A stretch of 64,000 nt of DNA, from contig NZ_JAQOUE010000001.1 in NCBI RefSeq assembly GCF_032191465.1, positions 1,054,001-1,118,000 on the forward strand, read 5' to 3'. The notes below the pieces were generated by a model, which saw nothing but the letters and a program-made list of their open reading frames with translations, was not told where the DNA came from and searched no databases. Positions 1-64,000 of the stretch are shown here, one piece after another. Source of the DNA: Candidatus Nitronereus thalassa (GTDB lineage Bacteria > Nitrospirota > Nitrospiria > Nitrospirales > UBA8639). Each line of letters starts with the position of its first letter. The stretch's first letter is position 1. Position numbers and translations under genes: made by a program.

Positions 1-123
1 AGAGCTTATTTTTGCAAATCAAAAAGTTGGATAGATCATGACCCCGCCAGGGTACAGTTGCAGCAGTATTTCCTTGATGAACACAATCTGTTTAACGAAC
101 AAAAACATTACAATGTGCTTTAA
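1..123 (+). CDS. C-terminal end of an unidentified protein (partial)
   Basis: Frame 1 is open from the first base to a TAA at 121-123 and gives 40 residues rich in aromatic and charged residues (ending in EQKHYNVL). The composition looks like a real protein end rather than a shadow frame, and no gene on the other strand competes for this stretch. It converges on the methyltransferase that ends at 288. The product cannot be recognised from the tail alone. Given the neighbours it probably belongs to the polysaccharide locus, for example a transferase, but that is inference. Confidence 0.4.
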   Translation, partial: RAYFCKSKSWIDHDPARVQLQQYFLDEHNLFNEQKHYNVL

Positions 124-287
124 TCATTCAAGTTCAACTATACAACAAAAGGTTTAATTAAAAATTTCTAAACAGAAGCAGGAAGGTGACAATTCTCCAC
201 AGCTCTTCTTTATATAATGGGCAACCTGTTGACCTAACTTTGCTCTAGCGTTCCCCATAATCGTACGAGCAGATATCCGTGTACATC

Positions 288-1241
288 TTATTCAATAGGT
301 CGTCGGCCACGCCCCACGATACCGTTAATTCCATTAAACACCTCAACATCGATCAACCCAGCCTCCTGAAACCAGCGGCGAACTTCCCCGAGGGTTTGGG
401 GTTTATCATAGGCTGGAGCGTACATATCGAAGGTATCCAGCAATGCCCATTCCAGATTCTGTTCAGGTGCCAGACCCAGATGCGTATATTCAACAATAGG
501 CGATAGGCGCGCACCGACTCGGCCAGCAACCGAACGCAGACATCGAGTCGGACCAATAAGCACTGGTATAATTGTTTTGAGGAACCGGTACAGACGGAAC
601 GATTTCATGTTACGCGTCAACGGACGCAAAAAATATTTCCATTGCAGGAGAGTAGCGAATGATCGACGGTACACATCAATTACAACATCTCCCCCAGGTT
701 TGATGTGACGTGCAAGACTCAGGAAGCATCGCCTTGGATCCCTCGTATGCTGTAGGACTCCGAGGCACAGCACGTGATCAAAGCTGGCCTCGGGCAAGGG
801 GATAGTCAAAATATCACCTTGGAAGAGATGTAGGTTCGGATTTGCACCATTGTTGAGCGCATTAGCTTCAATTGCGTTGGAATAGTCAAATGAAAAGACA
901 GTCGCACCTGTACGACACAGAATCTCCGTAAAACGACCAGCACCAGACCCAGCCTCGAGAATCCTTGCACCTGTCATTTTTCGAGCCCAACCAGTCGATC
1001 GAAAGAGGCGATCCTCCGAGATTGGTCTTCCAACAAAACTATCTAGCTGTGTCTTGCGGTGCAGGTTCCATTGAAACCCGAACGAATCAGAATAGTTTCG
1101 ATTGGGTACAAAACGTGGTATTCCATTTACGACGGAAAATACTGAAGAACACCCCTTACACCGAATTTCATCCTCTACAAAGAGAGTCGAGTCTCGGCAG
1201 AATGGGCAAACAAAGTCCCTTGCAAAAGAAAGAGGATTCAC
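288..1241 (-). CDS. Class I SAM-dependent methyltransferase with N-terminal zinc ribbon
   Basis: The 317-residue protein starts with a small zinc-ribbon-like module with paired cysteines at C12/C15 and C28/C31 (Trm112-like). A Rossmann methyltransferase domain follows: motif I (ILEAGSGAGRF, about residues 94-104), an acidic residue in FDYSN, and the post-motif HVLCLGVLQHT. This arrangement is common in methyltransferases of surface-glycan loci, which act on sugars or lipid-linked intermediates in the cytoplasm; the substrate here is unknown. The start overlaps the stop of the ABC transporter gene by 4 bases, so the two are translationally coupled. It is the last gene of the minus-strand export and glycosyltransferase block. 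Confidence 0.85.
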   Translation of the reverse strand: MNPLSFARDFVCPFCRDSTLFVEDEIRCKGCSSVFSVVNGIPRFVPNRNYSDSFGFQWNLHRKTQLDSFVGRPISEDRLFRSTGWARKMTGARILEAGSGAGRFTEILCRTGATVFSFDYSNAIEANALNNGANPNLHLFQGDILTIPLPEASFDHVLCLGVLQHTRDPRRCFLSLARHIKPGGDVVIDVYRRSFATLLQWKYFLRPLTRNMKSFRLYRFLKTIIPVLIGPTRCLRSVAGRVGARLSPIVEYTHLGLAPEQNLEWALLDTFDMYAPAYDKPQTLGEVRRWFQEAGLIDVEVFNGINGIVGRGRRPIE

Positions 1242-2992
1242 GACAATGGAAACTCTTTTGTAGAATTCCGCAAAATAATTTTCCCATTGGCAAGCTCATA
1301 CACGAAATCGCAAACCTTAAGGGAAGCTGGCCGATGCGAAATTATAAGCATGGTTTTTTTGTGTGACAGGGTCTGAATGGAGTCTATTACGACTTGCTCT
1401 GTTTCCCGGTCAAGAGCACTAGTTGCCTCATCGAAAATTAGCACTTCAGGATTACGATACAATGCTCGAGCAATGGCTAAACGCTGACGTTGTCCGCCTG
1501 AAAGCTTAATACCCTGTTCTCCCACCATCGTCTCATAACCCTCTGGCAAGCTAAGAATAAAATTATGAATATTTGCCATTTTTGCCGATGAGAGAACCTG
1601 GGCTTCGACTATCTCAACATTTGGTAATCCAAACGCAATATTACCTCGAATGGTATCGTCTAAAAGAAAAGGTACCTGCGGCACATAACCAACCTTAGTG
1701 CGCCAGACAGGGGCTAACTCTCTATTTAACAGCACTCCATTAACTTTAATACTACCCTCTGTGGGTTGAAGAAACCCTGTTATTAAATCAATGACTGTAC
1801 TTTTTCCAGCACCAGTCACACCCATAAGACCTACGGTCAAGCAACTCGGTATATTCATACAAATATCCTTTAGAACAGGCTCCACCGACCCAGGATAGGT
1901 ATAAGAAACTTGCTCCATATCAATAGGAGCACTAAGGCTACGTCCGGCCAAAACCGAGACTTCTGTCGACATAGGTGATTTGGCAGATGAAACCAATTCG
2001 TACAAAATATCAGCCACATTTGAGTTTTGTTGTATTATTATTGAGTTTGCAAAAATCTGTTGAAACTGGGGCAACAGTCGATAGGCAGCAAAAACATAGA
2101 AAGCAAGTATTGGGGCAGAGGCCTGCCACCCGCCGACCTTAATGCTTAAATAACCAGCTAACCCAAGCATGGCAGCCAATGCGGCGGTCTCAATGATATA
2201 CCGCGGCAAAACACTAAGTGTAATCCCATATACATATTGCCGAGCTAGGACATCAGCCGCCAATCGAAATTTTTCATAAAAGTGTTTCCCGCAACCAAGC
2301 ATCCGCAATTCCTTAATACCAGCAATCGTATCAGAGGCAATACGGCTAATTTGTTCACGAAACTGAAATGCAAGATTGCCGCTCTGCTTCACTCGTTGAT
2401 GTAAATGACGATACACAATGTAGTAGATGGTGGAGAGAAAAAAAATGACAATCAAAGAAAGCAATGGATCTATTGTCACAATCAAAACCGCAACACCACA
2501 GGTCACAATGAGTCTTGAGACAACAATAAGCATAGGCATAAATAGGGAGCCAGCTAGGCGTTCAGTTTCATAGACAATATTCTTAACAGCCGAAGAAGAG
2601 TGGAGTTCAAAGAAAAACTCATACGGTTTGTCCATATACGCAGTAAGAACAGAGGCTGAGAGCCGCCGCCAGACCGACCAGGTAAGCCTAGCAGAGAGCC
2701 AAGTCGTGGCAAATGCGAGCATATTGCTTGTCGCAATTAAACCGAATACCATTGCAGCAATCATGGGTGGGTTTTGGCTTGGAAGGATCTGAGAACAAAA
2801 GTGACCAACCGTCTGTCCTAAGCGTAAACAGGGGTCCGTCGAAGAGGTCATTGCAGCAACAAGTGGGACAACTGAGATGACACCGCTCATCTCCGCAAGG
2901 CTATTTATAAGTAACAGCAGCCCAAGGAATGCAGACCGTCGTCTTTCGGAAGCACTCAATAAAAGCCAAAGCTGTCGAGCAATACGAATCAT
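1238..2992 (-). CDS. ABC transporter, fused permease and ATPase (glycolipid or polysaccharide flippase type)
   Basis: The 584-residue half-transporter has an N-terminal membrane domain of about six helices (roughly residues 20-330) and a C-terminal nucleotide-binding domain. Visible motifs are Walker A GVTGAGKS (391-398), a Q-loop near Q439, the signature LSGGQ (497-501), Walker B VLIFDE (517-522) and the H-loop SHRP. The layout resembles MsbA and PglK-type exporters, which work as homodimers in the inner membrane and flip lipid-linked sugars. Its place between four glycosyltransferases and a methyltransferase suggests it moves the glycan those enzymes build. It overlaps both neighbours by 4 bases, consistent with one operon. 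Confidence 0.9.
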   Translation of the reverse strand: MIRIARQLWLLLSASERRRSAFLGLLLLINSLAEMSGVISVVPLVAAMTSSTDPCLRLGQTVGHFCSQILPSQNPPMIAAMVFGLIATSNMLAFATTWLSARLTWSVWRRLSASVLTAYMDKPYEFFFELHSSSAVKNIVYETERLAGSLFMPMLIVVSRLIVTCGVAVLIVTIDPLLSLIVIFFLSTIYYIVYRHLHQRVKQSGNLAFQFREQISRIASDTIAGIKELRMLGCGKHFYEKFRLAADVLARQYVYGITLSVLPRYIIETAALAAMLGLAGYLSIKVGGWQASAPILAFYVFAAYRLLPQFQQIFANSIIIQQNSNVADILYELVSSAKSPMSTEVSVLAGRSLSAPIDMEQVSYTYPGSVEPVLKDICMNIPSCLTVGLMGVTGAGKSTVIDLITGFLQPTEGSIKVNGVLLNRELAPVWRTKVGYVPQVPFLLDDTIRGNIAFGLPNVEIVEAQVLSSAKMANIHNFILSLPEGYETMVGEQGIKLSGGQRQRLAIARALYRNPEVLIFDEATSALDRETEQVVIDSIQTLSHKKTMLIISHRPASLKVCDFVYELANGKIILRNSTKEFPLS

Positions 2993-4170
2993 GTACGGCG
3001 AATCTGCTTCATGAAGATTTCAAAACCAATTCCAAAAAACCCACGCCAATAAGCAATGTGCCAGGAATAGTTTAAGAAAATTTCTTGAATGGCCCGAAGC
3101 AGTGCCCCACGACACAATGCGTGGAGAAATGCCACCCCACGAGACCGGCCCATACTTTCATAGAAGATTGGGGTCTTAGGTGGTAATTCATTTCGATGCC
3201 CCTCCCCTCTGTGAGAATGCATTAAAATTTCAGCAAACACTCGGCTAAATTGAATCTCAGGGGCAAGTTCGTTTAAAAATATTTTTCGTGCGGCGATCCC
3301 CATTTCCCGTCGACGTTCATCATCCTGCAAATAACGCTGGGTTTGACTCACTAAATCACCGGCGTTGCGAAATACATCGATGTCCACACCCGTTGTAAAC
3401 CAATGATCCACACAAGGTGCCCATTCGCAAAGGCAAAATCGGCCAAGAGATGCCAACTCGAAGGGACGTCCTTTGATCTGTCTTTTACTCACTCGCGTGG
3501 GGTTATGTCGTAAAATCCAGGCCGGAGGATTCGTCACAGTAAAATTGAGGTTAATCTTGCTTCGTATAAAAATCTGAGCAATACCCTCTGGCGAAAGAGT
3601 CCCATTACGGCTACCGAATCCAAAATCCGCCACGGTGATTCCAGCAGCTTCAAGCCGCTCGATGAATTCCCTTCGCCCCGGCTTAGTCAAATCGCCAACG
3701 AAAGAAACAGGAATATCCTCCGGCATCCCAGTCGGAGCAGGATGTGTAAGCCAGGAAGTCACCACAACATATGCTGGAACACCAGACGCTTCCAACCACT
3801 TGGCGCTATCAAGATCGGTCGTGATCACAGCACTGCAATTTTGATAAAAATACTTCACTTGATCAAAGTAAATTTCGTCGTCCCACCCAATTCCGACAAC
3901 TGGTACGTGCTCCCGAATTCGTGCCAGAAAATCATGTCGGAGGTAGGCAAAACTATTAGGAAATTGAGTGTAAAGTAAAACTTGTGGAACCCCGGTCTTT
4001 ATGGTTGACAACACCCTGTTTTCGAGCTCACGACTGCCGACATTAAGATACACTGCCCGGTAATCCAATACCTCGAGACGCATGAATAATTGCCCAAACA
4101 ACTCTGCATATCTCCGGAACACCGGATGATCGCTGCCGGGCTGCAACCAAAGGGCACTTGCCTCCAGCAT
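2989..4170 (-). CDS. CgeB-like glycosyltransferase (most divergent of four tandem copies)
   Basis: The 393-residue protein belongs to the CgeB/DUF3880 group of GT-B glycosyltransferases. An N-terminal domain with a GIGWDDEIYFD segment is followed by a C-terminal nucleotide-sugar domain with INLNFT, RQIKGRPFELASLGRF and an EWAP segment, then a YLQDDERRREMG helix. Compared with the three upstream paralogues it lacks the RCTKIALCGSFVLSEYAP version of the motif and has instead GRFCLCEWAPCVDHW, so it probably uses another donor or acceptor. It follows its neighbour after 7 bases and overlaps the ABC transporter start by 4 bases. The sugar transferred is unknown. Confidence 0.8.
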   Translation of the reverse strand: MLEASALWLQPGSDHPVFRRYAELFGQLFMRLEVLDYRAVYLNVGSRELENRVLSTIKTGVPQVLLYTQFPNSFAYLRHDFLARIREHVPVVGIGWDDEIYFDQVKYFYQNCSAVITTDLDSAKWLEASGVPAYVVVTSWLTHPAPTGMPEDIPVSFVGDLTKPGRREFIERLEAAGITVADFGFGSRNGTLSPEGIAQIFIRSKINLNFTVTNPPAWILRHNPTRVSKRQIKGRPFELASLGRFCLCEWAPCVDHWFTTGVDIDVFRNAGDLVSQTQRYLQDDERRREMGIAARKIFLNELAPEIQFSRVFAEILMHSHRGEGHRNELPPKTPIFYESMGRSRGVAFLHALCRGALLRAIQEIFLNYSWHIAYWRGFFGIGFEIFMKQIRRT

Positions 4171-4177
4171 AGCGCCT

Positions 4178-5431
4178 TTACCTCACCCCCTTAAGGAAGC
4201 GGCGAATACCTCGCACAATACCAGCGGCCCAGGTAGCAGGTTTTGAACCCTGGCAAGCGACGTGTAAGCCAAGCCCACCAAACGAGATCGCCGCGGAAGG
4301 ATTGAACCTACCCGTTTGTAGCAGCAATGCTATTTCATTGAAAAACAACCCAAGCCTGCCGGAAAACAAAAATAGTACTATGTATTTAAAGCGCCATGAC
4401 CCGAAAGCGGACCAAAAGGGACTATCCAAATACAGTGGCAAGCGTCGCGAACATCCCTTCTCCTTTTCTGTGGCACGCTCCTCAATAATGCGACCCATGC
4501 GTGCCCAATACTTAGCTTCATCGTAATACTCTAATGCACGAATGTGTGCACGGGCTGCCATTTTCTCCCGAGCATCCTCGTGCTGAAGATAATATTTTGC
4601 CTTCTCGACTAGTTCCTCTTCGTCGTGAAAAACATCGATTTCCTTTCCGATGTCGAAAAGCTTCTCTAAGCCAGGCGCGTATTCCGAAAGTACAAAAGAA
4701 CCACAGAGAGAAATCATAGAACATCGCCCCTTTACTTGTCGCACTCGACGATTGATCGAGAGGTGTGCATCTAATGGGGTGGTGATATTGCCACCCGTAA
4801 AATTGAGATTGATGCGCGTACAACGATAAGTTTCGGCAACCATTTCGCGCGACAACACACCAGCTTCGGTACCAGACCCAAAGAGCTGAAGCTCGACACC
4901 CGACTCTTTGAGAGCTTCAGCGTAAGACACTCTACCAACCTTCCCCCGCATCGCACCTATAAATGACACATCGATGGTCTTCCCTTTATGTTCTCCAGGA
5001 TTGAACTGCGCGGTACTGTAGATTCCCGGCAACAACATGGCATCGATTCCATACAATCGATAGCGTTCGTGTAGTGGATTCGACGTCAGGACCAAATCGA
5101 AGCACTGCGCATAGTAGCGGTGAGAGACATCAAAGTAATGCTCGTCATCCCCTAATATCAACACTCGAAAAGTATCGCCAATAGCGTTTTCTAGAAATTC
5201 GGGGTGAAAGTCGAATTCAGTTCCAAGCGCATAAATAACTATCCTGATTTTGTGGATCGCGATAGACCGCAGAACTTCGTGCTCCAGTGCAGAATAGCCC
5301 CCCTCCCGATAGATTAATTCCGGGTTGATCCGATGCACCGAAAATCCACTATACCTTTCCAAGGTAATGGGGTGGTACATATCATTGAACCGCGCATCTG
5401 GACCATCTGGACCTATTACAAGAAGACTCAT
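4178..5431 (-). CDS. CgeB-like glycosyltransferase, tandem paralogue
   Basis: The 417-residue protein has the two-domain CgeB layout. The N-terminal half carries LILGDDEHYFDVSHRYYAQ and FDLVLTSNPLHERY. The C-terminal half carries INLNFTGG, the basic RQVKGRC segment and LCGSFVLSEYAPG, followed by a DVF-E-L helix region typical of the Glyco_trans_1_2 domain. A hydrophobic, arginine-containing tail (from PLYLDSPFW) is shared with the two upstream paralogues and may associate with the membrane. It overlaps its upstream neighbour by 4 bases. The high motif identity with the next two genes points to recent duplication. Donor and acceptor are unknown. Confidence 0.82.
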   Translation of the reverse strand: MSLLVIGPDGPDARFNDMYHPITLERYSGFSVHRINPELIYREGGYSALEHEVLRSIAIHKIRIVIYALGTEFDFHPEFLENAIGDTFRVLILGDDEHYFDVSHRYYAQCFDLVLTSNPLHERYRLYGIDAMLLPGIYSTAQFNPGEHKGKTIDVSFIGAMRGKVGRVSYAEALKESGVELQLFGSGTEAGVLSREMVAETYRCTRINLNFTGGNITTPLDAHLSINRRVRQVKGRCSMISLCGSFVLSEYAPGLEKLFDIGKEIDVFHDEEELVEKAKYYLQHEDAREKMAARAHIRALEYYDEAKYWARMGRIIEERATEKEKGCSRRLPLYLDSPFWSAFGSWRFKYIVLFLFSGRLGLFFNEIALLLQTGRFNPSAAISFGGLGLHVACQGSKPATWAAGIVRGIRRFLKGVR

Positions 5432-6675
5432 ACCCCAGGCCTACCAAGTTTACGTATTTTATGCGCGATAACCGCAATCCAATCTGCAACTTTTGAGGAT
5501 TGTCGTACCGTATGAAGGCCGGCAGCACCCATCCAAATAGCTGCGGTGGGATTAAACCGACCTGCCCGTATCAGAAGAAGCAACTCCTCCAGAAACAGGC
5601 CTAGCTTTCCCATAAAAAAGAAAATCGCCAAATATTTAAAACGCCACGCACCATATGCAGCCCAGAAGGGTCTATCCACATACAGTGGTAACCGCCTCCA
5701 ACGTCCATGCCTTTTTTCAGCAGCACGCTCCTCAATCATGCGTCCCATACTTGTCCAATACTTTGATTCGTCATAATCTTCAAGAGCACGCGCATGAGCG
5801 CGCGTAGCCATTTTCTCCCGAACATCCTCATGCGTAAGATAGAATCGCGCCTTATCCAGAAGCTCGCTCTCGTCATTAAAGACATCAATCTCTCTGCCAA
5901 TATGAAACCACTTCTCAATTCCAGGCGCGTATTCCGAAAGCACAAATGAACCGCACAAGGCAATTTTTGTGCATCGGCCCTTGACCTGCCGAATACGGCG
6001 AACAATCGTCTGCTCAGAATCGAGCGCATAGCTACCCATGCCCGTGAAATTCAGATTTATGCAGGAACGGCGATAGACGTCGATGACCCGATCACGGGGA
6101 AGAACTCCTGCTGACGACCCTGGCCCGTATAGTTGCACTTCGATTCCAGCATCCATCAACTGTCGAACGGCTCCCTCTCGGCCCGTTTTGTTTAGGGCAG
6201 TACCAATAAATGATACCGGAATGTCCCTGGGCCTCTGCTCTCCCGGGCAGAAAATCGATGAGTCGTATACGCTAGGGAAAACCTTTGAATCGATACCATA
6301 GATCTGATAGCGCTCATTCAATGGATTGTGAGTAAGCACTAGATCAAAGCACTGCCCATAGTACCGGTCCGCATTATCAAATCCATACTCATCATCTCCC
6401 GTCATAAGCACTTTAAAAACATGGCTCAGTTTGTCGTAGAGAAAACGTGGACGAAAGTCGTACCCTGCGGTCCAATATACAAGCAGATTGATCCTGTGCT
6501 TTTCCACGAGACGGCAGATTTCTTGTTCAAGGCCCGACATCCCAACCATCTTGTAAGTTGCATCAGGGTCTAATTCAACCACCATAGCCCCGAGACAACG
6601 CTCCAGGCAGCCTGCTATATCAAGATCGCTGAAAAGAAATCCGGCCTTGTTTGGAATCATTACTAATGCGTTCAT
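5428..6675 (-). CDS. CgeB-like glycosyltransferase, tandem paralogue
   Basis: The 415-residue protein is collinear with the genes on both sides. It has LMTGDDEYGFDNADRYYGQ and FDLVLTHNPLNERY in the N-terminal half, INLNFTGMG, RQVKGRCTKIALCGSF and LSEYAPGIEKWF in the C-terminal half, and the same PLYVDRPFW hydrophobic tail. It is a cytoplasmic or membrane-associated GT-B enzyme, presumably adding one residue of the surface glycan. Its ATG shares one base with the stop of the upstream paralogue. The sequence differs most from its sisters in the N-terminal acceptor domain, as expected for duplicated enzymes that gained new acceptors. Confidence 0.82.
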   Translation of the reverse strand: MNALVMIPNKAGFLFSDLDIAGCLERCLGAMVVELDPDATYKMVGMSGLEQEICRLVEKHRINLLVYWTAGYDFRPRFLYDKLSHVFKVLMTGDDEYGFDNADRYYGQCFDLVLTHNPLNERYQIYGIDSKVFPSVYDSSIFCPGEQRPRDIPVSFIGTALNKTGREGAVRQLMDAGIEVQLYGPGSSAGVLPRDRVIDVYRRSCINLNFTGMGSYALDSEQTIVRRIRQVKGRCTKIALCGSFVLSEYAPGIEKWFHIGREIDVFNDESELLDKARFYLTHEDVREKMATRAHARALEDYDESKYWTSMGRMIEERAAEKRHGRWRRLPLYVDRPFWAAYGAWRFKYLAIFFFMGKLGLFLEELLLLIRAGRFNPTAAIWMGAAGLHTVRQSSKVADWIAVIAHKIRKLGRPGV

Positions 6676-7928
6676 TAGCCCTGCCGGAATAATCTACGCA
6701 CGCCACGTGCGAGGGCAGCAACCCCTGCCGCAAAACGTGAGCGTTGCCTGGCGATGTGCAACCCTGTTGCCGCAAACCACACCGCTGCTCTGAGATTAAA
6801 CCGGCCAGCGCGAATGAGCAGACGGAGCTCGTGCAAAAACAAGAAAAACCGGCCGGCAAAAAGAAAGATCACGAGGTATTTGAATCGGCATGCTCCATAG
6901 GAGGACCAGAAGGGCTTGTCTATGAACATTAGCAACCGGTCTTTCTTGGAAGCACGTTGGACAAGCATGCGCCTTTCAAGACACTCCCCCACTCTTGCCC
7001 AGTATTTTGCCTCATCATAGTATTCAGTCGCTCGAGCGTGGGCGCGGGCAGCCATCTGCTCACGAACTTCCTCGTGTTCGAGGTAGTAGTGCACCTTTTC
7101 CACAAGTTCTTGCCGATCGCGAAAAACATCAATCTCACGGCCAACGTCGAAAAGACGTTCGATACCGGGGGCATATTCCGACAGGACAAAGGATCCGCAT
7201 AGCGCAATCTTCGTGCAGCGGCCCTTAACTGCTCGAACCCTGTGCATGATCGTGTCATTTGGCGCCAAAGGAGAACGCCAAGTTCCAGTAAAGTTCAGGT
7301 TTATCCGAGAATGACGATACAAGGACAACGCTCCTTCGTTCGAGATTGGGCCGTTTTTTGTTCCAAACCCGAAGGACTCAACGGAAATACCTGCGCCTTC
7401 AAGCATTGCAATTCCGGCTTCGCGACCTGTTTTGCCTTTCACGGCTCCTATGAAGGAAACATCATGCTTTTTATTTTGGTTTTCGTCAGAAGGACAGAAC
7501 AAATGGGCCGGATAGACGCTGGGGTAGTATTCAGCGTCTATCTGATACAGATGATAGCGCTCCACCAGAGGATTGGCAGAGATTACTAGGTCGTAGGCTT
7601 GACCATTATAACGATCGAACAGCTCGAAATGACCTTCATCATCCCCTACAATGTACACTCGGTAACAATCGCTCAACCGGTGATAGATAAACTCAGGATT
7701 GAGTTCCATCCACATACCAAACGCACAACAGATGAACACGTCGATCTTATCCTCATAGACCACATTCTCAATTGCTGCCTCGAGACCAGCGCTCCCTTCC
7801 TGCTCATAGATGGCACAAGGATCCAAGGTCTTAACTTGATATCCGCCATAGTTAATAAGTGAGCGAGATATACTCTGGTCAAGTAAACGGGTATCTTCAT
7901 TATTAGCCTCCAGAATAAGAAATTTCAT
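6675..7928 (-). CDS. CgeB-like glycosyltransferase, first of four tandem copies
   Basis: The 417-residue protein is the promoter-proximal copy of the array. It shows the family segments YIVGDDEGHFELFDRYNGQ and YDLVISANPLVERY, then INLNFTG, RAVKGRCTKIALCGSF and LSEYAPGIERLF, and the conserved tail beginning MFIDKPFW. An SD-like GAAGGT lies about 10 bases before the ATG. The 280 bases upstream hold no gene and probably contain the promoter of this five- to six-gene block. The function is inferred from family only; the sugar is unknown. Confidence 0.82.
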   Translation of the reverse strand: MKFLILEANNEDTRLLDQSISRSLINYGGYQVKTLDPCAIYEQEGSAGLEAAIENVVYEDKIDVFICCAFGMWMELNPEFIYHRLSDCYRVYIVGDDEGHFELFDRYNGQAYDLVISANPLVERYHLYQIDAEYYPSVYPAHLFCPSDENQNKKHDVSFIGAVKGKTGREAGIAMLEGAGISVESFGFGTKNGPISNEGALSLYRHSRINLNFTGTWRSPLAPNDTIMHRVRAVKGRCTKIALCGSFVLSEYAPGIERLFDVGREIDVFRDRQELVEKVHYYLEHEEVREQMAARAHARATEYYDEAKYWARVGECLERRMLVQRASKKDRLLMFIDKPFWSSYGACRFKYLVIFLFAGRFFLFLHELRLLIRAGRFNLRAAVWFAATGLHIARQRSRFAAGVAALARGVRRLFRQG

Positions 7929-8208
7929 GACTCACAAACCTTCAATTTTCCGAAATTAAACTATCCTGTTGGATAAAATCCATGAGGCGTAAAATTTGGC
8001 AGTCTGTCAATTCATTTCTCTTGAAATAGAGGGATTGTTTCGCACAAGATAGCTTAATTCACCTTCAAGCAGCCATCTTATTTTTTTCTAATCTATAAAC
8101 CACAGTTTAGGGAAGCCATTATTTAAATAGATGATAGGATGCCAATCCGAAATTTCTTGAACACCTATTTATTGAGTTAGCCGTAGGAAGAAGAAAGAAT
8201 TTTCACTT
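7929..8208. other. Intergenic region upstream of the glycosyltransferase block
   Basis: This A/T-rich stretch lies between the FkbM gene stop and the first glycosyltransferase start. It has no open frame that looks coding. It is the natural place for a minus-strand promoter, but I see no clear -35/-10 pair and no convincing terminator hairpin. Confidence 0.4.
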
Positions 8209-9237
8209 TCAGACCTCTTCATAATTACAAACATCACGCCTAGCATCAATAAACTTACCCAATGTTATCTGTGCACGTTTTGGGCTGATTACTGCTTCAC
8301 CAGCTAACTTCAATGCCGAGAGCACCGCATCCCAACGGGAAACCCTGGAAATCTTATGAACAAAACGCGCAATACGGTCATGCTCTTTTCCATCGGCCCA
8401 TGTAGATTGGGCTAACTCTAATGCAAAATCATATGAACCGAGTAGCATTGCACAGGTAAATAGCACATGCACCTGACGTTCATTGAGACTGATCGGGACG
8501 AAACTGCCTGGCAGGGGATCCCTAAAAAATACAGCATCGGCCCAAAGCGGACGTTCCTTTGTGACGTGTTGGCATTTGTCCAAAAACTTCCTCGAACGAT
8601 AATGGACACTTGCGCCATAAAAGGAAAAACCTTGCGATCGAAGAAAAATTTCGATATCGGAAAACAGCTTTTGACCATCATAGGTCTGGCAATACCAGAC
8701 CTCCACTAAGAGGGCGACTGTTCGATCAGTCAGGGTCTTCCTTGCACCCATCAGTATCTCAAACTCTGTCCCCTGAGTATCTAACTTAATGAATTCGCCT
8801 AATTGCGGGTGGGATGCAAACTGTGTGGCGAGTACATCGTCCAACGTCCTTGTGACGACTTGCTCCATGCCTATTGGCTGAAATTTTTCCATCTCATAGC
8901 GTTCAACAAATGGGTCATGGACGTGTCGAAGTGAAGTATTGGTAGAGGCAGAAGTAATATGGAGGGTTTTCGTACCATTGCTTTCATACAATGCGGAAGG
9001 TTCAATCCATACTTCCTTCCAGGGAGTAGAATTAGCATAAAGATTTTGAAGACGAACACATTCCGCTTGATCTGGCTCAAAGGCCAAAGCCGAAGTAAGG
9101 CCAGCAATAGGAGCCACAATAGGATGAATCCCATCTCGGACTCCTACATCTACAAACCCCAACCCCAAAGTCTTTAATGTTGTATAGGGAGCGCTTGCTA
9201 AAAAATCACAATCTCCAAGAAATTGATTATGTTCCAT
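8209..9237 (-). CDS. FkbM family methyltransferase
   Basis: The 342-residue protein matches the FkbM group of SAM-dependent O-methyltransferases. It has GFVDVGVRDG as a variant motif I, AFEPDQAECVRLQ as the acidic motif II region, and FIKLDTQGTEFEILMGA, the hallmark FkbM signature of a K-D-x-x-G-x-E type, near the middle. About 90 C-terminal residues beyond the core domain are of unknown role. FkbM enzymes methylate hydroxyls of sugars or polyketides; here a sugar of the surface glycan is the likely target. The gene is flanked by long non-coding gaps on both sides, so it is probably transcribed alone. Confidence 0.85.
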   Translation of the reverse strand: MEHNQFLGDCDFLASAPYTTLKTLGLGFVDVGVRDGIHPIVAPIAGLTSALAFEPDQAECVRLQNLYANSTPWKEVWIEPSALYESNGTKTLHITSASTNTSLRHVHDPFVERYEMEKFQPIGMEQVVTRTLDDVLATQFASHPQLGEFIKLDTQGTEFEILMGARKTLTDRTVALLVEVWYCQTYDGQKLFSDIEIFLRSQGFSFYGASVHYRSRKFLDKCQHVTKERPLWADAVFFRDPLPGSFVPISLNERQVHVLFTCAMLLGSYDFALELAQSTWADGKEHDRIARFVHKISRVSRWDAVLSALKLAGEAVISPKRAQITLGKFIDARRDVCNYEEV

Positions 9238-10013
9238 TAATCTGACCTTCCCATATTATTCCCAGTAGAACAAAATTTTCCATTGGTTTCACATGGACTC
9301 AACGGATCAATAATGAATCAGAGGAATTAGCATCTGGAAGTCAATTGCCACGTATTGTAGTTTCAGTCTCTGAAAGTAATCTAAAACGTGGGAATTGCCT
9401 GGTTCATTGCACCACTGATAAATAAGGTGCCGAGAAAGAAAAGATACTGGCTCCTTCTCATTATCATGACTTCCTTACAGTCTCCAGGTTTTCCAACGGG
9501 GATACCACTATTGGAAATTGCAGGTGAGATTTTTGGGAAACTCATGTCTTCAGCCCAATAGTCTAAATAGCATGCCCCCCTATTGTTATAACTTAATAGA
9601 CGAAGAAGTCTTTGACGCGCACTCGAATAAACGCCCATCGCCAATTCGCATGTGCTGACCTCCCATCAAGGGCGCGGACCAAGATGCCTGGTCCTGAATC
9701 CAAAAAACACGGCATCCATACCTTAAGCCGGAAACCGAGCTTGTCCAAGCAGGAGGCTAAATCACCCACAATCACACCCTGCTGACTTGAGCCCCAACAT
9801 CCCCAGAAGACTTAACTGTTATGCCCCCGCGTGAGGGAACGCATAATGCCGGGACAAGTCGAAATTACAGTGGGAAGATAACCAGGTTGGACAGAAAAGG
9901 AAGTTCCCTGCCAAAAGGGGTAGCTTCTCAAAAACCTAACACTACTACTGCCTTTATTTCTCTTCGGCCTGCTATTCATCTCTATGCAAAGCAAGGGACC
10001 TTCTGAAAGATAA
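9238..10013. other. 776-base stretch without an intact gene, possible gene remnant
   Basis: No frame longer than about 90 codons exists here on either strand. On the minus strand, short abutting frames (about 10039-9812, 9808-9593 and 9644-9381) carry protein-like, tryptophan- and glycine-containing sequence interrupted by stops and frame changes, which could be a decayed polysaccharide gene. I do not recognise the family. No transposase motif, terminal inverted repeat or tRNA was seen. Confidence 0.35.
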
Positions 10014-11015
10014 TTAATAATCTTCGTTATGGAAAACAACTTGGGCCCCTTGGGTTTCCATTCGAAAAGGCACCCATACTCGGATTTGCGGGAGAGCTTC
10101 TTTTATTCGATTGTGTCGTTCCGGAGGGGCAAAAAACATCATAAAACCTCCACCTCCAGCACCCAACAACTTTCCTCCAAACGCCCCTGCTTTGAGTCCG
10201 GTTTTATATAAAGAATCTATTAGATGATTCGAAACCTTGTTAGTCAATGATCGTTTAAGTAGCCAGGATTGGTGTAATAGGCGTCCTAATTTTTCCAAAT
10301 CTGCATTATTTTGAAGTAGACTAAGGGCTTCCTTGGTTATGGAAAATAGCTCCTCAAGGTTCACTTCGCCTGCTTCCATTTTTTGTATCTGCTCCCCCGC
10401 AATTTCTGAAGCAAAACGTGTTAATCCTGTAAATCCCAATAGGATAAATTTCTCCAGGTTTATCAAATATTCTGGTGGTAAGATAAATGGGGAAACTCGA
10501 TATTTTTTCTCTCCGCAGCTAGGCCCCATTTCAATTAACTGCAACCCACCATAAGCTGCCATGATTTGGTCTTGAATGCCGACACTCTCCCCTAGCAGAG
10601 AATGCTCTACCTCAATAGCCTCATCGGCTAATTGAGGTTTTGTCGGCATTTCATGCTTCAACCCATGAAGTGCATGTAAGAGACCAACAGTAAAAGTTGA
10701 ACTCGACCCAATTCCCGACTTCGCAGGCAAGTCGGCATCATGATGAACCTCCAAGCCGGAGGTCATATTTAAATATTCTAGGCAACCTCGCACTGCCGGA
10801 TGCTCAATATCCTTATGTTCATGAACCGTCTCCATTTTGGAATATACGACTCGCGATTTGTAATCGAAAAATGGTTGGAGACGCCGGCATGTGATATAAC
10901 AGTATTGAGAAAAAGTCGTGGCAATAACTAACCCCTCATTACGGGAATACCACGCAGGATAATCCGTCCCCCCTCCAAAAAATGAAAGTCGAAAAGGGGT
11001 CCTTGTGATGATCAT
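10014..11015 (-). CDS. hddA: GHMP-family sugar kinase, HddA-like (D-glycero-D-manno-heptose 7-phosphate kinase type)
   Basis: The 333-residue protein starts with TPFRLSFFGGGTDYP, the characteristic N-terminus of HddA and related sugar kinases. GHMP motif 2 is PAKSGIGSSS (about residues 100-109) and the C-terminal glycine motif is LGAGGGGFMMFF. HddA phosphorylates D-glycero-D-manno-heptose 7-phosphate at C1 on the way to GDP-heptose. An HddC-like guanylyltransferase lies in the same block (19969-20700), which supports the assignment, but GmhA and GmhB are not in the window. A fucokinase-like or other C1-kinase role cannot be excluded. It is the last gene of the sugar-nucleotide block, 21 bases after the dehydratase gene. 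Confidence 0.8.
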   Translation of the reverse strand: MIITRTPFRLSFFGGGTDYPAWYSRNEGLVIATTFSQYCYITCRRLQPFFDYKSRVVYSKMETVHEHKDIEHPAVRGCLEYLNMTSGLEVHHDADLPAKSGIGSSSTFTVGLLHALHGLKHEMPTKPQLADEAIEVEHSLLGESVGIQDQIMAAYGGLQLIEMGPSCGEKKYRVSPFILPPEYLINLEKFILLGFTGLTRFASEIAGEQIQKMEAGEVNLEELFSITKEALSLLQNNADLEKLGRLLHQSWLLKRSLTNKVSNHLIDSLYKTGLKAGAFGGKLLGAGGGGFMMFFAPPERHNRIKEALPQIRVWVPFRMETQGAQVVFHNEDY

Positions 11016-11036
11016 TGACGCAATTACCTTTTCCGA

Positions 11037-12056
11037 TTATGGCTGATAAGCCGTAACCTCTAGAATTTTCTTTTCTTCCAAAACCCGATTTCGCCAAAAC
11101 GTCAGCAAATATTTCATGCTTTCTTCCACAGAGTATTTGGGTGCCCATCCAGTTTCCGCAGCAAACTTTTCTAGTTTGGGCACCTGAAGTGTTACGTCTG
11201 AAGGTCTTAATAAGTTCGGATCGACCCTTGCTTTAATAGGCACTTTACTTTCTTTAATGAGAAGCTCAAGGAATTCCCCGACACTCATTGAGGTTTGGCC
11301 GCCAATGTTATAGGCCGCCCCTGGTCGACAATGTAAAATCGCCACCCAGTAGGCCTCCATTGCATCACGCACATCAATCAAAGTACGAACAGAATTCAGG
11401 TTCCCATGGAGTAATTCGTCTTGAAGGCCCTGTTCGATTCTGGCTACTTGCCTTGCAAATGAAGTGGCAAATAAATCAGTCCGTCGTGGATTCAGGTACG
11501 CAAACATACGTGTCCGAATTATTTTCATGTGGTAACTACGAAAATATGTCCACCCCAAAAGGTCTTGAGCAACTTTCGAGACTGCATAAGGACTTGACGG
11601 TCTCAATTGGTTTTCTTCTGATATTGGAACTTCGGTTGGATCAACCTGCCCATAAACCTCAGAGGTACTGCACAGCTGAATTATCGGGGAAATTTCCGTC
11701 AGTCTAACCGCCTCAAATAAATTGGCGGTCCCCATAATATTATTATTCAAAACAGCCAGAGGCGTTATGAAGGAAGCTTTAACATTGGCATGGGAAGCAA
11801 TATGGAAAATTACGTCAGGCTGAACAGTTTTCAGAGTAGAAAGTACTGAACTGAAATCGTTTAAATCACATTCATGGATAATGACCTTGTCGTGAATGGC
11901 AGCCAAATTCTCGTTTGATGCCGTACTATGCCAACGTGAAATCCCATGCACTTCTACATGAGGTTGCTTCGAAACAATATATTCTGCAAGGTAACTCCCA
12001 CCTGATCCGGAGATTCCAGTAATAAGTACTCGTTTTATTGATTTGCCAGTTAACAT
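11037..12056 (-). CDS. GDP-mannose 4,6-dehydratase-like SDR enzyme
   Basis: The 339-residue extended SDR protein has the NAD(P) motif VLITGISGSGGSYL at the N-terminus, the catalytic STSEVYG segment and SPYAVSK (YxxxK). It looks like the GMD family, which converts GDP-mannose to GDP-4-keto-6-deoxymannose. With HddA and HddC homologues nearby, the substrate could instead be GDP-D-glycero-D-manno-heptose, as for DmhA, which makes the 4-keto-6-deoxy-heptose. The TG-x-x-GSGG-S variant of the glycine motif is usual for GMD. It would supply the 4-keto intermediate that the PLP enzyme at 18162-19289 needs. Confidence 0.8.
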   Translation of the reverse strand: MLTGKSIKRVLITGISGSGGSYLAEYIVSKQPHVEVHGISRWHSTASNENLAAIHDKVIIHECDLNDFSSVLSTLKTVQPDVIFHIASHANVKASFITPLAVLNNNIMGTANLFEAVRLTEISPIIQLCSTSEVYGQVDPTEVPISEENQLRPSSPYAVSKVAQDLLGWTYFRSYHMKIIRTRMFAYLNPRRTDLFATSFARQVARIEQGLQDELLHGNLNSVRTLIDVRDAMEAYWVAILHCRPGAAYNIGGQTSMSVGEFLELLIKESKVPIKARVDPNLLRPSDVTLQVPKLEKFAAETGWAPKYSVEESMKYLLTFWRNRVLEEKKILEVTAYQP

Positions 12057-12092
12057 AAAGACTTCAGATGGTTAGATGTTTAACGTTAAAGG

Positions 12093-13064
12093 TCAATTTG
12101 CCCCAGTTTTCCCCAGAAAAAAGGTATGTTCTTTATACACATCTTGAATGCGTTTTAGCTCAGTCTTTTGAAGTGGGCCCATTTGGCTAGCTCCAACATT
12201 CTCTGTGACTTCCTTTTCAGATAACATGCCAGGGATAACCGTAGAAACTTCAGGATAAGAGAGGCAATATCTCAATGCCTTTTGAGCTTCAGTTTGGCAG
12301 CCACTCTCCGGAGCCAAATTAAATAACTGTGGGGCGTTGGCCCAACATTCTTTTTGTGAAATAGACCAATTTTTTCTGTGGTCTTGCCCATCAAAATCGG
12401 TCTCAGCCGAAAGTTGTCCGGCTAAAAATCCAAAACATAATGGGGTTCGGACAACAATCCCTACTCCCTCATTCCTACACAAATCCATCACCCCACATTC
12501 CACAGCCCGTTGATCAAGCATATTAAAATTTACTTGAACAGACTCAAACTCAAACTGTTTTATTGCCGTCAAAGCATCCTCGGGTGAACGGACAGAAATC
12601 CCCAAAGACCGCACCTTCCCCTCTTTTTTTAATGAGGATAAGCATCCTAGAACCGCTTCGTCTTCCATTATATGAAGGGGGGGGTCGTGAAGTTGGTATA
12701 AATCAATATAATCTGTTTGGAGCCTGCGCATGCTCTTTTCGATTGAAGTTTGAATATGGTCAACGGAAAAATTTTGTCCTCCACTATGATCAAGCATGCC
12801 CACCTTTGAGGCAATCATAATATTATGCCTTTGGCTTTTAAGCTCTTGGCCAATTAAGGCCTCAGAATGTCCATATCCATACAAATCCGCAGTGTCATAA
12901 AATGTTACGCCTAGATCAAAGGCCTTTCGTAAGGCCTTTCGACTTTCATTGTCGATCGTGGGCCCATAGGCAATAGCTCCCTTATGAGATCCACCAATAC
13001 CCCAGGCACCAAAACCAATTTCTGAGACCTGAATGCCGGAGCGTCCGAGTGTTCTATAATTCAT
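12093..13064 (-). CDS. Aldo/keto reductase
   Basis: The 323-residue TIM-barrel oxidoreductase has the AKR tetrad in place: Asp in YDTADLYG, Tyr in LYGYGHSE, Lys in ASKVG and His in YQLHDP. The start MNYRTLGRSGIQVSEIGFG is typical of the family. These enzymes use NAD(P)H to reduce carbonyls. In sugar-nucleotide loci they often reduce a keto-sugar intermediate, so this one may reduce C3, C4 or a side-chain carbonyl of the sugar made by this block. It sits between the radical SAM and dehydratase genes on the same strand. The substrate is not shown by the sequence. Confidence 0.88.
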   Translation of the reverse strand: MNYRTLGRSGIQVSEIGFGAWGIGGSHKGAIAYGPTIDNESRKALRKAFDLGVTFYDTADLYGYGHSEALIGQELKSQRHNIMIASKVGMLDHSGGQNFSVDHIQTSIEKSMRRLQTDYIDLYQLHDPPLHIMEDEAVLGCLSSLKKEGKVRSLGISVRSPEDALTAIKQFEFESVQVNFNMLDQRAVECGVMDLCRNEGVGIVVRTPLCFGFLAGQLSAETDFDGQDHRKNWSISQKECWANAPQLFNLAPESGCQTEAQKALRYCLSYPEVSTVIPGMLSEKEVTENVGASQMGPLQKTELKRIQDVYKEHTFFLGKTGAN

Positions 13065-13124
13065 TAGAAACCTAAGTGAATTTAAAGAAGTGAAGGTCCT
13101 TGAGCCATGGGGAGAAACTTTTTA

Positions 13125-15098
13125 CTAAAAATGGCCAGACAGTTGAACATCAACCACATTGTTTCCATAAAGATAGGCACCCTTTTTATTTCCATACCAA
13201 ATTACTTCCCGACACCAGTCATCCCAAGAATCCCAGACCTGGGTTGTTCTATCAATATGGTACGTTGTGGATTTATTAATAAGAGAACATTCCTCTCCAG
13301 TAATTGCTGCGCGATAGTACTCCCAAATATTATAAGAGCACTCAATTTCGAGATCTTTGGATTGGAAGGGTTGCTTGAGAAGATTGCAATTCAGCTCAAC
13401 TGCATCCTGAAGTAAGTGATTGGGTAGCCTTAAATGATTTCCCTTTAAAACCTCCTCTATTAATTGCTGGGCTTCTTTAAAAAATTTCTCCACCTTTCCC
13501 TCGAAACATAATTCAATAAGAATGTATTCATCTGCTGGCCACCAGATATTCAACCACTTATCCGAGTGACAGTATTCAGGCCCGGCATTTTGGATGTCTA
13601 TAGCTTTTTCAATGAAATAACTTTTTATTCCCTGAAGAATAGGGAAACCTTCTAGATCCCGTTCGAGAAAAATCTCTATTAATTCACGATGGGGGACTTC
13701 GCAAAGGTTGTGGATCAGCACAAGTGGGACTTGAAAGACCTTGTCAAAATATAGAAACGCCGTCATCCACGAAAACACTCGAGTTCTTACCCAATCTTTT
13801 TTTGGCATGGACTCCGTGGCAATGACGAGTTGCTGCATTTCAAAAATATCATCCTCAGACTCGAACACTGATCCATGAATATTGATGGTTTTTGATTCAA
13901 CCCATTGCATCCCATATTTTTCTTGATACTCAGGATCTCCCATCTCGGCATTAGGAAGAATCGAGAGGTTATTAAATTGGATTCGATTATGCTGACCATT
14001 TTCGATAATGGTGGAAACGGCTTTCGTAAACGTCTCATACGTTTCCCCAGGCAGCCCCAATATTAAATCCGTATAAGTTTCCACATTGTCTTTCGTAAAC
14101 CGTTTCTGTAGTTCTTGGTAGGTATTGGTCGAAATATTCCCTCGCTTAATACTTTTGAGTGTATTGGGATCCATCGATTGAAGGGCAATATCAACCCCTT
14201 TGTTTAGGCCTGCATCTGCCAAAATTTTTTGGGTTTCATATGCACGTTCCGTTGCATTCTTGGTCGCTTGTACCGACAACGCGTGAGGATAACCGTATTC
14301 CATCTTTGAATGGGCAACAAATTTAGCAATATCAATGTCCCGCGAAAGGATTCCGAAATTCGCATCGCAGCAGAACACAAACTCAATCTTATGAGTAGCA
14401 AACCACTCCACTTCCTTATAGAGTCTTTCAATGTCGAATTTGTATACTTTACTGGCAACAGCGGATCCCCAATCGCAAAAGGTACAGGCAAAAGGGCACC
14501 CACGATTAGTTTCCCATAACGCAATCCAGTGCTCATTGGGGTTTGCCTGCATCAAAGGTTCAAAAATCCCTTCTAAATAGGGGGAAGGGAACTGCGCTAG
14601 CTCCTTCATTCTCCCTCCCTTGGGATTGGTGACGACCGCACCATTCCGGTCAATAAAACTTATAGAGGGGATGTTGGGCCAATCTTGGCATTCAAATTTT
14701 TCCAAGATTTCTAGCGCAGAATGCTCTCCCTCACCATGGCAAGTAATATCGATAAAGGGGTGCTGTTTTAAAAAAGTATTATCTCTTTCTGGAACTTGCG
14801 GCCCTCCAAAAACAATTAACATCTCAGAATTTTGCTCCTTGAGCCTTTTGGCTATTTCCAAAGAGATCCTCATATTCCAAACATACGTGCTCACAAATAG
14901 CACATCCACTCCCAACAGCTGATCGACAGCCTCTTTAACAGCAATCCTCTTATAAATAGGCAAACGAAATTCAAACCTCTCCGGATTACCTAAATTTGCC
15001 TGAGCATAGGCCTGAAGCATTCCCGCTGAAAGGGGAAAATAGTTTTGTCCCGAGAAACTGTTATTGATCTGCATTAAACCAACTTTTATCTTATTCAC
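13125..15098 (-). CDS. Radical SAM protein with B12-binding-like N-terminal domain
   Basis: The 657-residue protein has an N-terminal Rossmann-like domain (about residues 1-135) in the position of a cobalamin-binding domain, with VFGGPQVPER near residue 96. The radical SAM core follows, with cysteines C201, C205 and C208 in a CxxxCxxC motif for the 4Fe-4S cluster. The usual cobalamin DxHxxG motif is not visible, so B12 binding is uncertain. About 250 C-terminal residues have no recognised domain. Class B enzymes methylate unreactive carbons or rearrange skeletons; a C-methylation or other C-branching step on the sugar is possible here. It belongs to the same minus-strand block as the E1 subunits and the PLP dehydratase. 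Confidence 0.85.
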   Translation of the reverse strand: MNKIKVGLMQINNSFSGQNYFPLSAGMLQAYAQANLGNPERFEFRLPIYKRIAVKEAVDQLLGVDVLFVSTYVWNMRISLEIAKRLKEQNSEMLIVFGGPQVPERDNTFLKQHPFIDITCHGEGEHSALEILEKFECQDWPNIPSISFIDRNGAVVTNPKGGRMKELAQFPSPYLEGIFEPLMQANPNEHWIALWETNRGCPFACTFCDWGSAVASKVYKFDIERLYKEVEWFATHKIEFVFCCDANFGILSRDIDIAKFVAHSKMEYGYPHALSVQATKNATERAYETQKILADAGLNKGVDIALQSMDPNTLKSIKRGNISTNTYQELQKRFTKDNVETYTDLILGLPGETYETFTKAVSTIIENGQHNRIQFNNLSILPNAEMGDPEYQEKYGMQWVESKTINIHGSVFESEDDIFEMQQLVIATESMPKKDWVRTRVFSWMTAFLYFDKVFQVPLVLIHNLCEVPHRELIEIFLERDLEGFPILQGIKSYFIEKAIDIQNAGPEYCHSDKWLNIWWPADEYILIELCFEGKVEKFFKEAQQLIEEVLKGNHLRLPNHLLQDAVELNCNLLKQPFQSKDLEIECSYNIWEYYRAAITGEECSLINKSTTYHIDRTTQVWDSWDDWCREVIWYGNKKGAYLYGNNVVDVQLSGHF

Positions 15099-15129
15099 AG
15101 GCTTCTCCGTTTTAAGACAACATCATGGT

Positions 15130-16119
15130 CTAAGTATGGACTTTTTTTACAAGATGCAATTGATTTTCTTTGAACCAATTTATCGTATCCGTAAGCCCTT
15201 CCTCTAACCCCACGGCTGCTTTGAAACCAAGCTTTTCAAGGGCTTTATTGGTATCTACGACCCGAATAGGAATCGTTGTCGGTTTAGTTGGGTCAAACAT
15301 AATTCTGGAACGACAACCAGACAATTGAAGAATTGTTTCCGCAAGTTGTTGGATGGAAACACTAGCACCAGAACCCAAATTTACCCCTTCCCAATGAGGG
15401 TAACGTTCTAAGGCCAACAAACATCCTCTCGCAACATCACTGACATGAAGGAAGTCTCTAATTTCCTTCCCATTACTCCAGATTTCAAAGGGATCTTGCT
15501 GTTCCACTGCCTTCCTAATCAAAGCCGGAATGACATGGCACGTTTCAAAATCAAAATTATCAAAACGACCATAAAATGGGACGGGTCGTACCACGGATAT
15601 CTTCATTCCGTATTTTTCGCAATAAAATTTTGCTAGAGATTCGACATATCTCTTCATATTTCCAACGCCCTGGTAGGCACTATGTGGCTCATCTATGAAT
15701 GCTTCTTCTTCTCGTACCGGTCGAGGATAAGCTGGGTACACTGTAGTGCTACTCACCAGCAAAACACGCTTAATACCAGCTAAGCAGGCCGCTTGAAGGG
15801 ATCGCGCAGCCATAACAAGATTGGAAGTAACCGCAAGCATCGGATTATTGATAGCTTGGGCTGCACCAACTGTTACAGAAGCACATAAACAGGCGATATC
15901 CATTCCTGACATTACTTTGTCACATTCAGCTTGTTCTGTGAGGTCGGCCTTTAAAAATTCGAAATTCGTTATATCTTGATTAAAGAAAGGGCGTTTATGA
16001 ACTACAGCTCGAATTGTCGCTCTCATGGGGAGAAGACCTTCAATTAAATGTCTCCCTAAGAGACCTGTCGCCCCAGTCACAACAACTTTTTTATTTTCAA
16101 AGAAATCAGTCATTGGCAT
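15130..16119 (-). CDS. NAD-dependent epimerase/reductase (extended SDR, GDP-fucose-synthase-like)
   Basis: The 329-residue extended SDR has VVVTGATGLLGRHL near the N-terminus and SSTTVYP as the catalytic Ser/Thr segment. PVPFYGRFDNFDFETCHVIPALIRK recalls the WcaG/GMER group, which epimerises and reduces GDP-4-keto-6-deoxy sugars. The presumed catalytic Tyr and Lys occur as YQGVGNMK, six residues apart instead of three, as in a subfamily I associate with sugar loci. A second start (M3) is possible. It is probably a late reductase or epimerase of the pathway encoded around it. Confidence 0.82.
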   Translation of the reverse strand: MPMTDFFENKKVVVTGATGLLGRHLIEGLLPMRATIRAVVHKRPFFNQDITNFEFLKADLTEQAECDKVMSGMDIACLCASVTVGAAQAINNPMLAVTSNLVMAARSLQAACLAGIKRVLLVSSTTVYPAYPRPVREEEAFIDEPHSAYQGVGNMKRYVESLAKFYCEKYGMKISVVRPVPFYGRFDNFDFETCHVIPALIRKAVEQQDPFEIWSNGKEIRDFLHVSDVARGCLLALERYPHWEGVNLGSGASVSIQQLAETILQLSGCRSRIMFDPTKPTTIPIRVVDTNKALEKLGFKAAVGLEEGLTDTINWFKENQLHLVKKVHT

Positions 16120-16147
16120 TATATGCGGACCTGCTGGGGTCTATTGC

Positions 16148-17188
16148 TTAGAAGGGCCCTTTAAAATTCTTTTCATAGGTGTAAAACTCTTCGCCACTTA
16201 AATCCATTTCCTCAAGTTCCAACATTTTTTCTACTGTCCGAATAATCGTCACGGCAGAGGGATAAAATAGATTTTCAAGTGGTCTCGTCGTTGGGCAGGG
16301 AGCATGGGCAAATCCCAATCGTTCAACTGGTTTCTTTAAGGTGGAAAAACATTGATGGCTAATCATCGCTGCCAATTCTGCTCCAAACCCGCAATAAGAC
16401 CAATCGTAATCTGCCACAATACAATGCCGAGTTTTATTCACAGAATCAACGAGCGGCTGTTCCTCAAGAGGAGAAACCGTCCGAACATCAATAACCTCTA
16501 TATTAATTCCTCTTTTCTCCAAGACTTCACCAGCCTTCAATGCCTCAACTGTCATCCAAGACGTGGTGAGGACGGAAAGATCATGCCCAGATCTTCGCAA
16601 TCCGACAATACCAAGGGAAATAATCTCTTCATCTTTAACTTCTCCTTCAACATCATATAACCATCGATGCTCCATAAAAATCACTGGATTTTCATCACGA
16701 ATGGCTGCTCGCAACAAACTATAAGCATCTTGGGGAGTAGTAGGTAGCACGACCTTGAGTCCTGGCAAATGAGCAAAAACCGAATGTAGGGATTTACTGT
16801 GCTGCGCTGATTGTCCCCACCCTCTACCGATTACAGCTCGAATGACAAGGGGAATTTTTAATCGTCCACCACTCATATAACGTAAATTCGAAATCATATT
16901 GGTAATTTGATTCATGGCCAGAAGCATAAAATCTGCCCTAATATGAATGTGGACAGGTCTCAAGCCAGAAAGCGCCGCCCCCAAAGCCACTCCGGTCATA
17001 GCCTCCTCGGATAATGGAGTCCCAAAGCAACGTTCAGGACCAAACTTTTCCACTAATCCCTTGGTACTCCCAAAAATACGCTTATGATCTTGGACATCCA
17101 ATCCATAGACAAAAACGGATGCATCACACTCCATTTCCCGCATCAGGGCCAAATTGAGGGCCTCTCTAAATGTCAAATTTAATTTCAT
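16148..17188 (-). CDS. Thiamine-diphosphate-dependent E1 enzyme, beta subunit
   Basis: The 346-residue protein matches the beta subunit of two-component 2-oxoacid dehydrogenase E1 enzymes. It has TPLSEEAMTGVALGAAL, holding the conserved Glu (E61 or E62) that activates the thiazolium cofactor, and GQSAQHSKSLHSVFAHLPG with the active-site histidine. A transketolase C-terminal domain follows (from about residue 215). The alpha subunit gene lies directly upstream with a 4-base overlap. No E2 lipoyl acyltransferase or E3 flavoprotein is in the window, so a classic dehydrogenase complex is unlikely. In a sugar locus this pair may transfer an activated two-carbon unit to a keto-sugar. Confidence 0.88.
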   Translation of the reverse strand: MKLNLTFREALNLALMREMECDASVFVYGLDVQDHKRIFGSTKGLVEKFGPERCFGTPLSEEAMTGVALGAALSGLRPVHIHIRADFMLLAMNQITNMISNLRYMSGGRLKIPLVIRAVIGRGWGQSAQHSKSLHSVFAHLPGLKVVLPTTPQDAYSLLRAAIRDENPVIFMEHRWLYDVEGEVKDEEIISLGIVGLRRSGHDLSVLTTSWMTVEALKAGEVLEKRGINIEVIDVRTVSPLEEQPLVDSVNKTRHCIVADYDWSYCGFGAELAAMISHQCFSTLKKPVERLGFAHAPCPTTRPLENLFYPSAVTIIRTVEKMLELEEMDLSGEEFYTYEKNFKGPF

Positions 17189-18144
17189 ATCAAGACATCT
17201 TGATAAAGTTCTGAAGCATCGGGAAAAGGAGCACTTTCAGCCATTTTCACACTTCGATCAATTTGTTTTCTAACCTCGGCTTGAACGGACAAAAGATCTT
17301 TCTCGGAACAACCCATGTTTAAGAGACTTTGTTCATATGCCAGCAGAGGATCAAGTCTATTCATTTCTGATTGATCCGGTTTAGGCCTATATCCTGTATT
17401 GAAGTCTTCCCTCGGTCCCACATGTTCTAAAAATCGAAGATAAGGGAAACGAATGAATCCTGGCCTCGGATGTTCCAGCATTTTCTTAACCATTTGTGAA
17501 GTTGCCGAAATCACCTCAAGTAAATTGTGTCCATCAGCTTCGTCCGAATAGCATTTGAACCCACCAATCGCATCAAGAATCGTCCGAAACCCCTGTCGTT
17601 CTGAGGCCGGCGTATGAATGGCTAAATCATTATCTTCACAGACGAACAGAACACGCAGTTGCTTAAGACAGGCAAAATTAAGACTCTCCCAAAATGTTCC
17701 TTCTTCAACTGCGCCATCCCCAAAAAATACTACGACAAAGTCCTTCGACCCTCGATAAGCATTTGCAAGAGCAACTCCAACCGCTACAGGAATGGTCGAA
17801 GCCACTACAGCGGAAGTGGCCACGAGGCCATTTTCAGGCGCACACAAATGCATGGAACCAGCCTTCCCCTTCCCGGAACCCGTCACCTTTCCATACAATT
17901 CTGCAAAAAACCCATCCGTATCCTCTGTCATGGTCAAGTAAAGCGTGTGATTTCTATAAGTTCCAAAAGCCTTAAATCCAATTGGCAAACTATGACAGAC
18001 TCCTATGGGTATAGCCTCTCCCCCAATTCCCAAGTGCACGGGGGTTTTCATCCCATCTTTAAAATATTCCTCTCCGATTTTTTCCTCGGCCCTTCGGGTC
18101 AGGTACAATTTTCTGTAAAGTTTTAGTGCTTCGTCTTTGTACAT
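17185..18144 (-). CDS. Thiamine-diphosphate-dependent E1 enzyme, alpha subunit
   Basis: The 319-residue protein is an E1 alpha subunit. The thiamine-diphosphate motif starts with GDG at residues 142-144 (FFGDGAVEEG) and ends with EDND about 30 residues later, and GKAGSMHL is also conserved. The usual phosphorylation-loop region reads RFLEHVGPREDFNTGYR and keeps the His. It overlaps its beta partner by 4 bases, as expected for a heterotetramer. Homologous pairs in antibiotic sugar clusters (as I recall, AviB1/AviO2 of avilamycin) attach a two-carbon branch to a sugar. A simple pyruvate or acetoin dehydrogenase role fits the context less well. Confidence 0.88.
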   Translation of the reverse strand: MYKDEALKLYRKLYLTRRAEEKIGEEYFKDGMKTPVHLGIGGEAIPIGVCHSLPIGFKAFGTYRNHTLYLTMTEDTDGFFAELYGKVTGSGKGKAGSMHLCAPENGLVATSAVVASTIPVAVGVALANAYRGSKDFVVVFFGDGAVEEGTFWESLNFACLKQLRVLFVCEDNDLAIHTPASERQGFRTILDAIGGFKCYSDEADGHNLLEVISATSQMVKKMLEHPRPGFIRFPYLRFLEHVGPREDFNTGYRPKPDQSEMNRLDPLLAYEQSLLNMGCSEKDLLSVQAEVRKQIDRSVKMAESAPFPDASELYQDVLI

Positions 18145-18161
18145 TAGTGTTTGCTCTACGG

Positions 18162-19289
18162 TTATTCAAAAAATGACTGCACCGTTGAGGCAGCAAAGTC
18201 GACATCCTCATCTGTCAGATATTGATGAACTCCAAAATGAAGGCCAGTGCGGCCAATCCGTTCTGCGACGGGGAAATCTCCTTCCCTATATCCTAGAAAA
18301 GCAAAAGCGGAATGTTGTGTGGGAAGGGAACCGAATAAGGTTTTACACTGAATCCCCTTCTGTTCCAAATAGTTATACAGCCCGTCAATTGATTTTTTTT
18401 CGTCTCGAAGGACGAGGGGAAAAGCATGTGGGCAAATGACTTCGCCTGGACAATCTGGATAAAGGTACATGGCTTCATCCAGAGGTTTAAGTAAATTCCA
18501 AAGCCGAGAAAGGTGACGCCTCCTCACGGAAAACGTCCGATCAAACATTTCAAGCCCTTCGAGTCCAATAGCTGCTTCCAGATCATTCATTTTGGAGTTG
18601 AACCCAATCCGGTCAAAATGAAAATACAGTTCTCCTCCTCTTCTTCCATGCGTACGAACAGAACGACACAGTTCCGCAAAAAGTTCCTCGCTTGCGGAAA
18701 TCATTCCTCCTTCCCCACTACAAATGATATGTGCCGCATAAAAACTAAATAATCCCATGGACCCAAATGACCCAACAACCTGACCATCCAAGGTCGCGCC
18801 GTGGGCTTCACAGCAATCTTCAATAACGAGAAGTTTGTGCCGCCTAGCGATTTCAATAATTTCTTTCATTTTGCATGGCTTGCCCATCGTGTGTACAACC
18901 TGAATGGCTCGCGTTTTGGGAGTAATGGCTGGTTCAATAAGTGAGGGGTCTAGATTTAAAGTTTCCAGCTCGACATCAACAAACTTCGGCACTAACCCTG
19001 CCGCTAAAATACAATTTGCCGTGGCGACAAATGCCAAAGCTGGGGTTATAACCTCATCTCCTCGACTTGCTCCGACACTATTAAGAGCCGCCATTGCGAC
19101 AAGTCCGGCATCAGTTCCCGAACTTGTCGCAATGGCGTGGGGATAGCCAAACCTTTTTGCAAAATCAGTTTCAAATTGTTTGACATTTTGCCCTTCAGAA
19201 ACCCAATTTCTTTGGATGGCTGCGTCTAAATGCTTTCGGGCTATTTCACCGATTTCAATATGGCCAAATGTAATTCGATACGGCTTCAC
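18162..19289 (-). CDS. DegT/DnrJ-fold PLP enzyme with His in place of the Schiff-base Lys (3-dehydratase type)
   Basis: The 375-residue protein has the DegT/DnrJ/EryC1/StrS aminotransferase fold, with TSSGTDAGL for phosphate binding, VIEDCCEAHGA for the PLP ring Asp, and SGEGGM after the active site. Where aminotransferases have the PLP-binding lysine, this protein has H187 (FSFYAAHIICSGEGG). That swap is the hallmark of ColD and of RfbH/DdhC (E1), which remove the C3 hydroxyl of 4-keto-6-deoxy sugars. I therefore favour a C3 dehydratase making a 3-deoxy or 3,6-dideoxy sugar nucleotide. It lies 17 bases before the E1 alpha gene. No ferredoxin-type E3 reductase is nearby, which fits ColD-like better than RfbH-like chemistry. 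Confidence 0.82.
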   Translation of the reverse strand: MKPYRITFGHIEIGEIARKHLDAAIQRNWVSEGQNVKQFETDFAKRFGYPHAIATSSGTDAGLVAMAALNSVGASRGDEVITPALAFVATANCILAAGLVPKFVDVELETLNLDPSLIEPAITPKTRAIQVVHTMGKPCKMKEIIEIARRHKLLVIEDCCEAHGATLDGQVVGSFGSMGLFSFYAAHIICSGEGGMISASEELFAELCRSVRTHGRRGGELYFHFDRIGFNSKMNDLEAAIGLEGLEMFDRTFSVRRRHLSRLWNLLKPLDEAMYLYPDCPGEVICPHAFPLVLRDEKKSIDGLYNYLEQKGIQCKTLFGSLPTQHSAFAFLGYREGDFPVAERIGRTGLHFGVHQYLTDEDVDFAASTVQSFFE

Positions 19290-19387
19290 CTTAATCCTCC
19301 AATATCCTCCAAATTAAAAAAACCAAAAATCCCGGAAAGTTAATTTTCAAAAAAGGTTCCTGGAAGTTCTTACTTCGTAGTCCATAT

Positions 19388-19972
19388 TCATCCTTCACAT
19401 TCAAAATAATAGCGGGCCAATAAAATGGCAAAAAGTATTCCTACTGTCTCAATTTGCTGGTTTTCAATCAAAAGTAAGAGGTCTTCCATTTTCATGAGCT
19501 GAACATCGTGTTCTTCAAGATCCCCACTATTAATATCTTTTACCTTTTCCGTGCCCCTCGCTAAAAACACATGGATTTTCCCTGCCCCCCTATTGGCATC
19601 ACGTACATATTGACCAAGGTCCACCCATTCCCTAGCCTGGCAACCGGTTTCTTCAAGCAATTCCCTTTTTGCACAATCCAGAGAAGACTCTCCTTCATTG
19701 CACATTCCTGCCGGCAAACCCCATATCGCTTTCCCCACTCCATGCCTGTACTGTCTCAAAACAAAAACTTCACCTTTTTCATTTATGGGGACAATAACTG
19801 ATGCATCGGGGCAGGTAATCTTATAATAATCTGGAATAATTCGACCATCAGGAAGTTGGACCCTTTCATTCCAAATTTCAAACCAAGGAAGGACAGATAA
19901 TAGCCGCTTATTGTCCAGAACCGTCCAGGGCTTAAATACAGGTAAACGCAATTGTGAAAATCTTAATGTCAC
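19388..19972 (-). CDS. Nudix hydrolase
   Basis: The 194-residue protein contains a complete Nudix box, GMCNEGESSLDCAKRELLEETG (G-x5-E-x7-REL-x-EE-x-G). An upstream VFVLRQYRHGVGKAIWGLPAG segment resembles ADP-ribose or sugar-nucleotide pyrophosphatases. It could hydrolyse a nucleotide sugar or clear a toxic by-product; the substrate is not predictable. Its start overlaps the stop of the guanylyltransferase gene by 4 bases, so it is coupled to sugar-nucleotide synthesis. A gap of about 100 bases separates it from the PLP enzyme downstream. Confidence 0.9.
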   Translation of the reverse strand: MTLRFSQLRLPVFKPWTVLDNKRLLSVLPWFEIWNERVQLPDGRIIPDYYKITCPDASVIVPINEKGEVFVLRQYRHGVGKAIWGLPAGMCNEGESSLDCAKRELLEETGCQAREWVDLGQYVRDANRGAGKIHVFLARGTEKVKDINSGDLEEHDVQLMKMEDLLLLIENQQIETVGILFAILLARYYFECEG

Positions 19973-20700
19973 AACTTCCCTTTATTTTCAGAAGAACAAT
20001 TTCCAAAAAATTCTTCCGCACTAACAAAACTTTCAGGAGTCCCAATGTCGATAAATTTCCCTCCTGCTTCATATCCACATATTCCCCTTTGAATCCATTT
20101 TGGAAATATATCTTTTTCAAGGGAAATTGGCTTGTGTTCAGGGATAGTCGTTATCAAAGATTTATTCACCAGATAAACCCCAGCATTAATCAACCCAGGC
20201 GTGGACTCATTCGTTTTTTCCTCAAAAGCCAAAACCATCTCATCCTTCGAGATTTGAACTCGACCAAACCTCTTTACATTCGGCACATGTGTCAAAACTA
20301 TCGAAACTTGAGATTTTTTAGCCACATGCCACTTTTCAAACGCACACAAATTGACTTGGCAAAAAGAGTCTCCATTCAGCACTAAAACTCTTTTGGAATT
20401 CACAAGGGAGGATGCAAGTCTTAAGGCACCACCAGTCCCGAGAGGAGAGGATTCTTGCGAATAGTTCAATTCAAGCGATTTGTAATTTTCTCCAAATTTT
20501 TGACGAACTTGCTGGGCCTTATATCCTACACATAACACAACCCGCCTGTAATCAGCATCATGGATTTCGTCGAGTAAATAAGAAAGAAAAGGACGTCCCT
20601 TAACCTCAGCAAGTACTTTTGGCTTACCCACAAGAACCGACTGAAGGCGTGTACCAAGACCACCGGCCAAAATGGCTACCGTAGTGTTGGGCCTAGACAT
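19969..20700 (-). CDS. hddC: Sugar-1-phosphate nucleotidyltransferase, HddC-like
   Basis: The 243-residue protein has the nucleotidyltransferase signature AILAGGLGTRL at the N-terminus, followed by GKPKVLAEV and LNGDSF (metal-binding Asp). The length and layout fit D-glycero-alpha-D-manno-heptose-1-phosphate guanylyltransferase (HddC), which makes GDP-heptose from the HddA product. HddA-like kinase and GMD-like genes in the same block support GDP as the carrier. A glucose-1-phosphate cytidylyl- or thymidylyltransferase is a weaker alternative. It overlaps its upstream neighbour by 8 bases and its downstream neighbour by 4, so it is part of a tight operon. Confidence 0.75.
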   Translation of the reverse strand: MSRPNTTVAILAGGLGTRLQSVLVGKPKVLAEVKGRPFLSYLLDEIHDADYRRVVLCVGYKAQQVRQKFGENYKSLELNYSQESSPLGTGGALRLASSLVNSKRVLVLNGDSFCQVNLCAFEKWHVAKKSQVSIVLTHVPNVKRFGRVQISKDEMVLAFEEKTNESTPGLINAGVYLVNKSLITTIPEHKPISLEKDIFPKWIQRGICGYEAGGKFIDIGTPESFVSAEEFFGNCSSENKGKL

Positions 20701-21625
20701 TGCCTAAGTGCAACCGCCCCATCATTCGAAAACCTTTTAGTAACTCTAGAATACCTTCGTCTAGGGAACGATGGGCCTGAAATCCTGCTTCACGCAATCT
20801 CTGATTTGACACAATATAATTTCGTTTATCAGGATCGCTCCCTATGGATGCATAATGAACATAGAAATTGGGAATATGTGCTTGAATGAGCTTTGCCAAC
20901 TCCTCTTTAGATATATTCGCCGAATCCAAACCTGCATTATAGGGCCGCCCCACCATTTGAGAAGAATTCTTCATACAATGCACCATACACTCAGCAACAT
21001 CCCTAATATGAATAAAGTTACGTTTAAAATCTTTTTCAAAAATAACAAGATAGCCAGAGATAAAAGCCTGATAGACAAAATTGTTGACTAGGAGATCAAG
21101 CCGCATCCTTGCGGACATGCCAAATACGGTCGCCAATCGCAATGTCACGACATTAGGTGCATTGAGCAACTCTTGTTCAGCTTGGACTTTGGTTTTGCCA
21201 TACAGTGATATGGGTTCTAAGGGAGTATCCTCCGTACAAAAAGATTCACCAGATTGGGTTCCATAACCGCTATTCGTGGTCGGGAAAATAATCAACTGGG
21301 TTGGGCTACGCATTTTTAATAAGAGTTGTATGGCCTCCAAATTCACAGATTTTGCTAAACATGGATCCCGATCACAGGCAGGGGCCCCGACTATGGCAGC
21401 CAGGGGGATTATGACATCGGTATCTTTTATATTTGAGCGCATCAATTCCTTATTACGTGCATCACCACAAACAAATTCAAACTTTGGATTGGCGCACAAA
21501 TGAAACAGGCTATGTTGCTGGTACAACAAATTATCGATAACAGTTACCTCATACTCTGCCTTCAACAAATGCTCACATAACACTGAACCCAAATAACCCG
21601 CCCCACCAGTCACAAGCACTTTCAT
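20693..21625 (-). CDS. NAD-dependent sugar epimerase/dehydratase (extended SDR)
   Basis: The 310-residue extended SDR has MKVLVTGGAGYLGSVL as its NAD-binding motif, TTNSGYG as the catalytic Ser/Thr region and YGKTK as the YxxxK pair. It is the first gene of the minus-strand sugar-nucleotide block and overlaps the guanylyltransferase start by 8 bases. The exact reaction (epimerisation, dehydration or 4-keto reduction) cannot be read from the sequence. Upstream lies a 438-base non-coding region with an inverted repeat that may hold the operon promoter and operator. Confidence 0.85.
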   Translation of the reverse strand: MKVLVTGGAGYLGSVLCEHLLKAEYEVTVIDNLLYQQHSLFHLCANPKFEFVCGDARNKELMRSNIKDTDVIIPLAAIVGAPACDRDPCLAKSVNLEAIQLLLKMRSPTQLIIFPTTNSGYGTQSGESFCTEDTPLEPISLYGKTKVQAEQELLNAPNVVTLRLATVFGMSARMRLDLLVNNFVYQAFISGYLVIFEKDFKRNFIHIRDVAECMVHCMKNSSQMVGRPYNAGLDSANISKEELAKLIQAHIPNFYVHYASIGSDPDKRNYIVSNQRLREAGFQAHRSLDEGILELLKGFRMMGRLHLGNV

Positions 21626-22063
21626 TATTTTTCATCCCCTCATAAGGATATTCATAACGCCTTTACCCATTAGGCAAACACCAAGCAATCAAATTATTGC
21701 ACATTCTTTACGCAATAATAATGGGCTGCAATGCCCCCCTTTGCAACCTCCACAACCATATCCCTAATGTAAGCATGGATTCGGATCATAAGGGAGAATT
21801 CCTGTCACCAAGACTCTAACCATAGGCATATCTTTATTCGACATTAACTCCAAACAATTTCAACGGTCGATAATGTCAACAACTCCGCTAGTAGCAAGGA
21901 CCGTTTTTCTTTCTCCAGAAAACAGAAGAAACGGCATACCTAAAACGAAGGAATTTCGACTTCTTTTTTTACAATCATTCCATTTATAAAAGTGTTTGAC
22001 TAAGGAAGAGATTTCCCCCTTTAAACTAAGATGCTAGGCATTGACATCATCCACCGTCACATC
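21626..22063. promoter_or_regulatory. Leader region of the sugar-nucleotide operon
   Basis: This stretch has no coding-looking frame on either strand. It lies between the start of the first sugar-nucleotide gene and the stop of the winged-helix regulator gene. It contains an 8-base inverted repeat at 21693-21719 and a small GGGC/GCCC hairpin at 21723-21736. Both fit regulation of a minus-strand promoter, but no strong -35/-10 pair is evident. Confidence 0.4.
21693..21719. promoter_or_regulatory. Perfect inverted repeat, candidate operator
   Basis: ATTATTGC at 21693-21700 and GCAATAAT at 21712-21719 form a perfect 8-base dyad with an 11-base spacer. It lies about 70 bases upstream of the epimerase start at 21625. 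The symmetry and position suit a dimeric regulator, and a winged-helix protein gene lies next to it. This is inference. Confidence 0.4.
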
Positions 22064-22696
22064 TCAGACGACCGAAAAAACTTTCTGGTGAGGAATGCCC
22101 ATAGTCCGGAAGAGAGCCCTCGTTCCCTCAACATCTACAATATGGCATATGAGAACGGCATCAAAATGCAAAATTTTTAAAGAATCTATAGTGTGACATG
22201 GACAGGAAAGAAATGTCTTCTCTTGGTTCTCGGAAATAAATCCCAAGAATGTAAAATTAGTTCCTTGCAATGACAGATAGGCTAATTCTGCCAACTCGCC
22301 TACCCCGTAAATCATGATCCGATGAACACTCAACTGCTTGAGTTGCATTAGGACTCTGTCAAAACGTTGTCGTACATCCCGAAAATAGGTTAAGGAACAT
22401 TGAATATATTCACAAGTCAGTCTTGATTTCTCTGCAATGCCCTTGGGCGTAATCAAGTACTTGATTCTACCCCTAGGAACCGTCGTTATTTTTATATATC
22501 CTTTGTGCGCCAACCGTTTGATATAGAGATTGGTTAAGCCAAGGGCCACCCCTAGTTTCGAAGCTAGCGATCGTTGCGTAATAACTGGATTTTTTTCAAT
22601 CTCTTGAAGCACATACAGTTCCCGTTGACACTGCATGTTTTCCAGAAATAGGCTATTTGGGGAAATCATGTTCAAAGATTGAACATGAAAGACCAA
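22064..22696 (-). CDS. Winged-helix transcriptional regulator fused to a Rossmann-like domain
   Basis: The 210-residue protein has an N-terminal winged helix-turn-helix (about residues 30-90: NPVITQRSLASKLGVALG, then a wing with TTVPRGRIKYLITPKG). After a helical linker it carries a C-terminal domain with RIMIYGVGELAELAYLSL and FLGFISEN. That pattern resembles the N-terminal nucleotide-binding domain of CapD/WbpM or PglD-type proteins. It may sense a sugar nucleotide or related metabolite and regulate the surrounding polysaccharide genes. It is divergent from the epimerase gene at 22804, with a 107-base shared upstream region. Winged-helix regulators of this type are often seen at the start of exopolysaccharide loci. 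Confidence 0.78.
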   Translation of the reverse strand: MVFHVQSLNMISPNSLFLENMQCQRELYVLQEIEKNPVITQRSLASKLGVALGLTNLYIKRLAHKGYIKITTVPRGRIKYLITPKGIAEKSRLTCEYIQCSLTYFRDVRQRFDRVLMQLKQLSVHRIMIYGVGELAELAYLSLQGTNFTFLGFISENQEKTFLSCPCHTIDSLKILHFDAVLICHIVDVEGTRALFRTMGIPHQKVFSVV

Positions 22697-22803
22697 TTTT
22701 TGTCAACGCAAATGTTGAATCCTTTTTCTAGCAATCAAAGAAGCTCCTGGCGGAATAAAAAATAGGGTCATCACTAGTTCTTTCCGATTATAGTCTAGCC
22801 AAA

Positions 22804-23769
22804 ATGAAACGAATTGCCATTACAGGTGCTAACGGCTTTATCGGGAAACCACTTGCAGATTTTTTGGAACGCAATGGATATTCCGTGACCCGAATCATCC
22901 GCAAGACTGATTCCGTCCCAGCCAATAACAACAAAAAGACCATTGCTATTGGTGATCTTACAAAAGTTAGTGACTGGGCTCCCATTCTGGAAGGGATAGA
23001 TACCCTAATTCATCTCGCTGCCAAGGTCCATGTCAAACAAGACCGGCATCACAATCCCCTTTCTGCATTTCGAAGGGTTAATACTGATGTCACTGTGAAC
23101 CTGGCACACCACGCATCCAAAGCGGGGATCAAACGTTTCATTTACTTAAGCTCAATCAAAGTGAATGGCGAATTCACCATGCCCGGTCACCCCTTTTCTG
23201 AAGATAACACTCCTGCGCCACAAGATGCCTATGCCATATCCAAATTTGAAGCTGAAAACGGACTGCGCGAATTGGCGACCCTAGGCACGATGGAGGTGGT
23301 TATAATTCTCCCCCCCCTTGTCTACGGTCCCAAAGTTAAAGGGAATTTCCTCCGTATGATGGAGTGGCTGAACAAAGGCAGACCCTTACCTCTTGGTGCA
23401 ATTCACAACAAACGCAGTCTTCTAGGATTGGATAATTTATTAGATTTCATTAAGATTTGCACAGAACATCCCCATGCGGCGAACGAAACCTTTGTGGTTT
23501 CAGATGGCGTAGACCTTTCCACTACAGAATTATTGGAGCAAATCGGCGATTCTCTTGGAAAACCTGCGCGATTATTTGCGGTCCCACGGGGATTATTAAA
23601 AATTGGGTTTCGGCTAATGGGAAAAGGTAGTTTAATCCCACGTTTGCTTGGTTCGCTTCAGATAAATATGGGGAAGGCCAAAATGTTGCTTGGCTGGAAA
23701 CCACCATATGATATTAATGAGGGTTTAAAGAAAACCGCAAAAGACTTCCTACAGTCAAAGGAGGATTAA
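22804..23769 (+). CDS. NAD-dependent epimerase/dehydratase (WbpV or GalE-like)
   Basis: The 321-residue extended SDR begins MKRIAITGANGFIGKPL, with SSIKVNG as the catalytic Ser segment and DAYAISKFEAE holding YxxxK. It resembles the UDP-N-acetylglucosamine 4-epimerase group (WbpV, Gne, WbpP-like) that often precedes a WbpL-type transferase, which is the arrangement here: the initiating transferase starts at 24136. It would supply the UDP-linked first sugar. The ATG follows an A/T-rich divergent promoter region shared with the winged-helix gene. Confidence 0.85.
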   Translation: MKRIAITGANGFIGKPLADFLERNGYSVTRIIRKTDSVPANNNKKTIAIGDLTKVSDWAPILEGIDTLIHLAAKVHVKQDRHHNPLSAFRRVNTDVTVNLAHHASKAGIKRFIYLSSIKVNGEFTMPGHPFSEDNTPAPQDAYAISKFEAENGLRELATLGTMEVVIILPPLVYGPKVKGNFLRMMEWLNKGRPLPLGAIHNKRSLLGLDNLLDFIKICTEHPHAANETFVVSDGVDLSTTELLEQIGDSLGKPARLFAVPRGLLKIGFRLMGKGSLIPRLLGSLQINMGKAKMLLGWKPPYDINEGLKKTAKDFLQSKED

Positions 23770-24135
23770 CCTTGCATTTCCTAGTAATTGCCCCTATAGG
23801 AATAAAAGATCCTCACCAAAAGCAGCGAGGCATTCAACGAAAAAATGCTCATACTTTAATGACGTATTCTGCTCCTCACCAAGACAAAGGGATTAACCTT
23901 TGATTTTACCACGCTAGGGATTTTCGTAAGAACGACAGACGCCGCCGAAAATATTCGACAAGAAGGAGGTATTATCCAAGTCTTTCCTTAAAAAAGATCC
24001 CCGCAGTAAGCTGATGGGGTATTCAGAGGAAAAATCTCTTTTTCTAAAAGGAAACCCCGTAGCAACCTTCCGAGAAATTACAAGTTAAAAAGAGATATTT
24101 ATGAAAACCTTTGGCTGGCACAGTGGGAAAATTGC
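23770..24135. other. 366-base gap with possible gene remnants
   Basis: No intact gene is present. Short plus-strand frames with protein-like sequence occur at about 23773-23902 (TTG start, stop TGA) and about 23880-23990. An open frame then runs from about 24011 in frame into the transferase start at 24136. This could be a decayed glycosyltransferase gene or an extended leader. An N-terminal extension of the transferase is unlikely because the family starts near 24136. Confidence 0.3.
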
Positions 24136-25371
24136 ATGACTTTAGTGGAATTAGGGATTGGTAGCCTTGTATTCCTTCTAGCTTTTCTCTTTACTCGAGG
24201 ACTTTCTTCCCCTACTTCAAAACTCTGCCTTATGGATCATCCAAATATCCGTTCTTTGCACGAAAATCCCACACCATGTACTGGGGGCCTTGCCATTCTG
24301 GTTTGTGCACTTGGAGGTTGGTGGTCTTGGATTCTTCTGGTTCAGCTCCAGCCAACGTTTCTGTCCGTAAATAGGATTAGCGATCCAGATATAAGGTTAG
24401 CGCTGATACTTTCATTCTTTGTCGCATTACTGACACTAATTTCCTATTGGGACAGAAAAGTTGGGGTAAAACCAGGACTTCGGCTAGCCATTCATATTCT
24501 GGCAGGGGCTGCCTTAGTAAGAGGTGCGGATCTTTTTGTAAATGCCATATCAATTCCTCTCTTAGGACAAATATGGCCTCTGGGGTGGGTAGCGGTACCA
24601 CTGATGTTGCTAATCATAATATGGATTAAGCGATTATTTGGGCTCAACGGAGGACTGATTGAGGGATCGATCGTTCTAATCGGCGGCTTTGTCATTTATG
24701 TTTTGTGGACAGGTGGTGCGAATATTTTCCCAGTGTTATCTCTCATAGTTTCCATTCTTTGTCTTGTTTGGATGAGCAATCTGTTCAATTTTATGGATGG
24801 GATGGACGGGCTTGCTGGAGGAATGGGTATAATTGGATTCGGCTTCCTTAGTTTTATTGCTTGGACGAGTGGGCATTTTTTTATTACTTCGCTAGCTTTT
24901 TTTATTGCGGTTTCCTGTGGGGGATTTTTAGTTTTCAATTTACCACCAGCAAGAATTTTTATGGGTGATGTAGGAAGCGTTCCTCTGGGTTTTTCTGCAG
25001 GAGGGCTTAGTGCTTTAGGCATTCATCAAGGTTTATTTGATATTTGGATTCCTCTCCTTATCTTTTCTCCATTTATTATGGATGCCACCGTCACACTTTA
25101 TTGTCGAATGCTTCGTGGAGAAAAAGTTTGGAAGGCACACCGTGAACATTTTTATCAGCGTCTTGTTCTTTCAGGTTGGGAGCAACGAAAGGTTTTGATG
25201 GCAGAGTATGGATTGATGTTAGGCAGTGGAATGAGTGCTGTAATGTATGGTCAATTTGGCGAACAGTTACGGTTTGTGGTTTTATTGGGATGGATATTCA
25301 TCTACACTCTCTTGGGGTGGGGGGTTTTCCGAATTGAGCAACGTGCTAAAAAGATTAATGCAGCAGCCTGA
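24136..25371 (+). CDS. Undecaprenyl-phosphate glycosyl-1-phosphate transferase (WecA/WbpL/MraY family)
   Basis: The 411-residue polytopic membrane protein has about ten hydrophobic segments. It shows the family motifs DHPNIRSLHENPTPCTGGLA, NLFNFMDGMDGLAGG (metal and substrate aspartates), FMGDVGSVPLGF and the basic loop KAHREHFYQRL. These enzymes transfer a HexNAc-1-phosphate from UDP-sugar to undecaprenyl phosphate on the cytoplasmic face, starting O-antigen or exopolysaccharide synthesis. The last loop is of the WbpL/WecA type rather than MraY. With the epimerase before it and the WbpM-like dehydratase after it, it forms an initiation module. Confidence 0.9.
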   Translation: MTLVELGIGSLVFLLAFLFTRGLSSPTSKLCLMDHPNIRSLHENPTPCTGGLAILVCALGGWWSWILLVQLQPTFLSVNRISDPDIRLALILSFFVALLTLISYWDRKVGVKPGLRLAIHILAGAALVRGADLFVNAISIPLLGQIWPLGWVAVPLMLLIIIWIKRLFGLNGGLIEGSIVLIGGFVIYVLWTGGANIFPVLSLIVSILCLVWMSNLFNFMDGMDGLAGGMGIIGFGFLSFIAWTSGHFFITSLAFFIAVSCGGFLVFNLPPARIFMGDVGSVPLGFSAGGLSALGIHQGLFDIWIPLLIFSPFIMDATVTLYCRMLRGEKVWKAHREHFYQRLVLSGWEQRKVLMAEYGLMLGSGMSAVMYGQFGEQLRFVVLLGWIFIYTLLGWGVFRIEQRAKKINAAA

Positions 25372-25572
25372 TGAATAAGTGTGTATTCTACTGATTGGCC
25401 TCTCACGTTTTATGATAGAAATTCCCCAACAAAATTTTCATATTACAAAGGTATAAACAGTGCAAGGTTTCATCCTGGTTTGCCTTTCCTAAATGGCTTC
25501 GATTATTCCTTTGAAATATGAAAATATTGCCCATTGGTTTTTACTGGGGTTAGTCTGTAATTTGCAAATGAT

Positions 25573-27495
25573 ATGATGATGAACACCACCCTTACCCAAT
25601 CATTTAAGAGATTTAACGACATCTTGGATAAGGTGTTTGCTCGGTATCGGATGCTATTTATTGTGGGTTCCCATCTCGGGGTAGTAGCTTTTGCCAATAT
25701 TCTTTCTTTTTTCTTTAGATTTGAAGGGATCATTCCTCATGAATATCAGGTGCTATGTGCACGAATGCTTCCTATTCTTCTTCTCATCTATATGGTGAGT
25801 CTTTGGTTGTTTGGGTTATTTCATGGCCTATGGCGGTATGTGGGTTTTCATGATTTGGTAAGGATTGTGTGGGCTTGCTTCGTTGGAAGTCTGATCTTTT
25901 TTCTCTTCATTCATATCTTATTGCACGTTACCTATTATCCTCGCTCCACGATTATCCTGACAGGCCTACTCAGCGCAGGCTTTCTTGGGGGGATGAGACT
26001 AACATTTCGTTGGTTTCGTGAGTGGATTCAACGAGTTGGAGCCACTGGACGCCGAGTTTTACTGGTTGGTGCTGGGGATGCCGGGGAGCTGTTACTAAGA
26101 GATCTTCAAAGTAGTCGTGCTCACAATTATTTTCCAGTGGCTTTTGTGGATGATGCCAAGGCAAAACAAAAAAGCCGAATTCACGGGATTCCCGTGGCAG
26201 GAAGAATTGAAGACATTCCGGATGTGGCGAGGCAATACCATGTAGAAGAGATAATCATAACTATTCCTTCGGCAACTCCCCAGATTCGACAAAGAATTTT
26301 GTTCGCCTGTGAGCCTTGCCCCATACCCATTAAAACTCTCCCTGACCTGCAAGCTCTTCTTAATAGTCCCGTTTCATTTCATGGCGTTCATAGTTTTACG
26401 TTAGAAGATCTTTTGCAGCGGGAACCAGTGAAGACCGCCCTAGATGAACTATATCCTTTACTCAATAATAAACGGATTCTAGTTACCGGTGCTGGAGGAT
26501 CCATAGGGTCTGAGCTTTGCCGGCAAATTTCATGGTATCAACCATCGTTGCTTCTTCTTTTTGAACGACATGAAAACAGCCTATACTCTTTGGAATTAGA
26601 GCTGCGTGGAAAATTTCCCAACCTAAATTTAGTTGCCATTGTCGGAGACACCACCGTAAGGGACTGCGTTGGGGAAGTTTTCTCTCACCATTCACCGGAA
26701 TTGGTTTTTCATGCTGCAGCTCATAAACATGTCCCACTAATGGAGAGTAATGCCATTGAAGCTGTTCGTAATAACGTCTTTGGCACGAAAGTTTTGGGCG
26801 AGATGGCTTTGGCTCATGAAGTTGAACAGTTTGTTCTCATTTCTACTGATAAAGCCATCAATCCTACCAATGTTATGGGGGCTACAAAATGGGTCGCTGA
26901 ATGCTTGATTCAGGGATTTAACAAAAAGCCAGGACCCAGGTTTGATGCTGTTCGATTTGGCAATGTTCTTGGGAGTAATGGAAGTGTAGTTCCGCTTTTC
27001 GCCGAGCAGATTAAGAAAGGAGGCCCAGTCACGGTTACCCACCCTGAAATAAAACGATACTTTATGACAATTCCGGAAGCCGTTCAATTATGCTTGCAAG
27101 CAAGTTCTCTAGGAAAGGGGGGAGAAATATTTGTTTTAGATATGGGCGAACAAATTTCCATTGCGGATTTGGCAAGAAATATGATCAGGCTTTCTGGCTT
27201 CGTTCCCAATCAAGACATTAAAATTACCTTTTCCGGGCTTCGCCTTGGTGAAAAACTTTTTGAAGAGTTAGTTGGGAAAAATGAAACACTAGCACCTACT
27301 GTCCATCCAAAAATTCAAAAAATCCAGACAGATCCCGCAAAGAAACATGAAACACTTGCCGATCATATAAAAAACTTGGAGGAACTGGTTGCCGATGGAA
27401 ATTCCGAAAAACTCCTTGAAAAACTTAAGGACATTGTTCCTGGATACACGCCTACCCCTCCATTCTTTCATTGCATGCCAAGTGAAATTTCTTGA
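25573..27495 (+). CDS. WbpM/CapD-type nucleoside-diphosphate-sugar dehydratase
   Basis: The 640-residue protein has four N-terminal membrane segments (about residues 20-140), a first Rossmann domain (VLLVGAGDAGELLLRDL) and an extended SDR domain with GAGGSIG at 306-312. The catalytic segment is TNVMGATKWVAE, where M435 replaces the usual tyrosine of YxxxK. This is normal in large members such as WbpM and PglF. These enzymes make UDP-4-keto-6-deoxy-GlcNAc for bacillosamine, QuiNAc or FucNAc. It fits as supplier of the first sugar for the transferase upstream. The last 44 bases overlap the convergent ligase gene. Confidence 0.92.
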   Translation: MMMNTTLTQSFKRFNDILDKVFARYRMLFIVGSHLGVVAFANILSFFFRFEGIIPHEYQVLCARMLPILLLIYMVSLWLFGLFHGLWRYVGFHDLVRIVWACFVGSLIFFLFIHILLHVTYYPRSTIILTGLLSAGFLGGMRLTFRWFREWIQRVGATGRRVLLVGAGDAGELLLRDLQSSRAHNYFPVAFVDDAKAKQKSRIHGIPVAGRIEDIPDVARQYHVEEIIITIPSATPQIRQRILFACEPCPIPIKTLPDLQALLNSPVSFHGVHSFTLEDLLQREPVKTALDELYPLLNNKRILVTGAGGSIGSELCRQISWYQPSLLLLFERHENSLYSLELELRGKFPNLNLVAIVGDTTVRDCVGEVFSHHSPELVFHAAAHKHVPLMESNAIEAVRNNVFGTKVLGEMALAHEVEQFVLISTDKAINPTNVMGATKWVAECLIQGFNKKPGPRFDAVRFGNVLGSNGSVVPLFAEQIKKGGPVTVTHPEIKRYFMTIPEAVQLCLQASSLGKGGEIFVLDMGEQISIADLARNMIRLSGFVPNQDIKITFSGLRLGEKLFEELVGKNETLAPTVHPKIQKIQTDPAKKHETLADHIKNLEELVADGNSEKLLEKLKDIVPGYTPTPPFFHCMPSEIS

Positions 27496-28780
27496 ACCAC
27501 TTCGCCATGAGACCCTCCTTGGATGACCTGACTTGATGAAACCCCTCTTCTATTATTTTCACTCGCAACCATAAAGCAAAGTACAATCCAGTCAGGAGCC
27601 AAAACAGGTAAGCCAAAGTACCTACCAACATATTGTCAAACATGTTTCTTGTAATGACCCCAACTACCATAAGTAAGACACCTAACCCAAGATTCCCCAC
27701 AAAGGTCCCTCTATACAATTGAACTCCGTCGATCGCAGTCCTCAGTATGAAAAAAAATATCACTACATAAAAGACGAAACCAGTCAGTCCTACACCATAG
27801 ATCATAGAGATAAAAACATTATGCAGATGCATGCCCGTGGAAGGTACATTACCAGAACCCACCATAATTTCTTCGTTGATTTTTTGAAAAGTATGATTTC
27901 CATAGCCAAACCCCATAATAGGGTTTTCCATAATTTGCTCAAAGGCAATCTTCCAAGTGCCTAAACGAATTTTCGTTGACTCAAGACTTGCAAAGGAAGT
28001 ATCTTGGACAATGTCATTCTGGTCTCCTTGAAACACCTGCCCTCCGATTAAAATTAGTCCGCAAATAAAAACCGGAAAGCTCCATTTCAGCCATTTATTT
28101 TTTAACCCAAGGAACCATAGTACGGCCAACTGAGAAAAAAAGGCCAGCCAGGCGCCTCGAGTGTGGGACAGAAATAAGGCTGCAAGGACAATAAAAAAAA
28201 GACTGGTGACAAGCAATTTCGCACGCTGCCCATTTTCTTCAAGATAAAACATCCATATAAAAGGAATGCTCATCACTAGGAAACTTGAAAACCATTGCCC
28301 TGATTGAGTGAGAGAGTGAGCATGGCTCGTCTTATCAAACAAACTGTCGGCTTTCGCAAAATGTTCTACAATCCCGAACGCGCTCATCAGTACGATGCCA
28401 AACACAAAAGCAACAAGAATATTTTTTACTTGGCTTTCATTTTGTATTACATTCACCACAAAATAGAACATGATGAATAGCAAAATGGTCTTACGCCATT
28501 CAGCAAAACTATAGCTAGGATCAAAAGCAAATGGGACGGTAACTAAAACCCAGGCGACAAAAGAAAGGATGGGCAGGTCCAAAGGGGTTCGCTTGAAATG
28601 AAAATCTTGATTTCTTAATCTTACACTCACCCACAAAACGAGGAGCCCGACAAACAAAAACTCAATTGCATGACTGAGTTTGGCCACAGGAACAAGAAAA
28701 GCGATGGCCATGAGCCCAAAAGTAAATATCTTTTCTTGATCAATGCTTAAGGGTGTTTTTAATTTTCGAATTAACTCCAA
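27452..28780 (-). CDS. O-antigen ligase-like polymerase (WaaL/RfaL family)
   Basis: The 442-residue protein has about 11-12 hydrophobic segments and the Wzy_C-type segment centred on SHTRGAWLAFF (about residues 225-235), with a large periplasmic loop after FGYGNHTF. This is the topology of O-antigen ligases and polymerases, which join undecaprenyl-linked glycan to lipid A-core or polymerise repeats in the periplasm. The gene is convergent with the WbpM-like gene and overlaps it by 44 bases, so both C-termini are encoded on opposite strands. It lies 38 bases after the start of kdsD, on the same strand. Confidence 0.85.
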   Translation of the reverse strand: MELIRKLKTPLSIDQEKIFTFGLMAIAFLVPVAKLSHAIEFLFVGLLVLWVSVRLRNQDFHFKRTPLDLPILSFVAWVLVTVPFAFDPSYSFAEWRKTILLFIMFYFVVNVIQNESQVKNILVAFVFGIVLMSAFGIVEHFAKADSLFDKTSHAHSLTQSGQWFSSFLVMSIPFIWMFYLEENGQRAKLLVTSLFFIVLAALFLSHTRGAWLAFFSQLAVLWFLGLKNKWLKWSFPVFICGLILIGGQVFQGDQNDIVQDTSFASLESTKIRLGTWKIAFEQIMENPIMGFGYGNHTFQKINEEIMVGSGNVPSTGMHLHNVFISMIYGVGLTGFVFYVVIFFFILRTAIDGVQLYRGTFVGNLGLGVLLMVVGVITRNMFDNMLVGTLAYLFWLLTGLYFALWLRVKIIEEGFHQVRSSKEGLMAKWFKKFHLACNERMEG

Positions 28781-28818
28781 GGCGAAAACCGATTTTGCTT
28801 AATCACAAAAAGCTAGCC

Positions 28819-29793
28819 TTACAATCCTCGAACGACCAAATCATGCAAGTGAATCATCCCAACAACTTTCTGATGCCTGGATAAGACTGGCAATAAAGAA
28901 ATAGGCTTATCACGTTTCTCCATTTTTTCCAAAGCGGAGTAGGCGGTTTCGTCTTCAAACACAAAATCCGGTTTGGGGTTCATAATATCGACAATTTTCG
29001 CCGCAAATAAATCATCCCCACGCTCTAAGACTTTTCGAATATCATAATCCGTAACCAACCCAACCAAACGCCCTTCGTCATCAATAACGGAAACCGCACC
29101 GGAACGCTTTCTTGTAATTTCCGATAGCATGGTCTTCGTATCTGCAGAAACAGGAATAACGGGATTGTCCACACCTGACCGCATGATATCCCCCACCATT
29201 AACAACAATCGTTTCCCTAATTGTCCACCAGGATGATTCACGGCGAACTCTTCAGGCTGAAAATTTCGCAACTTCATCAAGGTCATGGCCAATGCATCAC
29301 CCACGACCAACGCCGCGGTGGTACTCGTCGTTGGGGCCATATTAAACGGGCAGGCTTCCTCTTCTATAGGAGTATGCAAAACGAGATCTGAATGTCTTGC
29401 CATGGTTGACTTCGGCTGAGCCGTAATTGAAATAACCTTCGCGCCAACCTTTCGTGCCACGGGCAGAATGGCATTCAATTCCTCACTTTCCCCAGACTTC
29501 CCAATGGCTAGCACAACATCATTTTTTTGGATAATGCCCACGTCTCCATGCATTCCATCAGCGCTATGCAAGAACATGGCAGGAGTACCGGTCGATACCA
29601 TAGTTGCAGCAACCTTCTGTCCGATAATGCCCGACTTTCCAACACCCGTCACTACCACCTTTCCTTGACAGGCAAACAGCAGCCGGACGGCCTCCTCGTA
29701 ATCAGGGCCTAAATTTTTCTGAAGTCCCGCAATCGCCCGAGATTCCAGCTCCAGAACACGGCGGATTTCAGCAAGAACATTCATACCAGTCAC
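28819..29793 (-). CDS. kdsD: Arabinose-5-phosphate isomerase KdsD/KpsF
   Basis: The 324-residue protein has an N-terminal SIS domain (VVVTGVGKSGIIGQK; LHSADGMHGDVG with the zinc-binding His; IGKSGESEE) and two CBS domains in the last 120 residues (IMRSGVDNPVIPVSADT and IMNPKPDFVFEDET). It interconverts D-ribulose-5-phosphate and D-arabinose-5-phosphate, the first step to Kdo for lipopolysaccharide. The length is normal. The start could also be M4. Its upstream region is shared with a divergent gene at 30031. Confidence 0.93.
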   Translation of the reverse strand: MTGMNVLAEIRRVLELESRAIAGLQKNLGPDYEEAVRLLFACQGKVVVTGVGKSGIIGQKVAATMVSTGTPAMFLHSADGMHGDVGIIQKNDVVLAIGKSGESEELNAILPVARKVGAKVISITAQPKSTMARHSDLVLHTPIEEEACPFNMAPTTSTTAALVVGDALAMTLMKLRNFQPEEFAVNHPGGQLGKRLLLMVGDIMRSGVDNPVIPVSADTKTMLSEITRKRSGAVSVIDDEGRLVGLVTDYDIRKVLERGDDLFAAKIVDIMNPKPDFVFEDETAYSALEKMEKRDKPISLLPVLSRHQKVVGMIHLHDLVVRGL

Positions 29794-30030
29794 AATGGGA
29801 AAGTTTCCCTTGAAGGGTGAAAACCATTTACAGTGCGAGTCTTACATTATTCAGAGCGGAAGGATTGCACCATATTCATCGGACAGAGTCAATCCAACGC
29901 AAAAGGATATGGTAAACCCTCTCCTTTATCTCCCAGTAACGTTTCAATCTCCTTTAAATATCCATATAATCACACACTAAAAACTCCGATTCATTAAAAA
30001 AATGCAACCAACAGGGGAACCGCGAAAAAA

Positions 30031-30747
30031 TTGAAACCCTCGACAAAAAACAGCATTGCCCAAACTTTTCTCCACCTTGACTATGAAGCCTTAGGAAAAA
30101 TCTACTGCGACGAAGGAGGAGAGGCCTTTTGGCAGCACCGTCAGGGTCCCTGCCAACGGCTAGGGAAAAAAATAGCCTCACATCTCAACCAGAGTTTGGC
30201 CCCAAAGGGCCGCAGCCTGTATATTGGGGCCGGAGTCGCAGAGTTGCCCATGCTTATTGTTGAGACAGCTGATCTCGATCGGTCAGTTTTCCCCTACAGC
30301 CTGCGAAAAAAAGAGGTAGCCATTCTCAACAAAGCCTGCACTGCCCTTCCGTTTCAATTTCTGGCAGACAATGCTCTCCACGCACAAGGCAAATTTGATC
30401 ATCTCTGGCTCGTGAGCGTCCTCAATGATCCGGAATGTTATCCACAAACCTCAGCCCTCTCCTATGGACGCGCAACCCCATTCGATTTTGATCCTGATGC
30501 GTACAAAAAGGAACAGTACATCCTCCTTCGCTTGATTCACTCCTGCCTCAGAAAACTATCCATTCCCGGACTGGTTACTACATCCGTGGAGGAAGTTCCT
30601 TGGATCACCACCTGGTGCCTGGAACACAACATACCGTTTCATCTTGAATCCAAGACATTTCCAACAGCCATTGTCGGTGACCCTTTGTGTTTTATCCACC
30701 TGGACGAAACACCACCACCAAAAGCCAGCAACCAAAAAGAATTATGA
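30031..30747 (+). CDS. Unknown protein with methyltransferase-like Rossmann motif
   Basis: The frame begins with TTG at 30031 after an AGGGGA about 12 bases upstream; no ATG is available. The 238-residue protein has GRSLYIGAGVAELP (about residues 59-72), which resembles motif I of class I SAM methyltransferases, and later FDHLWLVSVLNDPE, like the motif IV strand. The family is not recognised. The stop overlaps the ATG of the oxidoreductase gene in ATGA, so the two are co-translated and may act in one pathway. Confidence 0.65.
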   Translation: MKPSTKNSIAQTFLHLDYEALGKIYCDEGGEAFWQHRQGPCQRLGKKIASHLNQSLAPKGRSLYIGAGVAELPMLIVETADLDRSVFPYSLRKKEVAILNKACTALPFQFLADNALHAQGKFDHLWLVSVLNDPECYPQTSALSYGRATPFDFDPDAYKKEQYILLRLIHSCLRKLSIPGLVTTSVEEVPWITTWCLEHNIPFHLESKTFPTAIVGDPLCFIHLDETPPPKASNQKEL

Positions 30748-31715
30748 AATCCTTAGGCATTGGACTTATCGGACTTGGCCGCCACGGTCAACGTTATGCC
30801 CACCACCTGTTGGAGGGAATTCCCAGGTGCCAATTGGTGGCCGTATGCCGACGGGATTCAACCAAGGGCCAACCCTTTGCAAAGAAACATAGTCTTCAAT
30901 TCTATCAAGACTATCATGACCTCCTTACTCATCCCGAAATCCAGGCCATTGTGGTTGTTACCCCACCGAGCGAAGCCATCTCCATCGCACTCCAAGCCAT
31001 ACGGCACCATAAACCCGTGCTCATTGAAAAGCCCATGGGAAGTTCAGCCAAAGAAGCCCAACAACTCCTTGCCCAATCCACTCAAGAACACATTCCCGTC
31101 ATGGTCGCACAGACCACACGTTATGAGGAAACCATCGCACAGCTGAAAAGCTATGGGAACAAAATTGGAACCTGGCGTTACCTCGTCTTGACAAACCGTT
31201 TACCACCATCTGAAAATCCCCTACTCCAATCCCCGGGAACCTCTCGGGGAGCACTCCTTGAGATCGGGATTCATCAACTCGACCTGGTTCGTTTCCTCAC
31301 CGGGCAGGAGGTCAGCCAAGTTTATTGCGAAATGGAACGATCGCACCCAGAGAATCCTGAGACCCGAGCTTGGGTGACTCTTCACACCAACTCTGGCCTG
31401 CCCTGTCTATTGGATATATCTCGAGTAAGTCAGGGCCGATTCACCCGCACAGAAATTATCGGCGAAACGGGACAACTCATCGCCGACATGACCAGTCCAT
31501 CCTTGACACTTCTCAGGAAGGATGATCATCCAAGGGTTATTCCCCTCACCTCGCAACCAACAATCCCACAGGTACTCTCTGATTTTGTTGACGCTATTCA
31601 ATCGGAAATACCAATGCCAGTCACCGGTCTCGATGGATTGCGAGCCGTCCAAATCGCAGATGCCTGCTACGAATCTGCGAAAACCCAACGCACTATCACC
31701 ATTTCACCCATATAA
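30744..31715 (+). CDS. Gfo/Idh/MocA family oxidoreductase
   Basis: I take the ATG at 30744 as the start because the NAD-binding motif IGLIGLGRHGQRYAHH follows at once; an upstream in-frame ATG inside the previous gene adds nothing recognisable. The 323-residue protein has the family EKP motif in VLIEKPMGSS and the catalytic helix EIGIHQLDLVRFL. These enzymes oxidise or reduce sugars, inositols or nucleotide sugars with NAD(P). The substrate is unknown. The ATGA overlap couples it to the methyltransferase-like gene, and it ends at the base before the stop of the convergent gene. Confidence 0.88.
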   Translation: MKSLGIGLIGLGRHGQRYAHHLLEGIPRCQLVAVCRRDSTKGQPFAKKHSLQFYQDYHDLLTHPEIQAIVVVTPPSEAISIALQAIRHHKPVLIEKPMGSSAKEAQQLLAQSTQEHIPVMVAQTTRYEETIAQLKSYGNKIGTWRYLVLTNRLPPSENPLLQSPGTSRGALLEIGIHQLDLVRFLTGQEVSQVYCEMERSHPENPETRAWVTLHTNSGLPCLLDISRVSQGRFTRTEIIGETGQLIADMTSPSLTLLRKDDHPRVIPLTSQPTIPQVLSDFVDAIQSEIPMPVTGLDGLRAVQIADACYESAKTQRTITISPI

Positions 31716-32441
31716 TCAGTTCTGCGGAAGGTTACCGCCTGGCATTCCCTGCCGTTTGCGTGAAAACACCTTATGAATGTTTTGGTGTTGACTGACCAAA
31801 CGCTCACGAGCTTTCAGAAAAATTTCTTCGACCAAAGCCCAATCCGCCTGGCTCAAATAATAAGACTGAAAAACCACCTCCATCCCTGGCTGCTCCCACA
31901 TGCCATGTTGCCTTGAATACTCCACCAACGCTTCCAAAGATTCAGAGGACCACCCCTGTTCATAGAAGGCCGCACGAATTTCTTCGGTCCTCGCTCCCCA
32001 TTGACGAGAAAGCGCAGTCGAAAAATACTCATGCACCGCTGGTTCTTCGCTCTTCAAAAACATCGATTGAAATTGGATAAGGGAACGAATGAGTTGATTC
32101 GCACGAGGGTCAGCTTCTGGAGGTAACACTCCCGCCTCATGAAACGTGGCAAGCATAGCCATAACGGCCCCGACATACTGAGCGGAGGCACGTTTGGACT
32201 GAAGCAATCTACCTGAGGATGCAGAGATTCCTTGCCACCGACTTTCTTCATGTAGCTCGACATCCCTCCCCACCACATAAAAAAGACTCTCAAACTCAGA
32301 AACTGGCGCTTTCGTGAATTCGGTTGGAGGAGGCGCCTGAATTATTATCCAGTGACTATGATCAAAGGCCCCTCTGACCTGCTCTACGGGAAGCGCAAAG
32401 GACAAGACCAAGCCAACCCCCAAAAGCCACATGGTTCTCAC
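31716..32441 (-). CDS. Exported protein of unknown function
   Basis: The 241-residue protein starts with a clear signal peptide (MRTMWLLGVGLVLSFALP, likely cleavage near VRGA). The mature part is mostly helical, with many glutamate, glutamine and tryptophan residues and no recognised domain. It is probably periplasmic. Its stop abuts the stop of the oxidoreductase gene, with no space for a separate terminator. Upstream is the start region of the divergent yifB-like gene. Confidence 0.7.
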   Translation of the reverse strand: MRTMWLLGVGLVLSFALPVEQVRGAFDHSHWIIIQAPPPTEFTKAPVSEFESLFYVVGRDVELHEESRWQGISASSGRLLQSKRASAQYVGAVMAMLATFHEAGVLPPEADPRANQLIRSLIQFQSMFLKSEEPAVHEYFSTALSRQWGARTEEIRAAFYEQGWSSESLEALVEYSRQHGMWEQPGMEVVFQSYYLSQADWALVEEIFLKARERLVSQHQNIHKVFSRKRQGMPGGNLPQN

Positions 32442-32608
32442 GAAATTCTCCCCTGCATTTTTTCCCAGTCAGTGTAGGTGCGCCATCTCATGGCGCTTCC
32501 GGAACAGGCGGCATAAGATGCTGCAGCTACAATCGGTTGAAAACGAAAAAATCACCTGCCTATAATCCATATGTCTCTCCACCAAATGTCCCCACTAATG
32601 AGGAAAAT

Positions 32609-34135
32609 GTGCTTGCAAAGGTTTTAAGCGCAGGATTGCTTGGGCTCGATGCGCATCTCATTGAAATCGAAGTGGATATTGGGGGTGGTCTCCCTCAATT
32701 TTCCATCGTCGGACTCCCAGATGCCACCGTGCGCGAAAGCCGCGATCGCGTTCGTGCCGCACTCAAAAATACCGGGTTTTTCTTCCCCGCGAAAAAAATC
32801 ACCGTTAACCTTGCCCCTGCGGGAATCAAAAAAGAGGGGTCGGGCCTCGACCTGGGGATTGCCATTGGTATCCTAATCGCCGAAGGCATTCTCGCTCAGG
32901 AATCCGTCACCAATTATGTACTCGTAGGAGAGTTGTCGTTAGATGGCCGTGTTAAGCCCATTACGGGCTCGCTGTCCATAGGCATGCGATGCCAAGGCCA
33001 ACACCCACTCATTATTCCAACGGAGAACGCTTCGGAAGCCGCAGTCCTCAATCAGGTTGAGGTCTATGGCATTCATACCCTCCCAGAAGTCCTTGCCCTT
33101 TTGAACGGCGAACAACCTGCCTCACCTGTGACGGTAGATCGCGCAGCCCTCTTCCACGCCCCAACCAAAATCGAAGAAGACTTTTCCGAAGTCCACGGAC
33201 AAACTCAAGCCAAACGTGCCCTCGAAATTGCAGCCGCCGGAGGCCACAATGTGTTGCTTATCGGCCCTCCCGGTTCAGGAAAAACCATGCTAGCCCAACG
33301 ACTCCCTAGCATCCTACCCTCCCTCAGCCAAGAAGAAGCCATTGAAACCACTCGCGTGCACAGCGTGGCAGGCTTATTGCCAAATGGAGGAGCACTGATC
33401 ACTACCCGCCCATTTCGCGCTCCTCACCATAACATTTCCGAGGCAGGCCTCATAGGTGGGGGGACCATCCCCAAGCCAGGGGAAGTCTCGCTGGCCCATC
33501 ACGGGGTGCTGTTTTTAGATGAAGTCCTCGAATTCAAACGTCCGGTCTTAGACAGCCTTCGCCAACCTCTCGAAGAAGGTACGGTCACGGTGACAAGAGT
33601 GAATGCGTCCCTTCGTTATCCTGCGCAACTCATGCTCGTGACCGCGATGAACCCATGTCCGTGCGGATACTTTGGAGACCGTACACGAGAATGCCTTTGT
33701 TCGCCTCAACAAATCCGGCGGTACCGTGGACGGCTTTCTGGACCACTCCTTGATCGTCTTGACATTCACCTAGAGGTACCTGCGGTGGTCGTATCAGAGT
33801 TGAGCCAGAACCTCGCTGCGGAATCTTCTCTCACCATTCGCGAACGCGTTTCCCAAGCACGGTCCATACAAACGCAACGGTTGCACACTGAAGGACTCTT
33901 TACCAATGCCCAACTCAAACCCCGTCATATAAAAAAATATTGTCCTCTTGATGAACCAGGGAAAAAATTGCTCGAACAAGCTGTGAATCGACTGGGCCTT
34001 TCCGCGAGGGCTTACGGCCGAATTCTGCGCGTTGCACGAACCATTGCCGATTTGGCAAACTCTGAACGGTTGGAAATATCCCACCTCGCTGAGGCCATCC
34101 AGTATCGGAGCATGGACCGTGTTCTTCCCCTATAG
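32609..34135 (+). CDS. YifB family Mg-chelatase-like AAA+ ATPase (ComM type)
   Basis: I place the start at GTG 32609, preceded by GAGGA at 32600-32604, because the family begins with a sequence like VLAKVLSAGLLGLDA; a TTG at 32537 would add 24 unusual residues. The 508-residue protein has an N-terminal Lon-protease-like S5 domain, Walker A GPPGSGKT (219-226), Walker B GVLFLDEVLEF and the C-terminal Mg_chelatase_C helix bundle. ComM, the studied relative, is a hexameric helicase that helps branch migration during natural transformation. The gene stands alone on this strand. Confidence 0.92.
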   Translation: MLAKVLSAGLLGLDAHLIEIEVDIGGGLPQFSIVGLPDATVRESRDRVRAALKNTGFFFPAKKITVNLAPAGIKKEGSGLDLGIAIGILIAEGILAQESVTNYVLVGELSLDGRVKPITGSLSIGMRCQGQHPLIIPTENASEAAVLNQVEVYGIHTLPEVLALLNGEQPASPVTVDRAALFHAPTKIEEDFSEVHGQTQAKRALEIAAAGGHNVLLIGPPGSGKTMLAQRLPSILPSLSQEEAIETTRVHSVAGLLPNGGALITTRPFRAPHHNISEAGLIGGGTIPKPGEVSLAHHGVLFLDEVLEFKRPVLDSLRQPLEEGTVTVTRVNASLRYPAQLMLVTAMNPCPCGYFGDRTRECLCSPQQIRRYRGRLSGPLLDRLDIHLEVPAVVVSELSQNLAAESSLTIRERVSQARSIQTQRLHTEGLFTNAQLKPRHIKKYCPLDEPGKKLLEQAVNRLGLSARAYGRILRVARTIADLANSERLEISHLAEAIQYRSMDRVLPL

Positions 34136-34207
34136 AATGCGTCATGACACACCCGGCTATCAGCCGACGGTTGAGGCATGTCAGCCACCGATTAAAGGTT
34201 CACTTGC

Positions 34208-34426
34208 ATGAGTTCCTTGAGAATCTTCACGTGGTGGTTTCTGGTGGGATCGCTCATGGCGGCAGCCGTAATTCTCATCCAAGGTGGCATACGCGACATC
34301 ATGCTCACCGGAGAACCGTTGTGGGACATCAAACTCATCGAATTGATTACGCCGATCTTCGGAGGAGGCATCTTAGGTGGTTGTATTGCTTTAATCCTTA
34401 ATCGTATTCGCAAACCTGATTCATAA
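34208..34426 (+). CDS. Small membrane protein of unknown function
   Basis: The 72-residue protein has two likely membrane helices (FTWWFLVGSLMAAAVILIQ and the glycine-rich PIFGGGILGGCIALIL) separated by a short polar loop, and a basic C-terminus. An AAAGG lies about 10 bases before the ATG. The longer frame on the opposite strand has poor protein character. It is followed 17 bases later by another small gene and may be co-transcribed with it. Confidence 0.6.
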   Translation: MSSLRIFTWWFLVGSLMAAAVILIQGGIRDIMLTGEPLWDIKLIELITPIFGGGILGGCIALILNRIRKPDS

Positions 34427-34443
34427 AAAGGGGTACGTAGGGC

Positions 34444-34869
34444 ATGGATATTCAAATCGGGGCACATCTGTATCGCAACACTGACGGAACCATTGAAATC
34501 GAGGGCGCATTGCAAATAGAAATTGATATACGCGGAAATGGGACTCCACCTCGACTGAATTTCGCCATATTCGACGGAGGAGGAAAACTTCCGGCAAAGA
34601 TCATGAATAGCGTGTTTACCATTAACGAAAGCAACGCCTATGCTTTGGAAAAAACCCCCGACAGCATCGTTGTGACGCATCCAGGATCTGGGAGAGAAGT
34701 CCTGAACCTTGCCGTGGAATCTGAAAAGAAGGTCATTATTTCCAGAGGAGAATTCGCCACTCTCAAGGGCCATACCATTAAAATTAGCCCTGAGGAATGG
34801 ACTATCGAAAAAACCACAGTGAAGGAAGGCGAAACAGATATGAAAGGAAAATCAGCGTGCCTGGGATGA
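34444..34869 (+). CDS. Unknown beta-rich protein
   Basis: The 141-residue protein is rich in alternating hydrophobic and polar residues, suggesting a beta fold, and lacks a signal peptide, membrane helix or known motif. An AGGGGT lies about 11 bases before the ATG. It follows the small membrane protein gene by 17 bases, and both look like one transcription unit. No function can be assigned. Confidence 0.55.
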   Translation: MDIQIGAHLYRNTDGTIEIEGALQIEIDIRGNGTPPRLNFAIFDGGGKLPAKIMNSVFTINESNAYALEKTPDSIVVTHPGSGREVLNLAVESEKKVIISRGEFATLKGHTIKISPEEWTIEKTTVKEGETDMKGKSACLG

Positions 34870-34958
34870 ATGGAAATGCGTAATCCTGGAGACATCGGGA
34901 AGGGGAAAATTCTGTTCTTTCCACAAGGATTACGGATAGGGCGCTACGGATCATGTTT

Positions 34959-35165
34959 CTAAATTTCTGCCGCCGGAGCATTCCGTGTCCCTTCACACAC
35001 CGAACACACCTGAGGAGCAATTCCCTCACTGACTCGAGCCGGTCCCAAAGCAAACTTCGGATCCAACGCCACAACATCGGCGCCTTGATATGTCCATAAT
35101 CGCCCACACTTCGGGCAGCAAAACCACATAGTATAGCCAGGCCAATCGCGATCTCGCGTTCCCAT
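34959..35165 (-). CDS. Small zinc-ribbon protein
   Basis: The 68-residue protein has two CxxC knuckles, CPKC near residue 17 and CSVC near residue 54, typical of a zinc ribbon. Between them is a hydrophobic stretch with VVALDPKFALGPARVSEG. It may be a nucleic-acid-binding or protein-binding adaptor. The flanking genes are also small and unknown. Confidence 0.65.
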   Translation of the reverse strand: MGTRDRDWPGYTMWFCCPKCGRLWTYQGADVVALDPKFALGPARVSEGIAPQVCSVCEGTRNAPAAEI

Positions 35166-35226
35166 TAACCCTACATTCTCCTAAACAGGCGTGTTCTTAA
35201 GCTGAAGTTTCCCGCCAACAAACATC

Positions 35227-35457
35227 TTAGGCATCCACATCAAACACCTCTCGAATCTTTGACTCCAGACTCCCCAACCAGTCTTCGAAAGGCTCATCAG
35301 CATCTACAACTATTTCTAACTTGCCATTACTCAGCTTGCGAACCACACCTGGAGATTCCGCCCCCAATGGAATTTCCACCCATTCCCGATTAATCTCCAA
35401 CTCATCCGTCAATTCCAAAATTTTATTGATTTGCTGAAACGACACGGCATCCGACAT
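35227..35457 (-). CDS. Small conserved-looking protein of unknown function
   Basis: I prefer the ATG at 35457, which has GAGG about 9 bases upstream, over a TTG at 35484. The 76-residue product is acidic (ends FEDWLGSLESKIREVFDVDA) and has no cysteine, signal peptide or membrane helix. It shares orientation with the zinc-ribbon gene 60 bases downstream. No family is recognised. Confidence 0.6.
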   Translation of the reverse strand: MSDAVSFQQINKILELTDELEINREWVEIPLGAESPGVVRKLSNGKLEIVVDADEPFEDWLGSLESKIREVFDVDA

Positions 35458-35605
35458 AGACTTAAGCCTCGCTGTAAATTTCAATTCAACCCGTCAAATT
35501 TTAGGAAGCCCTTCCACTCGTGTCAATGATGGCAAACGAAGTATCACCAAGAGAATTAAGGAAGTGACTGGGAACACAACCTCACGAATTATCCAGAAGG
35601 CATAC

Positions 35606-36634
35606 TTACGCAGAAAGAACGGAGCCCAAATTTTGTGCAGCTTTTTCTATATCCACACCATCCACATCCAGATGTGTAACCGCACGAAACACTCGATCTC
35701 CCATCGCATTTAACAGCACCCCCGCCTCTTTGAATGCCTGCAACAATTCTGGAGTCGATCGGTCACTTCGAACGACCTCAAACACCACAATATTGGTTTC
35801 CACCCGATCCGGATCGACAAACACGGTGGGGATTTGCTGGAGCTGAAGGGCAAACTGTTTCGCATGTTCATGATCTTCCTTAAGACGGGAAATATTATGT
35901 TCCAACGCAAAGAGGCCCGCTGCAGCTAAAATGCCGACTTGCCGCATTCCGCCGCCAAACATTTTCCTCAAACGACGTAGCTTTTCAATATTCTCCAGCG
36001 TCGAAACGATCATTGACCCTACCGGCGCACCCAACCCTTTGGACAAACAAAATGAAACAGTATCAAAATATTGGGCATATTCAGCCGCCGAAATCCCTGA
36101 TGCGACGACCGCATTGAATAACCGCGCGCCATCTAAGTGGCAGGCCACACCTTGCGCTTTAGCCCAGGAGGTCAGGGTTTCAATGGTCTTGAGGGGGTAG
36201 ACCGATCCCCCGCCGACATTATGGGTTTGCTCAAGACACAACAATGTGGTGCACGGGTTGTGTACATTTTTTGAACGCCACGCAGCCTGAACTGGGTTCA
36301 AGGCAAGAATGCCTCGATCCCCAGGCACACAACTGAGTTGCACTTGAGATAACGCCGATGCCGACCCACCTTCAAACCGAATAATATGTGAGGAACTTTC
36401 AACGATGACTTCATCACCGGATCGTGTATGAAGCTTGATGGAGAGTTGGTTCGCCATCACTCCGGTCGGGACAAACAACCCGGCCTCTTTACCAAGGAGT
36501 TGCGCCGCGGTTGCCTCCAAGCGGTTGACCGTGGGATCCTCACCATAGACATCATCGCCAACCTCAGCCTGGACCATTGCCTCTCGCATGGCCTGAGAAG
36601 GTTGAGTGACCGTATCACTGCGAAGATCTATCAT
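35606..36634 (-). CDS. ltaE: Low-specificity L-threonine aldolase
   Basis: The 342-residue PLP enzyme of fold type I starts [20 protein letters not shown], which is diagnostic of the threonine aldolase family. [16 protein letters not shown] follows, the PLP Asp lies in [10 protein letters not shown], and the Schiff-base lysine is K199 in [12 protein letters not shown]. It cleaves L-threonine or allo-threonine to glycine and acetaldehyde. Length is normal. It is divergent from the RmlD-like gene, with about 90 bases between them. Confidence 0.95.
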
Positions 36635-36723
36635 GACTATTGCCTCAATATTCCAAATACAGTTACAAGTTTCTCTTCATTCATTTTACGGGAAGCCCAG
36701 AGGGAGGACAACACAGATTTCCC

Positions 36724-37581
36724 ATGTCGCATAGAACGTTACTCATTACTGGGGGTTCTGGCTATCTAGGGTCACAACTCATTCGCATGGCCAAACATTG
36801 TGACGTCCACGCGACATTTTTTCAGCACGAACCAAGTCCCAATTCCACCGCCACCTTTCACCAGTGCGACTTACGGGAACACGAAGAGGTCGAGACTCTG
36901 CTGACTAAAGTACGCCCGGCCGTTATTATTCACACCGCTTGCTCCAATCAAAATCAAACAAATCTTGAATCCATTCGTCCTTCGGCCTTGAACCTGGCCA
37001 AGGCTGCCCTAAGAATTAACGCGCGATTCATTCACGTTTCCACGGACCTCGTATTCGATGGACAACACGGTCCCTACTCAGAAGACTCCCAACCATCTCC
37101 ATTTTTGGAATATGGATTAGCCAAAGCCCAAGCCGAAGATTTGGTGAAGAACCACAACCCTAACGCACTCATCGTGCGCCCTTCATTGATTTACGGCATC
37201 GATCCTATCGACCACCAAACACGATGGCTAGTCCAAGGAATAAAAGAAAACCGAAAAGTCACGCTGTTCACCGATGAAATCCGCTGCCCTATTTGGGTCA
37301 ACACTTTATGCCTCGCCCTGTTAGAATTAGCGGAAATCACAGAGATTGGAATATTGCATCTTGCTGGGAATCAAGCGCTAACCCGATGGGAATTTGGCCA
37401 AGCCATGTTGGCCATGCTGAAGATGGACACACCGCCCAATGTCGTGCCCTTAACGATCAAAGAATCTGGCTTGGTTCGCCCAAAAAACTTGATGTTGAAT
37501 ATTAACAAGGCAAACCAGCTCTTGAACACTCCGATGCTTTCCGTGTCCGAAGTGTCCCAGCAACTCAGTCGAAAAGCGTAA
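36724..37581 (+). CDS. RmlD-like sugar-nucleotide reductase (SDR)
   Basis: I take the start at ATG 36724 because LLITGGSGYLGSQL follows at once; the longer in-frame start at 36640 adds unrelated residues. The 285-residue protein resembles dTDP-4-dehydrorhamnose reductase, with HTACSNQNQ, STDLVFDG and EYGLAKAQAE (YxxxK). No RmlA, RmlB or RmlC gene is adjacent, so the true substrate may be another 4-keto sugar or a non-sugar. The last 17 bases overlap the convergent tsaC gene. Confidence 0.85.
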   Translation: MSHRTLLITGGSGYLGSQLIRMAKHCDVHATFFQHEPSPNSTATFHQCDLREHEEVETLLTKVRPAVIIHTACSNQNQTNLESIRPSALNLAKAALRINARFIHVSTDLVFDGQHGPYSEDSQPSPFLEYGLAKAQAEDLVKNHNPNALIVRPSLIYGIDPIDHQTRWLVQGIKENRKVTLFTDEIRCPIWVNTLCLALLELAEITEIGILHLAGNQALTRWEFGQAMLAMLKMDTPPNVVPLTIKESGLVRPKNLMLNINKANQLLNTPMLSVSEVSQQLSRKA

Positions 37582-38212
37582 CTCCATGCTTGACCAACTC
37601 CACTTGGATAGAATTTGAAGAAATCGGTCCCTCCCGCAATATTCGAGGACGACCAACCAGACTCAGCAGTGTCGAAGGCCTCCCTCCCGGTGATGGGCCG
37701 CGGTCCAAGATCAAATCAATCTCTCCCCCAAACTCACGTAACACCTCTTGTGGATGAGACAGCGCAGGAAAGCCAGTGCGATTCGCACTTGTCCCAGTGA
37801 GCGGTCCCGTCGTACAAAGTATTGAACGCAAGACCTCATTCCCTGGACAACGCACACCGATCGTTTCCCCTTCTCCAAGAAGGGGTGGAGGAAGGCCAGG
37901 CTTAGCATGAAAGATACAGGTCAAAGGTCCAGGCCAAAAACGATTTAAGAAAGAATCAGCCCACGGGGGCAGGGATATCACTAAGGATTTCATCTGACGT
38001 CGCTCGCCGATTAACACCAACAGCGGCTTATCAGCGGGTCGGCCTTTTATTTCAGCCACACGTTCAACCGCAGAGACCGATCGAACCGAGGCCGCCAGCG
38101 CGTAAAAACTTTCGGTAGCCACGGCAAGGATGCCATCTTGTTCCGCGCACTGGCGCACTTCCTCAAGAAAATCGGATGAAAGGGGGAAAGGAACTGGAAG
38201 GATGTTGGCCAC
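37565..38212 (-). CDS. tsaC: L-threonylcarbamoyladenylate synthase (Sua5/YrdC/TsaC)
   Basis: The 215-residue protein has the YrdC fold motifs KGRPADKPLLVLI, FWPGPLTCIF, IGVRCPGN and GTSANRTG. It makes threonylcarbamoyl-AMP from threonine, bicarbonate and ATP, the first step of the tRNA t6A37 modification. The size fits the short single-domain form. It follows purD by 27 bases on the same strand, so the two are likely co-transcribed. Confidence 0.92.
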   Translation of the reverse strand: MANILPVPFPLSSDFLEEVRQCAEQDGILAVATESFYALAASVRSVSAVERVAEIKGRPADKPLLVLIGERRQMKSLVISLPPWADSFLNRFWPGPLTCIFHAKPGLPPPLLGEGETIGVRCPGNEVLRSILCTTGPLTGTSANRTGFPALSHPQEVLREFGGEIDLILDRGPSPGGRPSTLLSLVGRPRILREGPISSNSIQVELVKHGVTLFD

Positions 38213-38239
38213 AAGGCCCTTTGAAGTGGAAATAGATTA

Positions 38240-39505
38240 TTATAGAGCGCGGTTTGCGATATCTCTGCGAAAATACTGCCCATCAAATCGAATCGAGGCT
38301 AAGGCTTCGTACGCCTCACGCTGGGCTTGAGCCAGATTCATACTGACTGCCGTCACTCCAAGCACTCGACCACCGGAAGTCACCAACTGATCGCCTTTCC
38401 ATGCGGTCCCGGCATGAAACACGGTTGAGCCACCAGTGACCAAGGAATCGGGAATCCCGGAAATGGGGAGCCCCGTGGAATACTTTCCTGGATACCCACT
38501 AGAACTCATGACCACACATACGGCAGAATCCTCCGACCACTCAATGGATAACTGTTCCAATCGATGTTCAACCACAGCTTCTAACACATCGACCAAATCC
38601 GTTTTGAGTAACGGCAACACCACCTGCGTTTCCGGATCACCAAATCGGGCATTGAATTCGAGCACATACGGGATGCCATCCTTGACCATCACCCCGGCAT
38701 ACAGCACCCCAAAAAACGGGCTTCCCACACGAGAGAGCCCTTCAATGGCAGGATACATCACCTCGCGCATGATCGTATATCGAAGGGCTGGAGTCGCTAA
38801 CGGTGCTGGGGCATAGGCACCCATACCGCCAGTATTGAGACCTGTATCCCCCTCCCCAATCCGCTTGTGATCTTGAGCCGCAAGCATCGGCACGACAGTT
38901 TTGCCGTCGGCAAAGGCCATGAGCGTCACTTCTTCCCCTTGAATATATTCTTCGATGATGACCCGTTGTCCCGCCTCTCCAAAGGCATGGCGCTCCAACA
39001 TATTCTTGACTGCATCCTTGGCCTCCTCATGCGTTTGCGCCACAACCACGCCCTTTCCCTGCGCCAACCCGTCGGCCTTGACCACGATCGGCATAGACCG
39101 AGATTCGAGGTATTCTAATGCCGGACTAATCTGCTCAAACGTTCTGGATTCAGCGGTAGGAATACGTTGACGAATCATCAAGTCTTTCGCAAACGCTTTA
39201 CTCGACTCAATGCGTGCTGCGTTTTTTGTGGGACCAAAGACTTTGAGTTTGTGTCGACGAAACAAATCAGCAATGCCCAGCGCCAAAGGTGCTTCAGGAC
39301 CAACCACCGTAAGGTCAACCTGCTCGTCCTCGGCGAACTTTTGCAATCCAGGCAAATCATCCGCAGCAATCGGTACACAGGTGGCTTGCTGACTAATACC
39401 GGCATTACCTGGGGCACAAAAAAGCTTGGTCACACGAGGGCTTTGAGCCAACTTCCAGACCAGGGCATGCTCCCGCCCTCCACTGCCAATCACAAGGATT
39501 TTCAT
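38240..39505 (-). CDS. purD: Phosphoribosylamine-glycine ligase
   Basis: The 421-residue ATP-grasp enzyme starts with MKILVIGSGGREHAL and has LAQGKGVVVAQT, GEEVTLMAFADG, GLNTGGMGAYAPAP and VLEFNARFGDPETQ, all diagnostic of PurD. It joins glycine to phosphoribosylamine in purine synthesis. PurH, which acts later in the pathway, lies upstream on the same strand after a 199-base gap. The gap suggests a separate promoter for purD-tsaC or a regulated leader. Confidence 0.97.
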   Translation of the reverse strand: MKILVIGSGGREHALVWKLAQSPRVTKLFCAPGNAGISQQATCVPIAADDLPGLQKFAEDEQVDLTVVGPEAPLALGIADLFRRHKLKVFGPTKNAARIESSKAFAKDLMIRQRIPTAESRTFEQISPALEYLESRSMPIVVKADGLAQGKGVVVAQTHEEAKDAVKNMLERHAFGEAGQRVIIEEYIQGEEVTLMAFADGKTVVPMLAAQDHKRIGEGDTGLNTGGMGAYAPAPLATPALRYTIMREVMYPAIEGLSRVGSPFFGVLYAGVMVKDGIPYVLEFNARFGDPETQVVLPLLKTDLVDVLEAVVEHRLEQLSIEWSEDSAVCVVMSSSGYPGKYSTGLPISGIPDSLVTGGSTVFHAGTAWKGDQLVTSGGRVLGVTAVSMNLAQAQREAYEALASIRFDGQYFRRDIANRAL

Positions 39506-39704
39506 AATATTGAGTGATGAAAAATATTGTCTTTATAGGCTCTAGAAATAAAAACAGGACTTAGAAAATTTTATGAAGCAAGGCGGCAGCCGTAAAGAGG
39601 TTGAGGCGCAAGGGTAAGTACGGGAGCCCTCTGAGCGCCAACGGCTCCAAGCCTATGAGCCCGAAGACCGAACCCCCAACTGGCGAGGATTATTCTACGT
39701 CCGG
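39506..39704. other. purH-purD intergenic region with inverted repeat
   Basis: GGAGCC at 39623-39628 and GGCTCC at 39643-39648 form a perfect 6-base dyad with a 14-base spacer, inside a stretch more G/C-rich than its surroundings. On the minus strand it lies after purH and before purD. It may be a processing or attenuation hairpin. There is no adjacent T run, so I do not call it an intrinsic terminator. Confidence 0.35.
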
Positions 39705-41261
39705 TCAATGACGGAAATGCCGCATCCCCGTCATAATCATCGCCACATTCTGTTCATCTGCAGCCTTCACCAACTCCTCGTCACGAATGCTGCCTCCGGG
39801 TTGAATCACCGCCTTGATGCCGGCCTTGACTGCGGCATCTAGCCCATCCCTGAAGGGGAAAAACGCATCAGAGGCCATGACGCATCCTTCAATCGGCAGA
39901 TTCGCTTTCATCTCAGCGAGCTTGACCGAATCCACTCGGCTCATTTGTCCGGCCCCGATTCCCACGGTCTGCGTGTCATTGGCAAACACTATGGCATTGG
40001 ACTTCACATGTTTGCACACCTTCCAGGCGAACGCACAAGCCGCATATTCGGTATCGGTCGGAGATCGTTTTGTCGGGACTTTTAAGGTTTTCAAATCGGG
40101 GAGGCCCCCCAAATCACGGTCTTGTAAAATCAAGCCACCGACGAGTTTTTTCAAATCATACCCATCACGGGCTTGGCTTTGGAGCGAACCCACTTCTAAC
40201 AATCGTAAATCCTTCTTTCGCTGCAATTCCTCCAGTGCATCCTTGGCAAATTCCGGAGCAATTAGCACCTCCACAAAGGTGGAAGTCACTTCTTTCGCCA
40301 TAGCCAAATCTACAGGTCGATTACACGCAATCACACCGCCAAAGGCCGAGATGGGATCGGTCTCTCTCGCTTTCACATAGGCGTCGACTGATGAACCGCC
40401 AATCGCCACGCCACAAGGATTATTGTGTTTGATGATCACTACCGCGGTTTCACCAAACTCCTTAGCCAATTCCAGTGCCGAGTTAGCATCCAAGTAATTG
40501 TTATAGGACATGGCCTTGCCGTGTAGCTGCCTCGCACCGGAAATGGAGGGTTCGCTGGACCCAAGCTCGCGGTAAAATGCCCCTTCCTGATGCGGGTTTT
40601 CCCCATACCGCAAGATTTCCGCCCGTTCATAGCTAAGAGACAGTCGGGCTGGAAATTTTTCCACAGCACCCTCACCATTCTGCTGGCTTAAATAATTGGC
40701 AATCAAACCGTCATAGCGCGAAGTATGCTGAAACACCTTTTGGGCGAGCTCACGGCGAAGCCCAGCAGAGACGTTTTCGGCTTTCAACGCATCCAACACT
40801 CGTCCGTAATCACTTGGATCTACGACGACCAATACATCCTCGTGATTCTTTGCAGCCGATCGCAACATGGAGGGACCACCAATATCAATATTTTCAATAG
40901 CATGTTCAAAGGTACAATCGGGCTTGGCAATCGCCGACTCAAACGGATAAAGATTGACCACCACCACATCGATGGGCGCAATGCCTTGCTCCTGCATTTG
41001 TTTCACATGATCAGCCTTTCCCCGGCGTCCCAATAATCCACCGTGAATCTTGGGATGCAGGGTCTTGACCCGTCCTTCCAAAATTTCCGGAGAACCGGTA
41101 TGGGAGGACACGTCAGTGACCTCAAGGCCCGCATCACGCAGGGCTTTGGCCGTTCCACCCGTGGAAAGAATTTTGGCTCCTAAGGCGCTTAATCCCTTGG
41201 CAATCTCCACGACTCCAGTCTTATCAGACACACTAATTAATGCATGGTTCAATCCGCCCAT
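39705..41261 (-). CDS. purH: Bifunctional AICAR formyltransferase/IMP cyclohydrolase
   Basis: The 518-residue enzyme has an N-terminal MGS-like cyclohydrolase domain (LISVSDKTG, STGGTAKAL, RVKTLHPKIHGG) and a C-terminal formyltransferase domain with the catalytic K278-H279 in IIKHNNPCG. It catalyses the last two steps to IMP. Length and motifs are complete. About 290 bases upstream are gene-free and separate it from the divergent sigma factor gene. Confidence 0.97.
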   Translation of the reverse strand: MGGLNHALISVSDKTGVVEIAKGLSALGAKILSTGGTAKALRDAGLEVTDVSSHTGSPEILEGRVKTLHPKIHGGLLGRRGKADHVKQMQEQGIAPIDVVVVNLYPFESAIAKPDCTFEHAIENIDIGGPSMLRSAAKNHEDVLVVVDPSDYGRVLDALKAENVSAGLRRELAQKVFQHTSRYDGLIANYLSQQNGEGAVEKFPARLSLSYERAEILRYGENPHQEGAFYRELGSSEPSISGARQLHGKAMSYNNYLDANSALELAKEFGETAVVIIKHNNPCGVAIGGSSVDAYVKARETDPISAFGGVIACNRPVDLAMAKEVTSTFVEVLIAPEFAKDALEELQRKKDLRLLEVGSLQSQARDGYDLKKLVGGLILQDRDLGGLPDLKTLKVPTKRSPTDTEYAACAFAWKVCKHVKSNAIVFANDTQTVGIGAGQMSRVDSVKLAEMKANLPIEGCVMASDAFFPFRDGLDAAVKAGIKAVIQPGGSIRDEELVKAADEQNVAMIMTGMRHFRH

Positions 41262-41550
41262 CGTGATTCCCTTTATGATTAAATTGGCTTGAAAATGAGT
41301 AAAAACGAAGAGGCGTAGCTTACCAAATGCAGGAGGGTAAGTTCAACGAAGATGGAAGCGAAGTAAACAGGCTAAAAGTGGTGGATAACGGCAATGGGTA
41401 AAGTATTGCGTTTCTGAGAAAGATGCCCCTATTCTAGAGAACCAAAAGTTCCTGCAAATTATCTGGAAGAGCATGCCATGGAGTTGCAACTGCAGGATTT
41501 ACCCACATGGAAGTCCGCTAAATAGCCAAACATCATTTTCAATCACCCCC

Positions 41551-42114
41551 ATGCCATCCTCACAGGGAAACACTCCAGATGATTACCGCACACTCATTCG
41601 CCAAATGGCCCAAGGTCAAGAAACCGCCCTGGTAGAGTTTTATCGCATTTTTGAACAGAAAATATATGCATTTGCGAAAATTCGCTTAAACGATTCTCAG
41701 GAGGCCTCCGACTTACTTCATGAAGTCATGTGGGAAGTCTGGCGAAGCGCGGGACGATTTGAAGGGCGTTCGTCGGTTTCAACCTGGGTATTTGGGATTG
41801 CCCACCACAAGGTCATTGATCGAATCCGTCAGGCGAATAAGCACAAAACCGAAACGCTGGAAGGAATACATGCGACAGAATCCGAGGAGGATTTGGAGGC
41901 CCTGTTGACCCAAAAACAAATGGGCGAACATATACGTTGGTGCATAGAGATGCTATCTGATGATCAGAGACAGGTTGTCCACCTCGCATTTTATGAAGGT
42001 CTGCCCTACAGAGAAATTAGTAAAATCGTTGATAGTCCTGAAGGCACTGTGAAAGCCAGAATGTTTCATGCCAAACAGGCATTAAAGCGTTGCATGTCCA
42101 GGCGACTCAAATAA
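41551..42114 (+). CDS. ECF sigma factor (sigma-70 family)
   Basis: I prefer the ATG at 41551, since region 2 starts about 15 residues later; an upstream ATG at 41473 would add 26 residues of unlike composition. The 187-residue protein has region 2 (DLLHEVMWEVWRS, STWVFGIAHHKVIDRIR) and region 4 (LSDDQRQVVHLAFYEGL, EGTVKARMFHAKQALKR), without regions 1 and 3. It directs RNA polymerase to a small regulon. The anti-sigma factor gene follows after about 14 bases and a protease gene comes next, so the three form one module. Autoregulation is likely, but I could not identify the promoter. Confidence 0.88.
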   Translation: MPSSQGNTPDDYRTLIRQMAQGQETALVEFYRIFEQKIYAFAKIRLNDSQEASDLLHEVMWEVWRSAGRFEGRSSVSTWVFGIAHHKVIDRIRQANKHKTETLEGIHATESEEDLEALLTQKQMGEHIRWCIEMLSDDQRQVVHLAFYEGLPYREISKIVDSPEGTVKARMFHAKQALKRCMSRRLK

Positions 42115-42128
42115 AGGTCTCCCACCAA

Positions 42129-42743
42129 ATGAACCTCGACCCTCTTCAACCATCCTCGCATCCTGACGAACTATTGCCCTGGTATGTAAACCAGACACTG
42201 TCGTCTCAAGAACACGACAAGGTGAAAAACCATATCGGTGACTGCCCCCGATGCCAGAAAGAAATCGACTTACTCCAATCCATGCGGAAACAAGTACAGG
42301 ATACGCCTTTTGATTCACCGGGAGAGGTCGGACTTCAACGACTGCTCTCAGAGGTCAAGAAAGAACAGGCCGGGATTCAGGACCTGCCAACTCTTCCCTC
42401 TCATAAACGATGGAAGGCTTGGGCCATCGCCGCCTCATTTATTATTACCGTGCAGGCTGGCCTATTAATGGACGCGTATTTTTTATCAAAACCCTTAGTC
42501 CCCTTGTCGGGGCCACAAAGGGAAGGTATCGTCTTGCAAATCTCCTTCATCCCCACAGCCACGGAAGAGGAAATTCGAACAACCTTACTAAACATCCATG
42601 GAAGCATTATTGATGGGCCTGGACAACTAGGTATTTATCGGGTCCGTCTTGACATTCACCCTAACACCCCAAAAATCATCGAAGAGACTATGGAATTCCT
42701 TCAAACACAAACAGCGGTCATTCGACATGTGGCCAAAGAATAA
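42129..42743 (+). CDS. Membrane anti-sigma factor with zinc-finger (zf-HC2) domain
   Basis: The ATG at 42129 is preferred over a TTG at 42090. The 204-residue protein has an N-terminal zf-HC2 anti-sigma domain (WYVNQTLSSQEHDKVKNHI, with H-x3-CxxC in HIGDCPRC) and one membrane helix (about residues 105-125). The periplasmic domain contains LLNIHGSIIDGPGQLGIYRV and resembles protease pro-domain or inhibitor-like folds. It should hold the ECF sigma factor at the membrane until a signal or proteolysis releases it. The S8 protease gene starts 6 bases later. Confidence 0.85.
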   Translation: MNLDPLQPSSHPDELLPWYVNQTLSSQEHDKVKNHIGDCPRCQKEIDLLQSMRKQVQDTPFDSPGEVGLQRLLSEVKKEQAGIQDLPTLPSHKRWKAWAIAASFIITVQAGLLMDAYFLSKPLVPLSGPQREGIVLQISFIPTATEEEIRTTLLNIHGSIIDGPGQLGIYRVRLDIHPNTPKIIEETMEFLQTQTAVIRHVAKE

Positions 42744-42749
42744 ACGGCT

Positions 42750-43985
42750 GTGGTGAACCATATGATCAGATCCATCACCCTCCTCTGCCTTGGAGGTGCG
42801 CTAATTTTTGTGAGAACTTCCTGCGCCCCGGGGCCAACCAGCTCCTCTCCCTCGACCCTTTCGCCTAATATCATCCAACAGGCCGGTATTGATCTCGAAC
42901 AACTTGAACCGAACGAGGTGTGCGTGATCAATACCAATCTAGAAGAGACGCAAGAGGTGGACAAATTTGCCTCGGCCCAGGGATACATCAAAAAGAAGCG
43001 TCGCATCCTTGAGAATCTCGGCGTCATCATGAGTATTTTTCAAGTACCACCTGGTCTAACAGTGAACCAAGGTATTGCGGAATTTCGTCAGGCGTTTCCT
43101 ACATTCCCCATCGATGCCAACCATCGCTATCACATTCAAGGAATTCACCACGATTTTGACATCCTCCGTTACGGGCACCTTCTGGTGGGTTGGGATAAAG
43201 AAGCCCTTCGCTGCACTGCCACTCCACTCTTCATTGGTATGATTGATACCGGCATAGAAAGCACTCATCCCTTCCTGCAGCCCCATAACATTCACAGGCA
43301 ATCTTTTCTTCAAGAGAACACGGTCATTGCGCCAACGACTCATGGCACAACCGTGGCCATTCAATTAGTAGGGCAGAGTGATTCAACTACTCATGGGTTA
43401 TTGCCCCATGCGGTTCTCTTTGTGGCTGAAACATTTCGGGAACGGCACCCCAACCAAATTATTGAGGCCACCACCTGGGGTATTGTGCAAGCACTAGATT
43501 GGCTCATCTCGAAAAAGGTTCATGTCATAAATATGAGCCTCGGTGGGCCCAATAATGCCTTACTGGCCTTTGCCGTTCACTATACGTTAGAACAAAACAT
43601 TTCCATCATCGCGGCTGCGGGAAATTTGGGACCGGATGGACAAGCGGTCTATCCGGCAGCCCAAGAAGGCGTAATTGCCGTTACGGCATTGGATGCCAAA
43701 CTCAATCCGTATCTGCATGCCAATCGCGGAAATTATATAATGTTGGCCGCCCCAGGGGTTGATATTTGGGTGCCAGACGGAAAAGGACCCGGGCTCTTTC
43801 ATTCAGGCACGTCCTTCGCAACACCCTTTGTAACGACAGCTGCCGCCGTCCTCAAACTGGCTCATGCTCAATGGACGCCAGCCCAAATCGCCAAGCAACT
43901 CGCCAAAGATGCTGTCGACCTGGGGGAAGCTGGCAAAGATCATATTTTTGGTTGGGGTCTTGTCCAAATTTCTAAACACTGCTAA
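42750..43985 (+). CDS. Subtilisin-like (S8) serine protease, putative lipoprotein
   Basis: The gene starts with GTG at 42750 or ATG at 42762. The N-terminus is a signal sequence with a cysteine in RTSCAP that could be a weak lipobox. An I9-like pro-domain (about residues 50-140) precedes the catalytic domain with the triad D166 (MIDTGIESTHP), H198 (TTHGTTVA) and S355 (SGTSFATP), and the oxyanion Asn in AAAGNLGP; numbering is from the GTG. It is complete and should be active in the periplasm or at the cell surface. Linkage to the ECF sigma and anti-sigma genes suggests it is either the regulon output or the sensor protease. Confidence 0.9.
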   Translation: MVNHMIRSITLLCLGGALIFVRTSCAPGPTSSSPSTLSPNIIQQAGIDLEQLEPNEVCVINTNLEETQEVDKFASAQGYIKKKRRILENLGVIMSIFQVPPGLTVNQGIAEFRQAFPTFPIDANHRYHIQGIHHDFDILRYGHLLVGWDKEALRCTATPLFIGMIDTGIESTHPFLQPHNIHRQSFLQENTVIAPTTHGTTVAIQLVGQSDSTTHGLLPHAVLFVAETFRERHPNQIIEATTWGIVQALDWLISKKVHVINMSLGGPNNALLAFAVHYTLEQNISIIAAAGNLGPDGQAVYPAAQEGVIAVTALDAKLNPYLHANRGNYIMLAAPGVDIWVPDGKGPGLFHSGTSFATPFVTTAAAVLKLAHAQWTPAQIAKQLAKDAVDLGEAGKDHIFGWGLVQISKHC

Positions 43986-44235
43986 TCCCAGTTCATCGTT
44001 TCACACCTCTCTCATTTCAGTTTCTCAGCGATCGCTCTCCTCTGCTATTCGTCATCTTTCTGCGACAGCTCGCCCGTGACATCCTTCAAGGTAGCAAAAA
44101 GGATGATTTCCTTATTGGCCGTCTAGGCCCAGATATCATGTAGAGGAAAAAAGGAAACGTTTTTTTGGGTGGCGGCACATTGGAATAGGACCATGCCAAC
44201 ATCGCTGCTTCCCATTGAAAGGAAAGCACTGCTTC

Positions 44236-45381
44236 TTATGGCTTGGAGGTCGCAGGTTTCGAAGCTGGAGGATTGGTCAGAATACCGTTGGAAGAAATGG
44301 GAATAGAACTGGGATGAGGGTCCGCACGATAAATACCTTCGGTGCCATCATCAAGTCGGGCATAAAACACGATTTGCCCGGCGTCATTGAATCCCCGATT
44401 GGAGAAGACTGGACCATCAATAATTTTCGTCCCAAGGAGCAGGTCCCTCGTTTTAATCACGACATCCGTCGTGGGATTGGGACCAGCAAAGATCCCTGTG
44501 ATCTCTCCATCCAGAAGGGCGCTAAACACCACCTGCCCTTGATTATTCACGGCATGGGAACTCAGAAGGTCTAAAAAAGGACCTTGCGTAGAAGCCAACA
44601 CCGTCACCTTCCCGTCCTCAATGGCCACAAGATGTTTGGCCACCCAATCATCTTGTGGTTCGGAAGCGGTTTGCACCACCACCATCCCATGGTCATTAAT
44701 GACCGGTCGGTAAAAAAGAAAATATTGCTTATCGCCATCAGTGAGGAGAGTGGTGGTCTTGCCATCACTCACATAGACTTTACTGCCCGTGGAAAACGCG
44801 ACATGACCTACATTGTTCAGGGATAACATGCCAATTTGGTTATTCTGCGATTCTGGAACGGGAATGGGCCTGCCCCCATTTCCTAGAAATATTTGCCTGC
44901 GCTCCCTACGCCCCTTGGACTTTTTACCTTTAAAGGCAAGAGTGCCCCCATTGTTAATGACCAAATCCCCAAGATCCTCAAAGTCTTTATTGCTATAGAG
45001 GAAATCCCCGGGGACATCGGTGCCACGGGAATACCCGAAATCACCACTTGGCCGGCTTCCAAGAAACACGACTTGGCCGTTACTACTAACGGCGGGCGTT
45101 CCGCGAAACGCATCAAAATGTTCAGAAGTATTGGCAATCTGGGTGGTCACTGACCCATCGGACTTAAAAATTCCCTGTCCTCCGCCTACTAAATTCGCCC
45201 GGAACAAAACCATCCCTTGCTCATCAATGGATGTTGATAAGTGGAATTCGCGAAACACTCCACCTCGGGTGTCGGCGATCTTGGTGAATTGATAGGGCGC
45301 AGGATGTTCTTGGGGAAAAGAGAAGTGCCAGAACCCTGGGACTGCCGCACACAACAGGCCGCATACACCAATGAGTTTCAT
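44236..45381 (-). CDS. Exported tandem-repeat protein, probably beta-propeller-like
   Basis: I take the ATG at 45381, which starts a signal-like segment (MKLIGVCGLLCAAVPGFW); the frame extends to a TTG at 45477. The mature protein (about 380 residues in all) consists of about six imperfect repeats of 50-60 residues built on N-x-x-G-x-x-x-F, as in SIDEQGMVLFRANL, AVNNQGQVVFSALL and GFNDAGQIVFYARLDDG, each followed by GIF or GIY. This pattern occurs in extracellular repeat proteins of unknown function. A proline- and serine-rich tail ends the protein. It is convergent with the S8 protease gene. Confidence 0.75.
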   Translation of the reverse strand: MKLIGVCGLLCAAVPGFWHFSFPQEHPAPYQFTKIADTRGGVFREFHLSTSIDEQGMVLFRANLVGGGQGIFKSDGSVTTQIANTSEHFDAFRGTPAVSSNGQVVFLGSRPSGDFGYSRGTDVPGDFLYSNKDFEDLGDLVINNGGTLAFKGKKSKGRRERRQIFLGNGGRPIPVPESQNNQIGMLSLNNVGHVAFSTGSKVYVSDGKTTTLLTDGDKQYFLFYRPVINDHGMVVVQTASEPQDDWVAKHLVAIEDGKVTVLASTQGPFLDLLSSHAVNNQGQVVFSALLDGEITGIFAGPNPTTDVVIKTRDLLLGTKIIDGPVFSNRGFNDAGQIVFYARLDDGTEGIYRADPHPSSIPISSNGILTNPPASKPATSKP

Positions 45382-45695
45382 AGCTCGTCGCTTTCTTGGA
45401 TTGGGTACTTGGGAAGACTCAGTGGGTGAGAGCTTCCGGGTGGTTGATGTTTCCACCTGCAGGTGTTCCACGTACAAACTCCATTAAGACCTATCCCTTT
45501 TTCAGGGACGATTCGGGTTCGCCATGAAGGTCGGGGTAACTGTGGGCAAGACTTTTTTCCTCGTCGCGCCATGCTAAGAACAATTCTACTGAACAATGAG
45601 TAAACTTATTCGAAATTATCATTCCTTTGTCTGTATTTATTATGTATTCCATCGGTTCCCGAAAACCGAACCTAAAGGGCTACGGACCATCTATT

Positions 45696-45726
45696 GGCTT
45701 AAATCCTCAAGAACTTTGAGAAAGCC
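45696..45726. repeat. Nested inverted repeat
   Basis: GGCTT (45696-45700) pairs with AAGCC (45722-45726), and inside it CTCAA (45706-45710) pairs with TTGAG (45716-45720), giving an interrupted hairpin. It lies 38 bases past the stop of the DUF1653 gene on the minus strand. No T run follows, so it may be an RNA-stabilising hairpin rather than a terminator. Confidence 0.3.
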
Positions 45727-45763
45727 TTTGGGTCCATACGGCAAGACCATTGTTCCCGCCAAT

Positions 45764-45991
45764 TTATGCTGGTTCAATCATCACAAACCGGGGAGTAGCC
45801 TTCCCTTCTATGAATACAGTTTCCATGAACATCGACTTAGGTCTCACCCATAAGCCTCGCTCTCCATACAAGGCTCGGTACACGACGACTTCTTCCTCGG
45901 TTTCAGTATGCCGCGCACAACCGATTACCTGATATTCCTTCCCTTTATAATGTCGGTACCGACCAGGTTGAAGAGGCAGAGACATATTCAT
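45764..45991 (-). CDS. DUF1653 protein
   Basis: The 75-residue protein is almost entirely one DUF1653 domain: GRYRHYKGKEYQVIGCARH, EEEVVVYRALYGE and LWVRPKSMFMETV. The function of this small domain is not known. It is found alone or fused in many bacteria. It lies 82 bases after glgX on the same strand and may be on its transcript. Confidence 0.92.
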   Translation of the reverse strand: MNMSLPLQPGRYRHYKGKEYQVIGCARHTETEEEVVVYRALYGERGLWVRPKSMFMETVFIEGKATPRFVMIEPA

Positions 45992-46073
45992 TTTGCGTAT
46001 CCGAAGTTGGCATCTCGTTTAAGCATTTCCCTTTTTACGAAATACGGACGCCGAGATACTAGAAACCATGTTT

Positions 46074-48215
46074 TCATCCCCTTCTTTCCCCTCCCGGCAT
46101 TAACCGCAGTAAGGCACAGGTTCGCTCACCCAAGTGATATTCCTCCCCTCCCTTATGCAGCGGCCCACGCTTGTTGCATTCCGCCAGGGAAGTATCAAAG
46201 ATGAGCTCCCATCGAACCCCTTTCTTATGAGCTGGCAGGGTAAAAGAAATTGGCTCGTGATAGGCATTGAGCAACAACAGAAATGTGTCATCGTAAATGG
46301 CACACCCTTTGGCATCCACTTCTTCGATGGCATCACCGGATAAACGTAAGCCCAAGGAACGAAATCCCTTTCCCCATTCTTCATCCATCATTTCCTTACC
46401 GTCGGCATGGAACCAGGAAATATCCTTCACTTCTGAACCCTGAATTCGGCGCCCTTGGAAAAACCTCCGGCGTTGAAACACCGGGTGATTCGTCTTGAGT
46501 TGAATCAGGCGTTTGGTGAATTCCAATAAATGCTGGTTATTCTTCGTCAAGGTCCAGTCAAACCAACTGACCTCGTTATCCTGACAATAGGCATTATTAT
46601 TGCCCTGTTGGGTTCGACCCAACTCATCCCCACCGCTAATCATCGGAACACCTTGAGAAAGAAGCAGAGTCGCTAAAAAGTTTCGCTTTTGTTTTTCTCG
46701 AACCTCATTGATTTGTGGATCGTCAGTGGGGCCTTCCACCCCACAATTCCAGCTCAGATTATGATCATGCCCATCGCGATTATCTTCACCATTCGCGGAA
46801 TTATGCTTATGATTGTACGACACCAAATCGTGAAGAGTGAAACCATCATGAGCTGTGACGAAATTAATGCTTGCATACGGTTGCCGCCCACTGGCGCTAT
46901 ACAGATCACTGCTCCCTGAGAGCCGATGCGCCATCTCTCCAAGAACGCCGCCATCTCCCTTCCAATAACTCCTGATGGTATCTCGATATTTACCATTCCA
47001 TTCCGCCCATCCTGGCGGAAAATTTCCCACCTGATATCCGCCTTCGCCTAAATCCCAGGGTTCGGCGATCAACTTCACTTGAGACAACACGGGATCTTGG
47101 TGGATGATATCGAAGAATGCACTCAGCCGATCCACATCATGTAACTCCCTCGCCAAGGCCGAGGCCAAGTCAAAACGAAATCCATCCACATGCATTTCTA
47201 GCACCCAATATCGCAGGCTATCCATGATGAGTTGGAGCGTCCGAGGATGCCGCACATTCAGGGTATTCCCACATCCAGTATAGTCCATGTAATACCGTTC
47301 CTTGTGAGGAACTAACCGATAATACGCAGCATTATCCACGCCACGGAAACAGAGAGTGGGACCTAAATGATTGCCTTCACCCGTGTGGTTATAGACTACG
47401 TCTAAGATCACTTCGATCCCGGCACTATGTAATGTTTTGACCATGGTTTTAAATTCATAGACTTTTCGCCCTTGTTCCGGAAACGACGAATAGCGAATGT
47501 CCGGAGCGAAGAATCCAATGGAGTTATAACCCCAATAGTTGGTCAACCCCTTTTCGGTAAGATATTGATCATTCACAAAGTGATGAATAGGAAGAAGTTC
47601 AACGGCCGTGACTCCAAGCGATTGTAAATAATCAATCATGGGAGGAGACGCCAAACCTGCATAGGTTCCGCGCAGTTGCTCGGGAACATCAGGGTGCCGC
47701 ATCGTAAAACCTTTGACATGGACTTCATAGATCACGGTTTTAGACCAGGGCGTATTTAGCAATTGATCTCCGCCCCACGTGAAGGCTTGATCAATCACCA
47801 CGCATTTTGGCACATTGCCTGCGTTATTCCGCTCATCAAAAGAGAGATCCTCCTTGGGGTCTCCGATTCGATAGCCAAACATCGCATCCGACCATTTCAC
47901 CACACCTGTCAGTGCTTTGGCATAGGGATCAATCAACAGCTTGGATGGATTAAACCGGTGGCCGGCTTGCGGTTCATAGGGACCATGAACACGATACCCA
48001 TATAATTGGCCTGGTCGGACTTCCGGCAAATACACATGCCAGACGAGATCGGTGCACTCTTCCATGCGAATCCGGTGACTCTCTTGATCTTGGTGCTCAT
48101 GATCGAATAAACACAGCTCCACCGCAGTTGCGTTTTCAGAAAACAGCGCAAAGTTAACGCCTTCGCCATCCCACATCGCGCCTTGGGGATAGGGCCGTCC
48201 TGGCCACACTCTCAT
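46074..48215 (-). CDS. glgX: Glycogen debranching enzyme GlgX (TreX type)
   Basis: I use the ATG at 48215, which has AAGGA about 9 bases upstream and gives the family start [19 protein letters not shown]; an ATG at 48284 would add 23 residues. The 713-residue protein has an N-terminal CBM48 domain, then a GH13 barrel with nucleophile D349 ([12 protein letters not shown]) and acid/base E385 ([12 protein letters not shown]), and a C-terminal beta domain. It cleaves alpha-1,6 branches of glycogen or maltodextrins. Its upstream region is shared with the divergent treZ gene, consistent with joint control of glucan and trehalose turnover. Confidence 0.95.
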
Positions 48216-48391
48216 ACGTATCATCCTTTCAATGGAAGGAAACTGTTTCAGAAAAGGGAGCAAACTATACGCTGGAACACCCAAGTCCGCAATAATAATG
48301 GTTTAGGGAAAAACCTGTAGACATAAGCAATCAATTTGTTATCATTTATCGCGTCTTGACGCACTCATCACATTCCCGTAAAGCACGACTT

Positions 48392-50278
48392 ATGTCAACG
48401 TTGAAATCTTCTTCCACCCACCACACACCTTGGGCTCTCGACTTGGGTGCCACCACTCTGGACTCCACTACGGTACAATTTCGCGTCTGGGCTCCGATGG
48501 CTCAACGCGTGAGCGTGAAATTTTTCACCCAATCTTTGAAACCCCATTTGCTCAAAAAAGATAAGGAAGGCTATTGGGAGGCTAAAGTCGCTGGAGTGAA
48601 ACCAGGAACGACGTATAAGTATGTCATCGATGACGAGCTGGAGCGTCCCGATCCCGCCTCACGTTATCAACCCGAGGGAGTGCATGGTCCGTCACAGATC
48701 ATTTCTCCTCAGAACTTTTCTTGGAATGATCAGGGTTGGAAGGGACTTCCTCTGGAAGAATACATCATTTATGAATTACATGTAGGCACCTTTACCCCGA
48801 GCAGCACGTTTGATGGAGTGTGCACTAAACTCTCCTACCTTCGTGACCAAGTCGGAGTGACGGCGATTGAATTGTTGCCGGTAGCGCAATGTCCGGGTCT
48901 ACGCAACTGGGGGTATGACGGAACCTATCTCTTTGCACCGCAATCCAATTTTGGCGGCCCCGAAGGATTAAAACGCTTAGTCGATGCCTGCCACGCTCAG
49001 GGCCTCGCCGTTATCATGGATGTGGTCTACAACCACCTCGGGCCTGAAGGAAATTATCTAGGCTCGTTTGGCCCTTACTTTACCGACACCTACAAAACAC
49101 CATGGGGGAGCGCCATTAACTATGACGGTCCATACAGTGATGCCGTCAGACAATTTATCATCAGCAACGCTCTCTTTTGGGTGACGGAATACCACATCGA
49201 CGCCCTTCGACTTGATGCCATTCATGGAATTTTCGATTTTAGCGCCAAACATATACTTCAGGAGTTAGGGGAAGCCGTTCATGCGGAAGCACAACACTTA
49301 GGACGTGCTATACACGTGATCGCTGAAAGCGATCTCAATGATTCAAAGATCATTGCTCCTCTCAACAAAGGTGGCTATGGACTCGATGGCCAATGGAGTG
49401 ATGATTTCCATCATGCTCTACATTGCCTCCTCACAAAAGAGAAGAAGGGCTACTACGAAGATTTCGGGAAACTCAGCCAACTCGTCAAAGCCATCAAAGA
49501 GCGCTTTGTGTACTCCGGCCAATATTCCGTACATCGCAAACGGCGTCACGGAAATTCCGCAAAAATTGTCGCCCCCACACAATTTGTCGTGTTTTCCCAA
49601 AATCACGACCAGGTCGGCAATCGGGCTCAAGGTGAACGGTTATCGACTCTCATTCCTTTCGAGGCGCTGAAAGTCACAGCAGCAGCAGTCCTGCTTTCTC
49701 CAAATATTCCACTCTTATTCATGGGTGAAGAATATGGCGAGACCTCACCATTTCTATATTTCATCGATCACGGTGACGAAGGCCTGATAGAAGCGGTCCG
49801 GCAAGGACGGAAATCAGAATTTGCCGCCTTTGGGTGGACGGAAGTTCCTGATCCCTATGCGCAATCAACCTTCGACAAATCTCGGCTTCAGTGGGACAAG
49901 CCACAATCAGAGGAACAACAATTTCTACAACAGTGGTATCACGCCTTGATAGAACTGAGAAAATCTATTCCCGCCCTTGGACCAGGACAAAAAAAAGATT
50001 CGATAAAAGTTTGGGCCAATCAAAAAGCCAAAGTCCTTACCATTCATCGAACAGGTCAATCTGGGCCTGAGGCACTCATCTTGCTTAGCTTAAACCAAAA
50101 CGTCATAAAAACTGGCATCGCCAAGCCTGAAGGCAAATGGACCCTCATTCTATGTTCAAATTCTCAAAAGTTCGGAGGGCAACAGAACAGCAAGCTTTTA
50201 AATACCCTTCAAGTACCGTCGGAGTCATTGGCGTTAGAACTTCCACCTTACGCCGTATGGGTTTATACTAATTCGTGA
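48392..50278 (+). CDS. treZ: Malto-oligosyltrehalose trehalohydrolase
   Basis: I take the ATG at 48392; an upstream TTG at 48356 is possible. No clear SD precedes the ATG. The 628-residue protein has an N-terminal CBM48-like domain (VQFRVWAPMAQRVSVKF) and a GH13 barrel with nucleophile D275 (ALRLDAIHGIFD) and acid/base E312 (VIAESDLND), plus the typical QNHDQVGNRAQGERL. It releases trehalose from maltooligosyl-trehalose. Its usual partner TreY is not in the window. It lies 196 bases before treS-mak on the same strand. Confidence 0.94.
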   Translation: MSTLKSSSTHHTPWALDLGATTLDSTTVQFRVWAPMAQRVSVKFFTQSLKPHLLKKDKEGYWEAKVAGVKPGTTYKYVIDDELERPDPASRYQPEGVHGPSQIISPQNFSWNDQGWKGLPLEEYIIYELHVGTFTPSSTFDGVCTKLSYLRDQVGVTAIELLPVAQCPGLRNWGYDGTYLFAPQSNFGGPEGLKRLVDACHAQGLAVIMDVVYNHLGPEGNYLGSFGPYFTDTYKTPWGSAINYDGPYSDAVRQFIISNALFWVTEYHIDALRLDAIHGIFDFSAKHILQELGEAVHAEAQHLGRAIHVIAESDLNDSKIIAPLNKGGYGLDGQWSDDFHHALHCLLTKEKKGYYEDFGKLSQLVKAIKERFVYSGQYSVHRKRRHGNSAKIVAPTQFVVFSQNHDQVGNRAQGERLSTLIPFEALKVTAAAVLLSPNIPLLFMGEEYGETSPFLYFIDHGDEGLIEAVRQGRKSEFAAFGWTEVPDPYAQSTFDKSRLQWDKPQSEEQQFLQQWYHALIELRKSIPALGPGQKKDSIKVWANQKAKVLTIHRTGQSGPEALILLSLNQNVIKTGIAKPEGKWTLILCSNSQKFGGQQNSKLLNTLQVPSESLALELPPYAVWVYTNS

Positions 50279-50457
50279 TGAAAACATGTTCCACCTTGAA
50301 CTCTGGAGAGCATGGCGTCCCTCTGGTATTTTGGATAACCGCCCTATTTACAAGTGATCAACAATTATCTGGCATCACCCTTACTTGCAACCCTTAATTT
50401 ATTTTTCGTGGTCAACGTGACTGTCTTCCTCTGGGAGTGGTCAAAGAATCATTGACC

Positions 50458-50464
50458 AAGGAGG
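50458..50464 (+). promoter_or_regulatory. Strong ribosome binding site of treS-mak
   Basis: AAGGAGG at 50458-50464 is a perfect Shine-Dalgarno sequence, 10 bases before the ATG at 50475. It fixes that start and is stronger than the signals of neighbouring genes. Confidence 0.7.
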
Positions 50465-50474
50465 CCTTTTACCC

Positions 50475-53400
50475 ATGTCCCCTGACTCCCTCGACAATGA
50501 TCCACTCTGGTATAAAGATGCCATCATCTATGAGTTGCATGTTCGGGCTTTTGCGGACAGCAATGCCGATGGGATTGGCGACTTTCGAGGACTCACGAAA
50601 CGACTCGACTATCTTCAAGACCTTGGCGTCACGGCAGTCTGGCTCCTCCCCTTTTGCTTGTCGCCACTAAAAGACGACGGCTACGACATTTCAGATTATA
50701 CGAATATTAATCCTTCCTACGGCACTCGCCGAGACGTTCAAGCATTTGTGCGGGAGGCCCATCGGCGTGGCTTGAGAGTCATTACCGAACTCGTCGTCAA
50801 CCACACCTCGGATCAACATCCCTGGTTTCAACGCGCCCGCAAAGCTCCAGCCAACAGTAAATGGCGAAATTTTTACGTATGGAGTGAGTCGCCAGAAAAG
50901 TACAAAGGCACTCGGATTATCTTTAAAGATACCGAACTCTCCAACTGGTCCTGGGATCCAGTCGCCAAAGCCTATTATTGGCATCGCTTTTTTTCCCATC
51001 AGCCGGATTTAAACTTTGAAAACCTAGACGTCCAAAAAGCGCTCCTGCAGGTCATGGAGTTTTGGTTGGATATGGGTGTGGATGGGCTTCGCTTGGATGC
51101 CGTCCCTTACCTCTACGAAGAAGAAGGGACAAGCTGTGAAAATCTACCTCAAACCCATGCATTCTTAAAAAAGCTTCGCAAGCAAATCGACAAAAAATAT
51201 AAAAATCGTATGTTGCTCGCTGAGGCCAACCAATGGCCTGAAGACGCCGCCGCCTATTTTGGGGATGGCGATGAATGCCACATGAATTTCCATTTCCCTC
51301 TTATGCCACGACTATTCATGGCTATCCAAATGGAAGACCGATTTCCCATTATTGACATTTTGGACCAGACACCCACGATTCCAGAGAGTTGCCAATGGGG
51401 GCTGTTTCTTCGAAATCACGACGAGTTGACCTTGGAAATGGTCACGGATGAAGAACGCGACTATATGTACCGCATGTTTGCTCATGATCGCCAAGCACGA
51501 ATCAACTTGGGTATTCGCCGTCGCCTAGCCCCACTCTTGGGCAATGACCGAAAGAAAATTGAGTTAATGTACAGCTTGCTCTTCACCATGCCTGGAACGC
51601 CGGTCATTTATTACGGTGAAGAATTCGGCATGGGCGATAACTTTTATCTCGGTGATCGGAACGGGGTACGTACACCCATGCAATGGAGCGCGGATCGCAA
51701 CGCGGGGTTCTCACAAGCCAATCCGCAAAAATTGTATCTTCCCATTATCATGGACCCGGAATATCACTACGAAGCCTTGAATGTTGAAATTCAACAAAAC
51801 AATTCTCAATCACTCCTCTGGTGGATGAAGCGAACACTGTCACTTCGCAAACAGTACAAAAGTTTTGGCCGCGGAACTATTCAGTTCCTGCATCCTGCGA
51901 ATCGGAAAGTCTTGGTGTTCCTTCGCCAATACGAGGACGAGACCATTCTCGTCGCCGCCAATATGTCGCGCTACGCGCAATGCGTAGAATTAGACCTCGC
52001 CCAATTCAAAGGGATGATCCCGACTACCTTATTCGGACATAATAAATTTCCGCCCATCGGTGATTTACCATATTTCCTCACGCTCTCCGGCCACACTTTC
52101 TATTGGTTTCTGCTGGAAGCTCCAACCACAGAAGGCACGACAACCGGCCTTTCTACGGATACCTTGCCAGCATTGACCATAATCCATGAATGGGATGCGT
52201 TGACTCGTGGACGGGAAAAATCTCGCCTGGAACGCATTCTCCCCTCCTACCTCAAGGCGCGACGTTGGTTTGGTGGAAAAGCCCGCATGATCCAAAGCAC
52301 AACTATCTCGGAGGTCGTACCAATCCCAAGTGACAATCCTGTCGCTGTCTTATGTTTTGTGAAGGTGGAGTACACCGAAGGTGAAGCCGAATCATACATT
52401 TTACCCTTGGCCTTTGCCTCATCCAGTCAACCCACACATTTTGAAGATACCCCTGCAGCCATTGCCCACGTTACGATTCAAAATAAAGGCCATCAACAAG
52501 AAGGGTTGCTTTATGATGGAGTGTGGAGCCAAGAATTTCTTAAATTACTAGTGAGCAACCTTTCCAAAAATCGAAGAGTCAGTGGCCCGAAGGGGGACCT
52601 GGTCACGACATCGATCAAAACGTTTCGGCGGCGACTCCAGCAAGAGGGCCCCACGCTAGAACCCACTCTTCATCGAGGAGAGCAAAGCAACACTTCCATT
52701 ATCTTTGGCAACCAATTCATTTTAAAAATATTTCGGCGGGCGGAAACCGGCATGAACCCCGATGGAGAAATCGGACGGTTTCTCACGGAAAAACAATTTC
52801 CCCACACGGCTCATGTGGCTGGACTGCTCGAATATCAACCGGATATGGGGGATCCCACGACAGTAGGAATTTTACAATGCTTTGTCCCTAATGAAGGCGA
52901 TGCCTGGCGATTTACGTTGGATGAAATCGGACGATATTTTGAAAACGCCTTGACCCAACCGCCACTGGACCCATCCTCTCCCGCTCTATCCCGCAAGCCG
53001 CTGCTCCAATTACTCCATGATCCCATTCCTGATATTGCCGAGGAAATGATCGGGGGTTACCTGGAAGAAGCCCGCTTGCTCGGCCAGCGAACAGGTGAAC
53101 TCCATGTCACGTTGGCTTCGGACATGGAAGATCCAAATTTCATTGCGGAGGCCTTTACAGATTTTTACCGACGCGGGTTGTATCAAAGTATGATTGGATC
53201 GATCTCTCAAAACTTTCCTTTATTAAAACAACAACTCAAAACCCTACCCGAGTCGATTCAACCGCTTGCCAAACAAGTGGCCACGTTGGAATCCACGATT
53301 CGCAAACAGTTCCTTCCCATTCGCGACCTCAAGATTACCGCGAAACGGATTCGGATTCATGGGGATTATCACCTCGGCCAAGTGCTCTACACGGGCAAAG

Positions 53401-53813
53401 ATTTTTTGATTATCGATTTTGAGGGAGAACCAGCACGGCCACTGAATGTGCGCCGACTCAAAGAATCCCCCCTCAGGGATGTGGCAGGCATGTTGCGGTC
53501 ATTTCATTACGTCGCCTATGCCTCATTGATAGGAAAAGTCTCCGGTATTCGTCCTGAAGACTTTGCCGTATTGGAGGCTTGGGCTAAACTCTGGCAAACA
53601 TGGGTCAGCGCCACATATCTAAAGGCATACTTGACAACCACGGCGGAAACAGACTTTCTGCCAAAAACCCAGCAAGAACTTCAGCGGCTCCTCGATGCGT
53701 ATACTCTCCAAAAGGCCGTGTATGAACTTGGCTACGAACTGAATAATCGCCCCGATTGGTCCAGGATTCCGCTCGAAGGCATCATGCAGATTATTGACTC
53801 ATCGAACACCTAA
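50475..53813 (+). CDS. treS: Trehalose synthase/maltokinase fusion
   Basis: The 1112-residue fusion has an N-terminal GH13 trehalose synthase (about residues 1-550) with nucleophile D208 (LRLDAVPYL), acid/base E250 (LLAEANQWP) and transition-state D316 (NHDELTLEM). The C-terminal maltokinase domain starts near ARRWFGGKARM (about 595) and has H962 and D964 in HGDYHLGQ and D981 in DFEGEP. TreS converts trehalose to maltose, and the kinase makes maltose-1-phosphate for GlgE, encoded 17 bases downstream. The fusion channels the intermediate in the cytoplasmic GlgE pathway. A perfect SD precedes the start. Confidence 0.96.
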   Translation: MSPDSLDNDPLWYKDAIIYELHVRAFADSNADGIGDFRGLTKRLDYLQDLGVTAVWLLPFCLSPLKDDGYDISDYTNINPSYGTRRDVQAFVREAHRRGLRVITELVVNHTSDQHPWFQRARKAPANSKWRNFYVWSESPEKYKGTRIIFKDTELSNWSWDPVAKAYYWHRFFSHQPDLNFENLDVQKALLQVMEFWLDMGVDGLRLDAVPYLYEEEGTSCENLPQTHAFLKKLRKQIDKKYKNRMLLAEANQWPEDAAAYFGDGDECHMNFHFPLMPRLFMAIQMEDRFPIIDILDQTPTIPESCQWGLFLRNHDELTLEMVTDEERDYMYRMFAHDRQARINLGIRRRLAPLLGNDRKKIELMYSLLFTMPGTPVIYYGEEFGMGDNFYLGDRNGVRTPMQWSADRNAGFSQANPQKLYLPIIMDPEYHYEALNVEIQQNNSQSLLWWMKRTLSLRKQYKSFGRGTIQFLHPANRKVLVFLRQYEDETILVAANMSRYAQCVELDLAQFKGMIPTTLFGHNKFPPIGDLPYFLTLSGHTFYWFLLEAPTTEGTTTGLSTDTLPALTIIHEWDALTRGREKSRLERILPSYLKARRWFGGKARMIQSTTISEVVPIPSDNPVAVLCFVKVEYTEGEAESYILPLAFASSSQPTHFEDTPAAIAHVTIQNKGHQQEGLLYDGVWSQEFLKLLVSNLSKNRRVSGPKGDLVTTSIKTFRRRLQQEGPTLEPTLHRGEQSNTSIIFGNQFILKIFRRAETGMNPDGEIGRFLTEKQFPHTAHVAGLLEYQPDMGDPTTVGILQCFVPNEGDAWRFTLDEIGRYFENALTQPPLDPSSPALSRKPLLQLLHDPIPDIAEEMIGGYLEEARLLGQRTGELHVTLASDMEDPNFIAEAFTDFYRRGLYQSMIGSISQNFPLLKQQLKTLPESIQPLAKQVATLESTIRKQFLPIRDLKITAKRIRIHGDYHLGQVLYTGKDFLIIDFEGEPARPLNVRRLKESPLRDVAGMLRSFHYVAYASLIGKVSGIRPEDFAVLEAWAKLWQTWVSATYLKAYLTTTAETDFLPKTQQELQRLLDAYTLQKAVYELGYELNNRPDWSRIPLEGIMQIIDSSNT

Positions 53814-53830
53814 GAAGGAATATTCCAGCC

Positions 53831-55819
53831 ATGAGCCATCCTCCACAACACTTTCAGAGTATTATCATTGAGCATGTGAATCCTGAGATTAATGGCGGAC
53901 GGTATCCCATCAAACGAGAAGTCGGAGACCGACTCGAAGTCTCAGTGGATATTTTCAAGGAGGGGCATGATCTCATTGGAGCCGTCTTACGACATAAAAA
54001 GACGAGTGAAGCCGATTGGCAGGAAACTCCCCTTCAGCATATCAATAATGACCGATGGGCAGGTAGTATTGAGCTTACGGAGAACACGCGATACCTCTAC
54101 ACGATCGGAGCCTTTGTTCGAACTTTTGCAAGTTGGCGAGAGGAACTTGAAAAAAAGCAGGGTGTACAAGACGATCTCAGTAGCGAATTATTAGAAGGCC
54201 AGGCCCTTCTTCAGGCTGCGGTTGCCTATTGTAAAGATCCCACAAAAGGTACATTACAAAAATGGCTCACGAAATGGACAACTCAACAAGGGCAGGAAGC
54301 CATCATCGCCATTGCCTTGAATGAAGAGTTGTCGACTTTAATGGATCGACATGAGGAACGGCATGCCTGGGCAGTGTACCCTCGAGAACTTGAAGTCATT
54401 GTGGATCGCGTCCGAGCACGATATGGAGCTTGGTATGAAATTTTCCCCCGATCCCAGGGCACCCAACCAGGAAAAGGCACGACCTTTCGCGAGTGCGAAG
54501 CTCGCCTTCCTTATATTAGGGACATGGGATTTGATGTCTTATACCTCACCCCCATTCATCCGATCGGGACAACCAATCGCAAAGGTCCCAACAATAGTCT
54601 AAAGGCTGGCCCCAACGACCCTGGGAGCCCCTATGCCATTGGCAGTACCCATGGTGGGTATGATGCCATCGAGCCCAGCCTTGGCACATTGGACGACTTT
54701 GATCATTTTGAAAAGGCCGTTCGCGCCCATGGGATGGAATTGGCGCTCGATTTTGCCATCAATGCCTCCCCCGATCATCCCTATGTGAAGTCGCATCCCG
54801 AATGGTTCAAGCAACGGCCGGATGGTACAATTAAATATGCAGAAAATCCTCCAAAGAAATATGAAGACATTTATGCCCTCGATTTTTATTGCCAGGATTG
54901 GCGTGCCATTTGGGAAGAACTCAAACGAGTCATTCTGTTCTGGGTCAGCCATGGGGTCAAAATCTTTAGAGTGGACAATCCCCATACCAAACCCGTGCCG
55001 TTTTGGGAATGGCTCATTCAAGAAATCCAAGCCGTGCACCCCGATGTCATCTTTCTCGCCGAGGCGTTTACACGACCCAAGATGATGCGCGTCCTGGCCA
55101 AAGCCGGCTATACCCAATCCTACACTTATTTCACGTGGCGAAATTTCAAACAGGAAATGACAGAATATTTAGTCGAACTCACCCAAAGTGAAATGAAAGA
55201 ATATTTCCGACCAAATTTTTTCACCTGCACGCCGGACATCCTTCCAGAAATCCTTCAGCAGGGCGGCCCTCCGGCTTTCAAATTTCGAGTCGTGCTCGCC
55301 GCCACGCTATCACCGACGTATGGAATTTACAGCAGCTATGAGTTGTGTGAAAACCGGGCATTGCCTGGCAAGGAGGAATATCTCGACTCTGAGAAATATG
55401 AAATCAAAGCGTGGGATTGGGATCGACCAGGCAACATCCGGGACTATATCACCAGACTCAATCAAATTAGAAAAGATAATCCAGCGCTTCACGATTTCGA
55501 AAATCTTCGATTTTATCAAGCGGATAATGACCACATCATATTCTATGGAAAAAGCACCATTGATAAATCAAACATCTTGCTAATTGCCGTCAATATGAAT
55601 CCCTATCAAACCCAAGAGGCGGTTCTGCATATCCCCATTGAGGAATTTGAAATTAGCCACAATGACACCTATCAACTTCACGAACTCTTGTGGGGAACCT
55701 ATCACCTGGTCAAAGGGTCATTCTATACCATTCGACTTGATCCACAGGAGAACCCGGCCGTCATCTTTGCTGTACGTCGCTGGAGTCGCAAGGAACAAGA
55801 CTTTGATTACTTTTTATAA
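53831..55819 (+). CDS. glgE: Alpha-1,4-glucan:maltose-1-phosphate maltosyltransferase GlgE
   Basis: The 662-residue GH13_3 enzyme has the N-terminal beta and helical dimer domains, then the barrel with nucleophile D382 (RVDNPHTKP) and acid/base E411 (FLAEAFTRP), and GSTHGGYDAIEPSLGT in the substrate site. It extends alpha-glucan from maltose-1-phosphate made by the upstream fusion protein. GAAGGA lies about 12 bases before the ATG. The 17-base spacing to treS-mak shows one operon. Branching enzyme GlgB is not in the window. Confidence 0.96.
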   Translation: MSHPPQHFQSIIIEHVNPEINGGRYPIKREVGDRLEVSVDIFKEGHDLIGAVLRHKKTSEADWQETPLQHINNDRWAGSIELTENTRYLYTIGAFVRTFASWREELEKKQGVQDDLSSELLEGQALLQAAVAYCKDPTKGTLQKWLTKWTTQQGQEAIIAIALNEELSTLMDRHEERHAWAVYPRELEVIVDRVRARYGAWYEIFPRSQGTQPGKGTTFRECEARLPYIRDMGFDVLYLTPIHPIGTTNRKGPNNSLKAGPNDPGSPYAIGSTHGGYDAIEPSLGTLDDFDHFEKAVRAHGMELALDFAINASPDHPYVKSHPEWFKQRPDGTIKYAENPPKKYEDIYALDFYCQDWRAIWEELKRVILFWVSHGVKIFRVDNPHTKPVPFWEWLIQEIQAVHPDVIFLAEAFTRPKMMRVLAKAGYTQSYTYFTWRNFKQEMTEYLVELTQSEMKEYFRPNFFTCTPDILPEILQQGGPPAFKFRVVLAATLSPTYGIYSSYELCENRALPGKEEYLDSEKYEIKAWDWDRPGNIRDYITRLNQIRKDNPALHDFENLRFYQADNDHIIFYGKSTIDKSNILLIAVNMNPYQTQEAVLHIPIEEFEISHNDTYQLHELLWGTYHLVKGSFYTIRLDPQENPAVIFAVRRWSRKEQDFDYFL

Positions 55820-55935
55820 TAAAAATGAGGGATTTCTCTCGCCGGATGATGAATTGATGTCGAGAAAAAGCTCCTATTCAGATTCAACGGAAACACGCCA
55901 ATGGCTGCATACACAGGTTCGGGGAAAAAGCACTC

Positions 55936-57531
55936 ATGAGTAGTCCGTCACAAACACTACCTTCGCAATCTGACACTACCTCTCAGCCAACAGAAACTCC
56001 CCCAAAAGAGACTGCGGAAAGCCCAACACCCGCCAGAGGGCAAAAGCTCCCCCCAACGCTATTCATTATTTTTGGAGCAAATGGGGATTTAACCAAACGA
56101 AAATTAATCCCCGCCCTTTACAATCTGGCCGCCAGCCATAACCTCTCGAAAAAGTTTGCCGTGATCGGAGTCGATTGCGTGTCAATGTCGAATGAAGAAT
56201 TTCGCGATAAAATAGATCGAGAAATCCGGGAATTTTCTTCTCAGCCAATTGCCAGTCAGGTTCGAGAATGGCTGCGCCAACGGATGCATTACCTTGCAGG
56301 AGATTTCACCGACCCACAGACCTTTGACTTATTAAGAGCCAAACTCCATGAGGTAGATCTGTCTCAGGGCGGCGCTGGTAACTACCTCTACTACATGGCC
56401 ACTGCACCCATCTTCTTTTCAGAGATTGTGCAACACCTTGCAGGCAAAGGGCTCATTGCACAACACAAGGGAGGGGCAAGGAGGGTAATTTTCGAAAAAC
56501 CCTTTGGACATGACCTGGCATCGGCGAAGGTCTTGAACCAACAACTGTGCACTATTCTCGCCGAGAACCAAATTTATCGGATCGACCATTATTTAGGAAA
56601 AGAAACCGTACAAAATATTTTGGTCTTCCGATTCGCCAATGGCATTTTCGAACCGGTTTGGAATCGGCGCTACATTGATCATGTTCAAATTACCGTAGCG
56701 GAAAGCTTGGGAGTGGAACATCGCGGAGCCTACTACGAAAAAGCGGGGGCCGTTCGCGATATGGTCACCAATCACCTCTTACAATTGATGTCCTACATTG
56801 CCATGGAACCACCCAATGCTTTTGATGCCGAAGCCGTTCGGGATGAAAAGGCCAAGGTGCTGCGTGCCATCCTTCCCATGGAGGCCGAGGAGGTTATGCG
56901 CTCCACGGTCGCCGGACAATATGGGCCAGGCACGATTTCCGGCCATCCGGTTTTGGCGTATCGCGATGAACCCCACGTAGCTTCGAATTCCAACACTGAG
57001 ACATTTGTCGCGCTCAAATTATTTATTGAGAGCTGGCGGTGGGGAGGGGTGCCATTTTACCTCCGAACCGGAAAACGAATGGCAAGACGCGTGACGGAAA
57101 TTGTCATTCAATTCAAATCGGCCCCGCTAATGCTGTTTCGTAAAACCCCGATTCATCACCTGAACCCCAACCGATTAATTATCCGCATCCAACCCGAAGA
57201 GGGAATTTCGTTAAATTTCGGCGCAAAAATTCCCGGCCCCTCGGTCCAGGTGGGTACCGTGGATATGGATTTTCAATATGGAAAATATTTTGGTGACACC
57301 CCCAATACGGGCTATGAAACGCTTCTTCATGATTGCATGGCTGGAGATGCCACATTGTTTCAGCGAAGCGACAATGTCGAAATTGGCTGGAGCGTTGTGG
57401 ATCCGATTTTGGATGTCTGGCGAGAACTCGGGGCTCAGGCAACACGTCCTTATGAATCAGGCACATGGGGTCCTCCGGAATCAGACGCCTTACTTGAGAA
57501 AGACGGTCGGAAGTGGCGAAATCCAGGATAG
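55936..57531 (+). CDS. zwf: Glucose-6-phosphate 1-dehydrogenase
   Basis: The 531-residue enzyme has FIIFGANGDLTKRKLIPAL for NADP binding (about residues 38-56), FEKPFGHDL, and RIDHYLGKE, the active-site signature (D217 and H218). It oxidises glucose-6-phosphate to the lactone and yields NADPH. A proline- and threonine-rich N-terminal extension of about 35 residues precedes the core. It follows glgE by 116 bases. Neither pgl nor gnd is adjacent. Confidence 0.96.
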   Translation: MSSPSQTLPSQSDTTSQPTETPPKETAESPTPARGQKLPPTLFIIFGANGDLTKRKLIPALYNLAASHNLSKKFAVIGVDCVSMSNEEFRDKIDREIREFSSQPIASQVREWLRQRMHYLAGDFTDPQTFDLLRAKLHEVDLSQGGAGNYLYYMATAPIFFSEIVQHLAGKGLIAQHKGGARRVIFEKPFGHDLASAKVLNQQLCTILAENQIYRIDHYLGKETVQNILVFRFANGIFEPVWNRRYIDHVQITVAESLGVEHRGAYYEKAGAVRDMVTNHLLQLMSYIAMEPPNAFDAEAVRDEKAKVLRAILPMEAEEVMRSTVAGQYGPGTISGHPVLAYRDEPHVASNSNTETFVALKLFIESWRWGGVPFYLRTGKRMARRVTEIVIQFKSAPLMLFRKTPIHHLNPNRLIIRIQPEEGISLNFGAKIPGPSVQVGTVDMDFQYGKYFGDTPNTGYETLLHDCMAGDATLFQRSDNVEIGWSVVDPILDVWRELGAQATRPYESGTWGPPESDALLEKDGRKWRNPG

Positions 57532-57789
57532 TCAATCATTGCTTCAGTGGGTTTGGTGTGACGAAAACCATCCTGAACTTGTCAAAATCCGGAAGAGGGT
57601 TAAAGAGAGTTTCTTTCAATGCTTCATAGGCATATGGCCCCTACCCACATTTTCCTAGGAAAAAATTTAAGCATTTGACCAGCATTGGCAGACAAGGTCA
57701 CGACACACTCCAGTGATTCACATCCCTATTTTTAATTCCTCTCACTCTTATTACCTCTCTATTCGTTATTTCACCAATAAGGGAGCCCT

Positions 57790-59271
57790 ATGATTTGGCG
57801 TTGGCTTGGTTTTGGCAAAGATTCTTATCAACCAGAAAAGGATATTGGGCCATACTCAAACTACCGGCTGGCCATTCGACTCGAACTCAACCAAAAACCC
57901 GGAGTTTTCGCCAAGCTGACGAATGCCATTGCCAAGGAAGGGGCCAGCATTGGTGCGGTGGACATGATATCAGCCACCAAGACCAAAGTCGTTCGAGATA
58001 TTACACTAGATACCAAAAATGAAGAACACGGGCAGCGGGTCCTCGACCGTCTTGAAAAACTCCCCGACGTCAAAGTCTTATCCGCTTCGGATCGTATTTT
58101 CATGTTGCACCTGGGCGGAAAGCTCAAAATGGGCAGCAAGTTTCAAATTTCGACTCGGAACACACTCTCCATGGCCTATACCCCGGGGGTCGGTCGAGTA
58201 TCCCAAGCGATTGCAAAGGATCCTTCGTTGACCTATCGCTTCACGAGCAAGAGCAACAGCGTAGCCGTAATAACGGATGGATCGGCCATCTTGGGCTTGG
58301 GGGACCTTGGACCAGAAGCCGCGCTTCCCGTCATGGAAGGGAAGGTGATGCTCTTTCAACAATTTGCTGGCATCGATGCCTGGCCCATTTGTTTAAACAC
58401 TCGAGATCCCGAACAAATCATTCAAACAATTACGAACATTGCCCCAGGATTCGGAGGTATCAACCTCGAAGATATTAGTGCCCCACGATGTTTTGAAATT
58501 GAACGCCGTTTAAAAGCTACTCTGGATATTCCAGTGATGCATGATGATCAACATGGCACTGCTGTCGTAATTCTTTCGGCACTGTTGAATGCGTTAAAAG
58601 TCACGAACCGAGAACTCAACCAAACTAAGGTTGTCGTGAATGGGCTGGGAGCGGCGGGAACCGCCTGCTGTCAATTGCTCATTGCCGCAGGTATTGGGCA
58701 ACTCAAAGGGTGTGACAAAAAAGGCCTTGTCCTCAATGAGCCAATGGACGTGTTACGATCCACGAATGATCACCTGACAAATTTTATTCACTATGACCAG
58801 CCAACGGGTACGTTACAACAGGCCTTAAAAGGCGCAGATGTGTTTATCGGATTGTCTAGCGGCAACATCTTAAGACCCAAAGATTTAAAGCCTATGGCGC
58901 CAGAGGCGATCGTCTTTGCCCTCGCCAATCCCGACCCGGAAATTTCTCCGGAAGACGCTCTTGGTAAATGCCGCATTTATGCCAGTGGTCGATCGGACTA
59001 CCCAAATCAAAGCAATAACCTCTTGGCCTTTCCAGGACTCTTTCGTGGCGCATTAGATGTGCAGGCCAAGGAAATTAACCAAGCAATGAAATTAGCAGCG
59101 GCGCATGCCCTGGCTAATGTCATTCCTGCGCAATCGCTGAATGACGAATACATCATCCCCAGCGTCTTTGATAAAAATGTCGTCCCTGCTATTGCCAAAG
59201 CCGTCGCCATCGCTGCAAAGGAAACAGGAATGGCCCGACGCAATCCCAAACATGAAGAAGGCCTTGAGTAA
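57790..59271 (+). CDS. Malic enzyme with N-terminal ACT domain
   Basis: The 493-residue protein has an ACT-like domain (about residues 25-105: RLAIRLELNQKPGVFAKLTN, GASIGAVDMI) and then a malic enzyme core. The core shows STRNTLSMAYTPGVGRVSQ, GLGDLGPEAALPVMEGK, NLEDISAPRCFEIE, HDDQHGTAVVILSAL and VNGLGAAGTACCQLL for NAD(P). It decarboxylates malate to pyruvate. The ACT domain suggests allosteric control by an amino acid or other small ligand. A 258-base gap without features separates it from zwf, so it probably has its own promoter. Confidence 0.92.
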   Translation: MIWRWLGFGKDSYQPEKDIGPYSNYRLAIRLELNQKPGVFAKLTNAIAKEGASIGAVDMISATKTKVVRDITLDTKNEEHGQRVLDRLEKLPDVKVLSASDRIFMLHLGGKLKMGSKFQISTRNTLSMAYTPGVGRVSQAIAKDPSLTYRFTSKSNSVAVITDGSAILGLGDLGPEAALPVMEGKVMLFQQFAGIDAWPICLNTRDPEQIIQTITNIAPGFGGINLEDISAPRCFEIERRLKATLDIPVMHDDQHGTAVVILSALLNALKVTNRELNQTKVVVNGLGAAGTACCQLLIAAGIGQLKGCDKKGLVLNEPMDVLRSTNDHLTNFIHYDQPTGTLQQALKGADVFIGLSSGNILRPKDLKPMAPEAIVFALANPDPEISPEDALGKCRIYASGRSDYPNQSNNLLAFPGLFRGALDVQAKEINQAMKLAAAHALANVIPAQSLNDEYIIPSVFDKNVVPAIAKAVAIAAKETGMARRNPKHEEGLE

Positions 59272-59440
59272 CTCTCGGGAAACCATCAGGCGAACAAAAA
59301 GACAGCGCGTTAAATCAAGCCCGATAGAATAATCACTCTATTTATGTGCTAATCGCCAATCATAAATCATGATCTTGTTTTCCCCAACTTCTCTTTTGAG
59401 AATGGCACCTTTCATTTATAGATCGCTTGAATCCATACCT

Positions 59441-60625
59441 ATGCGTCGGCAGACTGGCATCCTCCTTGGACTCCTCATGATGTTTGCGCTATCAGGTTGC
59501 CTGGCTCCGTTAAGTCTTCAACATTCTATCGTGGCCTATGACCATTCTGTCACGAACTCCCTCACGGAGCAGCTCCTGCTCAACATCGCACGAGCGCATA
59601 ATCATCAAGCCATCCATTTCACTGGAGTATCGAATATCGCCGCAACATTCGACTTTCGCGTGAATGCCGGAGCAACGCCCCCGCTTGGGGGCCTCACTGG
59701 TGGAGGAGATTTATCACCGATCTTTGGCGCCAGCATCGCCGAAAACCCTACCATCAGTATTGTCCCCATTGAAGGAGAGGACTTTACCAAACGACTCCTT
59801 ACACCATTCCAGGAAACCAAACTCACGCTTTTGCTTCGACAGGGGGTCGATATTGATTTATTGCTGCGCCTGATGGCCGGCGAACTTCGCATCCCTAGGA
59901 ACCATTCGGAAATTGTCTATTATAATCGGCCCAATGTGAAAGACGGATACACCGTCTTTCGACAGGTTGTGTTGCACCTTTCCACGCTTCAGGACCGAAA
60001 TTTGCTATATGTAGAGCCACTCATTTTTTATAAGACGTGGGAAATTCCCATGGCCTCGGTATCGGGTGGAGATTTTGAGGTCTTGGAAACTAAATATGAG
60101 GTCTCTGTGGATGCGCCACGGCAGCTCTACATTCTGAAGAAAAAAATTTTAGGCCGAACCCTGATTACCAATTATGATCCCGAGAACCTGTCTAACGAAG
60201 AACGCATTCAACTCAACGCCACAGCCGATCGCTGGCCCCCCAACGATCTGTCTATTGACATCCGACCTGATTTTCCTGGGGGCGAGTACCCCATCCAAGG
60301 AAACTTTCGACTTCGAAGTTTCCATGCCATTCTCAATTTCCTCGGCCGCAGCATTCACGAGGAAGCTGAATACCATGTGGAGAAGGATTCCCGAACTCCT
60401 CACGTCATAGAAAATCCCATCCGAACACTCAGCATCCTTGAATCCGCAAACTCGCCCCCTGAGGTAAAATTACAGGTTGAATACAACGACCATTATTACT
60501 TTGTGAAGGACGGCCCAGACGACACATGGAATCGAGAAGCCTTTCGCTTGCTATATCAACTCTTTCAGATGACGGTTTCAGAAGTCTCCCGCATCGGAGC
60601 TCCCAGCATCACCATCGCAAAGTAG
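59441..60625 (+). CDS. Putative lipoprotein of unknown function
   Basis: The ATG at 59441 starts a classic lipoprotein signal (MRRQTGILLGLLMMFALSGC, lipobox LSGC); an in-frame ATG at 59369 would place an extra segment before it. The 394-residue product has a mixed alpha/beta composition, a DYxPEN-like loop and no known domain. It is probably anchored to the outer membrane and periplasmic. It precedes another exported protein gene by 79 bases. Confidence 0.72.
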   Translation: MRRQTGILLGLLMMFALSGCLAPLSLQHSIVAYDHSVTNSLTEQLLLNIARAHNHQAIHFTGVSNIAATFDFRVNAGATPPLGGLTGGGDLSPIFGASIAENPTISIVPIEGEDFTKRLLTPFQETKLTLLLRQGVDIDLLLRLMAGELRIPRNHSEIVYYNRPNVKDGYTVFRQVVLHLSTLQDRNLLYVEPLIFYKTWEIPMASVSGGDFEVLETKYEVSVDAPRQLYILKKKILGRTLITNYDPENLSNEERIQLNATADRWPPNDLSIDIRPDFPGGEYPIQGNFRLRSFHAILNFLGRSIHEEAEYHVEKDSRTPHVIENPIRTLSILESANSPPEVKLQVEYNDHYYFVKDGPDDTWNREAFRLLYQLFQMTVSEVSRIGAPSITIAK

Positions 60626-60660
60626 CTGGGGGTTTAGAAAAACAAAAGGGAACGCGGTGG

Positions 60661-60680
60661 GGGAACTAGGTCCCAAATTT
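60661..60680 (+). terminator. Weak candidate intrinsic terminator
   Basis: GGGA (60661-60664) and TCCC (60671-60674) flank a short loop and are followed by an AAATTTTTC run. It lies 36 bases after the lipoprotein stop and 25 bases before the next start. The stem is only 4 bases, so the call is weak. Confidence 0.25.
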
Positions 60681-60704
60681 TTCTAATAGATAGAGGAAAA
60701 ACAG

Positions 60705-61121
60705 ATGCAAAGAATACTTCAATTCACCATGATTTCAGTGATACTCGTATCCTGTACACTGTCCATAATGTACTCCAGCAATACCGTTCTTGCCGGGTCT
60801 CCCGATGATCCCCAAAATGAAAATTCTTCAGACACCAAACTCAAAGTTGCAAGTGGGGCCTTGACCTTATTTTATCTTCCCGTGAAAGCCACGTATGCCG
60901 GTCTTGGTGCCATCGTAGGTGGAATTGGCTATGTCTTAGGAGGGGGGGATGAGGAGATGGGCCAGGTGGTCTGGACTCCCACTATGAAAGGCACCTACTT
61001 CATCACACCAGAACATCTTCGAGGAGATAAACCTGTCCAGTTTTTTGGTAAAGCCGAATCGGACACCTCGCAATTTGAATTGGGCAGGGGAAAAGGCTTA
61101 AATAAATCCCCACCTCCATAA
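60705..61121 (+). CDS. Small exported protein of unknown function
   Basis: The 138-residue protein has a signal peptide (MQRILQFTMISVILVSC, with cleavage possibly at VLAG-S) and a glycine-rich hydrophobic segment (GLGAIVGGIGYVLGGGDEE) that could be a glycine-zipper membrane span. Its C-terminus is polar. AGAGGAAA lies about 7 bases before the ATG. It follows the lipoprotein gene and may work with it in the envelope. Confidence 0.68.
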   Translation: MQRILQFTMISVILVSCTLSIMYSSNTVLAGSPDDPQNENSSDTKLKVASGALTLFYLPVKATYAGLGAIVGGIGYVLGGGDEEMGQVVWTPTMKGTYFITPEHLRGDKPVQFFGKAESDTSQFELGRGKGLNKSPPP

Positions 61122-61151
61122 GCGTAGTATACCTGATCATTCATGCCCTCA

Positions 61152-61171
61152 TTCTCTACTAAACGAGAGAA
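61152..61171 (+). terminator. Weak candidate terminator hairpin
   Basis: TTCTCT (61152-61157) and AGAGAA (61166-61171) form a perfect 6-base stem with an 8-base loop, followed by AGGCTTTTA. It lies 31 bases past the exported protein gene. The stem is A/T-rich and the T run short. Confidence 0.28.
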
Positions 61172-61386
61172 AGGCTTTTATGAGAAAACCCATTTTTGAA
61201 AATAGTCGTGCAAATTTGACAGACAATCTCTAATATACGGATTAGCACAACACAACTCCCTGAATATTAAGTACCACGGGTTAGCCAAAAAATCGGCAAC
61301 CTAAAATAAACACGGCACTCCTTCCATTCCGACCAATTGTTGAGTACATTCCCACTCTTAGTGTCAGGCAAGACCCAGAGTCACTC

Positions 61387-64000
61387 ATGTCGAAACTGAC
61401 CAAAGAAGAACAGCGCCTCGATGCTTCTCGGAAGCGACTTGCCCATTGGAAACGATGGGGCCCATATCTGAGTGAACGCCAATGGGGCACGGTCCGGGAA
61501 GACTATAGCCCGGATGGCCATGCCTGGCAGTACTTTCCCCACGATCAAGCTCGTTCGCGAGCCTACCGCTGGGGAGAGGATGGCATTGGCGGCCTGTGCG
61601 ACCGTCACCAATATCTGTGTTTCGCCTTGACGCTTTGGAACGAGCAAGACCCCATTCTCAAGGAACGGTTATTTGGTTTAGCCAACCATGAAGGTAATCA
61701 CGGTGAAGATGTCAAAGAATCATATTTCTATCTGGACTCGACTCCCACCCATTCCTACATGAAGTTCCTCTATAAATATCCGCAAGCCCCTTTTCCCTAC
61801 TCCCAATTGGTGGAAGAAAATCAGCGTCGAGACCGTCAACAACCTGAATATGAGCTGAGCGATACGGGCATCTTTAATGAGCACCGATACTTTGATGTCT
61901 TCATCGAATACGCAAAATCGACACCTGAAGACATTTTGATCAAGGTCACAGCTTATAATCGGGGGGCAGTGGCTGCGCCCTTGGTCTTACTACCCACCCT
62001 CTGGTTCCGCAACACATGGTCTTGGCAACGTTCAGCCGCAAAGCCCAATATTTCCTTGGAGACCCATAGCCCTAGTGGGCAAGCCATACGAGCCGAACAT
62101 TCCCATTATGGACAACGATGGCTTCTTTATGAAGATACGCCCCAACTGCTGTTTACGGAAAATGAGACCAATTTGGAGCGAATCTGGGGCCAACCAAACC
62201 CTACCCCCTTTGTGAAAGATAGCTTTCATAACTATCTCATTCATCAAAAATCTGACTGCATTAATCCGAATCTAACCGGAACCAAGGCTGCCGGTCACTA
62301 TCACAGGACCATTCCTGCCGGAGAATCTGTCACGATTCGCTTACGCCTCACGGACCAACCTCCTGGCGAGCACCCATTTGGAACAGGGTTCGATCGCATC
62401 ATGGAGACACGAATAGCGGAAGCGGATGAGTTTTATGCCCAACGCATGCCCGAGCTAAGCACAAAAGAGGCCAAAGCCATTCAACGGCAAGCCTTTGCTG
62501 GATTACTCTGGTCCAAACAATTTTATCATTACGATGTTGCCACCTGGCTGGTGGGGGACGAAGCGGGTCCTAATGCACACCCTCATAGAAACTCAAGTCG
62601 CAATCAAGATTGGCGTCACCTGTACAATGCCGATGTCATTTCGATGCCTGATAAATGGGAATATCCCTGGTACGCCACTTGGGATCTCGCCTTTCATTGT
62701 GTCCCCTTCGCCTTAATCGACCCTGACTTTGCCAAGGATCAACTGATTTTGTTGTTGCGCGAATGGTATCTTCATCCCAACGGACAATTGCCTGCCTATG
62801 AGTGGGATTTTAATGATGTGAACCCACCGGTCCATGCCTGGGCGGTATGGCGGGTCTATAAAATTGAGCGACGTATTCGTGGCCAAGCGGACCGAAAATT
62901 TTTGGAACGCGCGTTTCACAAATTGCTGTTGAACTTCACGTGGTGGGTCAACCGAAAAGACGCGCAAGGGAAAAACCTGTTTCAAGGCGGGTTCATGGGA
63001 TTGGACAATATTGGGGTCTTCGATCGTTCGCAGCCGTTGCCAACGGGCGGACACCTTGACCAATCGGACACCACCAGTTGGATGGGTATGTTTTGTCTCA
63101 ACATGTTGGCCATTGCCCTTGAATTAGCCAGAGATAATTCGGCTTACGAAAGTGTCGCGAGCAAATTTTTTGATCATTTTGTGTACATCAACCATGCCAT
63201 GAACGGTCGCGGGGACGATTGTTTAAATTTGTGGGATGATGAGGACGGATTTTATTACGACGTGCTCAACTTGCCTCATGGGGAACAACGATTTCTCAAA
63301 ATCCGATCGCTCGTTGGATTAATCCCCTTATTCGCCGTCTTGACGCTTGAACCGGAAACCCTCTCGCAATTGCCAAACTTTCACGAACGGATGATGTGGT
63401 TTCTCAAAAATCGTCAGGAGTTTCGCACCAATGTGGGCACCCAAGTCCGGGAAGATGGCAGCATTCGATATTTATTGTCACTCGTGAGCGAAGAACGGCT
63501 CCGCCGGGTATTGCATCATATGCTCCAAGAGGAAGAGTTCCTTTCCACTTTCGGTATACGCTCCCTGTCACGCCATCATCGAGATCACCCTTTTGAATTT
63601 CATGTGAATGGAACGGAATATCGCGTGGCCTATGAACCTGGAGAGTCGCGTAGCCCCATGTTTGGAGGAAACTCGAATTGGCGAGGACCGATCTGGTTTC
63701 CACTCAACTATCTGTTGATCGAATCGTTACAGAAATTCCATTATTTTTTCAGAGAGTCCTTTACCATAGAATGCCCCACAAACTCGGGGCCCGTCCTTAA
63801 CTTGTGGGAGGTCGGAGGAGAACTTGCCGCACGCCTCATGGCAATATTTCACCAACATCCCTCGGACAACCGACCGATATGGCCAGCTGATCACATTGCC
63901 CAACATGATCCATTTTGGCGGGACCATTTACTGTTTCATGAATTTTTTCATGGAGAAACGGGACAGGGCCTCGGCGCGAGTCACCAAACCGGATGGACTG
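61387..64000 (+). CDS. GH63-like glucosidase (MGH1-type), 3' end outside the window
   Basis: The frame opens at ATG 61387 ([21 protein letters not shown]) and stays open to the last base, at least 871 residues. Segments such as [53 protein letters not shown] and [10 protein letters not shown] match a bacterial family related to GH63/MGH1 alpha-glucosidases with an (alpha/alpha)6 barrel. The substrate is unknown; the context suggests an alpha-glucan, trehalose or glucosylglycerate-type compound. It has no signal peptide, so it is probably cytoplasmic. It may be a further member of the storage-glucan module. Confidence 0.88.

What the first reader, a model, noticed from the sequence alone, without database searches (positions are those of the whole stretch)
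18729..18731. PLP-binding lysine replaced by histidine (H187) in the DegT-fold enzyme
The active-site motif reads FSFYAAHIICSGEGG, where transaminases have lysine. The same change defines ColD and E1/RfbH 3-dehydratases. It predicts C3 deoxygenation rather than amination, so automatic annotation as an aminotransferase would be misleading.
Basis: partly seen in the sequence, partly recalled or inferred. Interest (0 to 1): 0.7.

Follow-up and report, generated by a model that had tools for sequence, protein, structure and literature searches.

The report
Histidine sugar-deoxygenase in a branched-sugar operon
A gene that databases would call a sugar aminotransferase has lost the lysine needed for that job and carries a histidine instead; across bacteria and archaea it sits beside enzymes that attach a carbon side chain to a keto-sugar, so it most likely strips one oxygen from a nucleotide sugar before a branch is attached.

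Summary
ORF 18162-19289(-), 375 aa, is a DegT-family protein whose residue 187 (codon 18731-18729) is His at the PLP-lysine position. His187 aligns with ColD His188, the His of RfbH proteins and the Lys of perosamine synthase. It is invariant in all 25 orthologues found (59-77% identity; several bacterial phyla and methane-oxidising archaea). The interpretation (C3-deoxygenation, not amination) is well supported by context. The gene lies in an 11-gene operon next to an E1-alpha/E1-beta thiamine enzyme pair. Orthologues have a thiamine carboligase nearby in 19 of 22 usable loci: E1-alpha/beta, a short pair, split transketolase or AHAS/YerE-like; three of these are the known or proposed keto-sugar-branching classes. 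Conversely, E1-anchored loci carry His-type DegTs of other lineages in the same operon, including genuine ColD homologues, whereas 22 lysine-type control DegTs do not sit near such genes. The protein is neither a ColD nor an E1/RfbH orthologue: it is its own clade, without the [2Fe-2S] cysteine insert. The likely substrate is a GDP-4-keto-6-deoxy-heptose. New variant of a known kind; activity is untested.

The parts
18162..19289 (-). DegT-fold PLP/PMP enzyme, His-type; predicted NDP-4-keto-6-deoxy-sugar 3-dehydratase (375 aa)
   Evidence: PF01041 320 bits; AF2 model pLDDT 90.8, best PDB matches GDP-perosamine synthase and E1 dehydrase, Z about 45-46
18729..18731 (-). codon of H187, in place of the Schiff-base lysine
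17185..18144 (-). E1-alpha-like subunit of a thiamine-diphosphate enzyme (predicted sugar carboligase)
   Evidence: PF00676 141 bits; 17 bases downstream of the DegT gene
16148..17188 (-). E1-beta-like subunit of the same enzyme; overlaps the alpha gene by 4 bases
   Evidence: PF02779 and PF02780; alignment to PDH E1-beta keeps the Glu of 'TPLsE'
15130..16119 (-). SDR, epimerase/reductase type (nearest curated model GDP-fucose synthase, below cut-off)
13125..15098 (-). B12-binding radical SAM protein, nearest to KedN5-type C-methyltransferases (below cut-off)
   Evidence: 58-61% relatives in L006, L009, L012, L028
12093..13064 (-). aldo/keto reductase, candidate reductase of the branch ketone
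   Evidence: PF00248 210 bits; role by analogy with Pau7 (PMC4753412)
11037..12056 (-). GDP-mannose 4,6-dehydratase-like SDR, candidate 4,6-dehydratase
   Evidence: PF16363 225 bits, nearest model gmd, below cut-off; 64-70% relatives in other modules
10014..11015 (-). GHMP kinase, nearest to HddA (D,D-heptose 7-phosphate kinase; below cut-off)
19388..19972 (-). Nudix-like protein in the operon (assigned by eye; no NCBIfam hit), role unclear
   Evidence: a NUDIX gene also lies in the pDMC1 module
19969..20700 (-). sugar-1-phosphate nucleotidyltransferase, nearest to guanylyltransferases (Man1P, HddC; below cut-off)
20693..21625 (-). SDR conserved in nearly all these modules (46-75% identity), first gene of the operon

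Best explanation
The protein is a PMP-dependent NDP-4-keto-6-deoxy-sugar 3-dehydratase that works in the ColD manner. The sugar C4 ketone forms a ketimine with PMP, H187 acts as the acid/base in place of lysine, the C3 hydroxyl is expelled, and hydrolysis plus glutamate regenerate PMP, giving an NDP-4-keto-3,6-dideoxy sugar. That ketone is then the acceptor for the E1-alpha/E1-beta thiamine enzyme encoded directly downstream, which adds a two-carbon acyl unit (probably from pyruvate) at C4; the aldo/keto reductase or an SDR reduces it and the radical SAM enzyme may methylate it. The activated sugar is most likely GDP-linked, and probably a heptose (GmhA, GHMP kinase, GmhB, guanylyltransferase route). 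Shown: residue, orthology, operon, co-occurrence and slot replacement. Inferred: every catalytic step, the substrate and the order of steps. The confidence given is for 3-dehydratase activity; for the whole branching pathway about 0.65, for a heptose substrate about 0.55.
For: His at the Lys position in all orthologues. On the tree all 39 His-type rows lie on one side of a 99/98-supported branch from the 16 Lys-type rows; the separation remains in the best tree without the motif columns, though weakly supported there. Cys insert of E1/RfbH absent, so ColD-like rather than iron-sulphur chemistry. Adjacent E1-alpha/beta in the operon. Orthologues have a thiamine carboligase on the same strand within about 8.5 kb in 19 of 22 usable loci, in four architectures. 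E1-beta-anchored loci: 11 His-type DegTs, all in the module (0-3.7 kb from a thiamine gene), 4 Lys-type all 2.7-6.9 kb away. Control: 22 Lys-type DegT genes, none within 8 kb of such a gene; the one control pick that turned out to be His-type had one 104 bases away. True ColD homologues (48-54% to E. coli ColD) take the slot in L032, L034, L101, L102. The three known or proposed keto-sugar-branching ThDP classes are YerE-like, alphaKADH2 and split-gene transketolase (PMC12247030), and YerE-like enzymes act on CDP-4-keto-3,6-dideoxyglucose, a 3-dehydratase product. GmhA-like and GmhB (over cut-off) genes adjoin the DegT gene in archaeal loci; one GmhA-type SIS gene lies elsewhere in this genome.
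Against: No biochemical data. The protein is only about 27-31% identical to characterised 3-dehydratases and its best-scoring solved structures are GDP-perosamine synthases, tied with E1. Three Verrucomicrobiota loci (L017, L019, L020) lack a clear carboligase nearby, although L017's genome has a 68% E1-beta elsewhere. Some E1 modules have no DegT at all (for example L090-L093, L098), so branching does not always need deoxygenation. Assigning GDP and heptose rests mostly on nearest models below their cut-offs. The Fisher p of 4e-6 is not corrected for relatedness.
Confidence: 0.82

Rival explanations
1. It is still an aminotransferase, using another lysine or working from PMP without a Schiff-base lysine.
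For: Nearest solved structures include GDP-perosamine synthase; SpnQ, a natural His-type enzyme, transaminates when no reductase is present (PMC8987622).
Against: No conserved Lys at the site; ColD and E1 showed no such activity under the same conditions; the gene slot is shared with ColD homologues and not with Lys-type DegTs.
Confidence: 0.05
2. It is an E1/SpnQ-type 3-dehydratase that reduces the intermediate through an iron-sulphur centre and a reductase.
For: Best NCBIfam hit is RfbH at 244 bits; E1 structures tie for best fold match.
Against: The RfbH insert with its Cys cluster (GRDCxC...CGKRF) is missing; no ferredoxin-type reductase is among the operon genes; score far below the family cut-off.
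Confidence: 0.06
3. It acts after branching: PMP condenses with the ketone of the new side chain and the C4 hydroxyl is expelled, so the product is a 4-deoxy branched sugar.
For: The order of steps cannot be read from gene order; the same chemistry (loss of a hydroxyl next to a ketone) would apply.
Against: No characterised DegT enzyme is known to me to do this; yersiniose logic (3-deoxygenation before YerE) is the established precedent; ColD, whose homologues fill the slot, acts on unbranched GDP-4-keto-6-deoxymannose.
Confidence: 0.04
4. It is a catalytically idle relative (regulator or PLP-binding scaffold).
For: Loss of the PLP lysine is a classic sign of a dead PLP enzyme.
Against: The rest of the active site is kept and the replacement is always His, not a mixture, across distant phyla and archaea.
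Confidence: 0.03

Closest known systems
ColD (GDP-4-keto-6-deoxy-D-mannose 3-dehydratase, colitose pathway)
   Same: DegT fold, His in the same aligned column in place of Lys, no Cys-cluster insert, GDP-type pathway neighbours; ColD homologues occupy the same operon slot elsewhere
   Different: Separate clade, about 27-28% identity in structural alignment, lacks ColD's insert after 'HGW', motif AHIICSGEGG instead of SHHI(A/S)TMEGG, own conserved C-terminal LPTQH...HQYL
E1/RfbH (CDP-4-keto-6-deoxyglucose 3-dehydrase) and SpnQ
   Same: His-type DegT dehydratases; E1/RfbH proteins lie on the same side of the tree
   Different: E1 and SpnQ bind [2Fe-2S] through four Cys and use a reductase; the RfbH Cys insert is missing here and the RfbH model cut-off is not reached
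GDP-perosamine synthase
   Same: Best structural match, similar length and loops, same GEGGMI after the active residue
   Different: Lysine aminotransferase; N-K instead of A-H
YerE yersiniose pathway
   Same: 3-dehydratase followed by ThDP-dependent two-carbon branching at C4
   Different: CDP-hexose and a single-chain flavo-ThDP enzyme; here an E1-alpha/beta pair and probably a GDP-heptose
alphaKADH2 carboligases (AviB1/AviB2, Pau11/Pau12, KbDH)
   Same: E1-alpha/E1-beta pair in a sugar pathway, with an aldo/keto reductase as in paulomycin (Pau7)
   Different: Those are known from actinobacterial antibiotic clusters; here the pair lies in glycan islands of Gram-negative bacteria, with relatives in archaea

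Membership tests
DegT/DnrJ/EryC1/StrS superfamily (PF01041) | Pfam model over cut-off and type I PLP fold | tested here: met
   320.6 bits against 19.8; model matches 3dr4, 3bcx and 2gms over the full length
Sugar aminotransferase | Schiff-base lysine | tested here: not met
   His in all orthologues, no other conserved Lys at the position
ColD-type 3-dehydratase | Catalytic His replacing Lys | tested here: met
   H187 aligns with ColD H188
ColD-type 3-dehydratase | No Fe-S ligand cysteine insert | tested here: met
   Insert absent, present in RfbH proteins L035-L037
ColD-type 3-dehydratase | Falls in the ColD clade | tested here: not met
   Own clade, 100/100, outside ColD + H4 + E1/RfbH
ColD-type 3-dehydratase | Removes the C3 hydroxyl with PLP and glutamate | not testable with these tools
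   Needs enzyme assay
E1/RfbH | NCBIfam NF011936 cut-off 423 bits | tested here: not met
   244 bits
E1/RfbH | Four-Cys [2Fe-2S] site | tested here: not met
   Cys-rich insert missing in the alignment
alphaKADH2 sugar carboligase (neighbour genes) | E1-alpha/E1-beta pair without E2/E3, in a sugar operon | tested here: met
   Neighbour families; no E1-beta over the PDH cut-off in the genome
alphaKADH2 sugar carboligase (neighbour genes) | Acyl transfer from pyruvate to a keto sugar | not testable with these tools
   Needs enzyme assay
GDP-D,D-heptose pathway | GmhA, HddA, GmhB, HddC set | tested here: inconclusive
   In L024 GmhB is over its cut-off; GmhA, HddA and HddC are among the best models but below cut-off; the window's GHMP kinase and nucleotidyltransferase likewise

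The most novel reading that the evidence does not exclude
A widely exchanged bacterial and archaeal gene module makes an undescribed class of surface sugars, GDP-3,6-dideoxy-4-C-branched heptoses. In it, several lineages of His-type 3-dehydratase and several classes of thiamine carboligase (E1-alpha/beta, short split form, split transketolase, YerE-like) are interchangeable parts, so that branch chemistry varies by swapping the carboligase. This gene would represent a further, distinct lineage of PMP-dependent 3-dehydratases.
Probability: 0.45. Interest if true: 0.75.

Novelty: new variant of a known kind. Interest (0 to 1): 0.6.

Why it matters
It corrects a systematic annotation error: His-type DegTs of these operons are labelled aminotransferases in public records. 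It gives a handle for finding C-branched sugars in uncultured bacteria and methane-oxidising archaea, where no such glycan was found described in the library searched here. It extends alphaKADH2 and transketolase-type sugar branching, which the 2025 review places in secondary metabolites, to what look like surface polysaccharide islands. It also offers a compact deoxygenase and carboligase set for making tertiary-alcohol sugars.

Tried and rejected
Looked for another candidate lysine: K137, K233 and K316 are the only well-conserved ones and none is at the Schiff-base column. Considered RfbH membership: score and Cys insert fail. Considered housekeeping PDH for the E1 pair: no E2/E3 nearby, and the same pair recurs with sugar genes in other phyla. 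The tree without motif columns keeps the His/Lys split in the best tree but with weak support, so a single origin of the His change is not claimed. The key E1 mutagenesis paper is not in the library.

Full report
OBSERVATION. The gene at 18162-19289 (minus) encodes 375 aa of the DegT/DnrJ/EryC1/StrS family (320 bits). Residue 187, encoded by 18731-18729, is His. Pairwise alignment to GDP-perosamine synthase puts it on the PLP lysine. Comparison with ColD, whose H188N and H188K mutant sequences mark the same column, puts it on ColD His188. The finding is exact.

CONSERVATION. A scan of one genome per species gave 29 loci. Twenty-five belong to the same orthologous family at 59-77% identity: Omnitrophota, Acidobacteriota, 'Deltaproteobacteria', Verrucomicrobiota, Nitrospirota, Methanoperedens and Methanophagales archaea, and one unclassified bacterium. 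All have His there. Around it the usual PLP-site residues are invariant or nearly so. A dead enzyme or a sequencing error does not fit. In the window's own phylum only this genome of 296 carries a close relative, so the gene was probably acquired horizontally.

FAMILY. Tree of 55 rows: 39 His-type proteins on one side of a 99/98 branch, 16 Lys-type on the other; this family is its own clade (100/100), beside a clade with E1/RfbH, ColD and a further His lineage 'H4'. Without the motif columns and with 66 rows the same arrangement is the best tree but the branch is weak. RfbH proteins from related genomes carry a Cys-rich insert GRDCxC...CGKRF that is missing here. The AlphaFold model (pLDDT 90.8) fits GDP-perosamine synthase and E1 dehydrase about equally, Z 46 and 45; a shared fold alone does not decide function.

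OPERON. Eleven genes run on the minus strand from 21625 to 10014, with overlaps or gaps below 100 bases: SDR, nucleotidyltransferase, Nudix-like, DegT-His, E1-alpha, E1-beta, SDR, B12 radical SAM, aldo/keto reductase, GMD-like dehydratase, GHMP kinase. Glycosyltransferases, an ABC transporter gene and methyltransferases follow. The genome has no E1-beta gene over the PDH cut-off.

CONTEXT TEST 1, anchored on the DegT gene. Of 25 orthologue loci, three are cut by contig ends (L010, L013, L029). Of the other 22, 19 have a thiamine carboligase on the same strand: E1-alpha/beta in most; a pair of about 200 aa each in L012, L027 and L030; split transketolase in L006, L014, L024 and L028 (L018 has both E1 and transketolase-like genes); an AHAS/YerE-like single chain in L021 and L026. 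The exceptions are Verrucomicrobiota (L017, L019, L020); L017 has only a distant E1 pair 6-7 kb away, but its genome has a 68% E1-beta on another contig. A 2025 review lists YerE-like decarboxylases, alphaKADH2 pairs and split-gene transketolases as the enzymes known or proposed to branch keto sugars (PMC12247030). All three types appear in this slot.

CONTEXT TEST 2, anchored on E1-beta. Searches of the window's phylum and of the L007 phylum with the E1-beta protein, plus plasmid hits, gave 22 loci examined without regard to the DegT. Eleven carry a His-type DegT within 0-3.7 kb of a thiamine gene, from four lineages: this family, 'H4', 'H5' (gene placed between E1-alpha and E1-beta in L085-L088) and ColD homologues. 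Four Lys-type DegTs occur, 2.7-6.9 kb away. Ten of the loci have no DegT (some are short contigs).

CONTROL. Twenty DegT regions were taken from the window's genome and related genomes. The 22 Lys-type genes in them have no thiamine gene within 8 kb. One picked region turned out to be His-type and had a thiamine gene 104 bases away. Fisher p = 4e-6 for E1-anchored His against all Lys; related sequences are not independent, so this is indicative only.

SLOT REPLACEMENT. In L034 (Sulfurimonas) the module has a ColD homologue (54%), a GMD 64% identical to the window's, SDR, kinase, nucleotidyltransferase and E1 pair. In L050/L051 the E1-beta is 77% and the SDR 74-75% identical to the window's while the DegT is 'H4', about 27% identical, and also His. 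In Azospirillum lipoferum 4B the E1 pair is followed by a 49% ColD homologue. In Solidesulfovibrio magneticus RS-1 plasmid pDMC1 the module includes radical SAM, NUDIX, kinase, E1 pair, GDP-fucose-synthase-like SDR, a His-type DegT 40% identical to ours, SDR and nucleotidyltransferase, with an SIS gene further on. All three plasmid DegTs examined are annotated as aminotransferases. What is kept across replacements is the His, not the sequence.

SUBSTRATE. The nucleotidyltransferase is nearest to guanylyltransferases and the kinase to HddA. Archaeal loci add a GmhA-like isomerase and a GmhB phosphatase (over its cut-off in L024) close to the DegT gene. This points to GDP-D,D-heptose, converted by the GMD-like enzyme to the 4-keto-6-deoxy form. 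All but GmhB are below curated cut-offs, so this is inference.

MECHANISM. By analogy with ColD (PMC8987622): PMP ketimine at C4, H187 as base, loss of the C3 OH, hydrolysis, PMP regenerated with glutamate. The product ketone is the acceptor for the E1 pair, as CDP-4-keto-3,6-dideoxyglucose is for YerE-like enzymes; reduction by an aldo/keto reductase has a precedent in Pau7 (PMC4753412). None of these steps was shown here for these proteins.

VERDICT. The fuller picture is a C-branched-sugar operon in which this protein is a new lineage of 3-dehydratase.

Noticed in passing
window 13125-15098: B12-binding radical SAM protein nearest to KedN5 C-methyltransferases; a second, different B12 radical SAM family (about 500 aa) is found in most other modules but not in the window. 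Role unknown, perhaps C-methylation of the branched sugar.
   Followed up: partly
window 22064-22696: Winged-helix type regulator-like gene upstream of the operon; 36-52% relatives lie upstream of the module in L006, L010, L023, L025 and L084, so it may regulate it.
   Followed up: no
L012:3026-4232, L027:2726-3858, L030: Very short two-gene thiamine enzymes (about 200 + 200 aa; E1_dh N-part plus Transket_pyr, no Transketolase_C) in the same operons, possibly minimal carboligases.
   Followed up: partly
L090-L098: E1-alpha/beta pairs at 58-63% identity in Omnitrophota modules without a neighbouring His-type DegT, some with extra split transketolase or YerE-like genes: branching probably without 3-deoxygenation, perhaps more than one branch.
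   Followed up: no
L094:18535-19500: Divergent Lys-type DegT (SSTMFSKTLATGGCGG) near split transketolase genes, the only Lys-type within 3 kb of a thiamine gene.
   Followed up: no
L031 and L039: Another His-type DegT pair (FSTYVAHFLVTGVGG / YSTYIAHLIVTGVGG) on its own deep branch; no thiamine gene found near L031.
   Followed up: no
window 19388-19972: Nudix-like gene inside the operon; a NUDIX gene is also in the pDMC1 module of Solidesulfovibrio magneticus. Possibly a GDP-sugar hydrolase.
   Followed up: no
window 46074-55819: Alpha-glucan genes including a TreS-maltokinase fusion (50475-53813) and GlgE (53831-55819); looks like the ordinary GlgE pathway.
   Followed up: no
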